From positions 62,001-126,000 of the forward strand of contig NZ_VAUA01000001.1 of the NCBI RefSeq assembly GCF_005771405.1: a stretch of DNA of 64,000 bases, written 5' to 3'. The translations under genes and the position numbers were made by a program. Positions 1 through 64,000 of this stretch are shown in pieces (position 1 is the stretch's first letter; the number at the start of each line of letters is the position of its first letter). A model generated the notes under the pieces. It was not told the DNA's origin and made no database searches. It saw only the letters and a list, made by a program, of their open reading frames with translations. Source of the DNA: Parasedimentitalea maritima (lineage in GTDB: Bacteria > Pseudomonadota > Alphaproteobacteria > Rhodobacterales > Rhodobacteraceae).

Positions 1-144
1 GTGAACCGTAGCTACGAGTTGACCTTAAGCGAAGGTATGTTGTTCGAGCGCCGGGTGTTCCATTCGATGTTTGCAACCGAAGATCAAAAAGAGGGCATGG
101 CTGCATTCTTGGAGAAGCGCGAGGCGCAGTTCCGCGACAAGTAA
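1..144 (+). CDS. Enoyl-CoA hydratase, C-terminal end (partial)
   Basis: The reading frame is open from the first base of the window and stops at 142-144, leaving 47 residues. They match the typical C-terminal helix of crotonase-family enoyl-CoA hydratases: an [18 protein letters not shown] stretch followed by a FLEKREAQF tail. The full enzyme would hydrate 2-trans-enoyl-CoA in beta-oxidation. The catalytic glutamates and oxyanion-hole residues lie upstream of the window, so activity cannot be judged. A strong terminator follows directly. The family call is firm from the tail motif; substrate preference is unknown. Confidence 0.85.
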
Positions 145-172
145 GCTATTTGCCTAGTTGATTGAGTAACGA

Positions 173-196
173 GCAGGCCTGGCGGCCTGCTTTTTC
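173..196 (+). terminator. Rho-independent terminator after the enoyl-CoA hydratase gene
   Basis: A seven-base-pair perfect stem (GCAGGCC at 173-179 with GGCCTGC at 184-190) has a four-base loop and is followed directly by TTTTTC. It lies about 28 bases past the stop codon and separates this gene from rpsT. Confidence 0.9.
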
Positions 197-364
197 ATTT
201 TCTGCGAGGGTCAAGACTCATCTTGCCAACATGGTGATTTCTGGATAGATGACGCCAGAATAAATGCGCGTGCAGCCCGCTTGGCTAGAATCACACCGGT
301 GGATCAATCCGGGTTGGCTGGCATTGCGCGTCAGAGATAAAACCCGAGAGTAAGGTCCAATACC

Positions 365-628
365 ATGGCAAATACACCACAAGCAAAAAAGCGCGCCCGT
401 CAAAACGAGAAGCGCTTTGCTGTAAACAAAGCCCGTCGTTCGCGCATCCGCACATACCTGCGTAAAGTTGAAGAAGCTCTGGAGAGCGGCAACAAGGACG
501 ACGCAATCGCTGCCCTGCGCGCTGCACAGCCTGAACTGATGCGTGGTGTTACCAAAGGTGTTTACCACAAAAACACAGCATCACGTAAAGTGTCGCGTCT
601 GGCAGCACGCGTTAAAGCACTTAGCTGA
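365..628 (+). CDS. rpsT: 30S ribosomal protein S20
   Basis: This 87-residue, highly basic protein begins [13 protein letters not shown] and has the conserved [20 protein letters not shown] region of bS20, a three-helix protein that binds 16S rRNA at the base of the 30S body. The length matches the family. An AAGG-type ribosome site lies about eight bases upstream of the ATG. The gene has its own terminator and stands immediately upstream of the dnaA region, as in many alphaproteobacteria. The identification is secure. Confidence 0.97.
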
Positions 629-672
629 TTCTTTTCTTTTATGGTCGTTAGGCCAAAGTGAAATTACCGTGA

Positions 673-707
673 AGGGCGCTGAAAATTTCAGCGCCCTTTG
701 CTTTTTT
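673..707 (+). terminator. Rho-independent terminator of rpsT
   Basis: An inverted repeat of about 12 base pairs (AGGGCGCTGAAA at 673-684 with its complement at 685-697) has an A/T-rich apex and is followed by TTTGCTTTTTT. It lies 45 bases downstream of the rpsT stop and insulates dnaA from rpsT transcription. Confidence 0.92.
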
Positions 708-747
708 GACACGCTTTTTTGCATCCATAGCGGGTGGGAGAGATTCT

Positions 748-756
748 TTATCCACA
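748..756 (+). promoter_or_regulatory. DnaA box
   Basis: TTATCCACA is a perfect nine-base match to the high-affinity DnaA-binding consensus. It lies about 430 bases upstream of dnaA. It could serve dnaA autoregulation, origin function, or both. Confidence 0.7.
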
Positions 757-983
757 ATCCCCGAGTCAACATCAGAGTTTCATTGATGGGTGACCCTCGA
801 TTTTGCTACCAATGATACAGCGATTCATTCGCTGGGGGGACTAGGCTGCTCGCGAAATTCCTGATGGGCATCGGGAATCTTTTCGTGACTGAAAGTTCAG
901 AAATGCAACGTGTGTTTGTTGCGTGGATTGAATGAAACTGCTTCGGGCGTGCCCGAACAGCAGCCCAGTCGCATTGTGTAATG

Positions 984-1012
984 TTGACTAAGTCCATGTG
1001 GCAACATGGATA
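984..1012 (+). promoter_or_regulatory. Candidate dnaA promoter with dyad in the spacer
   Basis: TTGACT (984-989) is followed after exactly 17 bases by TGGATA (1007-1012), a plausible sigma-70 pair about 175 bases before dnaA. The inverted repeat TCCATGTGGCAACATGGA (993-1010) occupies the spacer, where a bound protein would be expected to interfere with polymerase. The -10 match is weak, so this is a candidate only. Confidence 0.35.
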
Positions 1013-1185
1013 TTTTTTACTATGCGAACGTTCAGTGAGCCTATCCCTGGTTTGGGATAGTGTTGGCCAACTTGGGATGGCCGGCACGCGGTATGGTTGT
1101 GCTTGGCCATTGGCGTTTGATGCGATTGTGAGGGTGAGTGCATGGCCAGTTTAGGCCGCCAAAAACGGGACGTATGAGGCGCGGA

Positions 1186-2613
1186 ATGACACAAGAAAAA
1201 TGGAGCCAACTGAGGCAACGGTTGCTCAAGACAGTTGGACAAAACAATTATACAACGTGGATTGAACCACTTGAATTTGACGAATTGGAAGGCGGCGTGG
1301 CGGTGTTCCATGTGCCAACCAATTTTATGGGTAATTATGTTAGCCAGAATTTCGCAGATCTTATTCTGCACGAGTTCACCCTATCAGGTGAGCCGGTCCA
1401 GCGCTTGTCGTTTAAAGTTGCAGCCAACTCACCAGTCCGCCCGGCCCGTGCACCTGAGCGTGCCGAAGAACCGTTTGTGGAGCTGACTGATCTAAACGAA
1501 GCTGCCGACACCGCTACATCAGCAGTTTCGACTCCTGCGTCGAATACCACTGGGCAGAACACGATGGGATCGCTGCAGGCCGCACCTCTTGATCCACGGT
1601 TCACGTTTGACAGCTTTGTAGTTGGTAAGCCAAACGAGCTGGCCCATGCGGCGGCACGTCGAGTCGGTGAAGGTGGACCCGTCACCTTTAACCCGCTGGT
1701 ACTGTATGGTGGTGTTGGTTTGGGTAAGACACACCTGATGCACGCAATTGCCTGGGAGCTGACCGCGCGGAACCCAGACTTGAATGTGCTGTACCTTTCA
1801 GCTGAACAATTCATGTATCGGTTTGTGCAGGCATTGCGTGAACGTCGGATGATGGATTTCAAACATCTGTTCCGGTCTGTTGACGTGCTGATGGTTGATG
1901 ATGTGCAATTCATCGCCGGCAAGGGCTCAACTCAGGAAGAGTTTTTCCACACCTTTAACGCTCTGGTAGACCAGAATAAACAGATCATCATTTCCGCGGA
2001 CCGCGCCCCGGGTGAGATCAAGGATCTGGAAGACCGCGTTAAGTCACGTCTGCAATGTGGCTTGGTTGTTGACCTTCATCCCACTGATTATGAACTGCGT
2101 CTTGGCATCCTTCAGACCAAGGTCAAGCAGTATGGCACCACCTATCCCGGGCTCCAGATTGCTGATGGTGTTTTGGAGTTCCTAGCACACCGTATCTCAA
2201 CCAACGTCCGCGTGCTTGAGGGCGCTTTGACCCGGTTATTCGCCTTTGCCTCGTTGGTTGGGCGTGAGATTGACATGGAACTGACACAGGATTGCTTGGC
2301 GGATGTTCTGCGCGCTTCGGAACGCAAGATCACGGTCGAGGAAATTCAACGCAAGGTATCCGACTATTACAATATCCGGATGTCAGATATCATCGGCCCG
2401 AAACGGTTGCGCTCTTTTGCGCGGCCGCGGCAGGTGGCTATGTATCTGTCCAAACGACTGACCAGCCGGTCACTGCCAGAAATTGGCCGCCGGTTTGGTG
2501 GTCGCGACCACACTACCGTGATGCACGGGGTTAAGCGGATCGAAGAGCTGAAGCAGACCGACGGACAAATTGCCGAAGATGTCGAAATGCTGCGCCGCGC
2601 TCTGGAAGCGTAA
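1186..2613 (+). CDS. dnaA: Chromosomal replication initiator protein DnaA
   Basis: DnaA binds origin DnaA boxes and melts DNA in its ATP form. From the chosen start (MTQEKWSQLRQRLLKTVG) the protein has 475 residues: N-terminal DnaB/DiaA interaction domain, a short Ser/Thr/Ala-rich linker (about residues 95-145), an AAA+ domain with Walker A GGVGLGKTHL and Walker B LMVDDVQF, and the C-terminal box-binding helix-turn-helix with the signature GGRDHTTVMHG. The ATG at 1186 is preferred over upstream in-frame starts (1138, 1174) because GAGG sits six bases before it and roseobacter homologues begin MTQ. A terminator follows, so dnaN probably has its own promoter. Confidence 0.98.
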   Translation: MTQEKWSQLRQRLLKTVGQNNYTTWIEPLEFDELEGGVAVFHVPTNFMGNYVSQNFADLILHEFTLSGEPVQRLSFKVAANSPVRPARAPERAEEPFVELTDLNEAADTATSAVSTPASNTTGQNTMGSLQAAPLDPRFTFDSFVVGKPNELAHAAARRVGEGGPVTFNPLVLYGGVGLGKTHLMHAIAWELTARNPDLNVLYLSAEQFMYRFVQALRERRMMDFKHLFRSVDVLMVDDVQFIAGKGSTQEEFFHTFNALVDQNKQIIISADRAPGEIKDLEDRVKSRLQCGLVVDLHPTDYELRLGILQTKVKQYGTTYPGLQIADGVLEFLAHRISTNVRVLEGALTRLFAFASLVGREIDMELTQDCLADVLRASERKITVEEIQRKVSDYYNIRMSDIIGPKRLRSFARPRQVAMYLSKRLTSRSLPEIGRRFGGRDHTTVMHGVKRIEELKQTDGQIAEDVEMLRRALEA

Positions 2614-2631
2614 GATGCCTGTTTGATTTGA

Positions 2632-2661
2632 GGGCCTCGGATGTAATCCGGGGCCCTTTTT
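2632..2661 (+). terminator. Rho-independent terminator of dnaA
   Basis: An 11-base-pair stem (GGGCCTCGGAT at 2632-2642 with ATCCGGGGCCC at 2646-2656, one G-T pair) has a three-base loop and is followed by five T residues. Confidence 0.92.
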
Positions 2662-2819
2662 CCGTGTCAGAACGCAACGGTTGTTAAGCAATGGGGCTGA
2701 TGTATCCCGGGGCCTCTTGACGGCAGGAGCATTCCCCTGAACAAATCCATGAAAAGCCTTGTGCCGCTTGGGTAAAACGTTATTTTGCCCTTCCCGGCCA
2801 TTCGCAGAGGATTGAGGGA

Positions 2820-3938
2820 ATGAAGATAAGTATCGAACGTGGCACCCTGCTAAAGGCGGTGTCTCAAGCCCAATCTGTTGTGGAACGCCGCAACACTATT
2901 CCGATCCTCGCAAATGTTTTGATCGAGGCCGAGGGTGAGCACGTACAGTTTCGCGCCACCGATTTGGATATCGAAGTGGTTGATAAGGCCATTGCGCAAG
3001 TCGAACGGGCTGGCGCCACTACGGTTGCTGCGACCACGTTGCACGAGATCGTTCGCAAGCTGCCAGACGGGGCACTGGTGTCGCTGACCGCTGATGCGGC
3101 AACTGGGCGCCTAACTGTTGAAGCTGGACGCTCCAATTTTTCGCTTGCGACCTTGCCGCGCGAAGATTTTCCGGTGATGGCCTCATCTGAATATCAATCG
3201 AATTTTTCCGCTCCGGCTGGTATGCTGCGTCGTCTGTTCGATAAGTCGAAGTTTGCCATCTCTACAGAAGAGACACGCTATTACCTGAATGGTGTCTACA
3301 TGCATGTGGCTGATGGTGATGATGGCAAGGCGCTGCGCTGTGTGGCCACCGATGGTCACCGCCTGGCTCGCATCGATGCTGACCTGCCTGCAGGGGCTGC
3401 CGATATGCCAGGGGTCATTGTCCCACGCAAAACTGTTGGTGAATTGCGCAAGTTACTGGATGATGACGAAATGGAGATCGCAGTTTCGGTCAGCGAGACA
3501 AAGGTGCGATTTGCCACACCAGATATCACCCTGACGTCAAAAGTGATCGATGGTACTTTCCCCGACTACACGCGCGTTATTCCGCAGGGCAACACCCGTC
3601 GTCTGGAAGTGGATGCCAAAGAGTTTGCGCAGGCTGTGGACCGCGTCGCAACAGTGTCGTCAGAACGCTCACGCGCCGTAAAGCTGCAATTGGACGAAGA
3701 CAGGCTGGTTTTGTCAGTCAATGCGCCTGATAGTGGTGCGGCTGAAGAAGAGCTGGCCGTTGCTTATAGCGATGAACGGCTCGAGATCGGGTTCAATGCC
3801 AAGTACCTGTTGGAAATTGCCAACCAGGTAGATCGTGAAAATGCAGTCTTCATGTTCAACTCGTCCGGGGATCCGACCTTGATGCGTGAAGGTAGTGACC
3901 AGAGCGCAGTCTATGTTGTCATGCCGATGCGGGTTTAA
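2820..3938 (+). CDS. dnaN: DNA polymerase III beta subunit (sliding clamp)
   Basis: This 372-residue protein starts MKISIERGTLLKAVSQAQ and contains the usual VERRNTIPILANVLIEA segment. It ends MPMRV, a typical clamp C-terminus (MPMRL/V) that contributes to the hydrophobic partner-binding pocket. Three clamp domains of about 120 residues fit the length. The ring dimer tethers polymerase III to DNA. It follows dnaA by 206 bases, with a terminator between, and precedes recF by 51 bases, which suggests dnaN-recF co-transcription. Confidence 0.98.
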   Translation: MKISIERGTLLKAVSQAQSVVERRNTIPILANVLIEAEGEHVQFRATDLDIEVVDKAIAQVERAGATTVAATTLHEIVRKLPDGALVSLTADAATGRLTVEAGRSNFSLATLPREDFPVMASSEYQSNFSAPAGMLRRLFDKSKFAISTEETRYYLNGVYMHVADGDDGKALRCVATDGHRLARIDADLPAGAADMPGVIVPRKTVGELRKLLDDDEMEIAVSVSETKVRFATPDITLTSKVIDGTFPDYTRVIPQGNTRRLEVDAKEFAQAVDRVATVSSERSRAVKLQLDEDRLVLSVNAPDSGAAEEELAVAYSDERLEIGFNAKYLLEIANQVDRENAVFMFNSSGDPTLMREGSDQSAVYVVMPMRV

Positions 3939-3989
3939 TCGCCTGTCGTTGGGAAAGGCTTTTTTAACCAGAAGAAATGAGGCCGGGCG

Positions 3990-5087
3990 ATGCTCGCTCT
4001 GACCGCGTTGACCCTCTCGCATTTTCGCTCGCACAAGCGAGCGGAGCTAGAATTGGATGGCCGACCCGTGGCCATCCATGGTGCTAATGGAGTTGGAAAA
4101 ACCAATATTCTGGAGGCTGTCTCGTTGTTTTCTCCTGGTCGCGGTTTGCGCCGTGCAGGGGCAGCTGACATGGCCCGCCGTGACGAGGCGCTGGGTTGGA
4201 AGCTGACCGGACAGCTGCAATCGCCCAGTCAGATTTATGAAATCGATATCTGGTCCGAGGCTGGTGCTGCGCGGCAGATACGGATTGACGGGAAGGCTGC
4301 AAATCAGATTGCACTGGGAAAAATCTGTCGCGTGGTTTGGCTGGTGCCAGCGATGGACCGGTTATGGATCGAGGCTGCTGAAGGTCGGCGTCGGTTTTTA
4401 GACAGGATGGCACTTAGTTTTGACCCAACCCATGCCGAAGCAGCACTGACCTACGAAAAATCAATGCGTGAGCGTAACAGGCTGTTGAAAGAGCAGGTGC
4501 GAGATCCGGCCTGGTACCGTGTGCTGGAGACACAGATGGCCGCAGCGGGTCATCGGGTGCATCAAGTGCGGTTGCAAACTTTGGAGTTTTTACGCCAAGC
4601 GCAGACTGAGTCCGAAACTTCCTTTCCAGCTGCTGAACTGGATTTGGTTCAGAGCGAAGGGACGATGCCCATAGGTGAGAGCGACTTGCGCGATGCATTA
4701 GCCGAAAGCCGTTTTCGCGATTTGGCAGCTGGCCGGAGCTTGATTGGGCCACATCGCAGCGATCTGATTGGCAGCTATGCTGCCAAGGGTGTCGCCGCCA
4801 AGGATTGCTCGACTGGCGAGCAAAAGGCACTGCTGGTCTCACTGATCTTGGCCAATGCTCGTGCGTTAGCGCAACGGGAGGGTGCACCGCCTATGTTGCT
4901 ACTGGATGAGGTGTCAGCCCATTTGGATGCCAACCGATGTGCTGCGTTATATGATGAGATTTGTGGTTTGGGTGTGCAGGCCTGGATGACAGGCACGGGA
5001 CCTGAGTTGTTTGCTGCATTGGGAGCAAGAGCACAGGTGTTGCAGGTGACCGAGGCCGATGGGATGTCGCAGATTTGCCAGTCATGA
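3990..5087 (+). CDS. recF: DNA replication/repair protein RecF
   Basis: RecF is an SMC-like ATPase that helps load RecA at gapped DNA and stalled forks. The 365-residue product has an early Walker A (HGANGVGKTNILEAV, about residues 30-44), an ABC-type signature region (STGEQKALLVSLILA, about 270-284) and Walker B LLLDEVSAHLD (about 303-313). Size and order fit the family. The stop codon overlaps the start of the LysE-type gene as ATGA, which implies translational coupling to a gene that is not a normal recF partner. Confidence 0.97.
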   Translation: MLALTALTLSHFRSHKRAELELDGRPVAIHGANGVGKTNILEAVSLFSPGRGLRRAGAADMARRDEALGWKLTGQLQSPSQIYEIDIWSEAGAARQIRIDGKAANQIALGKICRVVWLVPAMDRLWIEAAEGRRRFLDRMALSFDPTHAEAALTYEKSMRERNRLLKEQVRDPAWYRVLETQMAAAGHRVHQVRLQTLEFLRQAQTESETSFPAAELDLVQSEGTMPIGESDLRDALAESRFRDLAAGRSLIGPHRSDLIGSYAAKGVAAKDCSTGEQKALLVSLILANARALAQREGAPPMLLLDEVSAHLDANRCAALYDEICGLGVQAWMTGTGPELFAALGARAQVLQVTEADGMSQICQS

Positions 5088-5704
5088 GTGTGTCTATCGG
5101 CGATTTGGCGCTTTATGCTGGCGCGTTGTTTGTGTTGTTTCTGACGCCGGGGCCGGTCTGGCTTGCAGTAATAGCACGATCGGTGTCGGGTGGATTCCGT
5201 GCTGCATGGCCTCTGGCCCTTGGCGTGGCTTGCGGTGATATCCTGTGGCCACTGACCGCAGTGGTTGGGATGTCCTGGCTGGTATCCGAGGTAGAGGGCC
5301 TACTAGGCTTACTTCGCTGGGTTGCCAGCCTGATGTTCATCGTCTTGGGGGGGATGTTGATCCGTCACGCTGGCGATGGCGTGCAAGAAAACCGTGCGTT
5401 GACCCGGCCGGGTACATGGGCAGGCTTCTTGGCTGGCGTTGCCGTAATTCTGAGCAATCCTAAGGCGGTTTTGTTTTACATGGGGCTATTGCCTGGATTT
5501 TTTGACCTGTCACAGCTGAGCAAGTGGGACATAGCAGCGATTGTTGCCTTATCGTTCCTTGTCCCCTTGTTGGGGAATTTGGCAATGGCGGGCTCGATCC
5601 ACTATCTGCGCACTGCGATTGCAAATCCGGCAGTTCTTCGGCGGATAAACTTGGTGTCAGCCGTCCTGTTGATCGGGGTGGGGTTGGCAATCCCACTTCT
5701 TTAG
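5084..5704 (+). CDS. LysE/RhtB-family amino-acid exporter
   Basis: The 206-residue product is hydrophobic with about six membrane segments and has the N-terminal LysE/RhtB hallmark FLTPGPVWLAV. Such proteins export amino acids or related compounds across the inner membrane; the substrate cannot be read from sequence. The ATG at 5084 overlaps the recF stop (ATGA) and is preferred over an upstream in-frame ATG at 5075. The 3' end overlaps the convergent tetR gene by four bases. It is part of a small insert between recF and gyrB. Confidence 0.9.
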   Translation: MSVSIGDLALYAGALFVLFLTPGPVWLAVIARSVSGGFRAAWPLALGVACGDILWPLTAVVGMSWLVSEVEGLLGLLRWVASLMFIVLGGMLIRHAGDGVQENRALTRPGTWAGFLAGVAVILSNPKAVLFYMGLLPGFFDLSQLSKWDIAAIVALSFLVPLLGNLAMAGSIHYLRTAIANPAVLRRINLVSAVLLIGVGLAIPLL

Positions 5705-6297
5705 GCTTGGGGTTTCAACCAGACTTGTAGGAGCGGGGCCAACGCTTTTGCAGGGCTGTCATCATTGGCGTGTTCTGCGCAAAACCACAGGGCTAGTACG
5801 TGATTCAGGAATGCCTGAATGCCCTCGGCCAAGACTTCTGCAGGGGCATCATCGCGGATTTTCTGGACCTGCTGCATCTGCCCTAGCCAGCGCGCAAAAA
5901 GGGTGATCTGGCGTACAAAACTTTCTGTAACCACTTCGTTGACTTCGGAACCCGTTGATCCGGAGTAACGAAGTAGAACGTCAAAAATTACCCGGTCCTG
6001 AGCGACAAAGCTCAAGCAGGGCTCTAGTTTTTGAATAAGGTCATCAACGGAGGTAGGGGGCGGCAATGTCTCCATCTTCTCAAGATCTTCCATCACCCGT
6101 GCACCAATTAGCACTGCCAGCAGCCCGTCTTTGTCTTTGAAATGTGAAAACAAGGTACCTTTGGCGACACCTGCTTGCGCCACAACATCTTCGACCCGCA
6201 ATGCGGAATAGCCCTGAGTTGTGACTATTTTCTCAGCTTCACTCAGTAGTCGTGCACGAGTTTGCAGACGTCTTTTTTGCGGTGCGCGTGTTTTCAC
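5701..6297 (-). CDS. TetR-family transcriptional repressor
   Basis: The 198-residue product has an N-terminal TetR DNA-binding domain (about residues 10-60) with the hallmark VAQAGVAKGTLFSHFKDKDG and a divergent ligand-binding C-terminus. It is divergent from the flavodoxin-fold reductase gene, and the intergenic region holds two identical-core palindromes, so it very likely represses both itself and the reductase. The inducer is unknown. Divergent repressor plus quinone or azo reductase is a common arrangement for sensing electrophiles. Confidence 0.93.
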   Translation of the reverse strand: MKTRAPQKRRLQTRARLLSEAEKIVTTQGYSALRVEDVVAQAGVAKGTLFSHFKDKDGLLAVLIGARVMEDLEKMETLPPPTSVDDLIQKLEPCLSFVAQDRVIFDVLLRYSGSTGSEVNEVVTESFVRQITLFARWLGQMQQVQKIRDDAPAEVLAEGIQAFLNHVLALWFCAEHANDDSPAKALAPLLQVWLKPQA

Positions 6298-6319
6298 GGA
6301 AATGTTACCTCAGATATAT

Positions 6320-6363
6320 TGACCGTGGTCAGTTTAATTTGCATCTAAATGTGACCAAGGTCA
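6320..6363. promoter_or_regulatory. Paired TetR-type operators
   Basis: TGACCGTGGTCA (6320-6331) and TGACCAAGGTCA (6352-6363) share the palindrome TGACC-NN-GGTCA. Their centres are 32 bases apart, close to three helical turns, so two dimers would bind the same DNA face. They lie between the divergent tetR and reductase start codons. Two near-perfect palindromes in an 86-base gap are unlikely by chance. Confidence 0.8.
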
Positions 6364-6383
6364 ATTTACTTCAGGAGCTCGCC

Positions 6384-6977
6384 ATGCCAACTCGCAAAAT
6401 CATTGTTCTTAACGGACATCCCGGTGCTACATCGTTGTCGAAATCATTGTGCCAAGCCTATATAGGTGCCGCCAAAGCACAAGGCCATGTAGTGCGGTAC
6501 CACGATCTGTCAGAGATGTCTTTTGATCAAGATTATGGCCAAAGCGGTTACCAGAATTCCAAACCGCTTGAACCAGTGTTGGACGCGTTTTTGTCAGATC
6601 TGGAATGGGCTGAACATATTGTGCTTGCGACACCGCTTTGGTGGGGGGCAATCCCCGCTAAGCTAAAGGGATTGTTTGACCGGGCGCTATTGCCAGGGCG
6701 GGCCTTTGATACCCGAAAGGTCAACTTTATGGGGCTGCCAGATCCAATGTTGAAGGGCAAAACCGCAAGAGTTTTGCTGACGTCAGACACCCCATCGATT
6801 TTCTTGCGCCTGTTCTATGGTAATGCAGTGAAGAAGTTCATTAGCCGTCAGATCATGGGATTTGTTGGGATCAAGCCAACCAAATTCACAACATTTGCGC
6901 CAGCCACTGATGCTGTTGAGACAACGGTAAATACCTGGTTGAGTAAGGTGGAGATTTTAGGCGCTAAGGCGACCTGA
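6384..6977 (+). CDS. NAD(P)H-dependent flavodoxin-fold oxidoreductase (quinone/KefF type)
   Basis: The 197-residue protein starts MPTRKIIVLNGHPGATSLS. The HP-x(4)-S region binds FMN phosphate in the NQO/KefF/Flavodoxin_2 family, and LATPLWWGAIPAKLKGLFDR matches the second flavin-binding loop. It should be a cytosolic reductase of quinones or electrophiles using NAD(P)H. The ATG at 6384 has AGGAG about eight bases upstream; the longer in-frame extension would run through the operators and is rejected. Expression is probably controlled by the divergent TetR protein. Confidence 0.9.
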   Translation: MPTRKIIVLNGHPGATSLSKSLCQAYIGAAKAQGHVVRYHDLSEMSFDQDYGQSGYQNSKPLEPVLDAFLSDLEWAEHIVLATPLWWGAIPAKLKGLFDRALLPGRAFDTRKVNFMGLPDPMLKGKTARVLLTSDTPSIFLRLFYGNAVKKFISRQIMGFVGIKPTKFTTFAPATDAVETTVNTWLSKVEILGAKAT

Positions 6978-7022
6978 CTGCGGGCATAAAAAGGGGGGTA
7001 TATGCGTGACAATCCCCCCTGA

Positions 7023-9479
<2,457 letters not shown>

Positions 9480-9501
9480 TTCAGGCTTAATCGCTATGAA
9501 T

Positions 9502-9529
9502 AAGGCCACCCATTTTGGGTGGCCTTTCC
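9502..9529. terminator. Bidirectional terminator between gyrB and trhO
   Basis: A ten-base-pair perfect stem (AAGGCCACCC at 9502-9511 with its complement at 9517-9526) has an ATTTT loop. It sits between the convergent genes gyrB and trhO. The AAGG/CCTTTCC flanks give a partial U-tract in either direction. Confidence 0.85.
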
Positions 9530-9531
9530 TA

Positions 9532-10443
9532 TTACAGCTGTACGCTGCCAAGGTGATTTTCGTTGCGCTCGCGGGCCAACTGCATTTGCTTCTGGCGTTC
9601 GCGAAATCTCATTTTGTCGGAATCTGAGGTTTCATCAATACACTGATGGCAGGACACACCGTATTCAAACCCAGGATGCTTTGTGTCCTCTGGTAGGATT
9701 GGTCGGCGGCAGCCGTGGCACAACTTGTGAGGTCCGACTTTCAGGCCATGGCCCACCGATACGCGGTTGTCGAAAACATAACAGTCTCCTTGCCAGGTGC
9801 TGTCTTCAACGGGCACTTCTTCGAGGTAGCGCAGGATGCCGCCTTTCAGGTGATAGACATCCTCGATGCCTTCGCTGATCAAGTAGTTGGTCGATTTCTC
9901 ACAGCGGATACCACCGGTACAGAACATGGCTACACGTTTGTTGTGAAACCGATCCTTATTGTTGGCCCACCAAGCGGGAAAATCGCGAAAACTTTCAGTT
10001 TTAGGGTCAATTGCACCCTCAAAGGTTCCGATACCCACCTCGTAATCGTTGCGCGTGTCGATCACAACTACGTCTTCGGCCTGTATTAGATCATTCCAGT
10101 CTTGCGGCTCGACGTAATGACCAACATGGGCTTTAGGATCGACATTAGGTTGCCCCATGGTGACGATCTCTTTTTTAAGCCGAACCCTCATTTTACCAAA
10201 TGGAGGCTCGTCGTCTTGGGCCTCCTTCCACTCAAGATCAGAAAAACCGGGCAGGTTACGGATGTGTTTCAGAACCGAATCGATCCCTGAACGCGAACCG
10301 GCAATTGTGCCGTTGATGCCTTCATGGGCCAGCAACAATGATCCTTTGACCTGCTGGGCCAAGCAAAGCTCCAACAACGCCGGTTTGACAGCAACTGGGT
10401 CGGGAACATGGGCGAAGTGGTATAGGGCGCAAATTACATACAT
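9532..10443 (-). CDS. trhO: tRNA uridine(34) hydroxylase, rhodanese-like
   Basis: The 303-residue protein matches the YceA/TrhO family, which uses oxygen to hydroxylate wobble U34 on the way to 5-methoxyuridine-type modifications. The N-terminal acylphosphatase-like domain (LLLAHEGINGTIAGS) is followed by a rhodanese domain with the active-site loop FCTGGIRCEKS. Near the C-terminus four cysteines (CHGCRRPI and SCHQC) form the usual putative metal-binding cluster. It is convergent with gyrB and divergent from pncA. Confidence 0.93.
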   Translation of the reverse strand: MYVICALYHFAHVPDPVAVKPALLELCLAQQVKGSLLLAHEGINGTIAGSRSGIDSVLKHIRNLPGFSDLEWKEAQDDEPPFGKMRVRLKKEIVTMGQPNVDPKAHVGHYVEPQDWNDLIQAEDVVVIDTRNDYEVGIGTFEGAIDPKTESFRDFPAWWANNKDRFHNKRVAMFCTGGIRCEKSTNYLISEGIEDVYHLKGGILRYLEEVPVEDSTWQGDCYVFDNRVSVGHGLKVGPHKLCHGCRRPILPEDTKHPGFEYGVSCHQCIDETSDSDKMRFRERQKQMQLARERNENHLGSVQL

Positions 10444-10541
10444 GGTTCAGCAGTTAGTCCGCGGCTCCCTTAGGATCAAGGCCCACGTTGACCTGAGAGG
10501 TGTCATTGCCTAGGCCTGAGCGGACAAAGCAGGAGATTCAA

Positions 10542-11141
10542 GTGACCAAAGCCCTACTCGTTGTCGATGTTCAGAACGACTTTTGCCCCGGTGGCGCCTT
10601 GGCTGTACCAGGTGGCGACGCTATCGTACCCGTGATCAACCAGATGATGGCGCACTATGAGACGGTGATTCTAACTCAGGATTGGCACCCCCAAGGGCAT
10701 TCGTCTTTCGCGTCCTCACATTCGGACAAATCACCGTTTGACACTACTACCATGCCATATGGGGCTCAGGTTCTATGGCCTGATCATTGCGTTCAGGGGA
10801 CAAACGGGGCAGCGTTTCATGCCGACTTACGAACCGATGCGGACCTGATTATACGCAAAGGGTTTCGCCCCCAGATTGATAGCTATTCTGCGTTTTTTGA
10901 GAACGACCAATCCACTCCCACTGGATTGTTTGGATATCTGAAAGAGCGAAATATCAAGGACCTAACTCTTGTTGGTCTGGCAACAGATTTCTGCGTTGCA
11001 TTCTCAGCGCTTGATGCTGCACGCTTGGGGTTTTCCGTTCAGGTTGAGCTGGACGCATGCCGTGCCATCGATATGGAGGGATCTTTGAAAGCGGCATTAG
11101 AGAAAATGCAAAATGCTGGGATTACCCTGGGTCAGCTTTGA
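10542..11141 (+). CDS. pncA: Nicotinamidase (bifunctional nicotinamidase/pyrazinamidase)
   Basis: PncA hydrolyses nicotinamide to nicotinate for NAD salvage. The 199-residue protein carries the cysteine-hydrolase triad in expected contexts: Asp in VVDVQNDFCPGG, Lys in IIRKGF and nucleophilic Cys in ATDFCVAFSA. The metal-binding DWHPQGHSSF region is intact. A GTG start at 10542 is chosen because AGGAG (10531-10535) lies six bases upstream and the product then begins directly with the family's TKALLVVDVQ strand. The downstream hybrid kinase starts 41 bases later, and pncB follows it. Confidence 0.95.
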   Translation: MTKALLVVDVQNDFCPGGALAVPGGDAIVPVINQMMAHYETVILTQDWHPQGHSSFASSHSDKSPFDTTTMPYGAQVLWPDHCVQGTNGAAFHADLRTDADLIIRKGFRPQIDSYSAFFENDQSTPTGLFGYLKERNIKDLTLVGLATDFCVAFSALDAARLGFSVQVELDACRAIDMEGSLKAALEKMQNAGITLGQL

Positions 11142-11182
11142 GTCTCCAATTGTTAAGATCGTTGGTCTAGCTAAGGGTTGTA

Positions 11183-13453
11183 GTGGCAAAAATCCAAGGC
11201 AAGACGATGACCAAAACGGGGGCAACCTCATCTGGAAATCTGGCTGACTATAGCCAGATCTATAGTCCTGAAGGGCTATTCCTTCGCTACGCCAAAGGGC
11301 GAGTGAAGTATTTCGTTGCCCGTTTGGCCTTCATTATGGCAGCAGGATTTCTTTTGTTGGGACTGGTGCCGCTAAAGGCAGGCCTACTGTCAGTTTCGCT
11401 CATCATACTGGGTGAAATCGTTGATTGTCTTTTTCTTCACCAAGCACCGAAGATGCTTCAGCAAGGGCGACCATTGCACTGGTTGAAGTTTGTCAGCATT
11501 CTGACCGCGGCATTGCAAGCGTTGCCCATCGCGATTTGTGCCGGGCTTACCTGGGCTTTGCGTCCTGATCACGGTGAACCATTGTTTGCTATTGGGGTAC
11601 TGACCAGTGCCGCGATCAACGCAGGGCTGATTTTGCCATTCAATCGAGGTGCGGCCAAAACAAAATTAGCCATCTATGGCTTGGTGCCATTGGTCATGAT
11701 CGGTGTGCAGTTTTGGATCACACATGATGCCGATCGCGACGTTCGAATGGATCTGGCCGGGTTGGCAATGCTCTATACCTCGTTGATGTGGTTTATCAAT
11801 TTTGTCTCTAAGAGTTTTGAGCGCAATCGTGACCATGTTCTAGCGCAAGTAGATCAACGGCAACAATTGGAAGTGAACAACGCACTGTTGTTAGAGCAAC
11901 AGCAACAGGCCCAACGGCTGGCCATGGTGGCAGAACACGCCAATGACAGTGTGTTCTTGATGGGGGTGGATGAGCACATTACCTGGGCCAATGATGCTTT
12001 CACCCGGATAACAGGATATGGCTTTTCAGAGGCTGTCGGGCGTCGCCCACGCGATCTGTTTAACAGCATGACAACAGACCCTGAGACGGCCACCAAACTT
12101 CTGGAAGACAGAATCAAAGGCGTACCTTGCAGGACGGAAATCTACGTCCAGCGCAAGGATGGCCAATTCATCTGGCTGGAGACAAGCCAGGTTCCGGTTC
12201 GTGGCATAAACGGTGAAGTGGGTACCGTTGTTGTGATTGAGCGTGACATCACTAAAGCACGTGAACATGCACAAGAACTGGAAAACGCTCGTCGTTCTGC
12301 GGAAGAAGGCGAGCGGACCAAAACTGAGTTCCTCGCAACCATGAGCCATGAAATCCGCACCCCTATGAATGGTGTGATCGGCATGGCTCAATTGCTTGAA
12401 GGCACAACACTGGATACAGATCAGCGGTTGTACACCGATACAATTCTGAGTTCCTCCCGGACGCTGCTGGCCTTGATTAATGACGTGCTGGATCTGTCAA
12501 AGTTGGACGCCGATAAAGTGTCCTTCTCACTTGTTGATTTCGACATCCGCACATGTTTCGAGGAGACACTTCACCTTTTACAGGTTCAAGCCCAGCAAAA
12601 AGATATCCTACTCATCTTAGATGTGCTGGGTGAGGTCCCACATTTGGTTCATGGGGATGACGTTAGGATTCGCCAAATTTTGCTCAACCTGGTCGGCAAC
12701 GCTATCAAGTTCACCGAACTCGGCGAGGTACGGGTGACACTGAGCGTCAAGGAAGACCGGAACGGCCTACTGCTAGTGTTCGCGGTGAAAGATACAGGCA
12801 TCGGTATTCCAGCAGACAAGCTTGACCACGTGTTCGAACGGTTCTCTCAGGCTGAATCTGCCACCACTCGTCGGTTTGGCGGCACAGGTCTTGGACTGAC
12901 AATTTCTCGCAAGTTGGCCAACGCAATGGGCGGGGAAATTACTGTCAGTTCCAAACAGGGTAAGGGGTCCAGTTTCTTTGTAACTCTTGAGCTGGGGACA
13001 GTGCAGGAACAAGAAATTCCCCAAAAAATTCCAGCTGAAACTGAAATACCCATAGCTCTCCCCCGTGCCGGAATGCGGATTTTAGTTGCAGAAGACAACA
13101 AAGTGAACAGGCTGGTAATGCGCAAGTTCTTGCGTGATGTACCAGTTGAGTTGGAGTTCGCCCACAACGGCAAAGATGCTGTTGCAATGGTCGAGACGAT
13201 GAAGCCTGACCTGGTCTTTATGGATATGTCGATGCCGCTGATGAACGGCATCGATGCGACTTTAGCTATTCGCGGAAATGGCAAGGAACAGCCTGTCATC
13301 GTGGCATTGACCGCGAATGCGTTTGATAGTGATCGTACGGCCTGCTTGCAGGCGGGGATGGATGAGTTTCTGCGCAAGCCATTGAACCGCAGCGAGGTTC
13401 TGGCAGTGCTTCGACGTCACGATAATAGTGACCAAGTTCTGACAGGTAGCTGA
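11183..13453 (+). CDS. Membrane hybrid sensor histidine kinase/response regulator
   Basis: This 756-residue hybrid kinase lies between pncA and pncB. Order: N-terminal membrane module with about five to six segments (residues 45-205), a glutamine-rich coiled coil (225-250), a PAS/PAC domain (250-370), HisKA with phospho-acceptor His389 in [11 protein letters not shown], HATPase_c (NLVGNAIKFT, DTGIGIP, GTGLGLTIS), and a C-terminal receiver with Asp681 in VFMDMSMPLMNG. The stimulus is unknown; the PAS domain could bind a small ligand or flavin. A GTG at 11183 (AAGGG upstream) or an ATG at 11207 may be the start. No separate output regulator is adjacent, so it probably feeds a phosphorelay. Confidence 0.92.
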   Translation: MAKIQGKTMTKTGATSSGNLADYSQIYSPEGLFLRYAKGRVKYFVARLAFIMAAGFLLLGLVPLKAGLLSVSLIILGEIVDCLFLHQAPKMLQQGRPLHWLKFVSILTAALQALPIAICAGLTWALRPDHGEPLFAIGVLTSAAINAGLILPFNRGAAKTKLAIYGLVPLVMIGVQFWITHDADRDVRMDLAGLAMLYTSLMWFINFVSKSFERNRDHVLAQVDQRQQLEVNNALLLEQQQQAQRLAMVAEHANDSVFLMGVDEHITWANDAFTRITGYGFSEAVGRRPRDLFNSMTTDPETATKLLEDRIKGVPCRTEIYVQRKDGQFIWLETSQVPVRGINGEVGTVVVIERDITKAREHAQELENARRSAEEGERTKTEFLATMSHEIRTPMNGVIGMAQLLEGTTLDTDQRLYTDTILSSSRTLLALINDVLDLSKLDADKVSFSLVDFDIRTCFEETLHLLQVQAQQKDILLILDVLGEVPHLVHGDDVRIRQILLNLVGNAIKFTELGEVRVTLSVKEDRNGLLLVFAVKDTGIGIPADKLDHVFERFSQAESATTRRFGGTGLGLTISRKLANAMGGEITVSSKQGKGSSFFVTLELGTVQEQEIPQKIPAETEIPIALPRAGMRILVAEDNKVNRLVMRKFLRDVPVELEFAHNGKDAVAMVETMKPDLVFMDMSMPLMNGIDATLAIRGNGKEQPVIVALTANAFDSDRTACLQAGMDEFLRKPLNRSEVLAVLRRHDNSDQVLTGS

Positions 13454-13514
13454 TTCTCTTGCTCCCGGCGCGGTGCTGTCCTATCAAACAGTGAACCAAC
13501 GCATGAGGTCGCCT

Positions 13515-14804
13515 GTGGATATTGCTACCCGGGTCTATAATCATAAATGGAAGATTGATCCGATCGTGCGATCGTTGATCGATACCGATTTTTATAAACT
13601 CTTGATGTGCCAGTCGGTGTTCCGCAATAAGCCCGACACTCAGGTGACGTTTTCGCTGATTAACCGTTCGGTGCATGTGCCGCTGGCCCATTTGATCGAC
13701 GAGGGTGAACTGCGGGAGCAATTGGACCACATTCGGACCCTGTCGTTGTCGCGTGGTGAAAGTACTTGGCTGCGAGGCAATACCTTTTACGGCAAACGGC
13801 AAATGTTCCGTCCAGACTTTATGGAGTGGTTCGAAAACTTGCGTTTGCCCGCCTACCATTTAGAGCGCAAAGGCGACCAGTACGAATTGACCTTTGAGGG
13901 TAGTTGGCCCGAGGTGATGATGTGGGAAATTCCCGCTCTCGCGGTCCTGATGGAGCTGCGCAGTCGTGCGGTTTTGAACAATATGGATCGGTTTGAGCTC
14001 CAGGTTCTCTATGCTCGGGGTATGACTAAAGTTTGGGAAAAAATCGAGCGCCTGCGCCAAATCGATGGGTTGTCGATTGCGGATTTCGGCACCCGTCGAC
14101 GTCACTCGTTCTTGTGGCAGGATTGGTGTGTACAGGCGATGAGCGAAGGGTTGGGTGACAAATTCACGGGCACTTCCAACTGTAAAATTGCCATGCGCCG
14201 CGAGCTAGAGGCGATTGGCACCAACGCACATGAACTGCCAATGGTCTATTCTGCGCTGGCCCAGGACGATGTCGCATTGGCGCAGGCACCTTATGACGTG
14301 CTGTCGGATTGGCATGAAGAACATGATGGTAACCTACGTATCATCCTTCCAGACACCTATGGAACCCAGGGGTTTTTGGATCGTGCACCTGATTGGCTGG
14401 CTGGCTGGACAGGCATTCGTATCGATAGTGGTGATCCTGCTAGGGCCGCCGAGGCAGCGATCAATTGGTGGCAGCAGCGTGGTGAAGACCCCAGTCAAAA
14501 ACGGGTGATTTTCTCGGATGGCTTGGATGTAGAAAAAGTTGCCGAGCTGCAGAAAAAATTCGCAAGCCGGGTCAATGTGTCCTTTGGCTGGGGTACCCTG
14601 TTGACCAACGACTTCCGTGGCTTGGTGCCAAACGATGGCTTGGCGCCGTTCTCTGTAGTCTGCAAAGCTGTGTCGGCCAATGGACGCCCCACAGTCAAAC
14701 TGTCGGATAACCCGGAAAAAGCAATGGGCCCGCAGGATGAGATCGCTCGGTATAAGCGGGTGTTTGGCGTTGGTGAGCAAGAACGGATTAAGGTGGTAGT
14801 CTAA
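13515..14804 (+). CDS. pncB: Nicotinate phosphoribosyltransferase
   Basis: PncB joins nicotinate to PRPP to form nicotinate mononucleotide, the step after PncA. From GTG 13515 the product (429 residues) begins VDIATRVYNHKWKIDPIV, as in roseobacter homologues. GAGG at 13506-13509 is a well-spaced ribosome site for it, whereas the upstream ATG at 13503 lacks one. Family motifs include TDFYKLLMCQSVF near the N-terminus, FGTRRRHS (with the phosphorylatable active-site histidine region), the TSN segment and the GIRIDSGDP phosphate-binding loop. With pncA it forms a Preiss-Handler salvage pair interrupted by a kinase gene. Confidence 0.95.
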   Translation: MDIATRVYNHKWKIDPIVRSLIDTDFYKLLMCQSVFRNKPDTQVTFSLINRSVHVPLAHLIDEGELREQLDHIRTLSLSRGESTWLRGNTFYGKRQMFRPDFMEWFENLRLPAYHLERKGDQYELTFEGSWPEVMMWEIPALAVLMELRSRAVLNNMDRFELQVLYARGMTKVWEKIERLRQIDGLSIADFGTRRRHSFLWQDWCVQAMSEGLGDKFTGTSNCKIAMRRELEAIGTNAHELPMVYSALAQDDVALAQAPYDVLSDWHEEHDGNLRIILPDTYGTQGFLDRAPDWLAGWTGIRIDSGDPARAAEAAINWWQQRGEDPSQKRVIFSDGLDVEKVAELQKKFASRVNVSFGWGTLLTNDFRGLVPNDGLAPFSVVCKAVSANGRPTVKLSDNPEKAMGPQDEIARYKRVFGVGEQERIKVVV

Positions 14805-14845
14805 ACATCACCCAGCTTGGCTGACGTTTAGGATTTGTCTCCCAG

Positions 14846-15742
14846 CTACGCTAGGGCAGAGGCGGCGCGCAGTCGTCGTTCGCGCCAGATGACCAGTAAT
14901 CCACCGCCAATTATCAGAAATACGCCGGGAAACAGCGCGTTGTAAGGTGTCTCGTCAAAGAAGATCCACCCGAGGACAAAGGCGATTGGAATGCCGAAAT
15001 AGCTGAAGGGTGCCAGATTACTTTGTTCGGTCATTCGGTATGACACTACCATACACAACACAGCCGTGCCACCTACCGCGCCCATGGCAAAGATCCAGAA
15101 CAAATCGGACAGGCTTGCAATTGGGGGGAAATTTCCAATCGCCAGAGCAAGGCACAAAGATCCTATCAGGGCGGCAATCGTAGAGTACAGGTTGATTAGT
15201 GGGCTGGGGACGTCCGTGTCCATTAACCGCGCGGTTACGCCAGCAAGTGCGTACAGAAACGCCGCCCCCAGAGGGGCAATTGCAACATAAGTGAAGCTGT
15301 CACTGCCGGGCTGCATGACCATGATGACACCGCCAAACCCCATCAAGACCGCTGCCCAGCGTATCCAACCCACGCGTTCACTCAGTAGGGGAACGGCAAG
15401 GGCAGTGACAAAAATAGCATTGGCATAGGTGATGGTTGACGCGGTGGCAAAAGGCAGGACGCCCAGTGAGTAATAAAACAGGAACTGCGCCACCGTGACG
15501 TAAAGCCCGCGCATCAATCCAAGCTTCCATTGTCGCAATCGCAAGGGGCGACCAGATGCGTGCCACTGGCGTGATGACCAAAGGGCAAGGACCGAAGGAA
15601 AAATGCCAAAGAAGTTGCGATAGGCAGATAGTTCTGCCGCACCATAACGGGGCGACAGATGTTTAATAATCAGACCCATGACATCGAACAGGATCACTGC
15701 CGTCAGTGCCAGCGTGATGGCAAGTCCAACCGAGGCCTTCAA
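14846..15742 (-). CDS. EamA-family (DMT superfamily) permease
   Basis: The 298-residue membrane protein has about ten predicted membrane segments in two EamA repeats (roughly residues 8-140 and 150-285). Conserved-type motifs include LSPRYGAAELSAYRNFFGI in the first repeat and NLAPFSYFGIPIAFVLGWIFF in the second. Drug/metabolite transporters of this type export or exchange small metabolites; the substrate is unknown. The start lies four bases before the aldehyde dehydrogenase stop on the same strand, so it is the last gene of an operon with that enzyme, the acetyltransferase and possibly the ABC genes. Confidence 0.88.
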   Translation of the reverse strand: MKASVGLAITLALTAVILFDVMGLIIKHLSPRYGAAELSAYRNFFGIFPSVLALWSSRQWHASGRPLRLRQWKLGLMRGLYVTVAQFLFYYSLGVLPFATASTITYANAIFVTALAVPLLSERVGWIRWAAVLMGFGGVIMVMQPGSDSFTYVAIAPLGAAFLYALAGVTARLMDTDVPSPLINLYSTIAALIGSLCLALAIGNFPPIASLSDLFWIFAMGAVGGTAVLCMVVSYRMTEQSNLAPFSYFGIPIAFVLGWIFFDETPYNALFPGVFLIIGGGLLVIWRERRLRAASALA

Positions 15743-15745
15743 GGC

Positions 15746-17203
15746 TTAGCCATGGTGCGCTGCGACTGTTTTCAGCTGCGAAAATCCATACAGCGCCTCG
15801 AACCCTTTTTCGCGGCCATGGCCAGATTTTCCAACTCCACCAAATGGCAGTTCAACACCACCTCCGGCCCCGTAGTTGTTCAGGAACACCTGTCCAGCCC
15901 GCAGCTTTTTCGCCAACCGCATTTGCCGGGCGCCATCACGGCTCCATACGCTGGCGACAAGGCCGTAGTCGGTGGAATTGGCAATCTCAAGAGCTTCTTC
16001 TTCGGTGTCAAAGACGATGATGACCTGCACTGGACCAAAGATTTCATCCCGCGCTAGGGAGTGACCAGAGGGGACATCTTTAAATAACGTCGGGCGTACA
16101 TAGGCCCCGGTGTCTGGCGCCCCGTCTACGATAACCCCTTGTGCTGCCACAGTTAGATCCGATCCTTTTTCAAGGAACCCCTCAACGATCTGCTTTTGTC
16201 GATTTGAAATCAGTGGCCCGACGCGCAAATCATCTGTGGCTGGGCCAACGGTCAATTCGCCATAGGCCGCACTCATACGTGTGACGACCTCGTCGTAGAC
16301 ACCACGCTGCACCAGAATACGAGAGGAGGCCGAGCAGGTCTGGCCGGCATTCTGACATCCAGCGTTGACTAGAAACGGCAGCGCTGCATCCAGGTCTGCA
16401 TCATCAAAAACCAGCTGAGGTGATTTGCCGCCCAGCTCCAACGTCACGGGGATAACGTTTTTACCAGCCGCCTGCTGGATCAATGCACCTGTAGCCACAG
16501 AACCGGTGAATGAAATATGATGCACGCCTGGATGTGATGATAGCGAGGCGCCAGCTTCTGCCCCCAGTCCTGGCACCACGTTCAAGGCGCCAGCGGGCAA
16601 TCCTGCTTCTACTGCAATGTGGGCAAAAGCCAGCGCTGTCAGGCAAGCTTCCTCGGCAGGTTTCAACACACAGGCATTGCCCATCGCCAGGGCTGCACCA
16701 ACGGAGCGACCGATGATTTGCATCGGATAGTTCCAAGGGACAATATGGCCCGTCACCCCATGCGGTTCGCGTAGGGTGTAGACGGTGTAGCCATCCAGGT
16801 AGGGAATGGTTTCTCCGTGTACCTTATCAGCGGCACCGCCGTAAAATTCGCAGTACCGTGCCAGTGCAACAGCGTCTGCCCGTGCCTGGGTCAGTGGCTT
16901 GCCAACATCCATCGCCTCAAGCGCTGCCAGTTCATCAACACGCTCCAGCACCAATTGACCGATGCGGGTCAGAATACGGCCACGCTCCAATGCGGTCATC
17001 CGGCCCCAGTCGCCATCCAAGGCTGCCTCTGCGGCTTGCACTGCGGCGTCAATGTCACTTGGCCCACCGCGCGCAATTTCACAAATGTCACTACCATCCG
17101 ATGGGTTCACTAACGTCAGTGTCTTGTCGTCGGTAGGGCTGACCCATTCGCCGCCAATCAGGCAGGTGGTGGGATTGAACCATAGGGGAGTAGCGTCAGT
17201 CAT
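15746..17203 (-). CDS. NAD(P)-dependent aldehyde dehydrogenase
   Basis: The 485-residue ALDH-superfamily enzyme resembles betaine or gamma-aminobutyraldehyde dehydrogenases. Visible motifs are the cofactor loop FTGSVATG, the general-base glutamate in TLELGGKSPQLV and the catalytic cysteine in NAGQTCSASSR. The start at 17203 (MTDATPLWFNP) has AGGACC six bases upstream; the open frame extends 78 codons further, but that part lies inside the acetyltransferase gene and is not family-like. The start overlaps the acetyltransferase stop by eight bases, implying coupling. The physiological aldehyde is not determinable. Confidence 0.93.
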   Translation of the reverse strand: MTDATPLWFNPTTCLIGGEWVSPTDDKTLTLVNPSDGSDICEIARGGPSDIDAAVQAAEAALDGDWGRMTALERGRILTRIGQLVLERVDELAALEAMDVGKPLTQARADAVALARYCEFYGGAADKVHGETIPYLDGYTVYTLREPHGVTGHIVPWNYPMQIIGRSVGAALAMGNACVLKPAEEACLTALAFAHIAVEAGLPAGALNVVPGLGAEAGASLSSHPGVHHISFTGSVATGALIQQAAGKNVIPVTLELGGKSPQLVFDDADLDAALPFLVNAGCQNAGQTCSASSRILVQRGVYDEVVTRMSAAYGELTVGPATDDLRVGPLISNRQKQIVEGFLEKGSDLTVAAQGVIVDGAPDTGAYVRPTLFKDVPSGHSLARDEIFGPVQVIIVFDTEEEALEIANSTDYGLVASVWSRDGARQMRLAKKLRAGQVFLNNYGAGGGVELPFGGVGKSGHGREKGFEALYGFSQLKTVAAHHG

Positions 17204-17669
17204 TGTTTGGTCCTGCAATATCGAAAGTGTAGCTTTTGATCTGGTGTTTAGAAAAGGGGGCCCCTTCGCGCAGATCGCGCACGCCGGGCATACCGCTAAG
17301 GCAAGTCCCCCAAAAGGCGGCGGCTTGCTTGGAATGGGCGGAGAGGCCCATGCGCCAGCGCCCGGGAAATTCCTGCAACAGGATTTGCGCCGCCTGATAT
17401 CCAAGCCCTTGGCGCCGGTGTTTTGGGAAAATTGCAAATTCAGACAGTTCCCGGCGGTCTTCGGGCAGGTTTAGGACAATGGCAAAACCAATACGGGAGC
17501 CTCCATTGTTGATCCAGAACGCTGTAACATCCTTGCGGTGTAGCACCTGTTCAGCCCGGTCATCCGGGTTCATTGGGGCGGTGGGGGCTATTTCAAAGAA
17601 ATAAGGCGCCAGCGCAGCGGCTAGTTGGGCACGCTCACGTGGTAAAATCAGGGTCAATGACAGGGTCAT
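17196..17669 (-). CDS. GNAT-family N-acetyltransferase
   Basis: The 157-residue product has a GNAT fold: the central strand region ELSEFAIFPKHRRQGLGYQAA contains the acetyl-CoA pyrophosphate-binding R/Q-x-x-G-x-G/A loop (RRQGLG). The C-terminal part mentions an aromatic WRMGLS segment and an AAAFW helix, usual for this fold. It overlaps both neighbours by a few bases (ABC ATPase upstream, ALDH downstream), so it is embedded in the operon. The acceptor substrate is unknown; linkage to a peptide transporter and an aldehyde dehydrogenase suggests amine or amino-acid metabolism. Confidence 0.88.
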   Translation of the reverse strand: MTLSLTLILPRERAQLAAALAPYFFEIAPTAPMNPDDRAEQVLHRKDVTAFWINNGGSRIGFAIVLNLPEDRRELSEFAIFPKHRRQGLGYQAAQILLQEFPGRWRMGLSAHSKQAAAFWGTCLSGMPGVRDLREGAPFSKHQIKSYTFDIAGPNND

Positions 17670-19264
17670 GCAACGATAGCCCCTTTACCAAGGTCAGGTA
17701 AAACTGGTGCAGCAGCTAAGAGCGACTGAGTATAGGCGTGTTTTGGTGATGTGAATACGGCCTCGGTAGCACCTTGTTCAACAATTTCACCGGCTTTCAT
17801 CACAAGTACCCGATCCGTAATCGTCCGCACCACGTTCAAGTCATGGCTGATGAACAGATAGGTCAGCGCATAAGATTTGCACAGCTCGGCCAGTAGATCG
17901 AGAATTTGCGCCCGTACAGACACATCCAGTGCCGAGACAGCTTCATCAAACAGGATCAACTCTGGGCGTGTGATCAAGGCGCGTGCAATGGCGATGCGTT
18001 GGCGTTGCCCACCGGAAAATTGGTGGATAAACTTGGCGGCATCATCAGGCGATAGCCCAACTGCAGTGAGAGTTTCAGCGATCAAGTCACGTCTAGAGCT
18101 GCCTGTGGGGGGCTTGTCCAACAGATGAAAGGGTTCTGTGATCAATCGGTCAACCCGGTGGCGCGGATTGAAACTACCAAATGGATCCTGAAACACCACC
18201 TGCATTTTACGACGCTGTTCAGCAGATTGATTGATGCCGATAGGACCACCGTCCAACAGAATTTCACCGCCTTGCAACGGTTCCAATCCGAGAATTGCCC
18301 GTGTAAGGGTCGATTTCCCACAGCCAGACTCGCCCACCAACCCCAGCCGCTCCCCTCGGTTCAAGGTGAAACTGACATCCTTGACCGCGCGATAGTGGCC
18401 GGGCGCACCAAATAGCGACTTACGCGGCAGGCGGTAGTCACGGACTGCGCCTTTGACCTGTAGCAGTGGCTTAGGTGCTGGGGCAGGTGGTAACGCGACC
18501 TGATGGTTTGATGCCGCAAACAGCATCCGGGTATAAGGATGTTGCATGTTGGCCAACAATCCCTGAGTCGTCCCGCTTTCTACGACCTCTCCGTGTCGCA
18601 TCACTACAATGCGATCAGCCAGGTCGGCGACCACCGCCAGATCATGGGTGATCATCAACAGCCCCATGCCAAAGTCTTGTACCAGATCTTTTAGAAGGGC
18701 CAGGATTTGAGCCTGCGTGGTCACGTCCAGTGCCGTCGTTGGTTCGTCAGCGATTAGCAATTTTGGGCGAAGGGCGATGGCCATTGCGATCACCACTCGC
18801 TGGCGCTGACCGCCGGATAACTCGTGGGGAAAGCGGCTTAGTGGAAACCGGTCAGCGGGCAGGCCAACACGTTCCAGCATCTCCTGTGCATGTTGGCGCG
18901 CATTGGCTGATGACATCGCTTTGTGAATCAGGATGGTCTCCATCACCTGATCGCCAATCGTTTTGACGGGGTTCAGCGCTGTCATGGGTTCCTGAAACAC
19001 CATCCCGATGGAGGCACCGCGCAAAGCGCATAACTGCTCCTCGCTTTGTTCCAATAGATTGATGCCGTCCAGCGAGAGCGTGCCGTTGGCCTGCGCCAAT
19101 TCAGGCAACAACTGCATCACGGCTAGCGCGGTCATAGACTTTCCCGATCCGCTTTCGCCAGTGACCGCGACGATCTCACCCGGGGCGACCGAAAGAGAGA
19201 CATCTTTCAGGATGGCACTGTCGCCAATCGATAGCGTCAGGTTTTGAATGTTAAGTAGGCTCAT
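17666..19264 (-). CDS. Peptide ABC transporter, fused double ATP-binding protein (DppD-DppF type)
   Basis: This 532-residue protein contains two complete ABC ATPase domains of the oligopeptide/nickel class. Domain 1 has Walker A TGESGSGKSMTA, signature LSGGQRQRVVIA and Walker B LLIADEPTTALD. Domain 2 has Walker A VGESGCGKSTLT, signature FSGGQRQRIAIA and Walker B LILFDEAVSALD. The C-terminal peptide-transporter extension (HPYTRMLF, HAYTQSLL) follows each domain. It powers import through the two adjacent permeases. The ATG at 19264 overlaps the permease stop (ATGA), and the open frame upstream of it belongs to the permease region. Confidence 0.95.
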   Translation of the reverse strand: MSLLNIQNLTLSIGDSAILKDVSLSVAPGEIVAVTGESGSGKSMTALAVMQLLPELAQANGTLSLDGINLLEQSEEQLCALRGASIGMVFQEPMTALNPVKTIGDQVMETILIHKAMSSANARQHAQEMLERVGLPADRFPLSRFPHELSGGQRQRVVIAMAIALRPKLLIADEPTTALDVTTQAQILALLKDLVQDFGMGLLMITHDLAVVADLADRIVVMRHGEVVESGTTQGLLANMQHPYTRMLFAASNHQVALPPAPAPKPLLQVKGAVRDYRLPRKSLFGAPGHYRAVKDVSFTLNRGERLGLVGESGCGKSTLTRAILGLEPLQGGEILLDGGPIGINQSAEQRRKMQVVFQDPFGSFNPRHRVDRLITEPFHLLDKPPTGSSRRDLIAETLTAVGLSPDDAAKFIHQFSGGQRQRIAIARALITRPELILFDEAVSALDVSVRAQILDLLAELCKSYALTYLFISHDLNVVRTITDRVLVMKAGEIVEQGATEAVFTSPKHAYTQSLLAAAPVLPDLGKGAIVA

Positions 19265-20076
19265 GTCCGGGCCACCCGCAGTTTGGGGTCCAGCCAGTCT
19301 CGTAGCCCATCCCCCATCAAGTTTAAGCCCAGAACGGTCAGGATGATGGCCGTGCCCGGGATCAGCGCTAAATGCGGGGCAAAGCTGACCATGGTCTGTG
19401 CATCCGCCAGCATTCGGCCCCAACTGGGGGTAGGGGGCTGCGCGCCCAGTCCAACATAAGACAGTCCGGCCTCGGCCAAGATGCCCAATGAAAACTGTAT
19501 CGTGCCCTGTACAATCAATAGGTTGGCGACATTGGGCAGGATGTGTTCAGCAGAAATGCGAGCAGCGTTTTTGCCAGCTACACGGGCTGCCAGAATGAAT
19601 TCGCGCTGCCACAGCGACAGGGCTGCACCACGGGTGATCCTGGCAAAGACAGGGATGTTGAAAATACCAATGGCGATGATCGCGTTAACCGCACCCGCGC
19701 CAAAAATAGCAGTGATCAGAATAGCGATGACCAGTGACGGGAAGGCAAACACCAGATCATTTCCCCGCATGATCAGCTCGTCTAGCCAGCTGCCACTACG
19801 GGCGGCGGCAGCTAACCCCAGCGGCACCCCGATGCTCATACCAATGCCAACCGCGACAAGAGCCACCGCAATAGAGGTACGGGCACCAACCATGATCATC
19901 GAGAATATATCGCGGCCAAAGTGGTCCGTGCCCAACCAGTGGATTGCATTGGGGGTCTGTAGCTTTGAAGGGATATCCATCGTGGTATGATCAAACGGTG
20001 TCCAGACAAAGGACACCATTGCCGCCAGCAACACCAGCGCCGACAACGCTCCGCCAAGGATCAGATTTCGGCTCAT
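19261..20076 (-). CDS. Peptide ABC transporter permease (DppC/OppC type)
   Basis: The 271-residue inner-membrane protein has the DppC layout: an N-terminal membrane helix, then the segment NAIHWLGTDHFGRDIFSMI, then five helices. The EAA coupling loop is visible as AARVAGKNAARISAEHILPN (about residues 165-185). It forms the translocation pore with the neighbouring DppB-type subunit. Start and stop overlap both neighbours by four bases (ATGA), a tightly coupled arrangement. The transported substrate (peptide, opine, glutathione or similar) is unknown. Confidence 0.94.
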   Translation of the reverse strand: MSRNLILGGALSALVLLAAMVSFVWTPFDHTTMDIPSKLQTPNAIHWLGTDHFGRDIFSMIMVGARTSIAVALVAVGIGMSIGVPLGLAAAARSGSWLDELIMRGNDLVFAFPSLVIAILITAIFGAGAVNAIIAIGIFNIPVFARITRGAALSLWQREFILAARVAGKNAARISAEHILPNVANLLIVQGTIQFSLGILAEAGLSYVGLGAQPPTPSWGRMLADAQTMVSFAPHLALIPGTAIILTVLGLNLMGDGLRDWLDPKLRVART

Positions 20077-21020
20077 GTGCGGCTCCTAAGTCGCGGATCT
20101 ACGGCTGCATAGGCCAGATCAACCAGGAAATTCACGGTGATCACTGCAAACACCAGCAGCATGACCACCGATTCCACAACGATCAGATCACGGGCTGAGA
20201 TTGCCTGAAACACCAAACGTCCCAGCCCCGGCAGATAGAAAACCTGTTCAATGATGATGGCACCGGCCAGTAGAAACGAAAACTGTAACCCGATGATAGT
20301 CAGCACCGGGATTAGCGCATTACGCAGCCCATGCCGCCACAGGGCTTGACGGCGGCTCAATCCTTTGGCGCGGGCGGTGCGCATAAAGTCTTCACCCAGT
20401 ATGTCCAGCAGTGCCGAGCGCATGACCCGCGCCAGAATTGCGGCCTGTGGCAATGCCAGTGAAATGGCAGGCAGTGTCAGTGAATGTAGCCCGGCTAGAA
20501 GGCCTTCGTCCCAGCCGACAAAACCTCCAGCGTTGAACCAGCGCAGGTTGATAGCAAAGATCAGCACCAACATCATCGCAAACCAGAAGTTTGGCACAGC
20601 CACACCCAATTGAGTTGCACCCATCACTGCCATATCGCCTGCCTTTCCCCGACGTGCGGCTGCGTAAATACCTGCAGGAAAGGCTATCAATGTTGATAGG
20701 GCCAGCGCATACAGCGCTAGCGGTAGCGACACCCACAACCGGTCCGCGATCATTTCCGCTACTGGGGTGCGATAGGTGTAAGAGGTTCCAAAATCACCAC
20801 TTAGCATGCCGCCGACCCAAGCCGCATAACGGCTGAACTTGGACTGATCTAACCCCAATTCAGTACGCAGTGCAGCCACTGTGTCGGGCTGTGCATTGAT
20901 ACCCAGCATAAAGGAAGCCGGATCGCCGGGTGCGATTTCGATGACAAAGAAAATCACCAGTGAGGCAACAGCCAGACTGAGGATTAGGGAGAAGAGACGT
21001 TTGACGGAATAGCGTAACAT
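20073..21020 (-). CDS. Peptide ABC transporter permease (DppB/OppB type)
   Basis: The product begins MLRYSVKRLFSLILSL, with the first helix and IEIAPGDPASFMLG motif characteristic of DppB permeases, and has the EAA loop ARAKGLSRRQALWRHGLRNA. Length from ATG 21020 is 315 residues; a TTG 30 bases upstream would add ten residues and cannot be excluded. It is the first gene of the permease-ATPase part of the operon. Its expected upstream partner, the binding-protein gene, lies on the same strand but 2 kb away beyond an inverted sigma-factor operon. Confidence 0.93.
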   Translation of the reverse strand: MLRYSVKRLFSLILSLAVASLVIFFVIEIAPGDPASFMLGINAQPDTVAALRTELGLDQSKFSRYAAWVGGMLSGDFGTSYTYRTPVAEMIADRLWVSLPLALYALALSTLIAFPAGIYAAARRGKAGDMAVMGATQLGVAVPNFWFAMMLVLIFAINLRWFNAGGFVGWDEGLLAGLHSLTLPAISLALPQAAILARVMRSALLDILGEDFMRTARAKGLSRRQALWRHGLRNALIPVLTIIGLQFSFLLAGAIIIEQVFYLPGLGRLVFQAISARDLIVVESVVMLLVFAVITVNFLVDLAYAAVDPRLRSRT

Positions 21021-21164
21021 TACCGTCACGTTAGGAGCGGGTTTTGCCAACGTCCAGAGTTATGAAGAAAGAAACGCAAGGGCACTTATGAAAACTGTAT
21101 ATTGTTAACGGTTTAAGGGGTGTTTGGTGCGTGATACGCGCCTTTATCATTTTTTTGACTTTGC

Positions 21165-21191
21165 TGTCACAGAAGCAGGTTCTCCCTCGTC
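21165..21191 (+). promoter_or_regulatory. ECF41-type promoter
   Basis: TGTCACA (21165-21171) is followed after exactly 16 bases by CGTC (21188-21191). To my knowledge this equals the target motif reported for ECF41 sigma factors (TGTCACA-N16-CGTC). It lies 23 bases before the ATG of the first gene of an operon that itself encodes an ECF41-like sigma factor, so it is very probably an autoregulated promoter with a short leader. Confidence 0.85.
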
Positions 21192-21214
21192 TGATTGGCA
21201 AAAGGAGAGATCTG

Positions 21215-21601
21215 ATGGTGCGATCTGTATTGCTAGCAATTGGGGCATATTTTGGGGGGTTAGGGGTGTTGATGTGGCTGGCACCAGAACTCTGGTACGA
21301 GTTGACCCCCGGAGTGGTAATGACGGGGGCATTCAACCTGCATTTCGTCCGCGACATCGCTATGATCTTTTTGGTTTCGGGCTGTGGATTGATTTGGGGC
21401 GCTTTGCGGCAGGACCAAACCGCTTGTGTGTTTGGGGTGGCTTGGCCGGTGATGCATGCTGTGTTTCATTTTTGGATCTGGGGTGCGCGGGGCGGGCCCA
21501 TGGATCTGATCGCCTTGAGTAATTTGATCGGAATCCAGCTCCCGGCGTGGTTGGCCGTGTCTATGATTGTGCGCCTCCGCAATAAGGAGATGAACCGATG
21601 A
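21215..21601 (+). CDS. Small four-helix membrane protein in ECF41 operon
   Basis: The 128-residue hydrophobic protein has about four membrane segments (near residues 4-22, 42-62, 70-88 and 100-120) and no signal-peptide cleavage site that I can see. It resembles DoxX-like or similar small integral membrane proteins, but I do not recognise a family with certainty. The ATG at 21215 has AAGGAG seven bases upstream and is preferred to an earlier in-frame ATG inside the promoter. Its stop overlaps the next gene as ATGA. Position directly after the ECF41 promoter makes it a direct sigma target. Confidence 0.75.
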   Translation: MVRSVLLAIGAYFGGLGVLMWLAPELWYELTPGVVMTGAFNLHFVRDIAMIFLVSGCGLIWGALRQDQTACVFGVAWPVMHAVFHFWIWGARGGPMDLIALSNLIGIQLPAWLAVSMIVRLRNKEMNR

Positions 21602-22137
21602 TCCGCTGGTTCCTGCAACGCGCTACGCGTGCCTTTGGTCGGAAATACCAATATGATGTTTCCTACATGTTAGACGTGATTGACGTGTCTAGATCTGCCG
21701 GAGCGCGACTGGCTTTGTATCCGGCGGTAATTGGCTACCGCGGTTTGAAAAATGCTGATGAGGTGATTGCAGGTGCACTCTTGGCTTCGACATTGGATGG
21801 GGATTGTGGACCCTGCGCGCAGCTGGTGATCGACATGTCGATCGATACTGGCGTGTCATCGGAAAAATTGCGGACCTGTGCAGATGGGTACAGTGAACTG
21901 GCCGGGGATGTGGGGTTGGGATATAGGTTTGCCGTTGCTGCCATTGCTGGCGATTTAGAAACTGACCGGATGGCACAAGAGATTACAAAGAAGTTCGGGC
22001 GCAAAGGGCTTGTTGCGGTTGCTTATGCTTCGGCATCGGGGCGGTTCTATCCTGTTTTCAAAAGGTCATTGGGGCACGGGGCGACCTGCAGTCGTCTAAG
22101 GTTTGGTAAACAAGAGGAGCTGGTTCTGAATGAGTAA
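21598..22137 (+). CDS. Carboxymuconolactone decarboxylase/AhpD-like protein
   Basis: The 179-residue mainly helical protein carries a CxxC within LDGDCGPCAQLVIDMSIDTG (about residues 62-81), followed by a G-V-S segment. This resembles the catalytic region of the carboxymuconolactone decarboxylase/AhpD superfamily, although the usual downstream histidine is a glutamine (CAQL), so activity may differ. ECF41 operons elsewhere typically contain a carboxymuconolactone decarboxylase, an oxidoreductase or an epimerase, which supports the call. It is translationally coupled to the membrane-protein gene and overlaps the sigma gene by eight bases. A redox or detoxification role is an inference. Confidence 0.68.
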   Translation: MIRWFLQRATRAFGRKYQYDVSYMLDVIDVSRSAGARLALYPAVIGYRGLKNADEVIAGALLASTLDGDCGPCAQLVIDMSIDTGVSSEKLRTCADGYSELAGDVGLGYRFAVAAIAGDLETDRMAQEITKKFGRKGLVAVAYASASGRFYPVFKRSLGHGATCSRLRFGKQEELVLNE

Positions 22138-23008
22138 TGATGACGCGACTCGGGAGTTCGAACGGCATCGGCCACGCCTTATTTCGATCTGCTATCGTAT
22201 GCTAGGTGAACGTGCAGCATCCGAAGATGCCGTTCAGGACACTTGGTTGCGGTGGGCTGGTACAGACCGGGATGCGGTGAAGAACCCCGAGGCCTGGTTG
22301 ACACGAGTGGCCACCCGCATCGCCATAGATGCCTTGCGCGCGGCACAGCGGCGGCGGGAAACCTATGTCGGTCCATGGTTGCCCGAACCACTGGTCGTCA
22401 CAGCTGAGCGCACGGTTGAAGCGGATTTTATTCAAGCTCAGGACTGTGGATTGGCTCTGCTTTGGGCAATGGAACGGTTGGATGCAACGGAACGGGCGGC
22501 GTTTATCCTGCGCGAGGCTTTTGATGTGGCCTATGTTGATCTGGCTCGAACCTTGGGTAAGTCCGAGGCCGCCTGCCGTCAGTTGGTTAGTCGCGCCCGT
22601 AAACGTGTTCACAACAGCGGGCCACGATTTGATGTGTCCAACGTCCAAATCTCAACTCTGATCGGGGAATTTTTTACGGCGGCTTCTAACGGAGACTTTG
22701 ATGCTGTCACCAAATTGCTAGCAGCAGACGCTGTTGCGATAACAGACGGCGGCCCATCTGTGCGCGCCGCTCGTCGGCCGCTGCTTGGGTCAGAGGAAAT
22801 CGGATTGGTCATGTTGTCAGTTGCGGCCAAAACGTTGGGACAACCTGGTGGGCGGATTGTCCCTTGTTTTGCCAATAATCTTCCAGCGCTCATGCACTGT
22901 GTAGGCGACAGGATCGAAGATATCATTACATTGCTGCCCGACACGCAGGGACAGGTAGCATGGATGTACATTATGCGCGCACCCGAAAAACTGGCTGCAT
23001 TGAACTGA
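22130..23008 (+). CDS. sigJ: ECF41-family RNA polymerase sigma factor with SnoaL-like C-terminal domain
   Basis: The 292-residue protein joins sigma region 2 (LISICYRMLGERAASEDAVQDTW), region 4 (EAFDVAYVDLARTLGKSEAACRQLVSRAR) and a C-terminal SnoaL/NTF2-like domain of about 110 residues. ECF41 members lack an anti-sigma factor and use this domain to control activity. Their hallmark motifs are present: WLPEP in the linker (exact), ITDGGP for DGGG (variant), and APEKL near the end for NPDKL (variant). It is the last gene of a three-gene operon that starts with a matching ECF41 promoter. Confidence 0.93.
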   Translation: MSNDDATREFERHRPRLISICYRMLGERAASEDAVQDTWLRWAGTDRDAVKNPEAWLTRVATRIAIDALRAAQRRRETYVGPWLPEPLVVTAERTVEADFIQAQDCGLALLWAMERLDATERAAFILREAFDVAYVDLARTLGKSEAACRQLVSRARKRVHNSGPRFDVSNVQISTLIGEFFTAASNGDFDAVTKLLAADAVAITDGGPSVRAARRPLLGSEEIGLVMLSVAAKTLGQPGGRIVPCFANNLPALMHCVGDRIEDIITLLPDTQGQVAWMYIMRAPEKLAALN

Positions 23009-23010
23009 AA

Positions 23011-23032
23011 AAGGCCCCGTTTCCGGGGCCTT
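23011..23032. terminator. Bidirectional terminator between the sigma operon and the binding-protein gene
   Basis: A nine-base-pair stem (AAGGCCCCG at 23011-23019 with CGGGGCCTT at 23024-23032) has a TTTC loop. It begins two bases after the sigma-factor stop codon and lies between convergent genes. U-tracts on either side are weak. Confidence 0.75.
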
Positions 23033-23050
23033 GAACTGCTCTTAAAGGTA

Positions 23051-24529
23051 TTACTTGGCCCAGCTTACGGCCGTCAGGTCTGTGGCTTGAGTGGGCGCAT
23101 TGGTCCACAACCCCTGAACGTCGGCTTTGGCCACACTCAGTTGGGCAAGCTGGAACAAGTATCCGTTCACGTAGTCTTCGGATAGGATGGTTTGCGCCTG
23201 CTGCATCAGGTCAATTCGCTTGCCAGGATCAGTGGTGGCATTCAGGCCTGTCATCAACTCCTGGAAGCCCTTGTTGTCGTACTGGAAATAGTACTCAGAG
23301 CGGGCATAAATACCGATGTCCATAGGTTCAGTGTGGCTGACAATGGTCAGGCCAAAATCTTTGCCACGGAATACTGTTTCCAGCCATTGGGCCCATTCCA
23401 CATTGATGATCTCAGCTTTGATTCCAACTTCGGCCAGCTGTGCGGCAATGATTTCTCCACCGCGACGCGCATAGGAAGGCGGTGGCAGGTGCAGTGTGGT
23501 TTCAAACCCATCGGCCATACCCGCTTCGGCCAACAGTGCCTTTGCCTTCGCTGGATCATAGGCAGAGTTACCGGTCAGATCGACATAGGCAGGGTTGTGT
23601 GGCGCAAAGTGGCTACCGATTGGGGTGCCATATCCAAACATAGCGCCGTCGATAATCGCTTGACGGTCGATGGCATGGGCCACAGCTTGACGGATGCGGA
23701 CATCATCAAAGGGTGGCTGCTGGTTGTTGGTCGACAGGATGGTTTCACCCTCGGTCGAGCCGACCAGAACCTGAAACCGGGGATCGGCTTCAAACTGGGG
23801 CAGGTTTTCTGGAGCAGGGAAACCAGTGAACACGTCGACATCTTCGGCCATGACAGCTGCAAAGGCCGCAGTCGGATCGCTGATGAATTTGAAGGTTGCG
23901 CTATTCAGAACTGCCGGAGTGCCCCAATAGTCGCCATTTTTGGCTAGCTCAATTTTGTCACCCTGAACCCAGTTGGAAAATTTGAAAGCTCCTGTCCCAA
24001 CTGGATTGGTTTTGATGTCGTCGATGCTTTCAGGCGCGACGATAACCGCGTCACCCCAGGCCAGGTTAAACAGGAAGTTACCATTTGGCTCGGCCAAGGT
24101 GACCGTGACGGTCTGTGGATCGACAACCGAAACATCGGTGATACCTGCAAACAGTGCCTTTTGTGCGTTGGTGCTGTCTTCAGCGCGTGCGCGATCCAGG
24201 CTGAATTTTACATCCTCACTGTCCATGGCAGTGCCATCGTGGAACATGACACCTGAATGTAATTTGAAGGTATAGGTTAGCCCATCGCTGGAAATGTCCC
24301 AGCTTTCGGCCAGTCCGGGCACCACAGCGCCATCGCCCATAAACCGGGTCAGACCTTCGAAAACATTGGAATAAAGCACCGAGTCAATTGCGCCAGCTGC
24401 TGCACTGGTCGGGTCCAGGTGGGGCGGCTCCAACTGCATCGCTACAATAATCGAGTCCTTCGCGGCGGCCGCACCCGCGGTCAGCGCCAAGGCCGAACTG
24501 GCCGCAAGTATGATGGATCTGAATGACAT
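23051..24529 (-). CDS. Peptide ABC transporter periplasmic substrate-binding protein (SBP family 5)
   Basis: The 492-residue protein starts with a signal peptide (MSFRSIILAASSALALTAGAAAA, cleavage probably before KDSI) and has the SBP_bac_5 core: AMQLEPPHLDP near the mature N-terminus, GLTRFMGDGAVVPGLAESWDIS and YTFKLHSGVMFHDGTAMDSEDVKFSLDRA. It would deliver peptides or related solutes to the DppB/C permeases. It is on the same strand as them but separated by the oppositely oriented ECF41 operon, so it must have its own promoter and terminator. Confidence 0.94.
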   Translation of the reverse strand: MSFRSIILAASSALALTAGAAAAKDSIIVAMQLEPPHLDPTSAAAGAIDSVLYSNVFEGLTRFMGDGAVVPGLAESWDISSDGLTYTFKLHSGVMFHDGTAMDSEDVKFSLDRARAEDSTNAQKALFAGITDVSVVDPQTVTVTLAEPNGNFLFNLAWGDAVIVAPESIDDIKTNPVGTGAFKFSNWVQGDKIELAKNGDYWGTPAVLNSATFKFISDPTAAFAAVMAEDVDVFTGFPAPENLPQFEADPRFQVLVGSTEGETILSTNNQQPPFDDVRIRQAVAHAIDRQAIIDGAMFGYGTPIGSHFAPHNPAYVDLTGNSAYDPAKAKALLAEAGMADGFETTLHLPPPSYARRGGEIIAAQLAEVGIKAEIINVEWAQWLETVFRGKDFGLTIVSHTEPMDIGIYARSEYYFQYDNKGFQELMTGLNATTDPGKRIDLMQQAQTILSEDYVNGYLFQLAQLSVAKADVQGLWTNAPTQATDLTAVSWAK

Positions 24530-24693
24530 AACAAAACTCCCCGTCTGGTTGTTCGCGCCATTTAATCCCAGCGCTTTGTCGTTGAGTGTTCCTGCTTTGC
24601 GTTAAGTAATCAAGACCATGGGTGCATTTGGCGCACTAGAAGCACGCCGCGTTACTTGGTAGTCGTGCGCTATTCGAACGGGGACGACTGCTA

Positions 24694-25533
24694 ATGAGTG
24701 CGACATCCAAACAATCAGCTATGACAGCCGATGATATTCGTGCCCGCAAGGGCAACCAACCTATCGTCAGCCTAACGGCTTATACGACTCCCATGGCGCG
24801 GTTGATGGACCGTCATTGTGATTTTGTGTTGGTCGGCGATAGCCTTGGCATGGTGCTGCACGGGTTGCCATCGACACTGGGTGTGACGATGGAGATGATG
24901 ATCCTGCACGGTCAGGCGGTATCACGCGGTTTGGACCATGCGATGTTGGTCATAGATATGCCGTTTGGTTCATACGAAGAGGGCCCGCAACAGGCGTTCC
25001 GCAATGCCGCCCGATTGATGGCAGAAACCGGTGCTGCAGCCGTGAAACTGGAGGGCGGAGTGGAGATGGCTGAAACCATCCGGTTTTTGGTCGCGCGCGG
25101 AATTCCTGTCATGGCGCACATTGGTTTGACACCACAATCCGTCAACACGCTGGGTGGATACAAGGTGCAAGGCCGGGAAGAGCAGGGTGATTTGGTACTG
25201 GCCGATGCCCAAGCGGTGGCCGATGCCGGGGCATTTTCAGTGGTGCTTGAAAAGGTGCCGCAACGTTTGGCCGATCAAATTACAGCCGAGGTTTCAATCC
25301 CAACCATTGGCATTGGGGCGTCCGCAGGATGTGACGGGCAAATCTTGGTGGTAGATGACATGTTGGGTTTCTTCACTGCATTCAAAGCGAAATTTGTAAA
25401 ACGATATGCCGACCTTGGCGATTCAGCCGAAGCCGCTATTGCTGAATATGCCGCCGAAGTTCGGGCGCGGGAATTCCCCGCAGCTGAACATGTATTTGGC
25501 GATCAGGCCCCTAAGCAGAGTACCAAGAAATGA
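24694..25533 (+). CDS. panB: 3-methyl-2-oxobutanoate hydroxymethyltransferase
   Basis: PanB transfers a hydroxymethyl group from methylene-THF to ketoisovalerate, the first committed step to pantothenate. The 279-residue protein has the Mg-binding [12 protein letters not shown], the substrate region [13 protein letters not shown], the KLEGG loop and the catalytic-region segment [19 protein letters not shown]. The stop overlaps the panC start as ATGA. A 164-base divergent region separates it from the peptide-binding-protein gene. Confidence 0.97.
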
Positions 25534-26387
25534 CAGCACCTATCTTGCGCAATCTGAACGAGTTGCGCGCTAAACATGCATCGTGGATCCGTGCGGCTGA
25601 GAGCGTGGCAGTGGTTCCCACTATGGGGGCGTTGCATGCCGGTCATTTGTCACTTGTTGAGGCCGCCTGTGCTGATTGTGATCGTGTGATCGTGACCATT
25701 TTTGTCAATCCACGACAATTTAACAATGCAGCGGATTTGGCCAACTACCCGCGTACCGAACATCAAGATGCCGAGAAGCTGGCCGGGCATAATGTGGACG
25801 TGATCTATGTTCCTGACGGCAGCCAGATCTATCCAGATGGTTACGCGACTAACGTGTCGGTCTCAGGTGTGAGCGATGTGTTAGAGGGTGAGTTCCGCGC
25901 CGGGCATTTTGACGGTGTGGCAACTGTGGTGGCTAAACTATTCCTGCAAACCGGGGCGCATCGGGCCTATTTTGGCCAAAAAGATTTTCAGCAATTGATG
26001 GTTGTCAAACGCATGGCGCGGGATCTGGATATCCCGATTAAGGTGATCGGCTGCCCCACAGTGCGCGAACCATCTGGCCTTGCAATGTCTTCGCGCAATC
26101 TGCGCCTCTCTGCCGAAGGACTGGATCGGGCGGCTGGCTTGTATCCGGTCATGCAACAGGTCGCTGCTCGGCTGGCTGGGGGGGAAGGGTTTGGCCCCTT
26201 GGCGGATGAGGCCCGGAGTAAATTGGAAGCATTGGGTTTTACCGATATCGAATACTTTGACCTGCGTTGCGAGGATCGCCTGCAATTGTTGCAAACACCA
26301 ACCCGCCCCGCCCGTTTGCTGGTGGCGGCATGGATGGATGGCATCCGCTTGATCGACAACATCGAAGTTCCTGTACTAAATAATTAG
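25530..26387 (+). CDS. panC: Pantothenate synthetase
   Basis: PanC ligates pantoate and beta-alanine with ATP hydrolysis to AMP. The 285-residue protein shows the nucleotidyltransferase motifs [14 protein letters not shown] (HIGH-like), FGQKDFQQL and the KMSKS-like MSSRN. It is coupled to panB by a four-base overlap. panD is not present in the window. Confidence 0.97.
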
Positions 26388-26453
26388 TAAGGACTGGTAG
26401 CGGTAGCGGATTTACGGCTAGTGTCCACTCTGAAACGTTTTGGAGGGGCGGAC

Positions 26454-27938
26454 ATGAGCAATATTCTGGCAATCGATCAGGGCACCACATCGACACGGGC
26501 AATTTTGTTTGATGCTCAGATGCAGGTTGTTGGTAGCGCTCAGCAGGAATTTACGCAGCACTTCCCTCAGGCGGGTTGGGTTGAACATGATCCCGAAGAC
26601 CTGTGGAATACAACGGTTGAAACCTGTCGGCAGGTGATGGCTGAAAACGAGATCACGGCATCCCAAATCGCGGGTATTGGTATAACCAACCAGCGTGAAA
26701 CCACCGTCGTGTGGGATCGTGAAACCGGCAAACCCATCCACAACGCCATTGTCTGGCAGGATCGGCGGACCACCGGGATATGTGAAGATCTGCGTGATGC
26801 AGGTCATGAGGCGTCGATCAGCCATCAGACAGGCTTGCTGCTTGACCCCTATTTTTCGGGTACCAAACTCAAATGGATCCTCGACTCTTTACCCGGCAGT
26901 CGTGAACGGGCGGCGAACGGAGAGTTGTTGTTTGGCACCGTGGACAGCTTTTTGATCTGGCGATTGTCAGGCGGCACTTCGCATGTGACTGACGCCACCA
27001 ATGCAGCGCGAACGCTGATGTACGACATCCGCGAAGGTCAATGGAGCAATGAGATTTGCAGCCTGCTGGATGTTCCAATGGCAATGCTGCCCGAGGTCAA
27101 AGATTGTGCAGCTGATTTTGGCACTACCAGCGCTGATATTCTGGGGGGTGAGATTGCTATTCTGGGTGTGGCTGGTGACCAACAGGCTGCAACGATCGGT
27201 CAGGCCTGTTTCCAACCCGGCATGATGAAATCCACTTATGGCACAGGATGTTTTGCGCTGCTCAACACTGGGGAAACTCCAGTGGTGTCTAAGAATCGAA
27301 TGCTGACGACCATCGCCTATCAGCTGAACGGCAAGCCAACCTATGCTCTGGAAGGTTCCATCTTTATCGCCGGTGCTGCGGTGCAATGGCTGCGCGACGG
27401 GTTGGGCGTGATCGAAAACGCAGCGCAAACGGGTGATCTGGCTCCACAGGCTGATCCTGGTCAGGATGTGTTGCTGGTGCCTGCGTTTACTGGTCTGGGC
27501 GCGCCCTATTGGCAGCCCGAATGTCGTGGTGCTGTGTTTGGCCTGACCCGCAATTCTGGGCCTGCTGAAATCGCCCGTGCGGCATTGCAAAGTGTTGGTT
27601 ATCAGACCCGTGATCTGTGGGAGGCAATGCGCGCCGACTGGGGCGGGGATACCCATGTCACCCTGCGCGTTGATGGCGGAATGAGCGCCAGCAATTGGAC
27701 CATGCAGAGCCTGTCCGACCTATTGGGTGCTGCGGTTGACCGACCGGTGATGCAGGAAACCACCGCGCTGGGTGCTGCCTGGTTGGCCGGGATGCAGGCT
27801 GGAATCTATCCTGATCAGGATGGGTTTGCAGAGACTTGGGCGCTGGATCGTCAATTCACACCACAATTGGACGTTGCCCCGCGCGAGGCGGCATATGCCC
27901 GCTGGCAACGGGCAGTACAGGCTGTGATCGGGGTGTAG
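26454..27938 (+). CDS. glpK: Glycerol kinase
   Basis: GlpK phosphorylates glycerol to glycerol-3-phosphate in the cytosol. The 494-residue FGGY-family protein has [15 protein letters not shown] at the N-terminus, the [13 protein letters not shown] segment and the second FGGY signature around [18 protein letters not shown]. The ATG at 26454 has a strong GGAGGGG ribosome site; the 11-codon upstream extension is rejected. No glpF, glpD or glpR lies next to it, so it may be expressed alone or with panBC. A terminator follows. Confidence 0.96.
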
Positions 27939-27967
27939 TCCTGCTTCGCCTTGCGCGGAATAGGCGG

Positions 27968-28004
27968 GCGCCTGACCTACAATACCGGGTCAGGCGCGTT
28001 TTGT
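27968..28004. terminator. Terminator after glpK
   Basis: A ten-base-pair stem (GCGCCTGACC at 27968-27977 with GGTCAGGCGC at 27988-27997) is followed by GTTTTGTTT. It lies directly between the glpK stop and the stop of the convergent monooxygenase gene. Confidence 0.9.
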
Positions 28005-29261
28005 TTAGCTGACCCGCGCTCCTTCGGCGATGATGCGCGGTTTGGCATTCAGCGTTTCAATGGAAAACCCAGCCAAGGTTTTGTATTTTTCGGCATGTGC
28101 AGCCAGATTGTCCAAAGATATCACGCTGCCGATATCTTCAAAATCGCCACCACATAAATCTTCGACCTGTTGCAACACCCCATCGGGGCCGTTGCCTGAC
28201 CGATTGGCATTACCAACCCCGGTAGCGATGGGGCGGACTTCGTCTTCAAATGCTTGCAGTGCCTGTGCTGTGATACCGTGCTCGATCAGACGCGCACCGA
28301 TGATACGAGCATCAAGGATGGCTTGTCCTGCACCGTTGGATCCAACCGGATAGGTAGGGTGCGCTGCATCACCCATCAGGGTGACATTGCCGAAAGTCCA
28401 TTGATCCAACGGATCTCGGTCAACCATCGGATATTCATAAACCATTTCAGCCCCTTTGATTAGGGCAGGCACGTCGATCCAGTCAAACTTCCAATCGGCA
28501 AAATCCGGTAGGAAATCGTTGATATCGGCTGCGCGGTTCCAGTCTTCTTTCTTCCACGGTGCTGATGGATCAAAGCTCTTCTCGGCAATCCAGTTAACTG
28601 TTGCGATGCCATTTTCATCAGGTTCCGAAATTGGATAGGCAACCAACCGTACTTGATCATGGCCAATCATCACCATGGCAGCACCGCCTAATAGCGCCTT
28701 GGCGCGGGTGGTGGCGCGCCAAAGGATGCGGCCATTCCAGATTGGCGCTCCTTCATCAGGTGCAATCTGCGCCCGCAGGGCGGAATGAATGCCATCGGCG
28801 GCGATAACCAAGTTTCCCTCAACTCGACGACCATCTGCCAGAAGTAATGCAGCGCCGGTTTCGGTATTTTCAAACCCTGCAGCCCGCGCCCCAGTGGTGA
28901 TACAGTCTGGACCCGCACGATCCAGCAACACATGGTACAGCATCATTTGCAGTGCACCGCGGTGGACAGAGTACTGCGGCCAGGCATAGCCAGCCCAAGT
29001 TCCGCGCGGTTCCTCCCAGATGGTTTTCCCAAGTTTTGAATAAAACCCATATTGCTTGGTCTTTACCCCAATCGCGTCGAGCTCGTCAGCAAGATCAAGA
29101 TCCAGCAACTCGCGCACTGCATTGGGTTGAAGGTTGATGCCAACTCCCATCGGTTTAATCTCGGCGGTGGCCTCATAAATATGAAAAGGCACGCCAATCT
29201 GATGCAGGGTCAGCCCAAGCGTCAGTCCTGCGATACCGCCACCCGCGATGAGAATAGTCAT
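28005..29261 (-). CDS. FAD-dependent monooxygenase (class A flavoprotein, PHBH type)
   Basis: The 418-residue flavoprotein has the dinucleotide-binding ILIAGGGIAGLTLGL at the N-terminus, the DG motif region VIAADGIHSALRAQ and the FAD-ribose motif GNVTLMGDAAHPTYP. These define UbiH/salicylate-hydroxylase-like monooxygenases, which hydroxylate aromatic or polyketide-like substrates using NAD(P)H and oxygen. The substrate is unknown, and no obvious aromatic-catabolic partners are adjacent; idi lies 80 bases upstream on the same strand. Confidence 0.9.
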   Translation of the reverse strand: MTILIAGGGIAGLTLGLTLHQIGVPFHIYEATAEIKPMGVGINLQPNAVRELLDLDLADELDAIGVKTKQYGFYSKLGKTIWEEPRGTWAGYAWPQYSVHRGALQMMLYHVLLDRAGPDCITTGARAAGFENTETGAALLLADGRRVEGNLVIAADGIHSALRAQIAPDEGAPIWNGRILWRATTRAKALLGGAAMVMIGHDQVRLVAYPISEPDENGIATVNWIAEKSFDPSAPWKKEDWNRAADINDFLPDFADWKFDWIDVPALIKGAEMVYEYPMVDRDPLDQWTFGNVTLMGDAAHPTYPVGSNGAGQAILDARIIGARLIEHGITAQALQAFEDEVRPIATGVGNANRSGNGPDGVLQQVEDLCGGDFEDIGSVISLDNLAAHAEKYKTLAGFSIETLNAKPRIIAEGARVS

Positions 29262-29341
29262 AAGTATACCTCCTAGTTATGGGCATCTAGGAAGCACATT
29301 GGACAAAGCAGGGCAAGACGGCAGATAGACCTGCTCTCGGT

Positions 29342-29884
29342 TCAGTTCTTGGATGCGATGATTAAGTCTGGGCCAAAAATTGTGTCGGCATAATTTTGCA
29401 GGTATATTTTTAGCCAAGGGGTGAACCGCTCGGGATGTCGGGCAACCTCTGCGATTAAATCGTGGTAGTTTACCCAACGGGTGTCCATGACCTCATCCGG
29501 GTTTACCATCAGTTTCAGCGGTCGATGCACATGGGCCAAGAATATATCTACAACTTCGTGCTCGATCAGGTCGTTGCCGACATCCGCACGGTACTCCAGA
29601 CGATGTCGGTACTCTGGGTAAAGCCCGGTAATTCCAAGCTCTTCTTGCATACGGCGCACAGCACAGGCAGAGGCCTGTTCGTCCCACATCGGATGGGTGC
29701 AGCAGGTGTTCGCCCACAGACCAGGTGTGTGATATTTGCCAAGAGCTCGGCGTTGCAGCAGGATATCCAGCCCTTTTACAACAAATACCGATACCGCCTT
29801 GTGTTTTAGGCCTTTTTTATGGGCCAGCAGCTTGTCTGTTGGGGTCAGAGTGCCGTCAATCCAGGCTGGAATCATTGTGTTCAT
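29342..29884 (-). CDS. idi: Isopentenyl-diphosphate delta-isomerase, type I
   Basis: Idi interconverts IPP and DMAPP for isoprenoid synthesis. The 180-residue Nudix-fold protein shows the catalytic cysteine in LWANTCCTHP, the metal-binding histidines in LAHKKGLKHKAVSVF, and the Nudix-like AVRRMQEELGI with its glutamates; the second catalytic region (LIEHEVVDIF) is intact. Length is typical. In roseobacters it often accompanies pigment genes, but none are visible here. Confidence 0.95.
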   Translation of the reverse strand: MNTMIPAWIDGTLTPTDKLLAHKKGLKHKAVSVFVVKGLDILLQRRALGKYHTPGLWANTCCTHPMWDEQASACAVRRMQEELGITGLYPEYRHRLEYRADVGNDLIEHEVVDIFLAHVHRPLKLMVNPDEVMDTRWVNYHDLIAEVARHPERFTPWLKIYLQNYADTIFGPDLIIASKN

Positions 29885-29979
29885 ACCGGGTCCACGATTG
29901 TTACGAGTCGGGTCAGGCCCACCAAGGGCATCGTCGAAGTTAATCGCTAATATCAGGTGACCGTGATTGCAATAGAACG

Positions 29980-30008
29980 AAAGGCCGCAGCAACGAGCTG
30001 CGGCCTTT
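29980..30008 (-). terminator. Terminator of the cytochrome c gene
   Basis: A 12-base-pair perfect stem (AAAGGCCGCAGC at 29980-29991 with its complement at 29997-30008) has a five-base loop. It lies 22 bases past the cytochrome stop and is followed on the minus strand by a short T-rich stretch. Confidence 0.88.
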
Positions 30009-30030
30009 CACTTGCTCAAAGGGTGTTACC

Positions 30031-30492
30031 TTAGTTGCTGGCGGGTGCTTCAGCAGCTTCTTCTGTTTCTTCCGCTACGGGAGCAGGGCTAACGCTGGCC
30101 AGGAAGGCAAAAATGTCTTCGCCACCTTTTTTCAGCTTAAAGGACATTTTTGATTTGGCTTTGCCATCCCCTGTGACTTCGCGCAGGTATCCTTTGGGAT
30201 CAGTTACAAAGCCAACAAAAGTTTCCTCGGACCAGACCAGGCCTCCTTCACCGGCGGCAACAATATCCTTGCCATATTTGAATCCTTCAACCGTGCCTGC
30301 GGCGCGGCCAGGAAGGCCAAATAGGTTCGGGCCGGTCTTGCCGCCTTTGACGATCGCTTCGCCATCTGCCGATGTCACGCTGTGGCAGGCCTTGCATTTT
30401 TTAAAGGCTTTCTCGCCCTTGGCAATGTCACCCTCGGCAAATGCCGGCACGGCCAGCAGGCCAATAAATGCAGTTGCAATAAGTGTTTTCAT
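30031..30492 (-). CDS. Periplasmic c-type cytochrome, cytochrome c2-like
   Basis: The 153-residue protein has a signal peptide (MKTLIATAFIGLLAVPAFA), one heme-binding CKACH site (Cys33, Cys36, His37) and the sixth-ligand methionine in SKMSFKL (Met116). The GPNLFGLPGR and GFKYG segments are typical of class I cytochrome c2/c550. It should shuttle electrons in the periplasm, for example from the bc1 complex to an oxidase. An acidic Ala/Glu-rich tail (last 20 residues) is longer than usual and probably disordered. It is monocistronic with its own terminator. Confidence 0.93.
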   Translation of the reverse strand: MKTLIATAFIGLLAVPAFAEGDIAKGEKAFKKCKACHSVTSADGEAIVKGGKTGPNLFGLPGRAAGTVEGFKYGKDIVAAGEGGLVWSEETFVGFVTDPKGYLREVTGDGKAKSKMSFKLKKGGEDIFAFLASVSPAPVAEETEEAAEAPASN

Positions 30493-30607
30493 ATTTTTTG
30501 CTCCGGTTCATGTGGCTGTTGGCAATACGAGCCTTGGCTGCACAATAGTCAACTGTCAGGCTGCGAGTTTGATCTATATCAGCTAAAATGTCGCGAAAGT
30601 TGTCAAT

Positions 30608-31633
30608 TCAAGAGTTTTTCCAACATGGCAGTAGGTCGCCGGGTGCGGGTTTTGCGTGGAATACCGCCCGGGCGATGGCCCTGCTCAGGCAAACTGCGGC
30701 GGCGTGTCCAATCAGGGCAAGATCTGGCTCGCTACTTGGTGTCGTTTGCTCTGAAGTGCTCAGGCCAAATACCAAGTCCCCGTCCCACGGCGTGTGTGCC
30801 GGAACCGTAGCCCGCCCAATGCCGTCATGTGCGGCGGTAGCCAATCGTTGACATTGAGCCTTGGTGAGCGGCGCGTCAGTGGCTACGATCGCAATTGTGG
30901 TGTTCCCACGCTCATCTCTCAGCGGTAAATTTGCGGCCTGCCGCAACATCTGTTGCTTCTTGCGGCTTTCTTGTGGCCCAACCAGACCAGCTGTTGGATC
31001 CGGACCCAAACCGCCAAATTCACCGTCAATTTCAAACGAGGCGGCCCAAAAATGGCGATCACCGGGCGTGGTAACTGCTCCCAAAGGATTGGCTGCGACC
31101 AATGCGCCGACAGTTATACCATCGTCCAGAACCAAAGAAGCTGATCCTAACCCGCCTTTCAGCATTGAAGTCAGCGCACCTGTGCCTGCTCCTACCGTCC
31201 CGATTTCAAAATCTTCATCTGCGGCGTCATAGGCTGCGCGACCCAAATCACGGTACGGGTTGTTCTGCCAGCTTTTGTCACCGCCATTTAGAAGGTCAAA
31301 CAGTATGGCTCCAGGAACCAGTGGGATGATGGCAGGCCCCAATTTGAAACCCCGCCCTTGCGCGCGCAGTCCGTCAACTACGCCGGAACAGGTATCCAGC
31401 CCATAGGCCGATCCACCTGACAGAACCAACGCGTCAACACCTCCCGCAGATTTGTCGGGGGCAAGCAGATCGGTTTCCCGCGTGCCGGGGGCACCGCCCA
31501 TGACATGCACCGACGCAGTAAATGGTTGGTCGGCGGTCAAGACGGTTGCACCAGATTTCAACGCATCATCCTGAGCATTGCCGACTTTTAATCCCGGAAC
31601 GTCCGTGATCAGGTTTTTGGGGCCGGGGATCAC
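30608..31633 (-). CDS. P1 family peptidase (DmpA/aminopeptidase type)
   Basis: The 341-residue protein begins NLITDVPGLKVGNAQD and has the hallmark VLSGGSAYGLD and the autocleavage region near GALVAANPLGAVTT, where DmpA-type N-terminal nucleophile hydrolases self-process to expose a catalytic Ser/Thr. The precise nucleophile is not certain from sequence alone. Such enzymes act as aminopeptidases or beta-peptidases. It follows the cupin gene by three bases, so it is the third gene of an SDR-cupin-peptidase operon. Confidence 0.9.
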   Translation of the reverse strand: MIPGPKNLITDVPGLKVGNAQDDALKSGATVLTADQPFTASVHVMGGAPGTRETDLLAPDKSAGGVDALVLSGGSAYGLDTCSGVVDGLRAQGRGFKLGPAIIPLVPGAILFDLLNGGDKSWQNNPYRDLGRAAYDAADEDFEIGTVGAGTGALTSMLKGGLGSASLVLDDGITVGALVAANPLGAVTTPGDRHFWAASFEIDGEFGGLGPDPTAGLVGPQESRKKQQMLRQAANLPLRDERGNTTIAIVATDAPLTKAQCQRLATAAHDGIGRATVPAHTPWDGDLVFGLSTSEQTTPSSEPDLALIGHAAAVCLSRAIARAVFHAKPAPGDLLPCWKNS

Positions 31634-31636
31634 GTT

Positions 31637-31996
31637 TCAGATCCTTGGCTTGGGGGCGGCAGTGGCTGGGTCACCGGAACCAGAGTTGGGCTCGCCCTTA
31701 GGTTCGATCAACAATACTTTGCATTCATTCTCTGCACGGGGACGATGGGTCACACCTTTGGGGACGATATATAATTCGCCCGCGCGCACGATTTCCGAGG
31801 GTTCGCCTTCAATGTCCATCACCATCTCTCCTTCGAGAACGAGAAAGAAGTCGTCGGTGTCAGCATGAAAATGATACGGATACTCGCCTTGGAATTTAAC
31901 CACCATGACGTCGTTGCCATTATAGTCTGCAATAACTTTGGGGTCCCAGTGAGAGCTGAATAGGGCTAATTTCTCTACCAAATTTACACGGCTCAT
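31637..31996 (-). CDS. Small cupin-domain protein
   Basis: The 119-residue single-domain cupin shows motif 1 as YPYHFHADTDDFFLVLEGEMVMD (two histidines and a carboxylate for metal binding) and motif 2 as GELYIVPKGVTHRPRAE. It may be a small dioxygenase, isomerase or metal-binding protein; the substrate is unknown. The ATG at 31996 overlaps the SDR stop as ATGA, which is better than an upstream TTG two codons earlier. Confidence 0.88.
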   Translation of the reverse strand: MSRVNLVEKLALFSSHWDPKVIADYNGNDVMVVKFQGEYPYHFHADTDDFFLVLEGEMVMDIEGEPSEIVRAGELYIVPKGVTHRPRAENECKVLLIEPKGEPNSGSGDPATAAPKPRI

Positions 31997-32739
31997 ATGC
32001 AACGTCCTCCGTCTACTTCCATTGCGACACCTGTCACCATGCTGGCCTCATCCGAGCATAAGAAACAGGCTGCGTTGCCCATGTCTTCTGGGGTAGAGAA
32101 CCGCCCGATTGGAATGGTCGAGATAAATTTGGCGCGGATTTCAGGCGTGTCTTCCCCCATGAAGGATTTCAGCAACGGTGTTTCGCCCGCAACAGGGTTG
32201 ATTGCGTTCACACGAATACCCTGCGGTGCCAGTTCCACTGCCATGGCTTTGGTGGCGGTGATCATCCAGCCCTTAGAAGCATTGTACCAGTTCAGGTTGG
32301 GACGCGGGCTGACACCAGCGGTAGAGGCAACATTTAGAATCGCGCCAGATTGGCGGCTCTTCATGTGGGGGACCAATGCACGAGCAGTCAGGTAAACGGA
32401 CTTCATGTTCACGTTGAACACCCGGTCAAAATCATCCTCGCTGACCTCGTCCAATGGTGTTGGCAAATGAGTCACACCAGCGTTGTTGATCAGGATATCG
32501 ACATGACCAAATGTGGCAATTGCAGCCTGCGCCATGGCATCAACCGATGCGGCATCTGCCACGTCAACGGTTTGCGCAATTGCATTTTCTCCGCAGGTTT
32601 CTGCCATCTTAGCAGCGGCATCGCCGTTGATGTCGGCAACCATAACCCGGGCGCCCTCGGCCAGAAACTTCTCAACAATACCAGCCCCAAACCCCGAGGC
32701 TCCACCGGTGACAATGGCAGTTTTTCCGTTCAGCCGCAT
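31993..32739 (-). CDS. SDR-family NAD(P)-dependent oxidoreductase
   Basis: The 248-residue classical short-chain dehydrogenase has the nucleotide-binding TGGASGFGAG, the NNAG motif (LINNAGVTHLP), catalytic Ser in LNVASTAGV and the YxxxK pair in NWYNASKG. C-terminal GVAMEVDGGRCI is typical of FabG-like enzymes. The ATG at 32739 has GGGAGAAG just upstream; an 18-codon extension is rejected. It starts the SDR-cupin-peptidase operon. The substrate, probably a hydroxy-acyl or sugar alcohol, is unknown. Confidence 0.93.
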   Translation of the reverse strand: MRLNGKTAIVTGGASGFGAGIVEKFLAEGARVMVADINGDAAAKMAETCGENAIAQTVDVADAASVDAMAQAAIATFGHVDILINNAGVTHLPTPLDEVSEDDFDRVFNVNMKSVYLTARALVPHMKSRQSGAILNVASTAGVSPRPNLNWYNASKGWMITATKAMAVELAPQGIRVNAINPVAGETPLLKSFMGEDTPEIRAKFISTIPIGRFSTPEDMGNAACFLCSDEASMVTGVAMEVDGGRCI

Positions 32740-32802
32740 GATCTTCTCCCAATTAGTTAGGCCGCAAGGTAGCAGCGTAATTGGCAGGCGCAATCAGAGG
32801 TT

Positions 32803-33222
32803 CTAGTCGTCGCCGAATTTACCACGCGTCGCTTTCAATTCACTGCGTTGTTTTTTAGCGGTGATACGGCGCTGCACTGAACCACGGGTGGGTTTGGTGG
32901 CGATGCGGCGTTTTGGTGCGGTTAGCGATTTGCGGATCAGTTCCACCAGACGTTCACGCACAAGGTCACGGTTGCGCTGTTGTGAACGGGTTTCATCACA
33001 CTGCAAAATCAACGCGCCGTCTTTATTCCAGCGGCGACCGGCCAATCGTTTCAAACGGTTCTTGACCGGACCACTTAGCGAAGGTGAGCGTTCAGCTTCA
33101 AACCGAAGTTCAACAGCCGAAGATACTTTATTCACATTCTGACCACCGGGGCCCGAAGCGCGCATGAAGCTTTCGCTTAGTTCCCAGTCCTGCAGGGTGA
33201 TGGAGTCATTGATACGCAACAT
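32803..33222 (-). CDS. arfB: Alternative ribosome-rescue factor ArfB (peptidyl-tRNA hydrolase)
   Basis: The 139-residue protein carries the catalytic GGQ in RASGPGGQNVNKVSS and a lysine/arginine-rich C-terminal tail (from about residue 100), which in ArfB threads into the empty mRNA channel of stalled ribosomes. It hydrolyses peptidyl-tRNA on non-stop complexes. Length and architecture match the family. It lies between yhhQ and the SDR operon on the same strand. Confidence 0.95.
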   Translation of the reverse strand: MLRINDSITLQDWELSESFMRASGPGGQNVNKVSSAVELRFEAERSPSLSGPVKNRLKRLAGRRWNKDGALILQCDETRSQQRNRDLVRERLVELIRKSLTAPKRRIATKPTRGSVQRRITAKKQRSELKATRGKFGDD

Positions 33223-33241
33223 GAGTGGCGTCGTAACGTGA

Positions 33242-33270
33242 GCGGGCGCACTGGCAAAGAGTGCGCCCGC
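33242..33270 (-). terminator. Hairpin terminator after yhhQ
   Basis: An 11-base-pair perfect stem (GCGGGCGCACT at 33242-33252 with AGTGCGCCCGC at 33260-33270) has a seven-base loop. It lies nine bases beyond the yhhQ stop. The T-run is on the plus-strand side, so on the minus strand it lacks a good U-tract; it may act in both directions or only as a 3' stabiliser. Confidence 0.65.
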
Positions 33271-33279
33271 AGTTTTTTC

Positions 33280-33912
33280 TTAGCTGTGGGATTGTTGTCC
33301 CGCCATCAAGCGATTGACAATGATACGGAATGGAACCAGCGCCAGCAGAGCCAGCGACAGTTTCACCATCCAGTCAGCAACGGCCAGTGAGACCCACAAT
33401 GGGGCAACAGGGCCAGTACCCAGTAGTGGTAGCATCTCACCGGCCCAGGAAATGTCATTTCCCGGTTCAATCCAGGTCAACGCCCCGGAAAAAGCAATGC
33501 TAAAGAAGATGGTGGTATCAACCACCGAGCCAACCAGAGTGGAGGCCAGCGGTGCACGCCACCACGCGCCCTGACGAAGAGCCGAAAAGATCGACACATC
33601 CAGCATTTGCGCGGTGAGGAATGCCAAGCCAGAGCCGATGGCAATACGCAGAGTGACCAGCGGGCCGAACTCGCCCATGATTTGGGTGCCAATCAGCGAG
33701 CAGATGACGCCGACAATAAAGCCGACAAACACGACTTTGCGTGCAGGCCCGGCCCCATAAACGCGGTTCATCACGTCGGTTACCAGAAAGGCGAATGGAT
33801 AGGTAAAGGCGCCCCAGGTCAGCCATTGGCCGAACAGAAATTGCACCAGAATATTGGAAGCGACCACAATCGTGGCCATGGCAAGAATGCCAGGGAGATG
33901 TATACGTGTCAT
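33280..33912 (-). CDS. yhhQ: Queuosine precursor transporter, VUT/YhhQ family
   Basis: The 210-residue inner-membrane protein has about six hydrophobic segments and the family motifs GAFTYPFAFLVTDVMNRVYG (near the N-terminus), SIFSALRQGAWWRAP and STLVGSVVDTTIFFSIAF. YhhQ/QPTR imports preQ0 or preQ1 for queuosine tRNA modification. The ATG at 33912 follows a probable preQ1-I riboswitch by seven bases. The 28-codon in-frame extension upstream would translate the riboswitch and is rejected. Confidence 0.93.
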   Translation of the reverse strand: MTRIHLPGILAMATIVVASNILVQFLFGQWLTWGAFTYPFAFLVTDVMNRVYGAGPARKVVFVGFIVGVICSLIGTQIMGEFGPLVTLRIAIGSGLAFLTAQMLDVSIFSALRQGAWWRAPLASTLVGSVVDTTIFFSIAFSGALTWIEPGNDISWAGEMLPLLGTGPVAPLWVSLAVADWMVKLSLALLALVPFRIIVNRLMAGQQSHS

Positions 33913-33918
33913 TTTTGA

Positions 33919-33949
33919 GCCCGTTTTTACAAGGTAGCGGCGACTTGTT
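33919..33949 (-). promoter_or_regulatory. Candidate preQ1-I riboswitch of yhhQ
   Basis: On the minus strand a P1 stem ACAAG/CUUGU (33948-33944 with 33933-33929) encloses the loop UCGCCGCUAC. The loop matches the preQ1-I loop in length and in the conserved C-U/A-A-C end, where the last C specifies the ligand. The downstream A-tract AAAAA leads into CGG, which can pair with CCG of the loop to form the P2 pseudoknot. The CGGG is also the likely ribosome site, seven bases from ATG, implying translational OFF control by preQ1. The tail is a few bases shorter than in well-known examples. Confidence 0.6.
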
Positions 33950-34021
33950 CTGCGCGAAACGCAGAAGACCGGCCCAGTTAGCCGCGTTGATCTCATTTGG
34001 CAAGTGTTCTGATAAACGGCG

Positions 34022-34930
34022 TCAGCGCGGCAAGGCGTATTCCACTAGCTCGGTACGTTGGATGGAATAGAAGTTGTCGTCGGAAATCATGGTTGCACGC
34101 AGCGTGCCACTGTCATCACGCCAAACTGACAGGCCTTCCAGATTGTCATGAGTGCCAAATGTTGTTTTAAGCAGGATCTTCTCGTTAGCCGGACCCTCAG
34201 CTGTGATATCCCAACGCCGCAACCGGCTGCGAAAGCCAAACAAGCCAAAATCCCGTTCCAGTAGGTATAGCCGACCGTCAGGGCCGAAATCAGCACTGAC
34301 GGGCAAAAAATTTCCCAATGGGGGCAGAGTGAATGGGGTGGACCATGTTCTACCATTCCAACGCCAGACTGGGATCTGACCGTCGTCGTTTAAGGCGCGT
34401 TCGGGCAGAGTGTACAGCCGTCCACGGCTATCAATGGCCAAAGCTTCCAGCGCTTTGTTGATCGGCAGGCTTCGAAACTCGCTTGGGCGTGGCAGTACCT
34501 GAGCGCGGCTGCTGGCCTTACGGTGCTTAACCACGCGTGAAATGCCTTCAAACGAAATGTAAATTGTTCCGTCACGAGCAATTGCCAGACCTTCGCTGTC
34601 AACGATGCGGCCTTTTAAAATTTTTCCGGAAGACGACTGAAGCGGTCGGGTGGTTTTGACTTCAATACTTGAAATCTGCCCACCCTGGCGGCGAATGCGT
34701 GCAGTGGCCAGGGTGGCACGATCGCTGAGAACGGTCATTGAACGGCCATCCCTGCCAAGCGACAGCGCCGAAAACCCGCCAAACCAACTGTCGTTCATAT
34801 CCCAGACATAGCTGCCCAAATAGCGTGCGCTACTGGATGCTGCCGGCAGGTTTGCAGCATAGGCGACAACTGCCATGGTAGTGGCAATCAGCAGGCCAAG
34901 TGTTAGTTTGATTGTAGAACCGAGGCGCAT
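34022..34930 (-). CDS. Esterase-like activity of phytase family protein
   Basis: The 302-residue exported protein starts with a hydrophobic signal or anchor (residues 8-26) and has a beta-propeller-like sequence: repeated GFSALSLGRDGRSMTVLSDRA, DSEGLAIARDGTIYISFEG and EALAIDSRGRLYTLPE segments. These match the family annotated as phytase-like esterase, common in alphaproteobacteria and poorly characterised. The start overlaps the mepA 3' end by 28 bases, so both genes are co-transcribed. Substrate and precise activity are unknown. Confidence 0.82.
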   Translation of the reverse strand: MRLGSTIKLTLGLLIATTMAVVAYAANLPAASSSARYLGSYVWDMNDSWFGGFSALSLGRDGRSMTVLSDRATLATARIRRQGGQISSIEVKTTRPLQSSSGKILKGRIVDSEGLAIARDGTIYISFEGISRVVKHRKASSRAQVLPRPSEFRSLPINKALEALAIDSRGRLYTLPERALNDDGQIPVWRWNGRTWSTPFTLPPLGNFLPVSADFGPDGRLYLLERDFGLFGFRSRLRRWDITAEGPANEKILLKTTFGTHDNLEGLSVWRDDSGTLRATMISDDNFYSIQRTELVEYALPR

Positions 34931-35772
34931 TGTTTGGGCAGATCCGAGAGTGTGTATTCGCGGCGAGGTTTAGGCTTTGGCGCGTTGGGGTCAACCTGCT
35001 TTGGCTTTGGTGGGTTTAAAATGTCATTCACCCATGTCTGTGCCGCGTCACAGCCGTCCCCTTTGGGGGGGGCTGCTTGGTTGGTACAACCGCGCGCGCC
35101 TTTGGGGCATTTTAACCGGACGTGGAAGTGATAGTGATGTCCCCACCAAGGCCGGATTTTGCGCAGCCAGCGACGGTCACCAGTTTCATCCTTGCACATC
35201 TGGACCTTGGCGCCCGGAAACACAAAAATCCGTGCAACGCGCTTGTCTTTGGCGGCTGCGCGCAAAAGGGCGTGGTGTTGCGGTGTCCATTTAGAATTCA
35301 CAAACGCACCGTTATTTCGCCGCATCGAGACGGATGAAATATTCTCGCGTTGCTTGGGGCTTAGATCCAAACGGTCAGGGGCCAACATCCAGATATCAAT
35401 ATCAAGACCAACTTGATGGCTGCGATGGCCGGACAGCATCGGGCCGCCACGTGGCTGGCTGATATCACCGATATACAACCCGTCCCAGCCACGCTGCTTG
35501 GCCGCAAACCGGCTGAGTTTTTCGATAAAACTAATCGTCTCGGGGTGACCCCAATTGCGATTGCGCGAAAGCCGCATCGCTTGCCAGGTGGGACCGGTTT
35601 CAGGCAGTTGTACAGCGCCAGCCACGCATCCCTTGGCATATGATCCATAGGGGGCAGGCCGCTGCTCCGAGCCATCGGACTTAGCCCCAAACAGCTGCTT
35701 GGCCGGTGTCTCGGCAGTTGCCATACTCGTAACGCAGAAAACTAAAACCAAACTGGCAATTAGGTGTTTCAC
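34903..35772 (-). CDS. mepA: Penicillin-insensitive murein endopeptidase
   Basis: MepA cleaves D-alanyl-meso-diaminopimelyl crosslinks in the periplasm. The 289-residue product has a signal peptide (KHLIASLVLVFCVTSMATA), zinc ligands in SGHRSHQVGLDIDIWM and the second ligand/catalytic region PWWGHHYHFHVRL. A GTG start at 35772 is chosen: AGGAG is about eight bases upstream and the codon overlaps the MFS stop. The proline/lysine-rich C-terminus (after residue 255) is extended. It is coupled to the upstream MFS gene and the downstream phytase-like gene. Confidence 0.95.
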   Translation of the reverse strand: MKHLIASLVLVFCVTSMATAETPAKQLFGAKSDGSEQRPAPYGSYAKGCVAGAVQLPETGPTWQAMRLSRNRNWGHPETISFIEKLSRFAAKQRGWDGLYIGDISQPRGGPMLSGHRSHQVGLDIDIWMLAPDRLDLSPKQRENISSVSMRRNNGAFVNSKWTPQHHALLRAAAKDKRVARIFVFPGAKVQMCKDETGDRRWLRKIRPWWGHHYHFHVRLKCPKGARGCTNQAAPPKGDGCDAAQTWVNDILNPPKPKQVDPNAPKPKPRREYTLSDLPKQCASVLQSN

Positions 35773-37132
35773 TCCTGATCTCCTTCGGCACGTACCCAAA
35801 TCAAAAGAATCAGTCCCAGTATAAACAGGACAACCACTGGCGATATGCCCAAGCGTGCGCTGCCGGTGATGGCGGTGGTAATCCCAATTAGCATCGGTGC
35901 CAAAAACGCGGTGGCGCGGCCTGATAATCCGTACAAACCAAAGCTCTCAGTTGGATATTCTGGGTTGGTGTGGCGCACCATCAAGCTGCGGCTGGTGGCC
36001 TGCAAGATTCCGCCGAAGCCGCCGATGAGGACACCGCAGCCAAAGAATATCATGTCTGGGAGCGTCGAACCTTCGGACAGTGGGATGCTAAAGAACTGTT
36101 CGCGTGACATGCCGACAACTGTGATGCAGACCATTGTCAGGACAATGATGGAGACAATGATAATGGGCTTGGGCCCATATTTGTGGTCGGCGAGGCCTCC
36201 AAGCCAGCAAAACAATGCGGATGAAATAACTGCCACGATGCCAAAAGCCCCAATTTGGGGAATATCCCACTCCAACACCAGCCGAGCGTAGATCCCACCA
36301 AAAATATAAAGCCCATTCAGCGCGTCGCGGTACAGCATAGATGAACCGAGATAGCTAGCCAGACTCAGCCGATTGCGTAGGTTTTTCAGGGATTGCACCA
36401 CCAGCTGGATTGCGTTCCCACCCCCCCCTTTTGACCCGTGCTTTTGCCATCACGTACCCACAGAAAGTAGGGAATCATGAACACTGCAAACCAAATGGCG
36501 GTGATTGGACCAACTGCGCGAGTGCCTTCGCGGGCTGCCGCATCCAGCCCAAATGCCGGGTCCAGCCCGATCAAAGTTTTGCCGTTGCTTTGCTCGACAA
36601 ACAGCAGCAACAGGATAAACAGTGAAATCACACCGCCCAGATAGCCAAAGGCAAATCCGGACCCGGAAATTTTCCCCACGTCGTCTTTACCGCACAGGGA
36701 TGGTAGTTGGGAGTTGATAAAAATCAGTGCAAACTCAGCGCCGATAAAACCAAAGCCAAAGCTACCCAACATCCACCACAGGTTAGATCCTTCCGGATCC
36801 ATGAACCATAACCCACCAGCGCCGATCACATACATGATCGAAAATCCGAGAACCCACCGCGTGCGTCGCCCTGAAATATCAGCCAAGGCCCCCAACAGCG
36901 GTCCGCCGAATCCGATAATCAACCCAGTGACTGTCAGACACAGCGACCAGATCGTCTGAGCCTGTGCTTTGGCTGCTTCGTCTGCCAGACCCTGGCCCAT
37001 AAAGAAATCAGCCGCTACAGCAGCAAAGAATGGGCCAAAAACAAAGGTGACAAGCAGGGTGTGATAGGGTTGGCTGGCCCAATCAAAGAAATACCAGCCC
37101 CAAATACGCTTGCGCGTTGAAATCTCTTGCAT
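35769..37132 (-). pseudogene. UMF1-type MFS transporter split by a one-base frameshift
   Basis: Two overlapping frames encode the two halves of one major facilitator of the UMF1 type: the N-terminal half (37132-36386; FDWASQPYHTLLVTFVFGPFF, GPLLGALADISGRR) and the C-terminal half (36401-35769; GSSMLYRDALNGLYIFGGIYA, GLADHKYGPKP). The frame breaks in a run of eight G residues (plus-strand C at 36421-36428). One extra G would restore a continuous protein of about 454 residues, the normal family length. It may be a sequencing error, a true mutation, or a slippage-controlled gene. The transported solute is unknown. Confidence 0.82.
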
Positions 37133-37136
37133 ACCT

Positions 37137-37182
37137 GCCCCTAAAATATCTTTTACCCGGTATGACAGGGGCGGTTGCCCCT
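37137..37182 (-). promoter_or_regulatory. Leader with mutually exclusive hairpins over the MFS ribosome site
   Basis: In the minus-strand leader AGGGGC (37182-37177) pairs with GCCCCT (37172-37167) across a four-base loop. A second identical AGGGGC (37142-37137) lies at the ribosome-binding position four bases before the ATG and could pair with the same GCCCCT. The two structures exclude each other, so the first hairpin could keep the ribosome site free. The inference rests on base-pairing only. Confidence 0.35.
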
Positions 37183-37327
37183 AGGCAAGCCAATCCTGAT
37201 GTGGGGCGGGCTGATGTGAACCTTTCATGTGTCATCGAAACTTCACGTCAACCACAAACCTGCGCAAGACTTGCGCTTTGGCTGGTTGCTGCTTACCTGT
37301 GACTCAAACGAGAAAGGACTTGTGCAA

Positions 37328-37615
37328 ATGATGGCAATCTACGGACCTCTGGATCTGATTCTGAGCGTGGTCTATTTTGTGATGATCGCACATATCATCA
37401 TGAGCTGGCTGATCAATTTTCAGGTGTTGAACCTGCACCAGCAATTGGTTGGGCAGATCTGGGACGGCCTGAACCGGTTGTTGCAGCCGATTTATCAACC
37501 CATCCGGAACATTCTGCCCAATACCGGCCCGTTGGATCTGGCTCCGCTGGTGGCAATTCTGATCGTCATATCGTTGCGTGCCTACATCCTTCCGACAATG
37601 TTCGGCTTTATGTAA
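37328..37615 (+). CDS. YggT family membrane protein
   Basis: The 95-residue protein has two hydrophobic segments (about residues 5-27 and 70-93) linked by a region with the YggT hallmark LLQPIYQPIRNILPNTGPLDLAP. YggT proteins are linked to cell division, septal positioning or osmotic fitness in several lineages; the role is not settled. The ATG at 37328 has AAAGGA about nine bases upstream. Confidence 0.9.
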   Translation: MMAIYGPLDLILSVVYFVMIAHIIMSWLINFQVLNLHQQLVGQIWDGLNRLLQPIYQPIRNILPNTGPLDLAPLVAILIVISLRAYILPTMFGFM

Positions 37616-37739
37616 GAAACTCAGGACGTGCCCGATTGTATCAACGGGCGCGGTCCTTACCCTCTTGCCGCCCGATTCCGCATGTGAGATTGTGCCGCCA
37701 AGACGAGCAGCACCACTCCCACGATGAGGGCCATTGCCC

Positions 37740-39788
37740 ATGACCGCCCTGCCAGGCGCTTCCCCGCTTTTGCGCGATGTATTTGGTTTTGACGACTTCC
37801 GCCCCGGGCAGGAAGAAATCGTTGATGCCGTGACTGCCGGTGAAAATGTTCTGGCAATCATGCCAACAGGCGGCGGTAAATCCCTTTGTTTTCAGCTGCC
37901 TGCGCTGATACGTGATGGTGTGACAGTGGTGATTTCACCGCTCATTGCATTGATGCGCGATCAGGTGCGCGGGCTGCAAGAGGCGGGTGTCGCGGCCGGC
38001 GCGCTGACATCCGGCAATACCCAAGAAGAAACCGATGCAGTTTGGGAGGCTCTAGAGGCCGGGCGGCTTAAGCTGTTGTATATGGCCCCTGAACGCCTGG
38101 CATCGGGGGCCGCGATGGGCATGTTGCGACGTATCGGCGTTAGCATGATCGCGGTGGACGAAGCCCACTGCGTTAGCCAATGGGGCCATGATTTTCGCCC
38201 CGATTATCTGCGCATTGGTGAGCTGCGTCAGGCGTTGGACGTACCGTTGGCGGCCTTTACCGCCACTGCTGACGCAGAAACCCGTGACGAGATTGTTCAG
38301 AAACTATTCGACGGTCAGCCGCCACGTGCCTTCTTGCGCGGGTTTGATCGCCCAAACATCCACCTTGCCTTTGCCGCCAAGGACGGGCCTCGGCGGCAAG
38401 TCTTGTCCTTTGCCGCCGCGCGCAAGGGGCAATCGGGCATTGTCTACTGTGGCACCCGTGCCAAGACAGAGGCATTGGCCAAGGCGCTGCGGGATGACGG
38501 CCATACCGCGTGTCACTATCACGGTGGCATGATGGCCGAGGACCGGCGCGTTGTCGAAACCCGGTTTGCTCGTGAAGATGGGTTGATTGTAGTCGCCACT
38601 GTTGCCTTTGGCATGGGGATCGACAAACCGGACATCCGTTGGGTCGCCCATGCCGACCTGCCCAAAAGCATCGAATCCTATTATCAGGAAATCGGCCGGG
38701 CAGGGCGAGACGGTGCCCCGGCCGAAACGATGACCCTGTTTGGACCTGATGATATCCGCCTGCGCCGCAGCCAGATTGACGAAGGATTGGCCCCGCCTGA
38801 ACGCCGCGCAGCCGATCATGCCCGGTTGAACTCATTGTTGGGGCTTGCTGAGGCGCTGCACTGCCGACGTAAAAACCTGCTGGGGTATTTTGGAGAAACC
38901 ACCGAGCCTTGCGGGCATTGTGATTTGTGTGACAGTCCAGCCGAAGTCTTTGATGGCACTACCGCAGTGCGCAAGGCGCTGTCTGCGATATTGCGGACCG
39001 AGGAATGGTTTGGGGCGGGACACCTGATCGATATTTTGACGGGCACCGAAACGGACAAGATCCGCACGCGCCGCCATGATCAGCTATCGGTTTATGGCTG
39101 TGGTGGCGAATATGACAAACGGCAATGGCAGGCCGTGTTTCGGCAGATGATGGGGCATGATCTGGTGCGCCCTGATCCCGAGCGGCACGGTGCGCTAAAA
39201 ATGACCGAAGCGGCCTTGCCGGTGCTAAAGGGCGAGGCCCAGATTTCGCTGCGCAAGGACTCTATCAAAAAAGCCAACCGTCGTCCCGCGATCAAGACAT
39301 TGGTGAGCGAGGAAGACGCGCCACTGTTGTCTGCGCTAAAGGCCAAACGCCGGGCACTGGCAGAGGCGCAAAAGGTGCCGGCTTACGTTATTTTCCCTGA
39401 TCGTACCCTGATCGAAATGGCAGAAACGCGACCAACAACACTGGACGGTATGGCCCATGTCGGCGGGGTGGGGGCCAAAAAGCTGGAGCGCTATGGGGAC
39501 ATGTTCCTAGAAGTGATCAATGGCGCAGTCGAAGAGGTTCATCCTGCCCGGCGTAAGTTGGCTGGTCGGTCCGCCGGATCGCTGTATGATGCGCTTCTTG
39601 AGGCGCAGTCTAAACTGGCTCGTGGTGCCGAGGGCACTGATAAACCGCTCAGCTGTTCTGCCAGCCTGCTGGCCAAGGTGGCGCAAATGCGGTCGGGTGA
39701 CGAAACGGGCCTTATCCGGTTATTGGGTGAACGGCGGGCCGAAAGATTTTCAGCGGCCTTTTTGGATGTGCTGCGGGCAGAGGATTAG
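37740..39788 (+). CDS. recQ: ATP-dependent DNA helicase RecQ
   Basis: RecQ is a 3'-5' helicase in recombination repair. The 682-residue protein shows helicase motif I (MPTGGGKSLCFQLPA), the RecQ DEAH box (VDEAHCVSQWGHDFRPDY), motif VI (YYQEIGRAGRDG), zinc-binding cysteines in the RQC region (CRRKNLLGYFGE, CGHCDLC), a winged helix, and an HRDC domain (about 525-597). A further C-terminal segment (about 612-680) looks like a second, diverged HRDC domain, making the protein longer than typical RecQ (about 610). ATG 37740 has GAGGG nine bases upstream. Confidence 0.96.
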   Translation: MTALPGASPLLRDVFGFDDFRPGQEEIVDAVTAGENVLAIMPTGGGKSLCFQLPALIRDGVTVVISPLIALMRDQVRGLQEAGVAAGALTSGNTQEETDAVWEALEAGRLKLLYMAPERLASGAAMGMLRRIGVSMIAVDEAHCVSQWGHDFRPDYLRIGELRQALDVPLAAFTATADAETRDEIVQKLFDGQPPRAFLRGFDRPNIHLAFAAKDGPRRQVLSFAAARKGQSGIVYCGTRAKTEALAKALRDDGHTACHYHGGMMAEDRRVVETRFAREDGLIVVATVAFGMGIDKPDIRWVAHADLPKSIESYYQEIGRAGRDGAPAETMTLFGPDDIRLRRSQIDEGLAPPERRAADHARLNSLLGLAEALHCRRKNLLGYFGETTEPCGHCDLCDSPAEVFDGTTAVRKALSAILRTEEWFGAGHLIDILTGTETDKIRTRRHDQLSVYGCGGEYDKRQWQAVFRQMMGHDLVRPDPERHGALKMTEAALPVLKGEAQISLRKDSIKKANRRPAIKTLVSEEDAPLLSALKAKRRALAEAQKVPAYVIFPDRTLIEMAETRPTTLDGMAHVGGVGAKKLERYGDMFLEVINGAVEEVHPARRKLAGRSAGSLYDALLEAQSKLARGAEGTDKPLSCSASLLAKVAQMRSGDETGLIRLLGERRAERFSAAFLDVLRAED

Positions 39789-39791
39789 AGA

Positions 39792-40592
39792 ATGTCGGAT
39801 GTAAACAATGGATCTGGTATGTTGGTGGTCATTTCGCCAGCGAAAAAGCTGGATTGGGCGGTGCGTGATGTCGCGGAAACGCAGCCGGATTTTCAGGACG
39901 ATGCGATCCGTTTGGCCCGCACTGCGCGCAACCTGACACTGGGCGATCTGAAAAAACTGATGGATCTGAGCGATGATCTGGCTCGGCTGAACCGCGACCG
40001 GTTTCGCGCCTTTGCAGATGCACCCGCTGCGGACGTTACACGCCCGGCAGCATTAGCTTTTGCTGGTGATACCTATCAGGGTCTTGAAGCAGGTTCACTG
40101 GACGCTGAGGAAATGGCCTGGGCTCAGGACCATTTGCGGATTCTGTCGGGTCTCTATGGTGTTTTGCGGCCACTGGACGCCATGCAGCCGTACCGTCTGG
40201 AAATGGGCAGCCGGTTAAAGACACGTCTCGGTAAGAACCTGTACGAATATTGGCGTGACCAGCTCAGTAAGGCGTTGAATGTGCAGGGCGAAGCGACCAA
40301 CAGTCAGGTTCTGGTAAACTGCGCCAGCCAGGAATACTTTGGCGCGGTTGCCCCCAAGGCGCTAAAACTGAAACTGATCACTCCAGTGTTCATGGAGGAC
40401 AAGGACGGTCAACCCAAAGTGGTCAGCTTCTTTGCCAAACGTGCGCGCGGTGCAATGGCGCGCTACATCATCCAAAACCGGTTGAGAGACCCAGAAGGCC
40501 TGTTTGAATTTGACAGCGGTGGATATGCCTATCAGCCCAAGCTTTCTACGCCAGAAAAACCCGTCTTCCTGAGGCCCTACGCCAACAAGTAG
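39792..40592 (+). CDS. yaaA: Peroxide stress protein YaaA
   Basis: The 266-residue protein matches the YaaA/UPF0246 family (MLVVISPAKKLDW, AFAGDTYQGLEA, LSGLYGVLRPLDAMQPYRLEMG, INCASQEYF-like NCASQEYFGAV). In E. coli it limits intracellular iron during hydrogen peroxide stress. It follows recQ by three bases and is likely co-transcribed. An internal ATG at 39819 would give the common MLVVISPAKK start; the ATG at 39792 has a better ribosome-site match (AGAGGA), so the start is uncertain by nine codons. Confidence 0.94.
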   Translation: MSDVNNGSGMLVVISPAKKLDWAVRDVAETQPDFQDDAIRLARTARNLTLGDLKKLMDLSDDLARLNRDRFRAFADAPAADVTRPAALAFAGDTYQGLEAGSLDAEEMAWAQDHLRILSGLYGVLRPLDAMQPYRLEMGSRLKTRLGKNLYEYWRDQLSKALNVQGEATNSQVLVNCASQEYFGAVAPKALKLKLITPVFMEDKDGQPKVVSFFAKRARGAMARYIIQNRLRDPEGLFEFDSGGYAYQPKLSTPEKPVFLRPYANK

Positions 40593-40605
40593 TTAGCTGG
40601 GGTAG

Positions 40606-43017
40606 TTAGGGCTGAACTTGCTGTGTTTCTTCTGGGACGTGCAACGCGATGCGTTCGTGAATAACCGCTTTGCGGAGTGGCTTGGTCAGATAAAAGTCTA
40701 AGCCTGCTGCCAGAATACCTTCGGAGTCTCCGTCCATGGCGTGGGCGGTGAGTGCAACGATGGGGACATGGCGACCCGAACTAGCTTCGAGTTTACGAAT
40801 TTCACCGGTGGCTTGTTTGCCATCCATTTTTGGCATGGAAATATCCATGAAAATGAGATCAGGATCAAAATCTGAATAGGCCTCAACCGCTTCAAGCCCA
40901 TTGTTGGCAAAGCGAATTTCGATGTTCAGATCTTTGATCATCTTACGAAATACCAGCTGGTTGGTCTTGTTGTCTTCAGCGGCCAAAATACGCATTCGGC
41001 GCTGAGTGTTGGCTTCGGGTTGTGGCTCCGGTTGAGCCTCCACAACTGGAGCACTGTCTGTGGTTTCGGCTTCAGGTTCCACAACAGGTGTTTTGATTTC
41101 AAAGTCAGGCTCAACCTTGGCGGGGTCGGTGGCGGTGATACTGTCGGGGCGATTGGACCGGAAACTGGGCATGACCGCGATTTCTGCAGGAGAGGTCTGT
41201 GTAATGATTTTATCTTCGCCGGAGGGTGGTGTGTCCTCGGTCGCACTCTCATGTCTCTTTGCTGGAACCATTGCCCCCATGGTGGACAGCTTGGCAAACA
41301 GATCAGCCCGAAGCACGGGCTTTTGCAAAATACCCTGGATCATATCGCGCGTAGAATCGTCCATGGCGAAATTTGAGTTTGAGCTGATCAGCAGGAATGG
41401 CACATCCGGCCAGTCCCCTTGCCGCAATGCGCTTGCCAGTTCAACACCATCCATATCGGGCATATTATGATCGCTGATCAGAAGGTCGACGGTGTTGTCC
41501 ATCTGCTGCAAGACTTCAGCACCTGATCCAACTGCGGTCACTTTAGCCCCAAGTACCTGCATTTGCCTTTGCAGAATGTCGCGATTTACTGGCAAGTCAT
41601 CTACAACCATTACGTGTTGCAGCGCGGCTGGAAGAATTTCCGCATTGGGTTGTGGTCCCTCGGCCATTGGCAGCGGAATTTGAAATCCGAAGCAAGACCC
41701 TTGTCCTTCTTCGCTTTCAACCCAAACTGATCCCCCCATCATCTCGATCAGACGTTTCGAAATGGCCAGTCCCAGCCCCGTGCCTTCGAATTGGCGGTTT
41801 CTCTCGTTTTCGACCTGGTTGAATTCACCAAAGATATGTTGAATTTTTTCTTTGGGAATCCCGATACCGGTGTCTTCGATCGCAACGTGAATAGCGCTGT
41901 TACCGCCGTCCGTATTGGGGACACCAGTAATGCGCAAAACAACATGACCCTCTTTGGTGAACTTGACCGCATTGCCGACGAGATTGGTCAACACCTGTCG
42001 AATACGGCCAGGGTCCCCTAGATAGCGTGTAGGCAGGAACAAGTCATAGTCCACCACCATCGCGATCCCTTTGTCGCGCGCAGTGGGTTGTAGCAACATC
42101 ACCACTTCGTGAATGCAACGTTCCAGATCAAAATCTTCACTGTGCAACACCAACTTGTCGGCTTCGATCTTGGAATAGTCGAGCACGTCATTGATGATGA
42201 CCAACAACGCTTCACCGGAGTTTTTGATGGTGTCAGCATAAAGCCGCTGTTCATTGGTCAAACTGGTGTCATTCAGCAGTTCGGCCATGCCAACAACTCC
42301 ATTCATTGGAGTGCGGATTTCATGGGACATATTGGCTAGAAATGCGGATTTGGCACGGTTGGCGGCTTCGGCACGCTCGCGCGACGTGCGTAGCTCTTCC
42401 TCATATTGAACTGTGGACGTAATATCCAACGCCAGACTAACCACGTCACCACCGTGGCCGCGTTGGTCAATCAGTTTAAGGTAACTGTTGTTCCACAGGC
42501 GAATGACCACGGGTTCTGGTGTTGGTGATGTCCACCTGGTGGCCATCATCTCGCGCCATTCATTTGTGCTCATCCGCCCAGTGTTGACCAATCCTTCGTC
42601 AGTCAGAATTTGCAGGATGCGCATATAGGAGACGCCGGGGGTCACCTCTTCCAGACCATCGAATGTATTCAGATAGGCAGTGTTGGCGCCAATCAGCGTG
42701 CTATCAGCACCAAAAAAGGCAAAGCCGTCTTGAATCGTTTGGATTGAATGCCAGAGACGGCGTTCTGCAACTTCAATTTTTTCGTTGGCCACGTGCAGGT
42801 CAGATTTGACCTTTTCATTTTCACCTCTGACAGAGGCAACTTCATCTCTAAACGTCGCAACCTCGGCTTGAGTGGCCCCAATTTGTTTGGTCAAGGCCAG
42901 TGCATGACGCCCCAACTTGCGGTTGGCTGCCGAAAGCTCCGCCTGCTTTAGTTCAAGCAGGCGTTCAGCAGCTAAGCGGGCACGCCGCTCTTCAGCAAGT
43001 TTGTTAGCAATAGGCAT
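40606..43017 (-). CDS. Soluble hybrid sensor histidine kinase with two receiver domains
   Basis: The 803-residue product has no membrane segment. Order: a charged N-terminal coiled coil (residues 1-90), a PAS-like domain (90-215), HisKA with the acceptor His in [16 protein letters not shown] (about 240), HATPase_c ([26 protein letters not shown]), a first receiver with Asp in [13 protein letters not shown] (about 520), a Pro/Glu/Ala-rich linker, and a second receiver with Asp in [13 protein letters not shown] (about 735). Without an adjacent output gene, it is probably the top of a phosphorelay. ATG 43017 has GGAG upstream and gives the usual [15 protein letters not shown] start; a TTG farther upstream is less likely. 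Confidence 0.92.
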
Positions 43018-43164
43018 CCCTACGGGCTCCAGATGCGACGACACGGGTGTTGGAATACCCAAGATCAATTCAGAACGTGAAAAAGCACTTAAGCTCTAGC
43101 TACGTTGTCGTCCTTGCCATGTGGTTAATTGCGTGACAGCCTGATTGAGAATTTGGAGGGTATC

Positions 43165-46100
43165 ATGTTACGAGTTGTTTTTGGGTTATTCGCTTTATTT
43201 TTCATCGGGTTATTTCAGGTTCCCGCGGCGAAAGCCGACTCGCTTGTTCCTCCGTTCCGCTTTGTCGCAACCAAGGATGTCGATTTTTATGGCTCTGATT
43301 TACAAGCGATTTTCGATACTGACCTCAAGTCCTGTATCCGCGTCTGCGTAAATCAAGACAATTGTGCGGGCTTTTCCTTCAATTCCAGGTCGAATTCCTG
43401 CTTCCCTAAGAGTGAAATAGGGGAGTCCACGGCCTATGAAGGTGCGTTTTCTGCGTTAAAGCAGCAAATACCGTCGGTGATTCGCGCAAGGGGCGAGTTG
43501 AGAGCTTCGGAGCTATCGTTCGTCAAACCCAGAGATCTGAACCGCGCCCGTGATTTGGCGCGCGACATTGGGTTGCGTCATCCGGCAGGAACCCGCCGAC
43601 AGGATCGGATGATCGAAGCTGCCCACAACCGGGCGCGTGTGGGGGATTATCAAGCCGCGATGCGTTGGATGGGCTCCGCGATTTCGTTGGGGGGTCAAGC
43701 GGAGTTATGGGAGGAATACGCCGGATACCTGCTGCGCCTTGATAACGTAAGTGGACGCCAGCGCGAGTACCGAGCGCGCGCTCTTTCGGCAGCCTTAAAC
43801 AGTTACCTGCGTAGCGAAACTGAAGGGGCCAGGGTCACAGCATTGATCACGACTGCCAAAGCTCTGAAAAAACTGGGTCGTGGGCGAGACATGTTGCCTG
43901 TCCTGCGACTTGCCGAAGATATCCAGCCCCGCCAATCCACTTCAGAGATGTTGGATGATGCCATTGCCAAGTATGGTTTCAGAGTTAGCGATAGCACAAT
44001 TGAAAGCGACAGCGCCGCACCACGCATTTGCATAGAGTTCTCAGAGACGCTGGTTAAAACCGGTGTTGACTACAGTGATTATCTCAAATTGCCGGACGCC
44101 CGTATGGTGGCAGAGGCCGATGGAAAACAGCTGTGCATTGACGGTGCCGAACATGGTCAGCGCTATCGTCTTACTCTGCGTCGGGGGCTGCCGGCTGCCA
44201 GCGGTGAGATGTTGTTTCGAGATATTGAACTGACTCATTATGTGCGAGATCGCAGCCCTGCAGTCCGCTTTCCTGGTCGTTCGTATGTGCTGCCTAAATC
44301 TGATCTGGCGGCGTTGCCCATTGAAACCGTGAACCTGACAGAGGTCGACCTGCGCCTGCGCCGGGTCAGTGATCGAAACCTACTGCGTGCGGTGCAAGAC
44401 GGGTTGTTTGGCCGCCCACTATCACAGTGGCAGGACGAGTATTTTTCCAAGGATATCGCCCAGGAAGTCTGGACTGGCTCTGCCGAGGTCCAAGGAGACC
44501 TGAATCGCGATATGACAACCAGGCTGCCATTGGCCGAGGCGATCGCGGGGCAGCCAGTTGGCATCTACGCGCTAAGCGCACGCATTCCCGGTGCTGATCC
44601 CTATGACAATCCGGCAGCAACCCAATGGTTTGTACTGTCAGATCTGGGCATCAGTTCGATGTCTGGTTCGGACGGTCTGCATGTGCAGGTGAACGGGCTT
44701 TCTGATGCCGCTGCCAAATCCGGGGTCAAGATTACGCTGGTGTCACGTGCCAATGCGGTACTGGGCACTGCTGAGACCGATGAAACCGGATATGCCAGTT
44801 TTGCGCCGGGTCTGGCCCGTGGTCTTGGGGCCTCTGCGCCCGCAATGCTTCTGGCGCAGCAAAATGATACGGATTTTGGCTTCCTGTCGCTGACCGATCC
44901 TGGTTTTGACCTGTCCGACCGTGGAGTCGAGGGACGGGCTGCTCCAGGTCCTGTTGATGTGTTCCTGGCGACTGATCGCGGAGCCTATCGCGCGGGTGAG
45001 GTGATCAATGTCACTGCTTTGGCTCGCGACAGCAAAGCGCAAGCAATCGAAGGACTGCCATTGATTGCTATTCTGTCCCGTCCAGATGGGGTGGAGTACA
45101 GTCGACATATCTCGGACGGTGGTCAGATGGGCGGGCATGTTTTTGCCCTTCCGGTTGGAGTGTCCGCGCCGCGTGGCACTTGGCGGTTGGATATCAAGAA
45201 CGACCCCAAAGCCCCTGCTTTGACCAGTCGTCAAATTTTGGTCGAAGATTTCTTACCTGAACGCATTGATTTCACTCAAACACTTCCCACGGCTACCCTA
45301 CGTCCAGGTGACAGCCCACCGCTAAATATTGAGGCGCGTTATCTGTTTGGTGCACCCGGTGGAGATCTTAAGATCGAGGGTGAAGTCAGCCTCCGGGCTG
45401 CTGCGACGGTTGAGGGTTGGCCGGGTTACCGCTTTGGCCGTTATGATGGGCGTAGCACCACTCAGACCAGCTATTTCGGCGGTGACAAAACAGACGCTGC
45501 CGGACTGGCCAGCGTTGCCATTGAAATCCCCACCGGCGCAGCCGAAGGCAAACCAATGACGGCAACGGTCACCACGCGCATTGCAGATGGCGCCGCTCGC
45601 CCCGTTGAACGCCGGCTTTCCGTTCCTGTGCGGCCGGATGGACCCGTCATTGGAATTAAACCTTTGTTCGAGGACGAAGTGAGCGAAGGCAGTGAGGCCG
45701 CGTTTGAGGTGGTGGCCCTCAGTCCGGATCTGCAGGCGATGTCGATGCCGGTGAAATGGACCGTAAATCGGGTCCGGACCCACTACCAGTGGTACCAGCT
45801 CTATGGCAACTGGAACTGGGAACCAACCACCCGACGTACCCGCATTGCCACCGGTGAGGCCATGCTGTCTGAGGTACCATTGGCGCTGTCCCAACCAGTG
45901 GACTGGGGCCGGTATGAGCTGGTGATCGAACGGCTGGATGGGACTGAACATGTTTCGGCTGCGGTGGACTTTTACGCCGGCTGGTATGCTCCGGCAGATG
46001 GGTCTTCGACGCCAGATAAACTGGAACTGTCACTCGATAGTAAAACCTATCAGCCCGGCGATACCGCCCAGTTGCGCATCGTGCCACGTGCGGCAGGAAC

Positions 46101-48603
46101 CGCGCTGATTTCGGTGATGTCGAACCAGTTGATTGAACGCCACGCAGTAGAGGTCCCTGCTGGGGCTTCGGTCATTCCGCTCACCGTGACCGAGGACTGG
46201 GGCAGTGGTGCCTATGTCAGCGCTATGGTGATTAAGCCGATGGAAGGCGCAACGGATAAGGTTCCTGCGCGGGCATTGGGACTGGCGCACGCCAGCGTCA
46301 CTCAACCCGGTCAGCAGCTGACGGTTACGGTTGACGTTCCAAAGGTCGTGCGCCCACGCGGGACCGAAACTGCCAAAATCCACGTCGATGGCGCAACTGC
46401 CGGGGACGAAGTCTGGCTGAGTGTTGCAGCGGTGGATTTGGGTATCCTCAACCTCACAGGTTTTAAGAGCCCAGATCCCAGCGCATATTTCTATGGACAG
46501 CATCGTTTGGGAATGGAGCTGCGGGACGTCTATGGCCGCCTGATTGATGGTCAAAACGGTGCATTGGGGCAGGTTCGGTCCGGTGGTGACGCTGATACTG
46601 GCCTTGCCATGCAATCGCCGCCTCCGACTCAGGATTTGATGTCGGTGTTTTCTGGTCCCGTTCAGGTGGATGCCAATGGTGAGGTTGATTTTCCGATCGA
46701 CCTGCCTGCCTTTAATGGCACCGTTCGGCTGATGGTGGTGGCTTGGTCTGGACGTGCTGTTGGTCAGGCGGAACAGGATATGCTGGTGCGCGATCCGGTG
46801 ATAGTCACCGCCTCGGCCCCTAGGTTCCTGGCCCCCGACGATACCAGCCGGGTGCTGCTGGAAATTGTCCATGCCGATGGACCCAGTGGTGAAATGGCAC
46901 TTTCTGCGCAGGTCTTGGGTGAAGGGCTACAACTTGGCCAATTGCCCAGATCGGTGGCACTTGCGGATCAGGGAAAACTCACGCTGGAGCTACCGGTGAC
47001 AGCCGTACAGGTCGGAAACCCAGAGATCGAATTGACCCTGACCACGCCAAGTGGGCAGGAACTGGTGCAACATCTGCGTCTGCCGGTTCGCGCCAATGAC
47101 CCAATGGTGTCACAGACACGGCGGTTCTCGCTGGCATCAGGGAAGACTTTCAGGTTCAGCAGCGATGTCTTCTCGGGCTTGCGAGCGGGTACCGGGCGGG
47201 CGGTTATGTCAGCTGGACCATTGGCAAAATTTGATGTGCCGGGACTGCTCAACTCCTTGGATCAGTATCCCTATGGCTGCACTGAACAAGTGACCTCCAA
47301 GGCGATGCCTTTGCTATATCTATCGTCTGTTGCGCAAGCTTCGGGGCTCGGCAATGGCCCGGCTGTCAAGGCGCGGGTGCAGGATGCAATTGCCAAGGTG
47401 CTGACCCGTCAGGCCAGCAACGGTGCCTTTGGATTATGGCGTGCTGAAAGTGGTTACTTCTGGCTGGATGCCTATGCCAGTGACTTCCTCAGCCGGGCGC
47501 GGGCGCAGGGGTATGATGTGCCTGAACAAGCCTTTCGCCAAGCGATGGATAACCTGCGTAATCGCGTGAACTATGCTTCGGACTTTGACCATGGCGGCGA
47601 AGACTTGGCCTATGCTCTGCTGGTGTTGGCACGTGAAGGCGCGGCGGCAATGGGGGATCTGCGCTACTATGCGGATGTAAAAGGCGAGGATTTTGGCTCC
47701 GCTCTGGCGGCGGCACAATTGGGGGCGGCCTTGGCAGCTTATGGTGATCAGACTCGCGCCGACAAAATGTTCGCACGGGCGGCTTACAAACTTGGCCGTT
47801 TCACCCCCGAAGCCTCACTGTGGCGCGCAGATTTTGGCAGTAATCAACGCGATATAGCTGGTGTTCTGGCCTTAGCAGTAGAGGCTGGCAGCGATGCAAT
47901 CAATCGCGATGACCTGAGCAATCGCATCGTGCGCGCGAGCACTCAGCGATCCACACAGGAGGCAGCATGGACTCTGATGGCGGCGCAGGCCCTCATCACC
48001 ACACCTGAGAACTCGGGACTGCTAGTCGATGGCCAGCCGGTTCCCGGCGCTTTTGTGCAGGTGTTGGAAAGTGATGCAAGCGGGCAAGCTATTGAAATCT
48101 CAGCAGCGTCCGGTCGTAGCACCGATATCACCCTGACCACCTTGGGTGTGCCAGAAGTAGCGCCCGAAGCTGGAGGCGGGGGCTTCACGCTGCAGCGTCT
48201 TTACTACGAACTGGACGGCACGCCGATTGAACGCAGTGATTTTGCCATAGGTGAGCGGTTTGTCACAGTGCTGCGGGTCATCCCGCATGAGGATCTGGGT
48301 GCACGGTTGATGATCAACGACCCGCTGCCCGCCGGATTTGAAATCGACAACCCCAACCTGCTGCGCTCGGGCGATTTACGCGATCTGGACTGGTTGAAAC
48401 TGGCCGAAGCAGAACATGCAGAATTCCGGTCTGACCGTTTTCTTGCAGCGGTTGACCTGCGCGGTACAGGGCGGGTGACACTCGGCTATATTGCCCGTGC
48501 CGTGACACCGGGTAGCTTTCACCACCCTGCAGCTTCGGTCGAGGACATGTACCGCCCAGCCTACCGTGCCCGCACGGCGACTGGTCGCGTTACAGTCCGG
48601 TGA
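43165..48603 (+). CDS. Bacterial alpha-2-macroglobulin with N-terminal apple/PAN-like domain
   Basis: The 1812-residue periplasmic protein has a signal peptide (residues 1-24), then a cysteine-patterned apple/PAN-like module (Cys57, 61, 67, 79; DNCAGFSFNSRSNSCF), a helical region with AQxW-type repeats, macroglobulin-like MG domains, a bait-like segment near 860-900, and a C-terminal thioester domain with the motif GCTEQ (Gly1371-Gln1375). Such proteins trap proteases covalently and are thought to protect the periplasm together with PBP1C. The ATG at 43165 follows GGAGGG. It overlaps pbpC by four bases. Confidence 0.93.
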   Translation: MLRVVFGLFALFFIGLFQVPAAKADSLVPPFRFVATKDVDFYGSDLQAIFDTDLKSCIRVCVNQDNCAGFSFNSRSNSCFPKSEIGESTAYEGAFSALKQQIPSVIRARGELRASELSFVKPRDLNRARDLARDIGLRHPAGTRRQDRMIEAAHNRARVGDYQAAMRWMGSAISLGGQAELWEEYAGYLLRLDNVSGRQREYRARALSAALNSYLRSETEGARVTALITTAKALKKLGRGRDMLPVLRLAEDIQPRQSTSEMLDDAIAKYGFRVSDSTIESDSAAPRICIEFSETLVKTGVDYSDYLKLPDARMVAEADGKQLCIDGAEHGQRYRLTLRRGLPAASGEMLFRDIELTHYVRDRSPAVRFPGRSYVLPKSDLAALPIETVNLTEVDLRLRRVSDRNLLRAVQDGLFGRPLSQWQDEYFSKDIAQEVWTGSAEVQGDLNRDMTTRLPLAEAIAGQPVGIYALSARIPGADPYDNPAATQWFVLSDLGISSMSGSDGLHVQVNGLSDAAAKSGVKITLVSRANAVLGTAETDETGYASFAPGLARGLGASAPAMLLAQQNDTDFGFLSLTDPGFDLSDRGVEGRAAPGPVDVFLATDRGAYRAGEVINVTALARDSKAQAIEGLPLIAILSRPDGVEYSRHISDGGQMGGHVFALPVGVSAPRGTWRLDIKNDPKAPALTSRQILVEDFLPERIDFTQTLPTATLRPGDSPPLNIEARYLFGAPGGDLKIEGEVSLRAAATVEGWPGYRFGRYDGRSTTQTSYFGGDKTDAAGLASVAIEIPTGAAEGKPMTATVTTRIADGAARPVERRLSVPVRPDGPVIGIKPLFEDEVSEGSEAAFEVVALSPDLQAMSMPVKWTVNRVRTHYQWYQLYGNWNWEPTTRRTRIATGEAMLSEVPLALSQPVDWGRYELVIERLDGTEHVSAAVDFYAGWYAPADGSSTPDKLELSLDSKTYQPGDTAQLRIVPRAAGTALISVMSNQLIERHAVEVPAGASVIPLTVTEDWGSGAYVSAMVIKPMEGATDKVPARALGLAHASVTQPGQQLTVTVDVPKVVRPRGTETAKIHVDGATAGDEVWLSVAAVDLGILNLTGFKSPDPSAYFYGQHRLGMELRDVYGRLIDGQNGALGQVRSGGDADTGLAMQSPPPTQDLMSVFSGPVQVDANGEVDFPIDLPAFNGTVRLMVVAWSGRAVGQAEQDMLVRDPVIVTASAPRFLAPDDTSRVLLEIVHADGPSGEMALSAQVLGEGLQLGQLPRSVALADQGKLTLELPVTAVQVGNPEIELTLTTPSGQELVQHLRLPVRANDPMVSQTRRFSLASGKTFRFSSDVFSGLRAGTGRAVMSAGPLAKFDVPGLLNSLDQYPYGCTEQVTSKAMPLLYLSSVAQASGLGNGPAVKARVQDAIAKVLTRQASNGAFGLWRAESGYFWLDAYASDFLSRARAQGYDVPEQAFRQAMDNLRNRVNYASDFDHGGEDLAYALLVLAREGAAAMGDLRYYADVKGEDFGSALAAAQLGAALAAYGDQTRADKMFARAAYKLGRFTPEASLWRADFGSNQRDIAGVLALAVEAGSDAINRDDLSNRIVRASTQRSTQEAAWTLMAAQALITTPENSGLLVDGQPVPGAFVQVLESDASGQAIEISAASGRSTDITLTTLGVPEVAPEAGGGGFTLQRLYYELDGTPIERSDFAIGERFVTVLRVIPHEDLGARLMINDPLPAGFEIDNPNLLRSGDLRDLDWLKLAEAEHAEFRSDRFLAAVDLRGTGRVTLGYIARAVTPGSFHHPAASVEDMYRPAYRARTATGRVTVR

Positions 48604-50726
48604 AACCTGAACAGCAATATCCGAAGAATGCCTCCTCCTTACTGGGGGAGGTAAGACGCAGCCCGAGCTATCGTTCACGAAAAAAGTGGAAAAGGTGGGC
48701 GGTCGGATCTGCAATATTACTGCTTTTTCTCGTCTTCATTGGCAGTCATGCCTTTAATAGCTGGGTTGATCGTACCGAACTGCCAGTCACTTTGGCCGAA
48801 ACATCGACCGAGATCCGGGATCGCAATGGCGCATTGTTACGTGCTTACCCGGTTGGGACAGGTATATGGCGGTTGGCTGTACACCCTGATCAGGTGGATC
48901 CCGAATATCTGACGATGTTGGTCCGCTACGAAGACAAGCGATTCTGGTCACACTCTGGTGTGGATATCAGAGCGATGGCGCGGGCGGTTGGGCAAGCCGT
49001 GTGGAATGGTCGGGCTGTATCGGGGGGATCTACGCTGACTATGCAGGTGGCGCGGCTGCTAGAGGATGGCAGCACCGGACGCTGGTCAGGTAAGCTACGT
49101 CAAGCGCGTTTGGCACTGGCGTTGGAACGGCAACTGACTAAACAGCAGATTCTGACCCTCTATCTGACCCACGCGCCTTATGGCGGCAATCTGGAAGGTA
49201 TCCGCGCAGCGACGTTGGCCTGGTTTGGTAAAGAGCCGAACCGGCTAACGCCTTCTGAGTCAGCATTGTTGGTGGCCCTGCCACAATCGCCCGAGCGCCG
49301 TCGCCCCGACCGGGCGGTTGAGACTGCACAACGCGCGCGTGACAGGGTGCTGGTCCGTATGGCAGGTCAACAGGTGATCGACGACGAAGAGATGATGGTG
49401 GCACAGCGCGCACCAGTTCCACGCCAAATGTTGCCGTTTGCTCAATTGGCGCCACATCTGTCTGACCGGATGCGGGCCGAAGACCCGACAACGACGCAAA
49501 TTGATCTAACGGTTGACGCAGGTGTGCAGGAGCGCATGGAGCAGCTGTTGCACAATGCGGCCCAACAGGGCGGCGCACAGATGTCAGCGGCACTAATCGT
49601 GGCGGATGTCCAAACTGGAGATATCTTTGCCTCGGTTGGCTCGCCCGGCTACCGCGATGGAAGCCGGCTTGGCTATGTGGATATGACCCAGGCGCTGCGC
49701 TCTCCCGGATCTACTTTGAAACCTCTTATCTACGGGTTGGCCTTTGACCAGGGATTGGTCCATCCCGAAAGTCTCATCCATGACGGGCCAATTAACTTTG
49801 ACGGCTATGCGCCGCAGAATTTTGACGGCGAATTTCGCGGGGACCTGCGGGTGCGTGAGGCGCTGCAACAGTCGCGCAATATCCCGGTGGTGAAGCTGAC
49901 AAATGAATTAGGTGCACCCAGAATTATGGCGGCCTTGCGCAGGGCAGGTGCCGCGCCCAAACTCCCCGGAGGTGTACCGGGATTGGCCATTGCGTTGGGT
50001 GGGGTTGGAGTCAGCTTACAGGATTTGGTCCAGTTGTACGCTGGATTAGGTGCTGGAGGTCAGGGGCCAGTGTTGCGGTTGCGGCTTGACGCCGAGCTGC
50101 AAAATCAGGGTCGGTTAATCTCTGACGTGGCGGCTTGGCAGGTGATGGACATTCTACGCGGGTTGGCGCCACCACCGGGTGCGCGTGCAGGTGTGTTGGC
50201 CTATAAAACCGGGACATCTTATGGGCATCGTGATGCTTGGGCTTTGGGCTGGGATGGACGTCATGTGATTGGCGTTTGGATGGGGCGCGCCGATGGGACG
50301 CCGGTGCCGGGGGTGTTTGGTGGCGGTTTGGCCGCACCTGTGTTGTTTGAGGCTTTTGGCCGGTTGAAACCTGACTTTGAGCCGTTACCGCCGCCACCGC
50401 CCGCAACGCTGATTGTCAGTTCGGCGGAATTGCCGCAACCTCTACGTCGCTTTCGCCCCCGCACTGCGGCCTTTGAAGAACCAGCAGGTGCGCCGCAATT
50501 GTTGTTCCCTCCGAATGGAGCCCGACTGGCACTAGGGAATGCACCTTTGACTGTAAAGCTTCGAGGTGGCGCAGCCCCATTTCTGGTGCTGGCAAATGGG
50601 TTGCCGGTGACACAGGGGCAACATCAACGCGAGTTCGAAATCCCTAATCCTGGGCAGGGGTTTTCTGCATTGGTGGTGGTGGACAGTGAGGGCCAATCTG
50701 CCCGCACAACGGTGCGCGTGGAATAG
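48600..50726 (+). CDS. pbpC: Penicillin-binding protein 1C (bifunctional transglycosylase/transpeptidase)
   Basis: The 708-residue membrane-anchored enzyme has a short cytoplasmic N-terminus, one membrane segment (about 34-50), a transglycosylase domain with YEDKRFWSHSGVD and GGSTLTMQVARLL, and a transpeptidase domain with the SxxK motif STLK (Ser371-Lys374), SRN in QSRNIPVV and KTGT (536-539). A Pro-rich linker leads to the PBP1C C-terminal domain. The GTG start overlaps the macroglobulin stop, and a coupled pbpC-macroglobulin pair is a well-known bacterial arrangement. Confidence 0.95.
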   Translation: MKPEQQYPKNASSLLGEVRRSPSYRSRKKWKRWAVGSAILLLFLVFIGSHAFNSWVDRTELPVTLAETSTEIRDRNGALLRAYPVGTGIWRLAVHPDQVDPEYLTMLVRYEDKRFWSHSGVDIRAMARAVGQAVWNGRAVSGGSTLTMQVARLLEDGSTGRWSGKLRQARLALALERQLTKQQILTLYLTHAPYGGNLEGIRAATLAWFGKEPNRLTPSESALLVALPQSPERRRPDRAVETAQRARDRVLVRMAGQQVIDDEEMMVAQRAPVPRQMLPFAQLAPHLSDRMRAEDPTTTQIDLTVDAGVQERMEQLLHNAAQQGGAQMSAALIVADVQTGDIFASVGSPGYRDGSRLGYVDMTQALRSPGSTLKPLIYGLAFDQGLVHPESLIHDGPINFDGYAPQNFDGEFRGDLRVREALQQSRNIPVVKLTNELGAPRIMAALRRAGAAPKLPGGVPGLAIALGGVGVSLQDLVQLYAGLGAGGQGPVLRLRLDAELQNQGRLISDVAAWQVMDILRGLAPPPGARAGVLAYKTGTSYGHRDAWALGWDGRHVIGVWMGRADGTPVPGVFGGGLAAPVLFEAFGRLKPDFEPLPPPPPATLIVSSAELPQPLRRFRPRTAAFEEPAGAPQLLFPPNGARLALGNAPLTVKLRGGAAPFLVLANGLPVTQGQHQREFEIPNPGQGFSALVVVDSEGQSARTTVRVE

Positions 50727-50750
50727 CTCCGTCAAGCTAGTATTGATGGT

Positions 50751-50880
50751 CTCCCGTATTCGCGCAAGCCACCGGCTGGTGCCGGTACCCCTTGCGGACT
50801 TGGGCGTAGCGCCGCGCGATGCGCGGCGCTACGCCCAACGGGAGGTCAGCCTCCGATAGGAGGTGAGCGACGGGCGGGAG
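50751..50880. repeat. Inverted pair of a structured intergenic repeat
   Basis: The gap between convergent pbpC and the membrane-protein gene is almost entirely structured. A perfect 18-base-pair stem with a three-base loop occupies 50800-50838. Each arm (TTGGGCGTAGC...) ends a half-element whose outer ends are CTCCCG (50751-50756) and its complement (50875-50880). The left half holds ACCGGC-TGGT-GCCGGT (50771-50786) nested in GCAAG/CTTGC. The right half, read on the minus strand, holds CTCCCGCCCGTC, then ACCTCC-TATC-GGAGG, then CCGTTGGGCGTAGC. The right half is repeated with identical spacing at 59932. Confidence 0.8.
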
Positions 50881-50895
50881 TGGTGGGTTTGAAAA

Positions 50896-52938
50896 TCACC
50901 GCCGACCTTCGCGCATCCAGGCAACCGTGATGAAGAAAGATGCCAGCAATAGCACTAGCCACGGTGGCATCAATTGTGATTGCACTACCGACAATGTTTC
51001 ATAGGCATCGCGTGGCGTTAATCCGATCCAGCCCCTTCCGGCTGCGGGTCGTCCGGCGCGGACGTTGCGCAGAACAGGAACGCCATCTTGCAGTCGCAAT
51101 AGACCACCACGTGTGGGTTTGATCACGGGCTGCAAGACGTCTGTCGTGGCCATGGTTTCCTCGAACTCGCGTGGAGCAGCGGGGCCCAGACCAATGACGG
51201 CGGATTGGTTTCCCTCGCTGAGCCGATACAGGCCGATTTCAGGCCCTTCAAAACCGGTCTCCCATAGCCCCGGAATACGTTCGGCCAGGGTAAGTTCTAC
51301 GGTGGCGCCGTCGGGTTGGGTGACGGTGACCGGGCCGATGGTGTCGTCCAGCGTTCGGCGTAGGATGCGCATACGTTGACCCGTGGCCTCGGCCCAGAGT
51401 GCTTCCTCTTCCAGCTCCGGTTCTTTCATCATCCAGTGTGCCAGCCGACGCAGTAATTCCAGTTGCGGCCCGCCGCCTTCGTAGCCACGGCTCCAGAGCC
51501 AGGCATGATCTGATCCCAATAAGGCAACCCGACCTTCACCCACTCGGTTCAGCACCAGCAATGGGCGATCTTCCAAGCCAGACATCACTACATGACCCTG
51601 TGGCTGATCTATCTCAATTTGACGCAACCAGCGCCCCCAAGTGCTGACGTCGCCCAGATCAGCGGTCACGGGATGTCGTTGTCCAAGATCGGTCACGGAA
51701 GGCTGATAGGGAAGCTCAATAACCCGCGCGGTTGGGCGTGCAGGAAGGACGGTGGATAGGGGGGAGCGATAGATGCTGTCGGCAGTGGCGAAATCGGGCC
51801 CGGCGGCCACCAAAACAGCGCCCCCCTTGGCCACGTAATCGGCGACATTGTCCAGATAGATCGCGGGCAATATTCCGCGCCGCTGATAACGATCAAAAAT
51901 GATCAGGTCAAAATCGTCGATCTTTTCCAGAAACAGCTCGCGAGTGGGGAAAGCGATCAGAGACAGCTCGTCCACCGGCACCCCATCTTGTTTTTCGGGA
52001 GGGCGCAAAATGGTGAAATGGACCAGATCCACAGCACTGTCGGATTTGAGAAGATTACGCCAAGTGCGGCTACCGGGATGGGGTTCACCTGACACAAGCA
52101 AAACGCGCAGCCGGTCACGCACTCCGTTGATCTGTACCAGCGCAGTGTTGTTTCGCCCGGTCAGCTCGCCTGCTTCTTCGGGTACCGTAAACTGAATGAC
52201 GTTGCGCCCCCCGTGGGGCAGAGTCAGCGGTAGATCAATGTCGGTGCCAATCGGCAAAGTAAATCGTTGCGGGGGAGCCCCGTCGATTGAGATTTCTAAA
52301 GGTGCCAGAGGCGTGTTTTCTGGTGCGGCGCCCTGATCCTCGATGCGCAGGGTCAGGGTTACAGGTTCCCCGATGATCGCAAACCCCGGTGCGTTTCGGA
52401 CAATCAGGCGGCGGTCCCAATCAGTTTCTTTGCCGGTCATCAACAGGTGCAGTGGCGCAGGTAGGGTTGGCGCATTTTGAACATCGTGAACCTGACCATC
52501 CGACAGCGCAATGATGCCCGCGATCCGTGCGCGGGGTTCTTCGGCCAAAGCTTCGGAGATTGCGGTCATTAGCTGCGAGCCGGTATCTCCTTCGCCGTCG
52601 GCGAGCGAGATCCAGCGGGTCTCGGTATTAGGGCGATCTGTCAGGTGTTCGGTCAGTTCCTGCTTGGTAACTGCCAGTTGTGTTGAACGATCTGAGAGTT
52701 GGTTGCTGGCCGTTTCATCCGTAACCACGAGAACGATATCGCTCAGCGGCGCACGATCCTCGACCTGATAGACAGGTCCCGACAGCGCGGCGAGCAGAAC
52801 CAAAGCAGACAGGCCGCGAAGCGCCCAACCGGACAATCCCCGCCACAGGGCTGCCGCGATGCTGAGCAGCGTAATTGCAGCAAGTGTCCAGATTACCACC
52901 CAAGGGACCAGCGGATCAAAAAGGATTGTCTGTGTCAT
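50896..52938 (-). CDS. Large membrane protein of MoxR-DUF58 operon (GATase-like/BatB-like)
   Basis: The 680-residue protein has two N-terminal membrane helices (about 10-28 and 35-55) and one near the C-terminus (LVLLLASFFITVAWM). Between them lie a vWA-like segment (DIVLVVTDETAS, IAGIIALSDGQVHD), an Ig-like stretch and a class I glutamine-amidotransferase-like region (LRVLLVSGEPHPGSRTWR, DLIIFDRYQ, GGAVLVAAGPDFA, GEGRVALLGSDHAWLWSRG). Related roseobacter proteins are annotated glutamine amidotransferase or hypothetical. Its start overlaps the DUF4159 gene (ATGA), and it is the last gene of the operon. Function is unknown but tied to the MoxR complex. Confidence 0.78.
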   Translation of the reverse strand: MTQTILFDPLVPWVVIWTLAAITLLSIAAALWRGLSGWALRGLSALVLLAALSGPVYQVEDRAPLSDIVLVVTDETASNQLSDRSTQLAVTKQELTEHLTDRPNTETRWISLADGEGDTGSQLMTAISEALAEEPRARIAGIIALSDGQVHDVQNAPTLPAPLHLLMTGKETDWDRRLIVRNAPGFAIIGEPVTLTLRIEDQGAAPENTPLAPLEISIDGAPPQRFTLPIGTDIDLPLTLPHGGRNVIQFTVPEEAGELTGRNNTALVQINGVRDRLRVLLVSGEPHPGSRTWRNLLKSDSAVDLVHFTILRPPEKQDGVPVDELSLIAFPTRELFLEKIDDFDLIIFDRYQRRGILPAIYLDNVADYVAKGGAVLVAAGPDFATADSIYRSPLSTVLPARPTARVIELPYQPSVTDLGQRHPVTADLGDVSTWGRWLRQIEIDQPQGHVVMSGLEDRPLLVLNRVGEGRVALLGSDHAWLWSRGYEGGGPQLELLRRLAHWMMKEPELEEEALWAEATGQRMRILRRTLDDTIGPVTVTQPDGATVELTLAERIPGLWETGFEGPEIGLYRLSEGNQSAVIGLGPAAPREFEETMATTDVLQPVIKPTRGGLLRLQDGVPVLRNVRAGRPAAGRGWIGLTPRDAYETLSVVQSQLMPPWLVLLLASFFITVAWMREGRR

Positions 52939-55706
52939 TGTCCCAACCTGTCCAGCAGTGCAGGCACATGCACCTGATCGGATTTATAGTTGCCGGTCAG
53001 CACATGCATCACCAGATTGACACCAAAGCGATAGGCCAGCTCGCGCTGACGTTCACCGGCAAAACCACGTCCCACCGGCAACAGTGGTCGCCCGTTACCG
53101 TCTACCGCCCAGGCCGCACCCCAGTCATTGCCGCCGATCACTACCGGTGTCACCCCGTCGTTAAGATTGCGAAATGGCATGCCTTCTATCTGTTCCGCAT
53201 CAGCTGGTGCAGCTTCGACCCAAAGCTCGCCCCGCTGGTGACGGCCGGGAAAGTCCTGCAGTAGATAAAAGGCGCGGGTCAGCACATGATCTGCCGGCAA
53301 AGGTTCCAGAGGCGGAATATCCAATGGGCGTGCCAGTTGTTGCAGTTTGCGGGCGTTGGGGCTGTTGGCACCTGATCCGGCAAGGTTTGCATCCCGCGTG
53401 TCGAACAACACCATACCGCCGGCGCGAAGGTAAGCGTTCAGCTTGGCATAGGCCTCGACGGAGGGGATTGGCTGATCGGTAGTGATTGGCCAATACAGTA
53501 ACGGATAGTAGGCAAGCTCGTCGCGTTCCAGATTTACCCCTACCGGTTCTGAAGGTTCGATTGATGTCCGAAATCTCAATGTGCTGGACAGCCCGCGTAA
53601 CCCGTCGTGGGCAATTCCATCCACCTGATCAACTCCGGTCAACACATGTGCCAGTGCAAGCTCAGAGCTGAGGCCTAGCAGACCCTGATCCTGTTGTGCC
53701 TGTGCCTGATACGCTGGAAGGCCCAGTCCGCCAGCTAGGACAAGGACTAAGATCATGGCGGCGCTGCGCGATCGATGCAACAGGCCGGAAACCAACAATG
53801 ATGCCGCCACATCCAGCGCCAGAAAAACCAATGCCAAGCTTAGCAATATTCCACCCAAAGCCCGTTCCGGAGCCGCAACTGTTCCGATAACCGGCACACC
53901 TGCGGGCCAGGCCGAAGGACGCAAAACATCATCGGATCGTAGCACATTCCGCGCCAGTTTCCGGCTACCGCTGTCATAAAGCCCTGGACGCAGATCAGGA
54001 CCGACAAGCTCAGTCATCAATTTTGGTCCGTCCACCCCTGACAGGGTACCTGCGTCGCTGAGACGGCCAAATCCATCCAGAATACCAATTGGCGTCCAGG
54101 TTGTTCCTTCCATCTCAGCAAGGCTTGGGGGTTTCGCAGCGGTTGAAACAGCCAGCCGTTCCAACATGTCAACAAATAAGCCTGAGAGAGGCAGGGTGGT
54201 CCATTCGGCATTGGCCGTGACGTGGAACAGGACAATCTGACCTTGTCCCAGTGTCTTGCGGGTGACCAACGGGGTGCCATCACCCAATTCGGCAATCACC
54301 CGTGCTGCCAGATTCGGGTCCGGTTGGGCCATGACCTGAGCGCTGACTGTAACTTCGTCGGGGATGGCCAAACCATGAAAAGGAGAATCCTCGACGAAGG
54401 GAGCCAAGGTTTTGGGTTCGCCCCAACTCATTGCGCCACCGAGGCTGCGGCCACCGCTACGCAGCCGTACGGGCATCAGAGGGTGCTCTTCCGAGCGAGA
54501 AATGTCGCTGGCCGCAAGCCGAGGTCCGGCAAACCGCAACAGCATGCCGCCCTGTTCAACCCAGTCAGTGAGTTTTTGTTCTTCATCCGACGCCAGCTGT
54601 GCCACATCTGCTAATATGATTACATCAGGGTTGGCGGGCAGCAGATCGCCCAATGCGCCTTCGTACAGTTCAGAAGTGGGGGCCAGAGCCTGACGCAGGT
54701 AATGCAGCGGTGACAGTAATACCAATCCCTCGTTGTCAGTCTGCGACGAAATCAGTGCAACTTCGCGTCGGCGCAGGCTGTCGTCGGTCAGGGCGACCAT
54801 ACCAGCGGATCGCGCGCCTTTCAGTTCAAACCGGGTAATGCGGGCGCGTAGCTCTGAGGGCAGGATCAACTTGGCCGAGGCAGTTTCTGCGTCCGGGGAA
54901 AACTCTGCGGTGGCAGAGGCGAGTACTCTCTTGGTTCCGCCGGGATCACGCCCCTGAGCTAGAACCGTGATTTGCTCAGCCGAGCCGGGTGTACTGCGGA
55001 TAACCTGCAATTCGATGGCGCCATCGGCAAATTTTGCAGGCAGCAGCCCCAGTGTATTTATGGCGGTTTGATATATCTTCAGCTCGCCACGATCGCGCAG
55101 GGTTGCTGTCAGTTGGTCGCGATTGGAGTAGTCTAACCCGTCGCTAAACCACAGGGTGTCAAATTCAACCTCGCTCGCGACGATGTAATCCAGTGTAGCA
55201 GTGATCTGGTCTGGACTTGGCTGCCAGGGTTGCGGCAACAGACCTGCCACCTGCTTGCGCCAGACATCAGCTGACAGGAACTGCAGCGGCTCAGGCATCG
55301 TCAGCCGTATCACTGCCACGGTGCGCCCGGCACGGCCTGCTTCGTTTAGCTGCGCAGTAATCTGGTCACTGGTCTGGGTCCAGTGATCGGCGCCTGCCCA
55401 GCTGGCATCTAACACCAGCAACAGTGGTCCGTTACCCGTATTGCCCTGTGTGGGGTTCAACACAGGTCCTGACAACCCGATGATAGCTGCCGCAACCGCC
55501 AGCAAACGCAAAAGTAACAACCACCAGGGAGTGCGGTCTGACAGGCTGTCGTCATCATTCAGCCCCAACAAAAGCGTCACAGCCGGGAATACCCGACGCA
55601 CTGGTGTAGGTGGCACGGCCCGTAGCAACAACCACAAGATAGGCAGTGCTAGCAATCCCAGCAAAAGCCAGGGCGTGGTAAATCCAATGCCTGCCAATGT
55701 GGTCAT
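52935..55706 (-). CDS. DUF4159/BatA-domain membrane protein
   Basis: The 923-residue protein begins with a BatA-like N-terminal domain with two membrane helices (residues 8-26 and 57-76; GFTTPWLLLGLLALPILWLL). A vWA-like segment (LLLVLDASWAGADHW) follows, then a long extracytoplasmic region, two helices near 655-700, and a C-terminal DUF4159 domain (ERDELAYYPLLYWPIT; YLRAGGMVLFDTRD; LTRAFYLLQDFPG). Such proteins accompany MoxR ATPases and DUF58 proteins in many alphaproteobacteria; the function is undetermined. The ATG at 55706 overlaps the DUF58 stop; the longer frame is rejected. Confidence 0.85.
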   Translation of the reverse strand: MTTLAGIGFTTPWLLLGLLALPILWLLLRAVPPTPVRRVFPAVTLLLGLNDDDSLSDRTPWWLLLLRLLAVAAAIIGLSGPVLNPTQGNTGNGPLLLVLDASWAGADHWTQTSDQITAQLNEAGRAGRTVAVIRLTMPEPLQFLSADVWRKQVAGLLPQPWQPSPDQITATLDYIVASEVEFDTLWFSDGLDYSNRDQLTATLRDRGELKIYQTAINTLGLLPAKFADGAIELQVIRSTPGSAEQITVLAQGRDPGGTKRVLASATAEFSPDAETASAKLILPSELRARITRFELKGARSAGMVALTDDSLRRREVALISSQTDNEGLVLLSPLHYLRQALAPTSELYEGALGDLLPANPDVIILADVAQLASDEEQKLTDWVEQGGMLLRFAGPRLAASDISRSEEHPLMPVRLRSGGRSLGGAMSWGEPKTLAPFVEDSPFHGLAIPDEVTVSAQVMAQPDPNLAARVIAELGDGTPLVTRKTLGQGQIVLFHVTANAEWTTLPLSGLFVDMLERLAVSTAAKPPSLAEMEGTTWTPIGILDGFGRLSDAGTLSGVDGPKLMTELVGPDLRPGLYDSGSRKLARNVLRSDDVLRPSAWPAGVPVIGTVAAPERALGGILLSLALVFLALDVAASLLVSGLLHRSRSAAMILVLVLAGGLGLPAYQAQAQQDQGLLGLSSELALAHVLTGVDQVDGIAHDGLRGLSSTLRFRTSIEPSEPVGVNLERDELAYYPLLYWPITTDQPIPSVEAYAKLNAYLRAGGMVLFDTRDANLAGSGANSPNARKLQQLARPLDIPPLEPLPADHVLTRAFYLLQDFPGRHQRGELWVEAAPADAEQIEGMPFRNLNDGVTPVVIGGNDWGAAWAVDGNGRPLLPVGRGFAGERQRELAYRFGVNLVMHVLTGNYKSDQVHVPALLDRLGQ

Positions 55707-56593
55707 GAGGTTGAGTTCTCCAGTGCATGATACAGCCATAGCAGCGCTGTCTGAGCGCTGTCGCCGGTGTGATGCAGCCCCATCCGCCATCCAGTAGCCC
55801 GGCACAGTTGATCGAGTGCATCGCGACGTTCTGCCAGGCGTTCAAGATAACGATCCCGCAATGCCGAGGCCTTGAGCGTTTCATGTCGCAGCTGACCTGT
55901 GACGCTTTCAAAAACTGTGCGACCGGTGAAGGGAAACTGCTCTTCACTGGGGTCTAATATCTGCAGCAATACCCCGCGCAATCCGCGATCTGCTGCCTTG
56001 GTAAGGGCCAGTTGCAATTCGTCAAAGGGGCCAAGAAAATCAGAGATGAACAATCCGCGTGCATGTGGGATCATCGCGTGGTGCTCAGGCGGGGCGTAAT
56101 CGGTACTGTCGTCGTGGCTTAGGGCCTCAGCCAGACGCAGGATCTGCATATTACCACTGCGCGGCGGCAGCGTGGTCCCCGTCAACCCAACCCGTTCACC
56201 TGCGCGCACCATCAGGATAGACGCGGCCAGCGCCAGCTTGCGGGCCCGGTCAATTTTCTGTGGCAGATCGGGGTTTGATGCAAAGCGCATTGAACCACCC
56301 TGATCCACCCAGATGTGTACGGTCTGGGCGATCTGCCATTCGCGTTCACGGATGAATTGCTGATCACCCCGTGCCGAACGGCGGTGGTCGACCAGACGAC
56401 GGCTGTCGCCCGGCTGGGCTGGGCGGTATTGCCAGAAGTCATCACCCATTCCAGCGCGCCTGCGACCATGTTCGCCCAATAGCACCGATCCAGCCAACTG
56501 TTCAGCCTGCACCAACAAAGGTGGCAAGCTGTCGGCTTCGACCTCAGCGCGATGTCTGAGGTCGGTGGCGTTGGAGGCGGCGGTGGTGGTCAC
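55703..56593 (-). CDS. DUF58 domain-containing protein
   Basis: The 296-residue protein holds the DUF58 signature DDFWQYRPAQPGDSRRLVDHRRSA (about 52-75, here with its family D-x-R core) followed by a vWA-like fold (HIWVDQGGSMRFAS). The MIDAS pattern DxGGS replaces DxSxS. DUF58 proteins pair with MoxR ATPases and may act as their substrate adaptors. It overlaps both neighbours by four bases, giving strict coupling. The first 30 residues have no obvious domain. Confidence 0.9.
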   Translation of the reverse strand: MTTTAASNATDLRHRAEVEADSLPPLLVQAEQLAGSVLLGEHGRRRAGMGDDFWQYRPAQPGDSRRLVDHRRSARGDQQFIREREWQIAQTVHIWVDQGGSMRFASNPDLPQKIDRARKLALAASILMVRAGERVGLTGTTLPPRSGNMQILRLAEALSHDDSTDYAPPEHHAMIPHARGLFISDFLGPFDELQLALTKAADRGLRGVLLQILDPSEEQFPFTGRTVFESVTGQLRHETLKASALRDRYLERLAERRDALDQLCRATGWRMGLHHTGDSAQTALLWLYHALENSTS

Positions 56594-57597
56594 GCTGCCG
56601 CCTTGGCCCGGGTCAGTGAGGTGACAGTGTCTTTGATCAGGTCGGCCAAACTGTCACCGCGTGCACGGGCGGCAAAATTCAGCGCCATCCGATGGCTGAG
56701 AACGGGGTGTGCCATGTCAATTACATCTTCGGCGCTGGGCACCAGATGGCCCTGCAAAACAGCGCGTGCGCGCACTGCCAGCATCAACGCCTGTGCTGCG
56801 CGTGGTCCCGGCCCCCAAGCAACAGTCTGTGCGACCTGTTCCGAGGCGCCGGGTTCGTCCGGGCGGAAGGCACGAACAAGATCAAGGATCAGTTCAACAA
56901 TTGACTCGCCCACAGGCATCCTGCGCAGCAGGGTTTGTGCGGCAATCAGTTCATCCCCTGTGAACACCTGCACCGCCTTGGTGTCGATGGTGCCGGTGGT
57001 AGCCAACAGGATTTCACGTTCGGTATCTCGGTTGGGGTAATCCACGTCGATCTTTAGCAAGAACCGGTCCAGCTGGGCCTCGGGCAGGGGATAGGTGCCC
57101 TCTTGTTCAATTGGGTTTTGGGTGGCCAACACATGGAAAGGTGCGCCAAGAGGCCGGTCTTCACCAGCGACAGTGACGGTTTTCTCCTGCATTGCCTGTA
57201 ACAATGCCGACTGGGTGCGCGGGCTGGCGCGGTTAATCTCGTCCGCCATCAGCAACTGACAAAACACCGGGCCGGGCACAAATCGGAACGACCGGTGGCC
57301 ATCTGTGTCGGTATCCAGCACCTCAGAGCCAAGGATGTCGGCGGGCATCAGGTCAGGTGTGAATTGAATGCGGTTGCCATCCAGACCCATCACTGTGGAC
57401 AAAGTTTCCACCAGTAAAGTCTTGCCCAGACCGGGCAATCCGATCAGCAGGCCATGGCCACCGCAGAGCAATGTGCTGAGCGTCAGATCCACCACCCGTT
57501 CCTGGCCTATGAATTGCCGGGTGATCGAATCCCGTGCCTGTTGCAGCTTCTTTTGCAGAGCTTCAATTTCGATCAGCAGGTCATCGGGTTCGGACAT
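56590..57597 (-). CDS. MoxR-family AAA+ ATPase
   Basis: The 335-residue ATPase has the MoxR motifs: Walker A GLPGLGKTLLVETL (about 53-66), Walker B LLMADEINRASPRTQ (about 116-130), sensor region LATQNPIEQEGTYPLPEAQLDRF, and the C-terminal lid. MoxR proteins act as chaperone-like ATPases for vWA-domain partners; those partners are the three genes downstream. The ATG at 57597 follows GGGGA; the frame upstream of it lies in DUF1285 and is not family-like. It is divergent from the DUF1285 gene with a 64-base gap. Confidence 0.95.
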   Translation of the reverse strand: MSEPDDLLIEIEALQKKLQQARDSITRQFIGQERVVDLTLSTLLCGGHGLLIGLPGLGKTLLVETLSTVMGLDGNRIQFTPDLMPADILGSEVLDTDTDGHRSFRFVPGPVFCQLLMADEINRASPRTQSALLQAMQEKTVTVAGEDRPLGAPFHVLATQNPIEQEGTYPLPEAQLDRFLLKIDVDYPNRDTEREILLATTGTIDTKAVQVFTGDELIAAQTLLRRMPVGESIVELILDLVRAFRPDEPGASEQVAQTVAWGPGPRAAQALMLAVRARAVLQGHLVPSAEDVIDMAHPVLSHRMALNFAARARGDSLADLIKDTVTSLTRAKAAA

Positions 57598-57661
57598 GAC
57601 ATTCCCCTTGTCGCGGATATATGGTGTCACTGTATCGTGCTGAGGGGAAATGGCAAAAGTA

Positions 57662-58243
57662 ATGAGCAAACAAAAAGACGTGAGTCCATCCGCCGAAGGC
57701 ATCGCCGCATCGGTTAAAGCTGTCAAGAATGGTGGATTACCGCCTGTGCACCTGTGGAATCCGCCGTTTTGCGGCGATCTGGACATGCGGATTGCGCGCG
57801 ATGGCACTTGGTTTTACCTTGGTACTCCGATCGGTCGCTTCGAATTGGTCAAACTGTTCTCGTCGATTCTAAAACGTGAAGACGGCAAATACTTCCTTGT
57901 CACTCCGGTTGAGAAGGTCGGCATCACCGTTGATGACGCCCCATTTGTAGCTGTGGATTTCGAAAGCAGTGGCAATGGTGATCAGCAGGTTTTGACATTC
58001 GAAACTCATGTTGGTGACAGAGCTGTCGCAGGGGCAGATCACCCGATCCGCGTAGTGCGTGATTCTGAAACTGGTGAACCGTCACCATATGTGTTGATCC
58101 GCGCAGACCTTGAGGCGTTGATAGATCGCAAAAGTTTTTACCGGTTGGTGGATCTAGGCGCACATCATGAAGGCTGGTTTGGGCTCTGGTCTTCAGGAGA
58201 GTTTTTCCCGGTGATTCCTTCAGCAGACCTGGAAGGCATTTAG
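57662..58243 (+). CDS. DUF1285 domain-containing protein
   Basis: The 193-residue protein has the DUF1285 core GLPPVHLWNPPFCGDLDMRIARDGTWFYLGTPIGR and a C-terminal RADLEALIDRKSFYRLVDL segment. Function is unknown; it may be a PH-like or nucleic-acid-associated fold. In related genomes it is often divergent from the MoxR operon, as here. An in-frame ATG at 57650 is only two bases from AGGGG, too close for good initiation, so the ATG at 57662 (MSKQKDVSPSAEG) is preferred with low certainty. Confidence 0.88.
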   Translation: MSKQKDVSPSAEGIAASVKAVKNGGLPPVHLWNPPFCGDLDMRIARDGTWFYLGTPIGRFELVKLFSSILKREDGKYFLVTPVEKVGITVDDAPFVAVDFESSGNGDQQVLTFETHVGDRAVAGADHPIRVVRDSETGEPSPYVLIRADLEALIDRKSFYRLVDLGAHHEGWFGLWSSGEFFPVIPSADLEGI

Positions 58244-58369
58244 CGGCCCGGTCAGATATGCAAAATTTGAACCAATACTCACACTACATTTTCACACTGG
58301 TATGGCAGTTATTGATCAATTCGGTCGCTGAATTCCGGATGAGCCAACCGTAACCGCGAAAGATTTCTG

Positions 58370-59122
58370 ATGCCCAAATTCGCAGCCAACATCTCGCTCT
58401 TGTTTTCTGAATTGCCCTATCTGGATCGATTTCAGGCCGCCGCCGCCGCTGGGTTCGAAGCTGTAGAAATATTGTTTCCCTACGAAACTGCGGCGAAGGA
58501 GACACAGCGAGCACTGTTGGCCAATGGTTTGGAACTGCTGCTTATCAATGCGCCGCCTCCGAACTATACGGGTGGTGAACCGGGATACGCTGCCATTCCA
58601 GGTGGTGAAGATCGGTTCCAGCGCGATATTCGACGAGTGTTGCGGTACGCAGACGTCCTGCGGCCAGGAATTATCCATGTGATGGCAGGATATGAAAAGG
58701 GCGAAGCGGCCCAGCAGACTTTTGTCCGCAATCTGAAGTGGGCTGCGGATCAAGCCCCACAGCAGCAGTTCACCATCGAACCGCTAAATAGCGGGGACCA
58801 GCCTGGATATTTTCTGGATGACTATAATCTGGCGCGCGAAGTTTTAGCTGCTGTGGATCGGCCTAATGTGGGGCTGCAATATGATGCTTATCATGCCCAG
58901 TTGATCCACGGTGACGCGGCCAAGGTTTGGGACGAATTTTCTGCCAGCGCTGTACATGTGCAAATTGGCGCGGCCCCATCCCGAAGTGAGCCGGGCAGCG
59001 GTCCGGTTGATTTTGACGCGCTGTTCGCGGCTATCGACGCAAGTGCCTATGACGGATGGGTCAGTGCAGAATATAACCCATCAACGGCGCGCACCGAGGA
59101 CAGTCTGGGCTGGATGTCGTAG
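58370..59122 (+). CDS. hyi: Hydroxypyruvate isomerase family protein
   Basis: The 250-residue TIM-barrel protein of the xylose-isomerase-like superfamily begins MPKFAANISLLFSELPYLDRF and shows FEAVEILFPYE, FTIEPLNSGDQPGY (catalytic-region glutamate) and LQYDAYHAQLIHGD metal-ligand motifs. It should interconvert hydroxypyruvate and tartronate semialdehyde (or be the OtnI paralogue). No glyoxylate or gcl genes are adjacent. Length is typical at about 255. Confidence 0.92.
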   Translation: MPKFAANISLLFSELPYLDRFQAAAAAGFEAVEILFPYETAAKETQRALLANGLELLLINAPPPNYTGGEPGYAAIPGGEDRFQRDIRRVLRYADVLRPGIIHVMAGYEKGEAAQQTFVRNLKWAADQAPQQQFTIEPLNSGDQPGYFLDDYNLAREVLAAVDRPNVGLQYDAYHAQLIHGDAAKVWDEFSASAVHVQIGAAPSRSEPGSGPVDFDALFAAIDASAYDGWVSAEYNPSTARTEDSLGWMS

Positions 59123-59215
59123 CGGCATTCACATGGGCTGTGCAGCAACGCACTGGTCTTTTCATTCCATTTATCGCATATGAAAATACATCACAGATAA
59201 CCATGAGACGTTGAC

Positions 59216-59452
59216 ATGATCCCAGCTCGTTTTGCTCCCATTCTGTTTGGCCTTATCCTGTCTGGAATTATGTCTTGTATCGTGACGCTGGTGGTTTCGA
59301 TCAAGAATTTCGGTTTTGAGGCCCCGATGTTTTCATCTTGGGTCGCATCGTGGAGCTTTAGCTGGCCAATTGCATTTGCAGTGGTGTTGGTCGTGGCGCC
59401 ACTGGTGCGGCGGCTGGTGGGGAAATTGGTGAAACAACCCATCGAAAGTTAG
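59216..59452 (+). CDS. DUF2798 domain-containing small membrane protein
   Basis: The 78-residue protein has two membrane helices (about 6-30 and 46-66) with the pattern RFAPILFGLILSGIMSCIVTLVVS and SWSFSWPIAFAVVLVVAPLVRRLV, matching DUF2798. Function is unknown. It stands alone, 93 bases after hyi. Confidence 0.88.
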   Translation: MIPARFAPILFGLILSGIMSCIVTLVVSIKNFGFEAPMFSSWVASWSFSWPIAFAVVLVVAPLVRRLVGKLVKQPIES

Positions 59453-59484
59453 GTTTGCAGGTTATATGGGACTTGCACTCTTGA

Positions 59485-59856
59485 TCACATAGCGCAGCGA
59501 AGACCATTATTGGCATCGATCTCCTGGCGTGGAAAACCAATTCTACCCGCGTCCAACTCCACAACAAAGCCGCCATTTGCCCAAGACCATGTCCCGCTAC
59601 CAAGCACTTTGGCAAAGGCGTCACAATCGCGCCCAAGATACAGCGTTTCGATGCCAGTGATGACCTGTGTCATTGCCCCGGTGCCAGTAAAACGTGCCAC
59701 CGGATACAGCGATTCCAGTACGACACCATCTGAGTTATTGCTGAATCTGTACTGATGACCTTCGGATGAAACATAGATCAGTTCCATCTGAGCCAATGCC
59801 ATAATTGGTTGGTTTGTGGTCAGAATGACAGCGGCAACTGCAAACAGGTTTTTCAT
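59485..59856 (-). CDS. Small secreted protein of unknown function
   Basis: The 123-residue product has a signal peptide (MKNLFAVAAVILTTNQPIMALAQ) and a mature beta-rich part of about 100 residues with two cysteines (CDAF and LRCAM) that could form a disulphide. I do not recognise a family. A GGGGGG-rich ribosome site lies about eight bases upstream of the ATG. A structured repeat begins 75 bases upstream of its start. Confidence 0.75.
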   Translation of the reverse strand: MKNLFAVAAVILTTNQPIMALAQMELIYVSSEGHQYRFSNNSDGVVLESLYPVARFTGTGAMTQVITGIETLYLGRDCDAFAKVLGSGTWSWANGGFVVELDAGRIGFPRQEIDANNGLRCAM

Positions 59857-59931
59857 GATTCAAGCCCCCCAACTTTATAGTTTCGCAGCGGTTGTGTTCA
59901 CGCAAGGTGTTTAAAATGGGACAACGGTGGT

Positions 59932-60005
59932 CTCCCGCCCGTCATCGACCTCTTGGCAGAGGCACTCTTTCCGTTGGGCGTAGCCTGTGCCGCCTACGGC
60001 ACAGG
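59932..60005 (+). repeat. Second copy of the structured intergenic repeat
   Basis: CTCCCGCCCGTC (59932-59943) is followed by four variable bases, hairpin ACCTCT-TGGC-AGAGG, seven to eight variable bases, then CCGTTGGGCGTAGC (59971-59984), then hairpin CCTGTGCCG-CCTA-CGGCACAGG (59984-60005). Blocks and spacing equal the right half of the 50.8-kb element: 12 + 4 + 37 bases. One stem pair changes from C-G to T-A, which preserves pairing. Confidence 0.8.
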
Positions 60006-60426
60006 TGGGTGAATCACGAAGGTCGAAACCCTTTCGTTAACGATAGTGCTTTTAAGGAATGCTGCAAAAAACTGGTTGCGAGACACGGTACCGCGCAGAT
60101 GGGCTGGGCAGTGGGTAGTGTTTCTCGATAGCGCCCCGGTCCAATAGAGCCCTGATGCTTCTGAAGTCAGATCCAGCGGGGAATTGCGGTTAGGACCCAC
60201 AATGGTAGGCAAATTGCAAACCTGGTGAACGGGTCGGGAACTGGCTGTGCAACAGGTCAGGAAATGGATCCCGAGCGAAGCGAAACACCAATGTGCTGGC
60301 CTGGTCTCGCAACAGCACCGCGCAAGGCGCGGTGCCTGGCCCAAGACTGTTTTGGTGTGAGCGGCGCAGTCGGTTCACCAATCAGGCGCGGGAGTGTTTG
60401 GTGGTCCCCGAGGGCCATGCCAGTGT
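60006..60426. other. Repeat-rich intergenic region between polA and a secreted-protein gene
   Basis: This 421-base region contains no gene I can support. It holds a nine-base-pair hairpin GCACCGCGC-AAG-GCGCGGTGC (60315-60335). On the minus strand this is preceded by TTGGGC and, further up, by CTCCCGCGCC, a possible diverged third copy of the intergenic repeat. The rest shows only short dyads. polA transcription enters it from the right. Confidence 0.5.
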
Positions 60427-63231
60427 CTAGTGCGCCTCGGCCCAGTTGGCCCCACGACCTGCGTCAACGATCAGCTTCACGTCCAGATGTACCGCTGGAT
60501 CAGCGGCGTTCTCCATAACCGATTTTGCGGTGGCGATGGTGTCATCGACAGCATTCTCGGGAACTTCGAACAGCAGTTCATCATGTACCTGCAACAACAT
60601 GCGAGCTGGTAGGTGGGCGATGGCATCCGGCATCCGGATCATCGCGCGGCGGATCACGTCAGCTGCAGTGCCCTGGATCGGTGCGTTGATCGCGGCGCGT
60701 TTGGCAAATCCGGCACGGGGACCTTTGGCGGCAATTTCCGGCGTGTGGATCTTGCGGCCAAACAGCGTTTGCACATAGCCGTGTTCTTTGGCGAACTCGA
60801 CGGTGTTGTCCATGTATTTGCGGATGCCGGGGAAGCGTTCGAAATAACGGTCGATAAAGCCCTGCGCCTCGGCCCTTGGAATACGCAGGTTGCGGGCCAG
60901 ACCAAAGCCCGAAATGCCGTAGATGACGCCAAAGTTGATACCCTTGGCTTGGCGACGAATGTCAGGTGTCATTTCGTCCAGTGGCACACCGAACATTTCC
61001 GAGGCGGTCATCGCGTGAATGTCTATACCATCCGCAAAGGCCTGTTTCAGCGCATCGATGCCTGCGATATGGGCCAGAATGCGCAATTCGATCTGGCTGT
61101 AGTCGAGCGACAACAGCACATTGCCGTCTTCGGGAATAAAGGCCTCACGGATGCGGCGCCCTTCCTCGGACCGCACCGGGATGTTTTGCAGGTTGGGATC
61201 GGACGAGGCCATGCGGCCGGTGTTGGCGCCGGTCTGAATGTACGAGGTATGCACACGACCAGTGTCGGCGTTGATGTGGTCCTGTAGCGCGTCTGTATAG
61301 GTCGACTTCAACTTCGACAGCTGCCTCCAGTCCAACACTCGCGCTGGCAAGTCGTGTTCGGTGGCCAGATCTTCCAAAATATCGGCCCCAGTGGCGTAGG
61401 CGCCAGTCTTACCTTTTTTACCACCGGGTAGCTCCAGCTTGCCAAACAGGATCTCACCCAACTGTTTGGGTGATCCGACGTTGAAGGTTTCGCCAGCCAG
61501 CTCATAGATCTCGGCCTCAAGCCCCGCCATCTTCTGGGCAAAGGCGTTGGACATGCGGCTCAGCGTATCGCGGTCGACTTTGATGCCGTCCATTTCCATC
61601 TTGGTCAGAACCGGAACAAGCGGACGTTCCAGCGTTTCATAAACGGTGGTGACTTTTTCCTGATGCAGCTGTGGTTTGAACAGTTGCCACAGGCGCAGGG
61701 TGATATCGGCATCCTCGGCCGCATAAGGCACTGCATCGCTGATCGGAACCTTGTCAAAGGTGATCGCGGACTTACCCGTGCCCAGCAGCGGTTTGATCGG
61801 GATTGGGGTGTGATCCAGATAGCGTTCAGACAGGGTGTCCATGCCGTGATTATGTTTGCCGCCGTTCAACGCGTAGGACATCAGCATGGTGTCATCAATC
61901 GGCGCTACTGCGATGTCTTGGCGAGCGAAAATCTTGGCGTCGTATTTCATGTTCTGGCCGATCTTCATGATCGCTGGATCTTCCAGAACGGGCTTTAACA
62001 TCGCTAGAGCTTGCACAATTGGCATCTGATCCTTGGCCAGCTCGTCGCTGCCAAACAGATCATCTGCCGCAGCCTCGCGGTGCGTCAGCGGAATATAGCA
62101 GGCCTGGCCCGGTTCCACGCAAAGCGAGATGCCAACGAGATCCACAACCATTGAATCGAGACCTGTGGTTTCGGTATCTACAGCTACCCAGCCGCGCTGA
62201 TGGATCTGGTCGATCCAAGGCTGCAACTCTTCGGCACTGGTCACGCAGGTGTATGCATCACGATCAAACGGAACCGCTTCGGGGGCTGCAACTTCGGCTG
62301 CCTGAGGTGAGGCTTCGGGGATGACCGGAGCCTCTTGCCCTAGCTGATCCGCCATCCGCTTGGTCAGAGTGCGGAATTCCATTTCCGCAAGGAAAGCCAG
62401 CAGCACCTCAGGGTCCGGGTCCAGAACCTCAAGATCTTCGATGGTGAAGTCCAGCTCCATGTTGCAGTCCAGCTGTACCAGCGTTTTGGACATTTCGATC
62501 TGCTCACGCTTGTCGATCAGGGTCTGTCGGCGCTTGGGCTGTTTGATCTCTTCGGCGCGATCCAACAGGCTTTCCAGATCACCAAATTCGTTGATCAGGA
62601 GAGCGGCAGTCTTGATACCAATTCCGGGCGCTCCGGGAACGTTGTCGACGCTATCGCCAGCCAGCGCTTGCACATCCACAACGCGTTCCGGGCCAACACC
62701 GAACTTTTCGATCACGCCGTCGCGGTCGATGCGTTTGTTCTTCATCGCATCCAGCATTTCAACGCCGCCGCCAACCAGCTGCATCAGGTCTTTGTCCGAA
62801 CTGATGATGGTGCAGCGCCCACCGGCGTCCCGGGCCTGGCAGGCTAGCGTCGCCATGATGTCGTCGGCCTCAAACCCTTCGACCTCTTTGCAAGCGATGT
62901 TGAAGGCGCGGGTGGCGTCGCGGGTCAGCGGAAACTGCGGGCGCAGGTCTTCGGGCGCAGGGGGGCGGTTAGCCTTGTAGAGGTCATACAGGTCGTTGCG
63001 GAATGTCTTGCCCGAGTGGTCAAAAATCACCGCCACATGGGTTGGTGCATCTGGGCCAGTGTTGCCCTCGACATAGCGCTGCAGCATGTTGCAGAACCCC
63101 GCAACCGCGCCAATCGGCAACCCGTCGGATTTACGCGTCAGCGGCGGCAACGCGTGATAGGCGCGAAAGATAAAGGCAGAGCCGTCGATCAGATGCAGAT
63201 GGCATCCCTTGCCGAATTCACTGTTGCTCAT
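60427..63231 (-). CDS. polA: DNA polymerase I
   Basis: The 934-residue polymerase has three domains: 5'-3' exonuclease (about 1-290; FRAYHALPP, KEVEGFEADD, SSDKDLMQL), a 3'-5' exonuclease with intact DTE motif (VAVDTETTGLD, near 345), and the polymerase domain with motif A SLDYSQIELR, motif B RRQAKGINFGVIYG and motif C VHDE (QVHDELLF). It fills gaps in repair and removes RNA primers. The ATG at 63231 has GGAGA eight bases upstream; a TTG five codons earlier is less likely. Confidence 0.98.
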   Translation of the reverse strand: MSNSEFGKGCHLHLIDGSAFIFRAYHALPPLTRKSDGLPIGAVAGFCNMLQRYVEGNTGPDAPTHVAVIFDHSGKTFRNDLYDLYKANRPPAPEDLRPQFPLTRDATRAFNIACKEVEGFEADDIMATLACQARDAGGRCTIISSDKDLMQLVGGGVEMLDAMKNKRIDRDGVIEKFGVGPERVVDVQALAGDSVDNVPGAPGIGIKTAALLINEFGDLESLLDRAEEIKQPKRRQTLIDKREQIEMSKTLVQLDCNMELDFTIEDLEVLDPDPEVLLAFLAEMEFRTLTKRMADQLGQEAPVIPEASPQAAEVAAPEAVPFDRDAYTCVTSAEELQPWIDQIHQRGWVAVDTETTGLDSMVVDLVGISLCVEPGQACYIPLTHREAAADDLFGSDELAKDQMPIVQALAMLKPVLEDPAIMKIGQNMKYDAKIFARQDIAVAPIDDTMLMSYALNGGKHNHGMDTLSERYLDHTPIPIKPLLGTGKSAITFDKVPISDAVPYAAEDADITLRLWQLFKPQLHQEKVTTVYETLERPLVPVLTKMEMDGIKVDRDTLSRMSNAFAQKMAGLEAEIYELAGETFNVGSPKQLGEILFGKLELPGGKKGKTGAYATGADILEDLATEHDLPARVLDWRQLSKLKSTYTDALQDHINADTGRVHTSYIQTGANTGRMASSDPNLQNIPVRSEEGRRIREAFIPEDGNVLLSLDYSQIELRILAHIAGIDALKQAFADGIDIHAMTASEMFGVPLDEMTPDIRRQAKGINFGVIYGISGFGLARNLRIPRAEAQGFIDRYFERFPGIRKYMDNTVEFAKEHGYVQTLFGRKIHTPEIAAKGPRAGFAKRAAINAPIQGTAADVIRRAMIRMPDAIAHLPARMLLQVHDELLFEVPENAVDDTIATAKSVMENAADPAVHLDVKLIVDAGRGANWAEAH

Positions 63232-63270
63232 GTCATTTATCTCCAACCCGTTTCTGAAAGAGTTAGTGCC

Positions 63271-63768
63271 ATGTTCCGATTTGTTCTTCCAGTCGCAGTT
63301 TGCCTATTTGGGCAATCTTCTGTTGCTCAAGAGGTTAGTGACGCGCCTTTGGTTGCGTCAGAAAACGTTGGATCTGAGTGTGTAAATATCGTTGGGTCTC
63401 AAAAAAACTGCGTGCGGGTCTTGGCCTGTATTGGCGAATCTGGGCTGTATTTTGATGGTGTCGCACTAGGTTGGGATGCTGGTCGGTTAAAGGGACTTAC
63501 CAGCGCAGGTGCCCAGTGTGATGGATGGTGGACCACTGGAGGAATTCTTGGGACGGGCACCGCAAAACTGCGATGCACGGATGGTATGATTGCAGATGTC
63601 TTTTTTTACAGTCAAGATAATTTGACAGGTACCGTAATAGGCCGAGGCAAGGATAGTGAAAACCGAATCCTGCACGTTTGGTCTGGCAAAAACGTACTGC
63701 AGTTTTTGACGGGCCCAAATGGACAACCGCGTATGGAATGCGGAGCTGTCGAAGTATTGATTGGTTGA
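63271..63768 (+). CDS. Secreted protein of unknown function
   Basis: The 165-residue product has a signal peptide (MFRFVLPVAVCLFGQSSVAQ) and a mature domain of about 140 residues with six cysteines (C38, C46, C52 region, CDGWW, RCTDG, ECGA), probably disulphide-linked. The repeated GxGTAKLRCTDG pattern is beta-rich. I do not recognise a family. It is divergent from polA with a 39-base gap, so its promoter overlaps the polA start region. Confidence 0.72.
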   Translation: MFRFVLPVAVCLFGQSSVAQEVSDAPLVASENVGSECVNIVGSQKNCVRVLACIGESGLYFDGVALGWDAGRLKGLTSAGAQCDGWWTTGGILGTGTAKLRCTDGMIADVFFYSQDNLTGTVIGRGKDSENRILHVWSGKNVLQFLTGPNGQPRMECGAVEVLIG

Positions 63769-63775
63769 CCGAAGA

Positions 63776-64000
63776 TCAGGCAGCTTCTTCGAAGCTGTAT
63801 CCACCGAATTTCGGGCATGGACGGGTCCCAATCTCGCGCGCTTCATAGGCTAAAAGAAGAGCGGTATCCAAACGTTTTGCGCACAGAGTGGTTAGGGTAA
63901 CAGGCGTTTCCCACAGTGTTTCCCCTAGCTTGGCTACAATTAGGGACGGGGGGATCTTCCTGCCCCTTTTACGTGTTGGTGGTTCCACTGAATCTACCAG
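63776..64000 (-). CDS. Unidentified protein, C-terminal part (runs off the window edge)
   Basis: The frame is open from the right edge for 75 codons to a stop at 63776. It contains a basic TRKRGRK patch, AKLGETLWETPVTLTTLCAKRLDTALLLAY and a CPKFGG segment. I do not recognise it. It is convergent with the secreted-protein gene (seven bases apart), which fits a real gene end. The beginning lies outside the window. Confidence 0.5.
   Translation of the reverse strand: MVDSVEPPTRKRGRKIPPSLIVAKLGETLWETPVTLTTLCAKRLDTALLLAYEAREIGTRPCPKFGGYSFEEAA

Follow-up and report, generated by a model that had tools for sequence, protein, structure and literature searches.

The window, a 64,000-nucleotide stretch of the Parasedimentitalea maritima genome, contains two copies of a structured intergenic repeat, and computational analysis of the repeat establishes its copy number, its covariation, the strand that folds better, and how it is placed and oriented behind stop codons. 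Each unit, a module built on an imperfect hairpin, has the bottom strand 5′-GCCC-AA-n...(often GNNA)...n′-GC-GGGAG-3′. A module either stands singly beside a second GC-rich hairpin or belongs to an inverted pair with one common long palindrome (P3). We give about even odds to the reading that it is a REP/BIME-like family that lacks the GTAG head, was amplified in some genomes and persists at gene 3′ ends, where it is probably a bidirectional hairpin barrier. The relevant features are as follows.

50751–50880, minus strand: complete element of 130 bp, CTCCCG...CGGGAG, a common palindrome flanked by inverted modules (sequence)
50833–50880, minus strand: left-type module, CTCCCGCCCGTC-N4-hairpin-...-CCGTTGGGC (sequence, covariance-model match)
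50751–50805, plus strand: right-type module, CTCCCG...CTTGGGC, stem ACCGGC/GCCGGT, forming an inverted pair with the left module (sequence, covariance-model match)
50800–50838, no strand assigned: central palindrome P3, 18 bp with a 3-nt loop, common to both modules (sequence, folding, covariation)
59932–59979, plus strand: single left-type module, a half element (sequence; covariance-model training sequence)
59984–60005, plus strand: second hairpin of the half element, CCTGTGCCG-CCTA-CGGCACAGG (sequence; in predicted folds of both strands)
48600–50726, plus strand: PBP1C-type penicillin-binding protein, convergent neighbour, stop 24 nt from the element (Pfam Transgly, Transpeptidase, BiPBP_C)
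50896–52938, minus strand: 680-aa convergent neighbour, stop 15 nt from CTCCCG (ORF)

Direct reading agrees with the sequence-only reading on the equal spacing of the two copies. The minus strand from 50880 to 50828 and the plus strand from 59932 to 59984, 53 nt each, carry in order CTCCCGCCCGTC (12 nt), four free bases, a 5-bp stem with a 4-nt loop, and CCGTTGGGCGTAGC (14 nt), with both blocks identical. The stem is CCTCC-TATC-GGAGG at 50.75 kb and CCTCT-TGGC-AGAGG at 59.93 kb, so that the C-G to T-A exchange reported earlier is present and pairing is kept. A third stem had been assigned to a further half-element. That stem (ACCGGC-TGGT-GCCGGT) is indeed present in the 50.75-kb copy, on its plus strand, but it belongs to a different module type and is not equivalent; the supposed half-elements there make up one element, 50751–50880, as its two inverted modules.

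This element occupies most of the 169-bp gap separating two convergent genes, 15 and 24 nt from their stop codons. The 680-aa protein had no Pfam match at E ≤ 1e-5, and related genes in four other genomes of the genus also have an element behind them (cluster L001, L046, L047, L050, L153). The left module is the best covariance-model match, but also one of the four training sequences; the best fit of its imperfect hairpin is to the complementary (plus) strand. The right module (match G000:C1:112749-112829, E 7e-8) has lost the AA-GC mismatch (CTCCCGT). The stretches containing P3 have predicted folds far more stable than those of shuffles (z −6.75 and −7.32), while the 59.93-kb copy is not unusually stable against them (plus strand z −0.58, minus strand z −2.00). 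A minus-strand ORF starts 75 nt from the half element, whose second hairpin has no sequence relation to P3 at 50.8 kb.

Window shuffles, a two-block pattern and covariation speak against a chance origin. TTGGGCGTAGC occurs three times exactly in the window and six times with at most one mismatch, against 1.27 expected; none of 100 shuffles reached six. Genome-wide, the 11-mer core is not enriched (10 matches, 12 for the reversed control), so that the core word by itself is no evidence, whereas the two-block pattern CTCCCGCCC-N20-45-TTGGGCG is, with seven matches against none. The covariance-model search proposed in the sequence-only reading yielded 28 matches at E ≤ 1 in the genome itself (14 at E < 1e-4), a count that includes the four training copies and in which a full element can yield two matches. 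All eight genomes of the genus have between 23 and 69 each at E ≤ 0.1, and G003, G004 and G212 have 56, 67 and 82 at E ≤ 0.01. The repeat is neither confined to the window copies nor devoid of conserved pairing. It is patchy across Rhodobacteraceae, being found in 39 of 246 genera, most of whose names we take to belong to the family. The full inverted-pair form accounts for 46 of 72 inspected genus copies. Copies also lie on two plasmids, and the phage collection gave no match that would indicate a phage origin.

Pairing within the module covaries, as had been suggested. For A6, which was fitted to model R1, the covariation score was 0.516, compared with 0.153 for shuffles and at most 0.159 for slid controls; in A5, 94.0% of cells were paired, against at most 54.4% in slid controls. 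The n12:n-12 pair was Watson-Crick in 179/189 cases, with all four pair types occurring. P3 was paired in 67.2% of cells in A6 and had two-sided changes in 6 of 16 pairs among the 46 full elements, which were picked by their CGGGAG end. These counts span related genomes and so are not independent, and the selection of one sample required CTCCCGCCCGTC and CCGTTGGGC. The expected pairing register was best in 122/247 modules; in 61 and 48 it was one base off, an offset that differences in loop length and the coarseness of the score may explain.

It is the strand complementary to CTCCCG, antisense to the adjoining gene, that the module hairpin fits; this feature is new here. This strand was the more stable in 231 of 247 modules as RNA and in 234 as DNA. 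On the CTCCCG strand A.C outnumbered G.U by 70 to 20 (shuffled middles, 166 and 208), and the same asymmetry held by genus (20 genus labels against 3), the wobble pairs falling on the complementary strand. Our first structural idea, a 3′-UTR RNA folded from the CTCCCG strand, was dropped for this reason. Tetraloops on the CTCCCG strand were TNNC, equivalent to GNNA on the other strand, in 98/141 modules and GNNA in one. The third GNNA base was C in 64 of the 98, so the loops are not the RNA-typical GNRA. Triloops had no clear strand preference (GNA in 8 on the CTCCCG strand and 13 on the other, of 63). AA stands opposite GC in the stem of 44/46 left and 40/46 right modules. Both d(cGNNAg), a DNA tetraloop motif, and sheared tandem G.A pairs are established structural motifs.

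Modules show a strong bias in where they lie and how they point relative to stop codons, which is likewise new here and agrees with the earlier expectation of intergenic sites at gene 3′ ends. Modules lay in sense behind a gene in 105 of 130 cases, compared with 520 of 1058 control gap sides, at a median of 26 nt from the stop codon; 3/138 overlapped a called gene. By gap type, 75/127 were in convergent gaps and 7 in divergent ones. In the genus set 63/70 copies were downstream of a same-strand gene, none was in a divergent gap and 30 were between tandem genes. The half element at 59.93 kb is one of the seven remaining genus copies; like it, 25 of the 130 modules are not in sense. This orientation relative to the gene is not accounted for by mobility alone. 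Single-strand transposition might give a replication-strand bias. No clear bias of that kind was seen in three counts (25/42, 31/56 and 30/46; p 0.28, 0.50 and 0.054).

The comparison with REP/BIME elements made in the sequence-only reading holds in several respects. Like E. coli-type REPs, the module is a short imperfect hairpin fitting one strand, is extragenic and multi-copy at 3′-end intergenic sites, and has AA opposite GC in its stem, a mismatch that PMC8266576 describes for E. coli REPs. Inverted pairs form a mosaic as in BIMEs, with at least two opposite units and defined spacers (the 46 of 72 genus copies inverted around P3), and one genome has its own flavour. Unlike E. coli-type REPs, the repeat lacks a conserved GT(A/G)G head: the motif follows TTGGG[CG] in 84/247 modules and, by inspection, no GTRG head stands 5′ of the hairpin on the better-folding strand. 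It also differs in its common central palindrome, its strong sense orientation behind stop codons, the 48–55-nt modules of the window, and the lack of a RAYT in 14/20 genomes.

The CGTC-tagged REPs of alphaproteobacteria (Di Nocera et al. 2013, PMC3733652) resemble the repeat in having alphaproteobacterial hosts, a conserved CGTC by a hairpin, inverted dimers, no dedicated transposase and sites downstream of coding regions. Their stems are given there as 8–9 bp, almost invariably with A-T pairs first, and most end in a CCA-like tail. In our repeat, by contrast, CGTC is inside the hairpin arm rather than terminal and unpaired, rare variants swap in pairing blocks (CCTG/CAGC, GACT/AGTC), and base composition after CGTC shows no A-T start.

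No named family had been recognised earlier, and none emerged here. Rfam gave no match at E ≤ 1 over window positions 50000–60600 and none at E ≤ 0.5 at six genus loci; of 119 cross-genus loci, 17 were scanned at the gathering threshold and yielded only an unrelated serC leader. These results count against a known RNA family at those window positions and the sampled loci. No description of the repeat appeared among the matches listed from the open-access literature searched, and a search by its sequence words returned two unrelated papers only. By eye, many modules carry on the CTCCCG strand a CUCCUCCC stretch, which resembles the cuckoo-RNA motif of Rhodobacter CcsR sRNAs; unlike those sRNAs, the repeat folds better on the opposite strand and lacks a U-tract and an Rfam match.

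Genome-specific amplification is indicated in one genome. Module identity inside G102 was 0.754, compared with 0.596–0.647 for G102 against five others. Within-genome cohesion elsewhere is weak (G000 0.596, G004 0.637, G014 0.648, G003 0.665, G022 0.713, the last from 15 pairs). At one orthologous site, compared in seven of the eight genus genomes (in G006 it is split over contigs), the element is complete, half, decayed or absent. Two element-free genomes carry another long near-perfect hairpin there; the genomes lacking the element are too diverged to present a clean empty site.

Under the REP/BIME-like reading, modules would multiply within a genome through some enzyme reading the folded single strand, as TnpA-REP does on E. 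coli REPs. The lack, beyond single cases, of target duplications of at least four bases is as single-strand transposition predicts. P3 pairs about equally on either strand and could form a hairpin ending both convergent transcripts, and copies may persist at 3′ ends because of it. Such a hairpin would protect mRNA from 3′–5′ exonucleases and would impede read-through and antisense transcription. The suggested check for a REP-associated transposase came out negative: Y1_Tnp is absent from the genome itself and from 14/20 element-bearing genomes, which weakens a RAYT association. It was above cut-off in the other 6 of 20, and in 0 of 12 element-poor genomes. In one survey (PMC2817692), RAYTs tied to abundant REPs were seen only in gammaproteobacteria, and the spread of transposase-less CGTC repeats is called an open question in PMC3733652. 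The present repeat offers a clean test case for the spread of transposase-less REP-like repeats in marine Rhodobacteraceae, being numerous, different between related genomes and strongly oriented to stop codons. Its measurable strand preference can help to decide between models based on RNA and on single-stranded DNA. Should the repeat shield or end transcripts, it would be a 3′-end feature in many Rhodobacteraceae genera, outside Rfam coverage.

A possible, though doubtful, alternative is a vertically inherited RNA module that is regulatory and not mobile. The GA-rich strand would be present in RNA, either in the convergent gene's 3′ UTR or in antisense transcripts, with its tandem-G.A hairpin protein-bound or forming an RNA 3′ end. 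In favour of this, identity is 0.842 in 15 G003–G004 module pairs whose upstream genes are related and 0.651 in the other pairs from these two genomes, the closing stem and P3 are both in the RNAalifold consensus of the 46 elements, stop codons are close by, and in the 75/127 convergent placements the strand that folds is the opposing gene's sense strand. At tandem placements, however, that strand could only be antisense RNA, and the C at the third loop position departs from RNA-typical GNRA. The patchy genus-level distribution, the genome-specific flavour of G102 and the varied states of one orthologous site also count against it.

More tentatively, and in our view rather unlikely, the repeat could be a distinct class of 3′-end element and not a REP: a module of folded DNA, or of antisense RNA, that is strand-specific, has no linked transposase and is placed and oriented relative to stop codons throughout a bacterial family. 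The template-strand hairpin, rich in G.A and often capped by GNNA, would be read by a putative factor that both spreads the module and acts at transcript ends.

We consider it unlikely that the repeat is a bidirectional terminator for convergent genes, in which P3 and the modules would halt RNA polymerase and Rho might load onto the C-rich strand by the stop codon. The convergent bias, the lack of divergent placements in the genus set, the share of the gap that elements occupy and the other long hairpin at one orthologous site in two element-free genomes all fit such a role. Yet at least four T within 8 nt after P3 were found in 4/138 modules, strict intrinsic-terminator signatures were similar with and without modules (11–19% in all classes), and a loose test gave 0.50 with and 0.53 without modules per side in convergent gaps. 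In tandem gaps the loose test gave 0.77 with a module and 0.45 without, a comparison confounded by the twofold greater length of module gaps. The U-tract count and these tests weaken an intrinsic terminator; elements do not substitute for intrinsic terminators, and 30/70 copies lie between tandem genes.

It is improbable that the repeat is a MITE whose ends are CTCCCG/CGGGAG and which a DDE transposase mobilises. Small size, lack of coding capacity, multiple copies, two plasmid locations and inverted ends in 46/72 genus copies are MITE-like; half elements are common, however, orientation relative to genes is biased, and no partner transposase came to light in the analyses made. Direct repeats were sought around 46 elements (orthologous copies kept in) at offsets 0–13 and k 3–9. 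Three-base repeats were in slight excess at offsets of 10–11 bases outward from the ends (4 and 3 cases in the 46 elements, where 0.68 and 0.80 were expected), but other offsets had no clear excess, and repeats of at least four bases occurred in at most 1/46 at any offset. The test thus shows no clear target-site duplication in the 46 elements, although old ones could have decayed, and it weakens a MITE with target duplication.

Integron attC-like single-strand recombination sites, whose core boxes are RYYYAAC and GTTRRRY, are almost certainly not the answer: location behind stop codons, better folding of the bottom strand and the fit of GTTGGGC to GTTRRRY are attC-like, but the opposite arm is TCCCGCC and the missing R box contradicts the assignment, the window neighbours are core-type genes, no cassette arrays were noticed among the sites looked at, and none of 18 element-bearing genomes has an integron integrase above the curated TIGR02249 cut-off. 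Weaker tyrosine-recombinase matches were found in all 18 of these genomes and in all 14 controls.

Two 53-nt stretches of the window, at 50.75 kb and 59.93 kb, match on direct reading the description given by the sequence-only reading. The hairpins reported at 50.75 kb are present, but they are not separate half-elements: they belong to one 130-bp element, in which two inverted hairpin modules (units starting with CTCCCG, with an internal stem, P2) share a central 18-bp palindrome with a 3-nt loop (P3).

Copies in the window
50751-50880, minus strand: full element, between two convergent genes, 15 and 24 nt from their stop codons
59.93 kb: single module plus an unrelated second hairpin, as read from the sequence

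The computed fold stability of the 59.93-kb copy was ordinary (z −0.58 and −2.00). The core word alone was not enriched in the genome (10 matches vs 12 for a reversed control); the two blocks at their fixed spacing gave seven matches vs none in the control. A covariance model built from four copies (R1) found 28 matches at E ≤ 1 in the source genome, 14 of them below 1e-4 and four being the training copies, which bears out the earlier proposal of a multi-copy repeat; a full element can be counted twice in R1 counts. All eight genomes of the genus held 23–69 matches each at E ≤ 0.1. At this threshold 40 of the 61 genomes searched had a match, most beyond the genus having one to three weak ones, with higher counts in G014 (35), G022 (16) and G012 (5). 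Complete inverted pairs, with the CGGGAG end 123–130 bp past CTCCCG, made up 46 of 72 inspected genus copies; 26 were not of this form. Similar stretches occurred in two plasmid records and in none of the phage records searched.

A scan of one genome per species (84,980 species) used a pattern that required CTCCCGCCCGTC and CCGTTGGGC, so conservation of those blocks in the resulting set is by choice. It found at least 119 stretches, and judging from the genus given in each title we take the matches listed to be Rhodobacteraceae or Rhodobacterales, bar one Roseospirillum and one Nocardioides-labelled record. The former looks like a short internal repeat. The latter (L249, JAHVJD010000003.1, labelled Nocardioides marinus) carries the element, resembles Leisingera and has an upstream-gene cluster in common with Leisingera locus L202; wrong labelling or contamination of the record is possible. 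With one genome per genus, a second covariance model (R2) had matches at E ≤ 1e-3 in at least 39 of 246 genomes, counts being lower bounds since 19 candidates were scored per genome. At E ≤ 0.01 the match counts were 56, 67 and 82 in three nearly complete, element-rich genomes.

Pairing was assessed in a MAFFT alignment of the 46 full elements that was made without regard to structure. Across the closing stem, P2, P3 and the basal part of P4, 94.0% of cells were paired, vs at most 54.4% with slid partners, and two-sided changes affected 15 of 32 pairs (shuffle mean 10.0; 15 reached in 0 of 500). Further pair types gave a weaker signal (29 vs 26.0 in shuffles, equalled by 35 of 500), and the closing stem proves nothing, because it is nearly invariant and was used to select the elements. 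A set of 117 matches fitted to R1 came from 98 of the 119 listed cross-genus loci; in it, 88.2% of cells were paired in P2 and 67.2% in the modelled part of P3; the covariation score was 0.516, vs 0.153 shuffled and at most 0.159 slid, while pairs with two-sided changes did not differ from shuffles (11 vs 10.5). Outside the fitted model, the bases 12 from either end were Watson-Crick in 179 of the 189 modules (out of 247) with canonical flanks (GC 137, AT 22, TA 14, CG 6). Rare modules among 138 exchanged CGTC/TCCC for other pairing blocks, such as CCTG/CAGC (two) or GACT/AGTC (one). Left and right modules have a common foot, CCC/GGG, followed by AA opposite GC in 44/46 and 40/46, respectively. 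The next pair is invariably C:G in left modules (46 of 46); in right modules it is G:C in 28, C:G in 6 and A:T in 2 of 46. Example folds of left modules show that software may favour a shift of the lower stem; by inspection, this shift is mostly impossible in right modules.

The better-folding strand is the complement of the CTCCCG strand, and several signals concur on this. An A.C mismatch on one strand is a G.U pair on the other, and P2 stems read on the CTCCCG strand had 70 A.C and 20 G.U (a stem being present in 234 of 247 modules), vs 166 and 208 in shuffled middles. A wider set of 273 modules was counted by genus label, with 41 labels given by hand: A.C was in excess in 20 labels and G.U in 3, the rest being tied (sign test, p 0.0005). 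Tetraloops on the CTCCCG strand were TNNC, which is GNNA on the other strand, in 98 of 141 cases and GNNA in one; per genus label the preference was 24 to 0, the rest tied. Triloops carried little signal (of 63, GNA made up 8 on the CTCCCG strand and 13 on its complement). Next to the covarying pair, U.C mismatches read as tandem G.A on the complement, which was also computed to be more stable in 231 (RNA energies) or 234 (DNA energies) of 247 modules. The GNNA loop is a DNA loop motif. Its third base was mostly C (64 of 98; A 20, T 13, G 1), so the loops are not RNA-typical GNRA, and this composition weakly favours single-stranded DNA. P3 had no clear strand preference (full elements GU 4, AC 1; half elements GU 14, AC 18), which a role on both strands would predict.

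Gene positions came from a home-made gene caller. After two of the 72 genus copies were dropped (edge, overlap), 63 of 70 lay behind a same-strand gene and none between divergent genes, in line with the suggested 3′-end location. Across genera this was true of 105 of 130 modules (138 minus three overlapping a gene and five without an upstream gene), vs 520 of 1058 control gap sides. The median distance to the stop codon was 26 nt, and 75 of 127 placements were convergent and 7 divergent. Orientation follows genes, not clearly replication: with dnaA as assumed origin and the best 150 of 205 matches, leading-strand copies in three genomes numbered 25/42, 31/56 and 30/46 (p 0.28, 0.50 and 0.054). 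Among the same best 150 of 205 matches, copies were enriched towards the dnaA end of the replichores in the G003 and G004 chromosomes (KS p 0.0001 and 0.0009) and less so in G212 (p 0.09). Least explained of all is the sense orientation just past the stop codon. The 6–7 bases 5′ of CTCCCG are purine-rich, often with G runs, in the cross-genus set; by eye this is not so in the window's genus.

We read the element as working like REP/BIME, because it has a one-strand hairpin, an AA-GC mismatch, inverted pairing and amplification in one genome. The mismatch is common to the element and to E. coli REPs, for which it is reported in PMC8266576. These features uphold the comparison made from sequence alone. 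The head is missing, and so is the transposase in most genomes; for both reasons the element belongs neither to the RAYT-linked REP family nor to the CGTC families, as these are described in PMC2817692 and PMC3733652, respectively. The likeliest benefit, we infer, would lie in being kept at gene ends by a hairpin serving both transcripts.

The proposed search for a REP-associated transposase came back negative for Y1 in the source genome and in 14 of 20 element-bearing genomes. Each of the six genomes above the Y1 cut-off carries the element, and none of 12 element-poor ones passed (two had weak sub-threshold matches), so a loose link between element and Y1 transposase is conceivable. No clear target duplication was found, direct repeats of at least 4 occurring in at most 1 of 46 elements at any offset; 3-mer direct repeats showed a small excess 10–11 bases beyond the ends (4 and 3 of 46 vs 0.68 and 0.80). 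The results speak against an intrinsic terminator: the strict signature was similarly common whether or not modules were present (11–19% in all classes), a U-tract accompanied only 4 of 138 modules, and a loose test differed in tandem gaps only, where those with a module have double the length. Integron integrases were above cut-off in 0 of 18 element-bearing genomes, and Rfam returned no family for the element in the stretches scanned.

Copies in G102 had a mutual identity of 0.754, vs 0.596–0.647 to copies in five other genomes, a sign of amplification; other genomes had little or no cohesion, from 0.596 (source genome) to 0.713 (G022, 15 pairs). G003–G004 pairs with related upstream genes were 0.842 identical, vs 0.651 for other pairs, which points to stable inheritance. 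One convergent site in seven of the eight genus genomes held a complete element in three, a half in one and a decayed copy in one, and lacked it in two. At L323 (source genome, G000:C22:99400-100800) and L324 (G001), where the element is absent, the convergent gene pair that flanks it in relatives encloses another long, near-perfect hairpin, GACAGCATAG..CTATGCTGTC.

A second motif, TGCTGAGA..GGGGCAGGT.TG.CCC, recurs in loci L029, L200, L225 and L242, and by eye in L126, L154 and L214. It forms its own hairpin and at several loci lies shortly past a half element; Rfam scans of six genus loci (exact motif in L029 only) and of L242 yielded no match for it. Variant elements at L117 and L137 carry an additional long hairpin, ATGAARYGCTCC..GGAGCAYTTCAT, ahead of the central palindrome.
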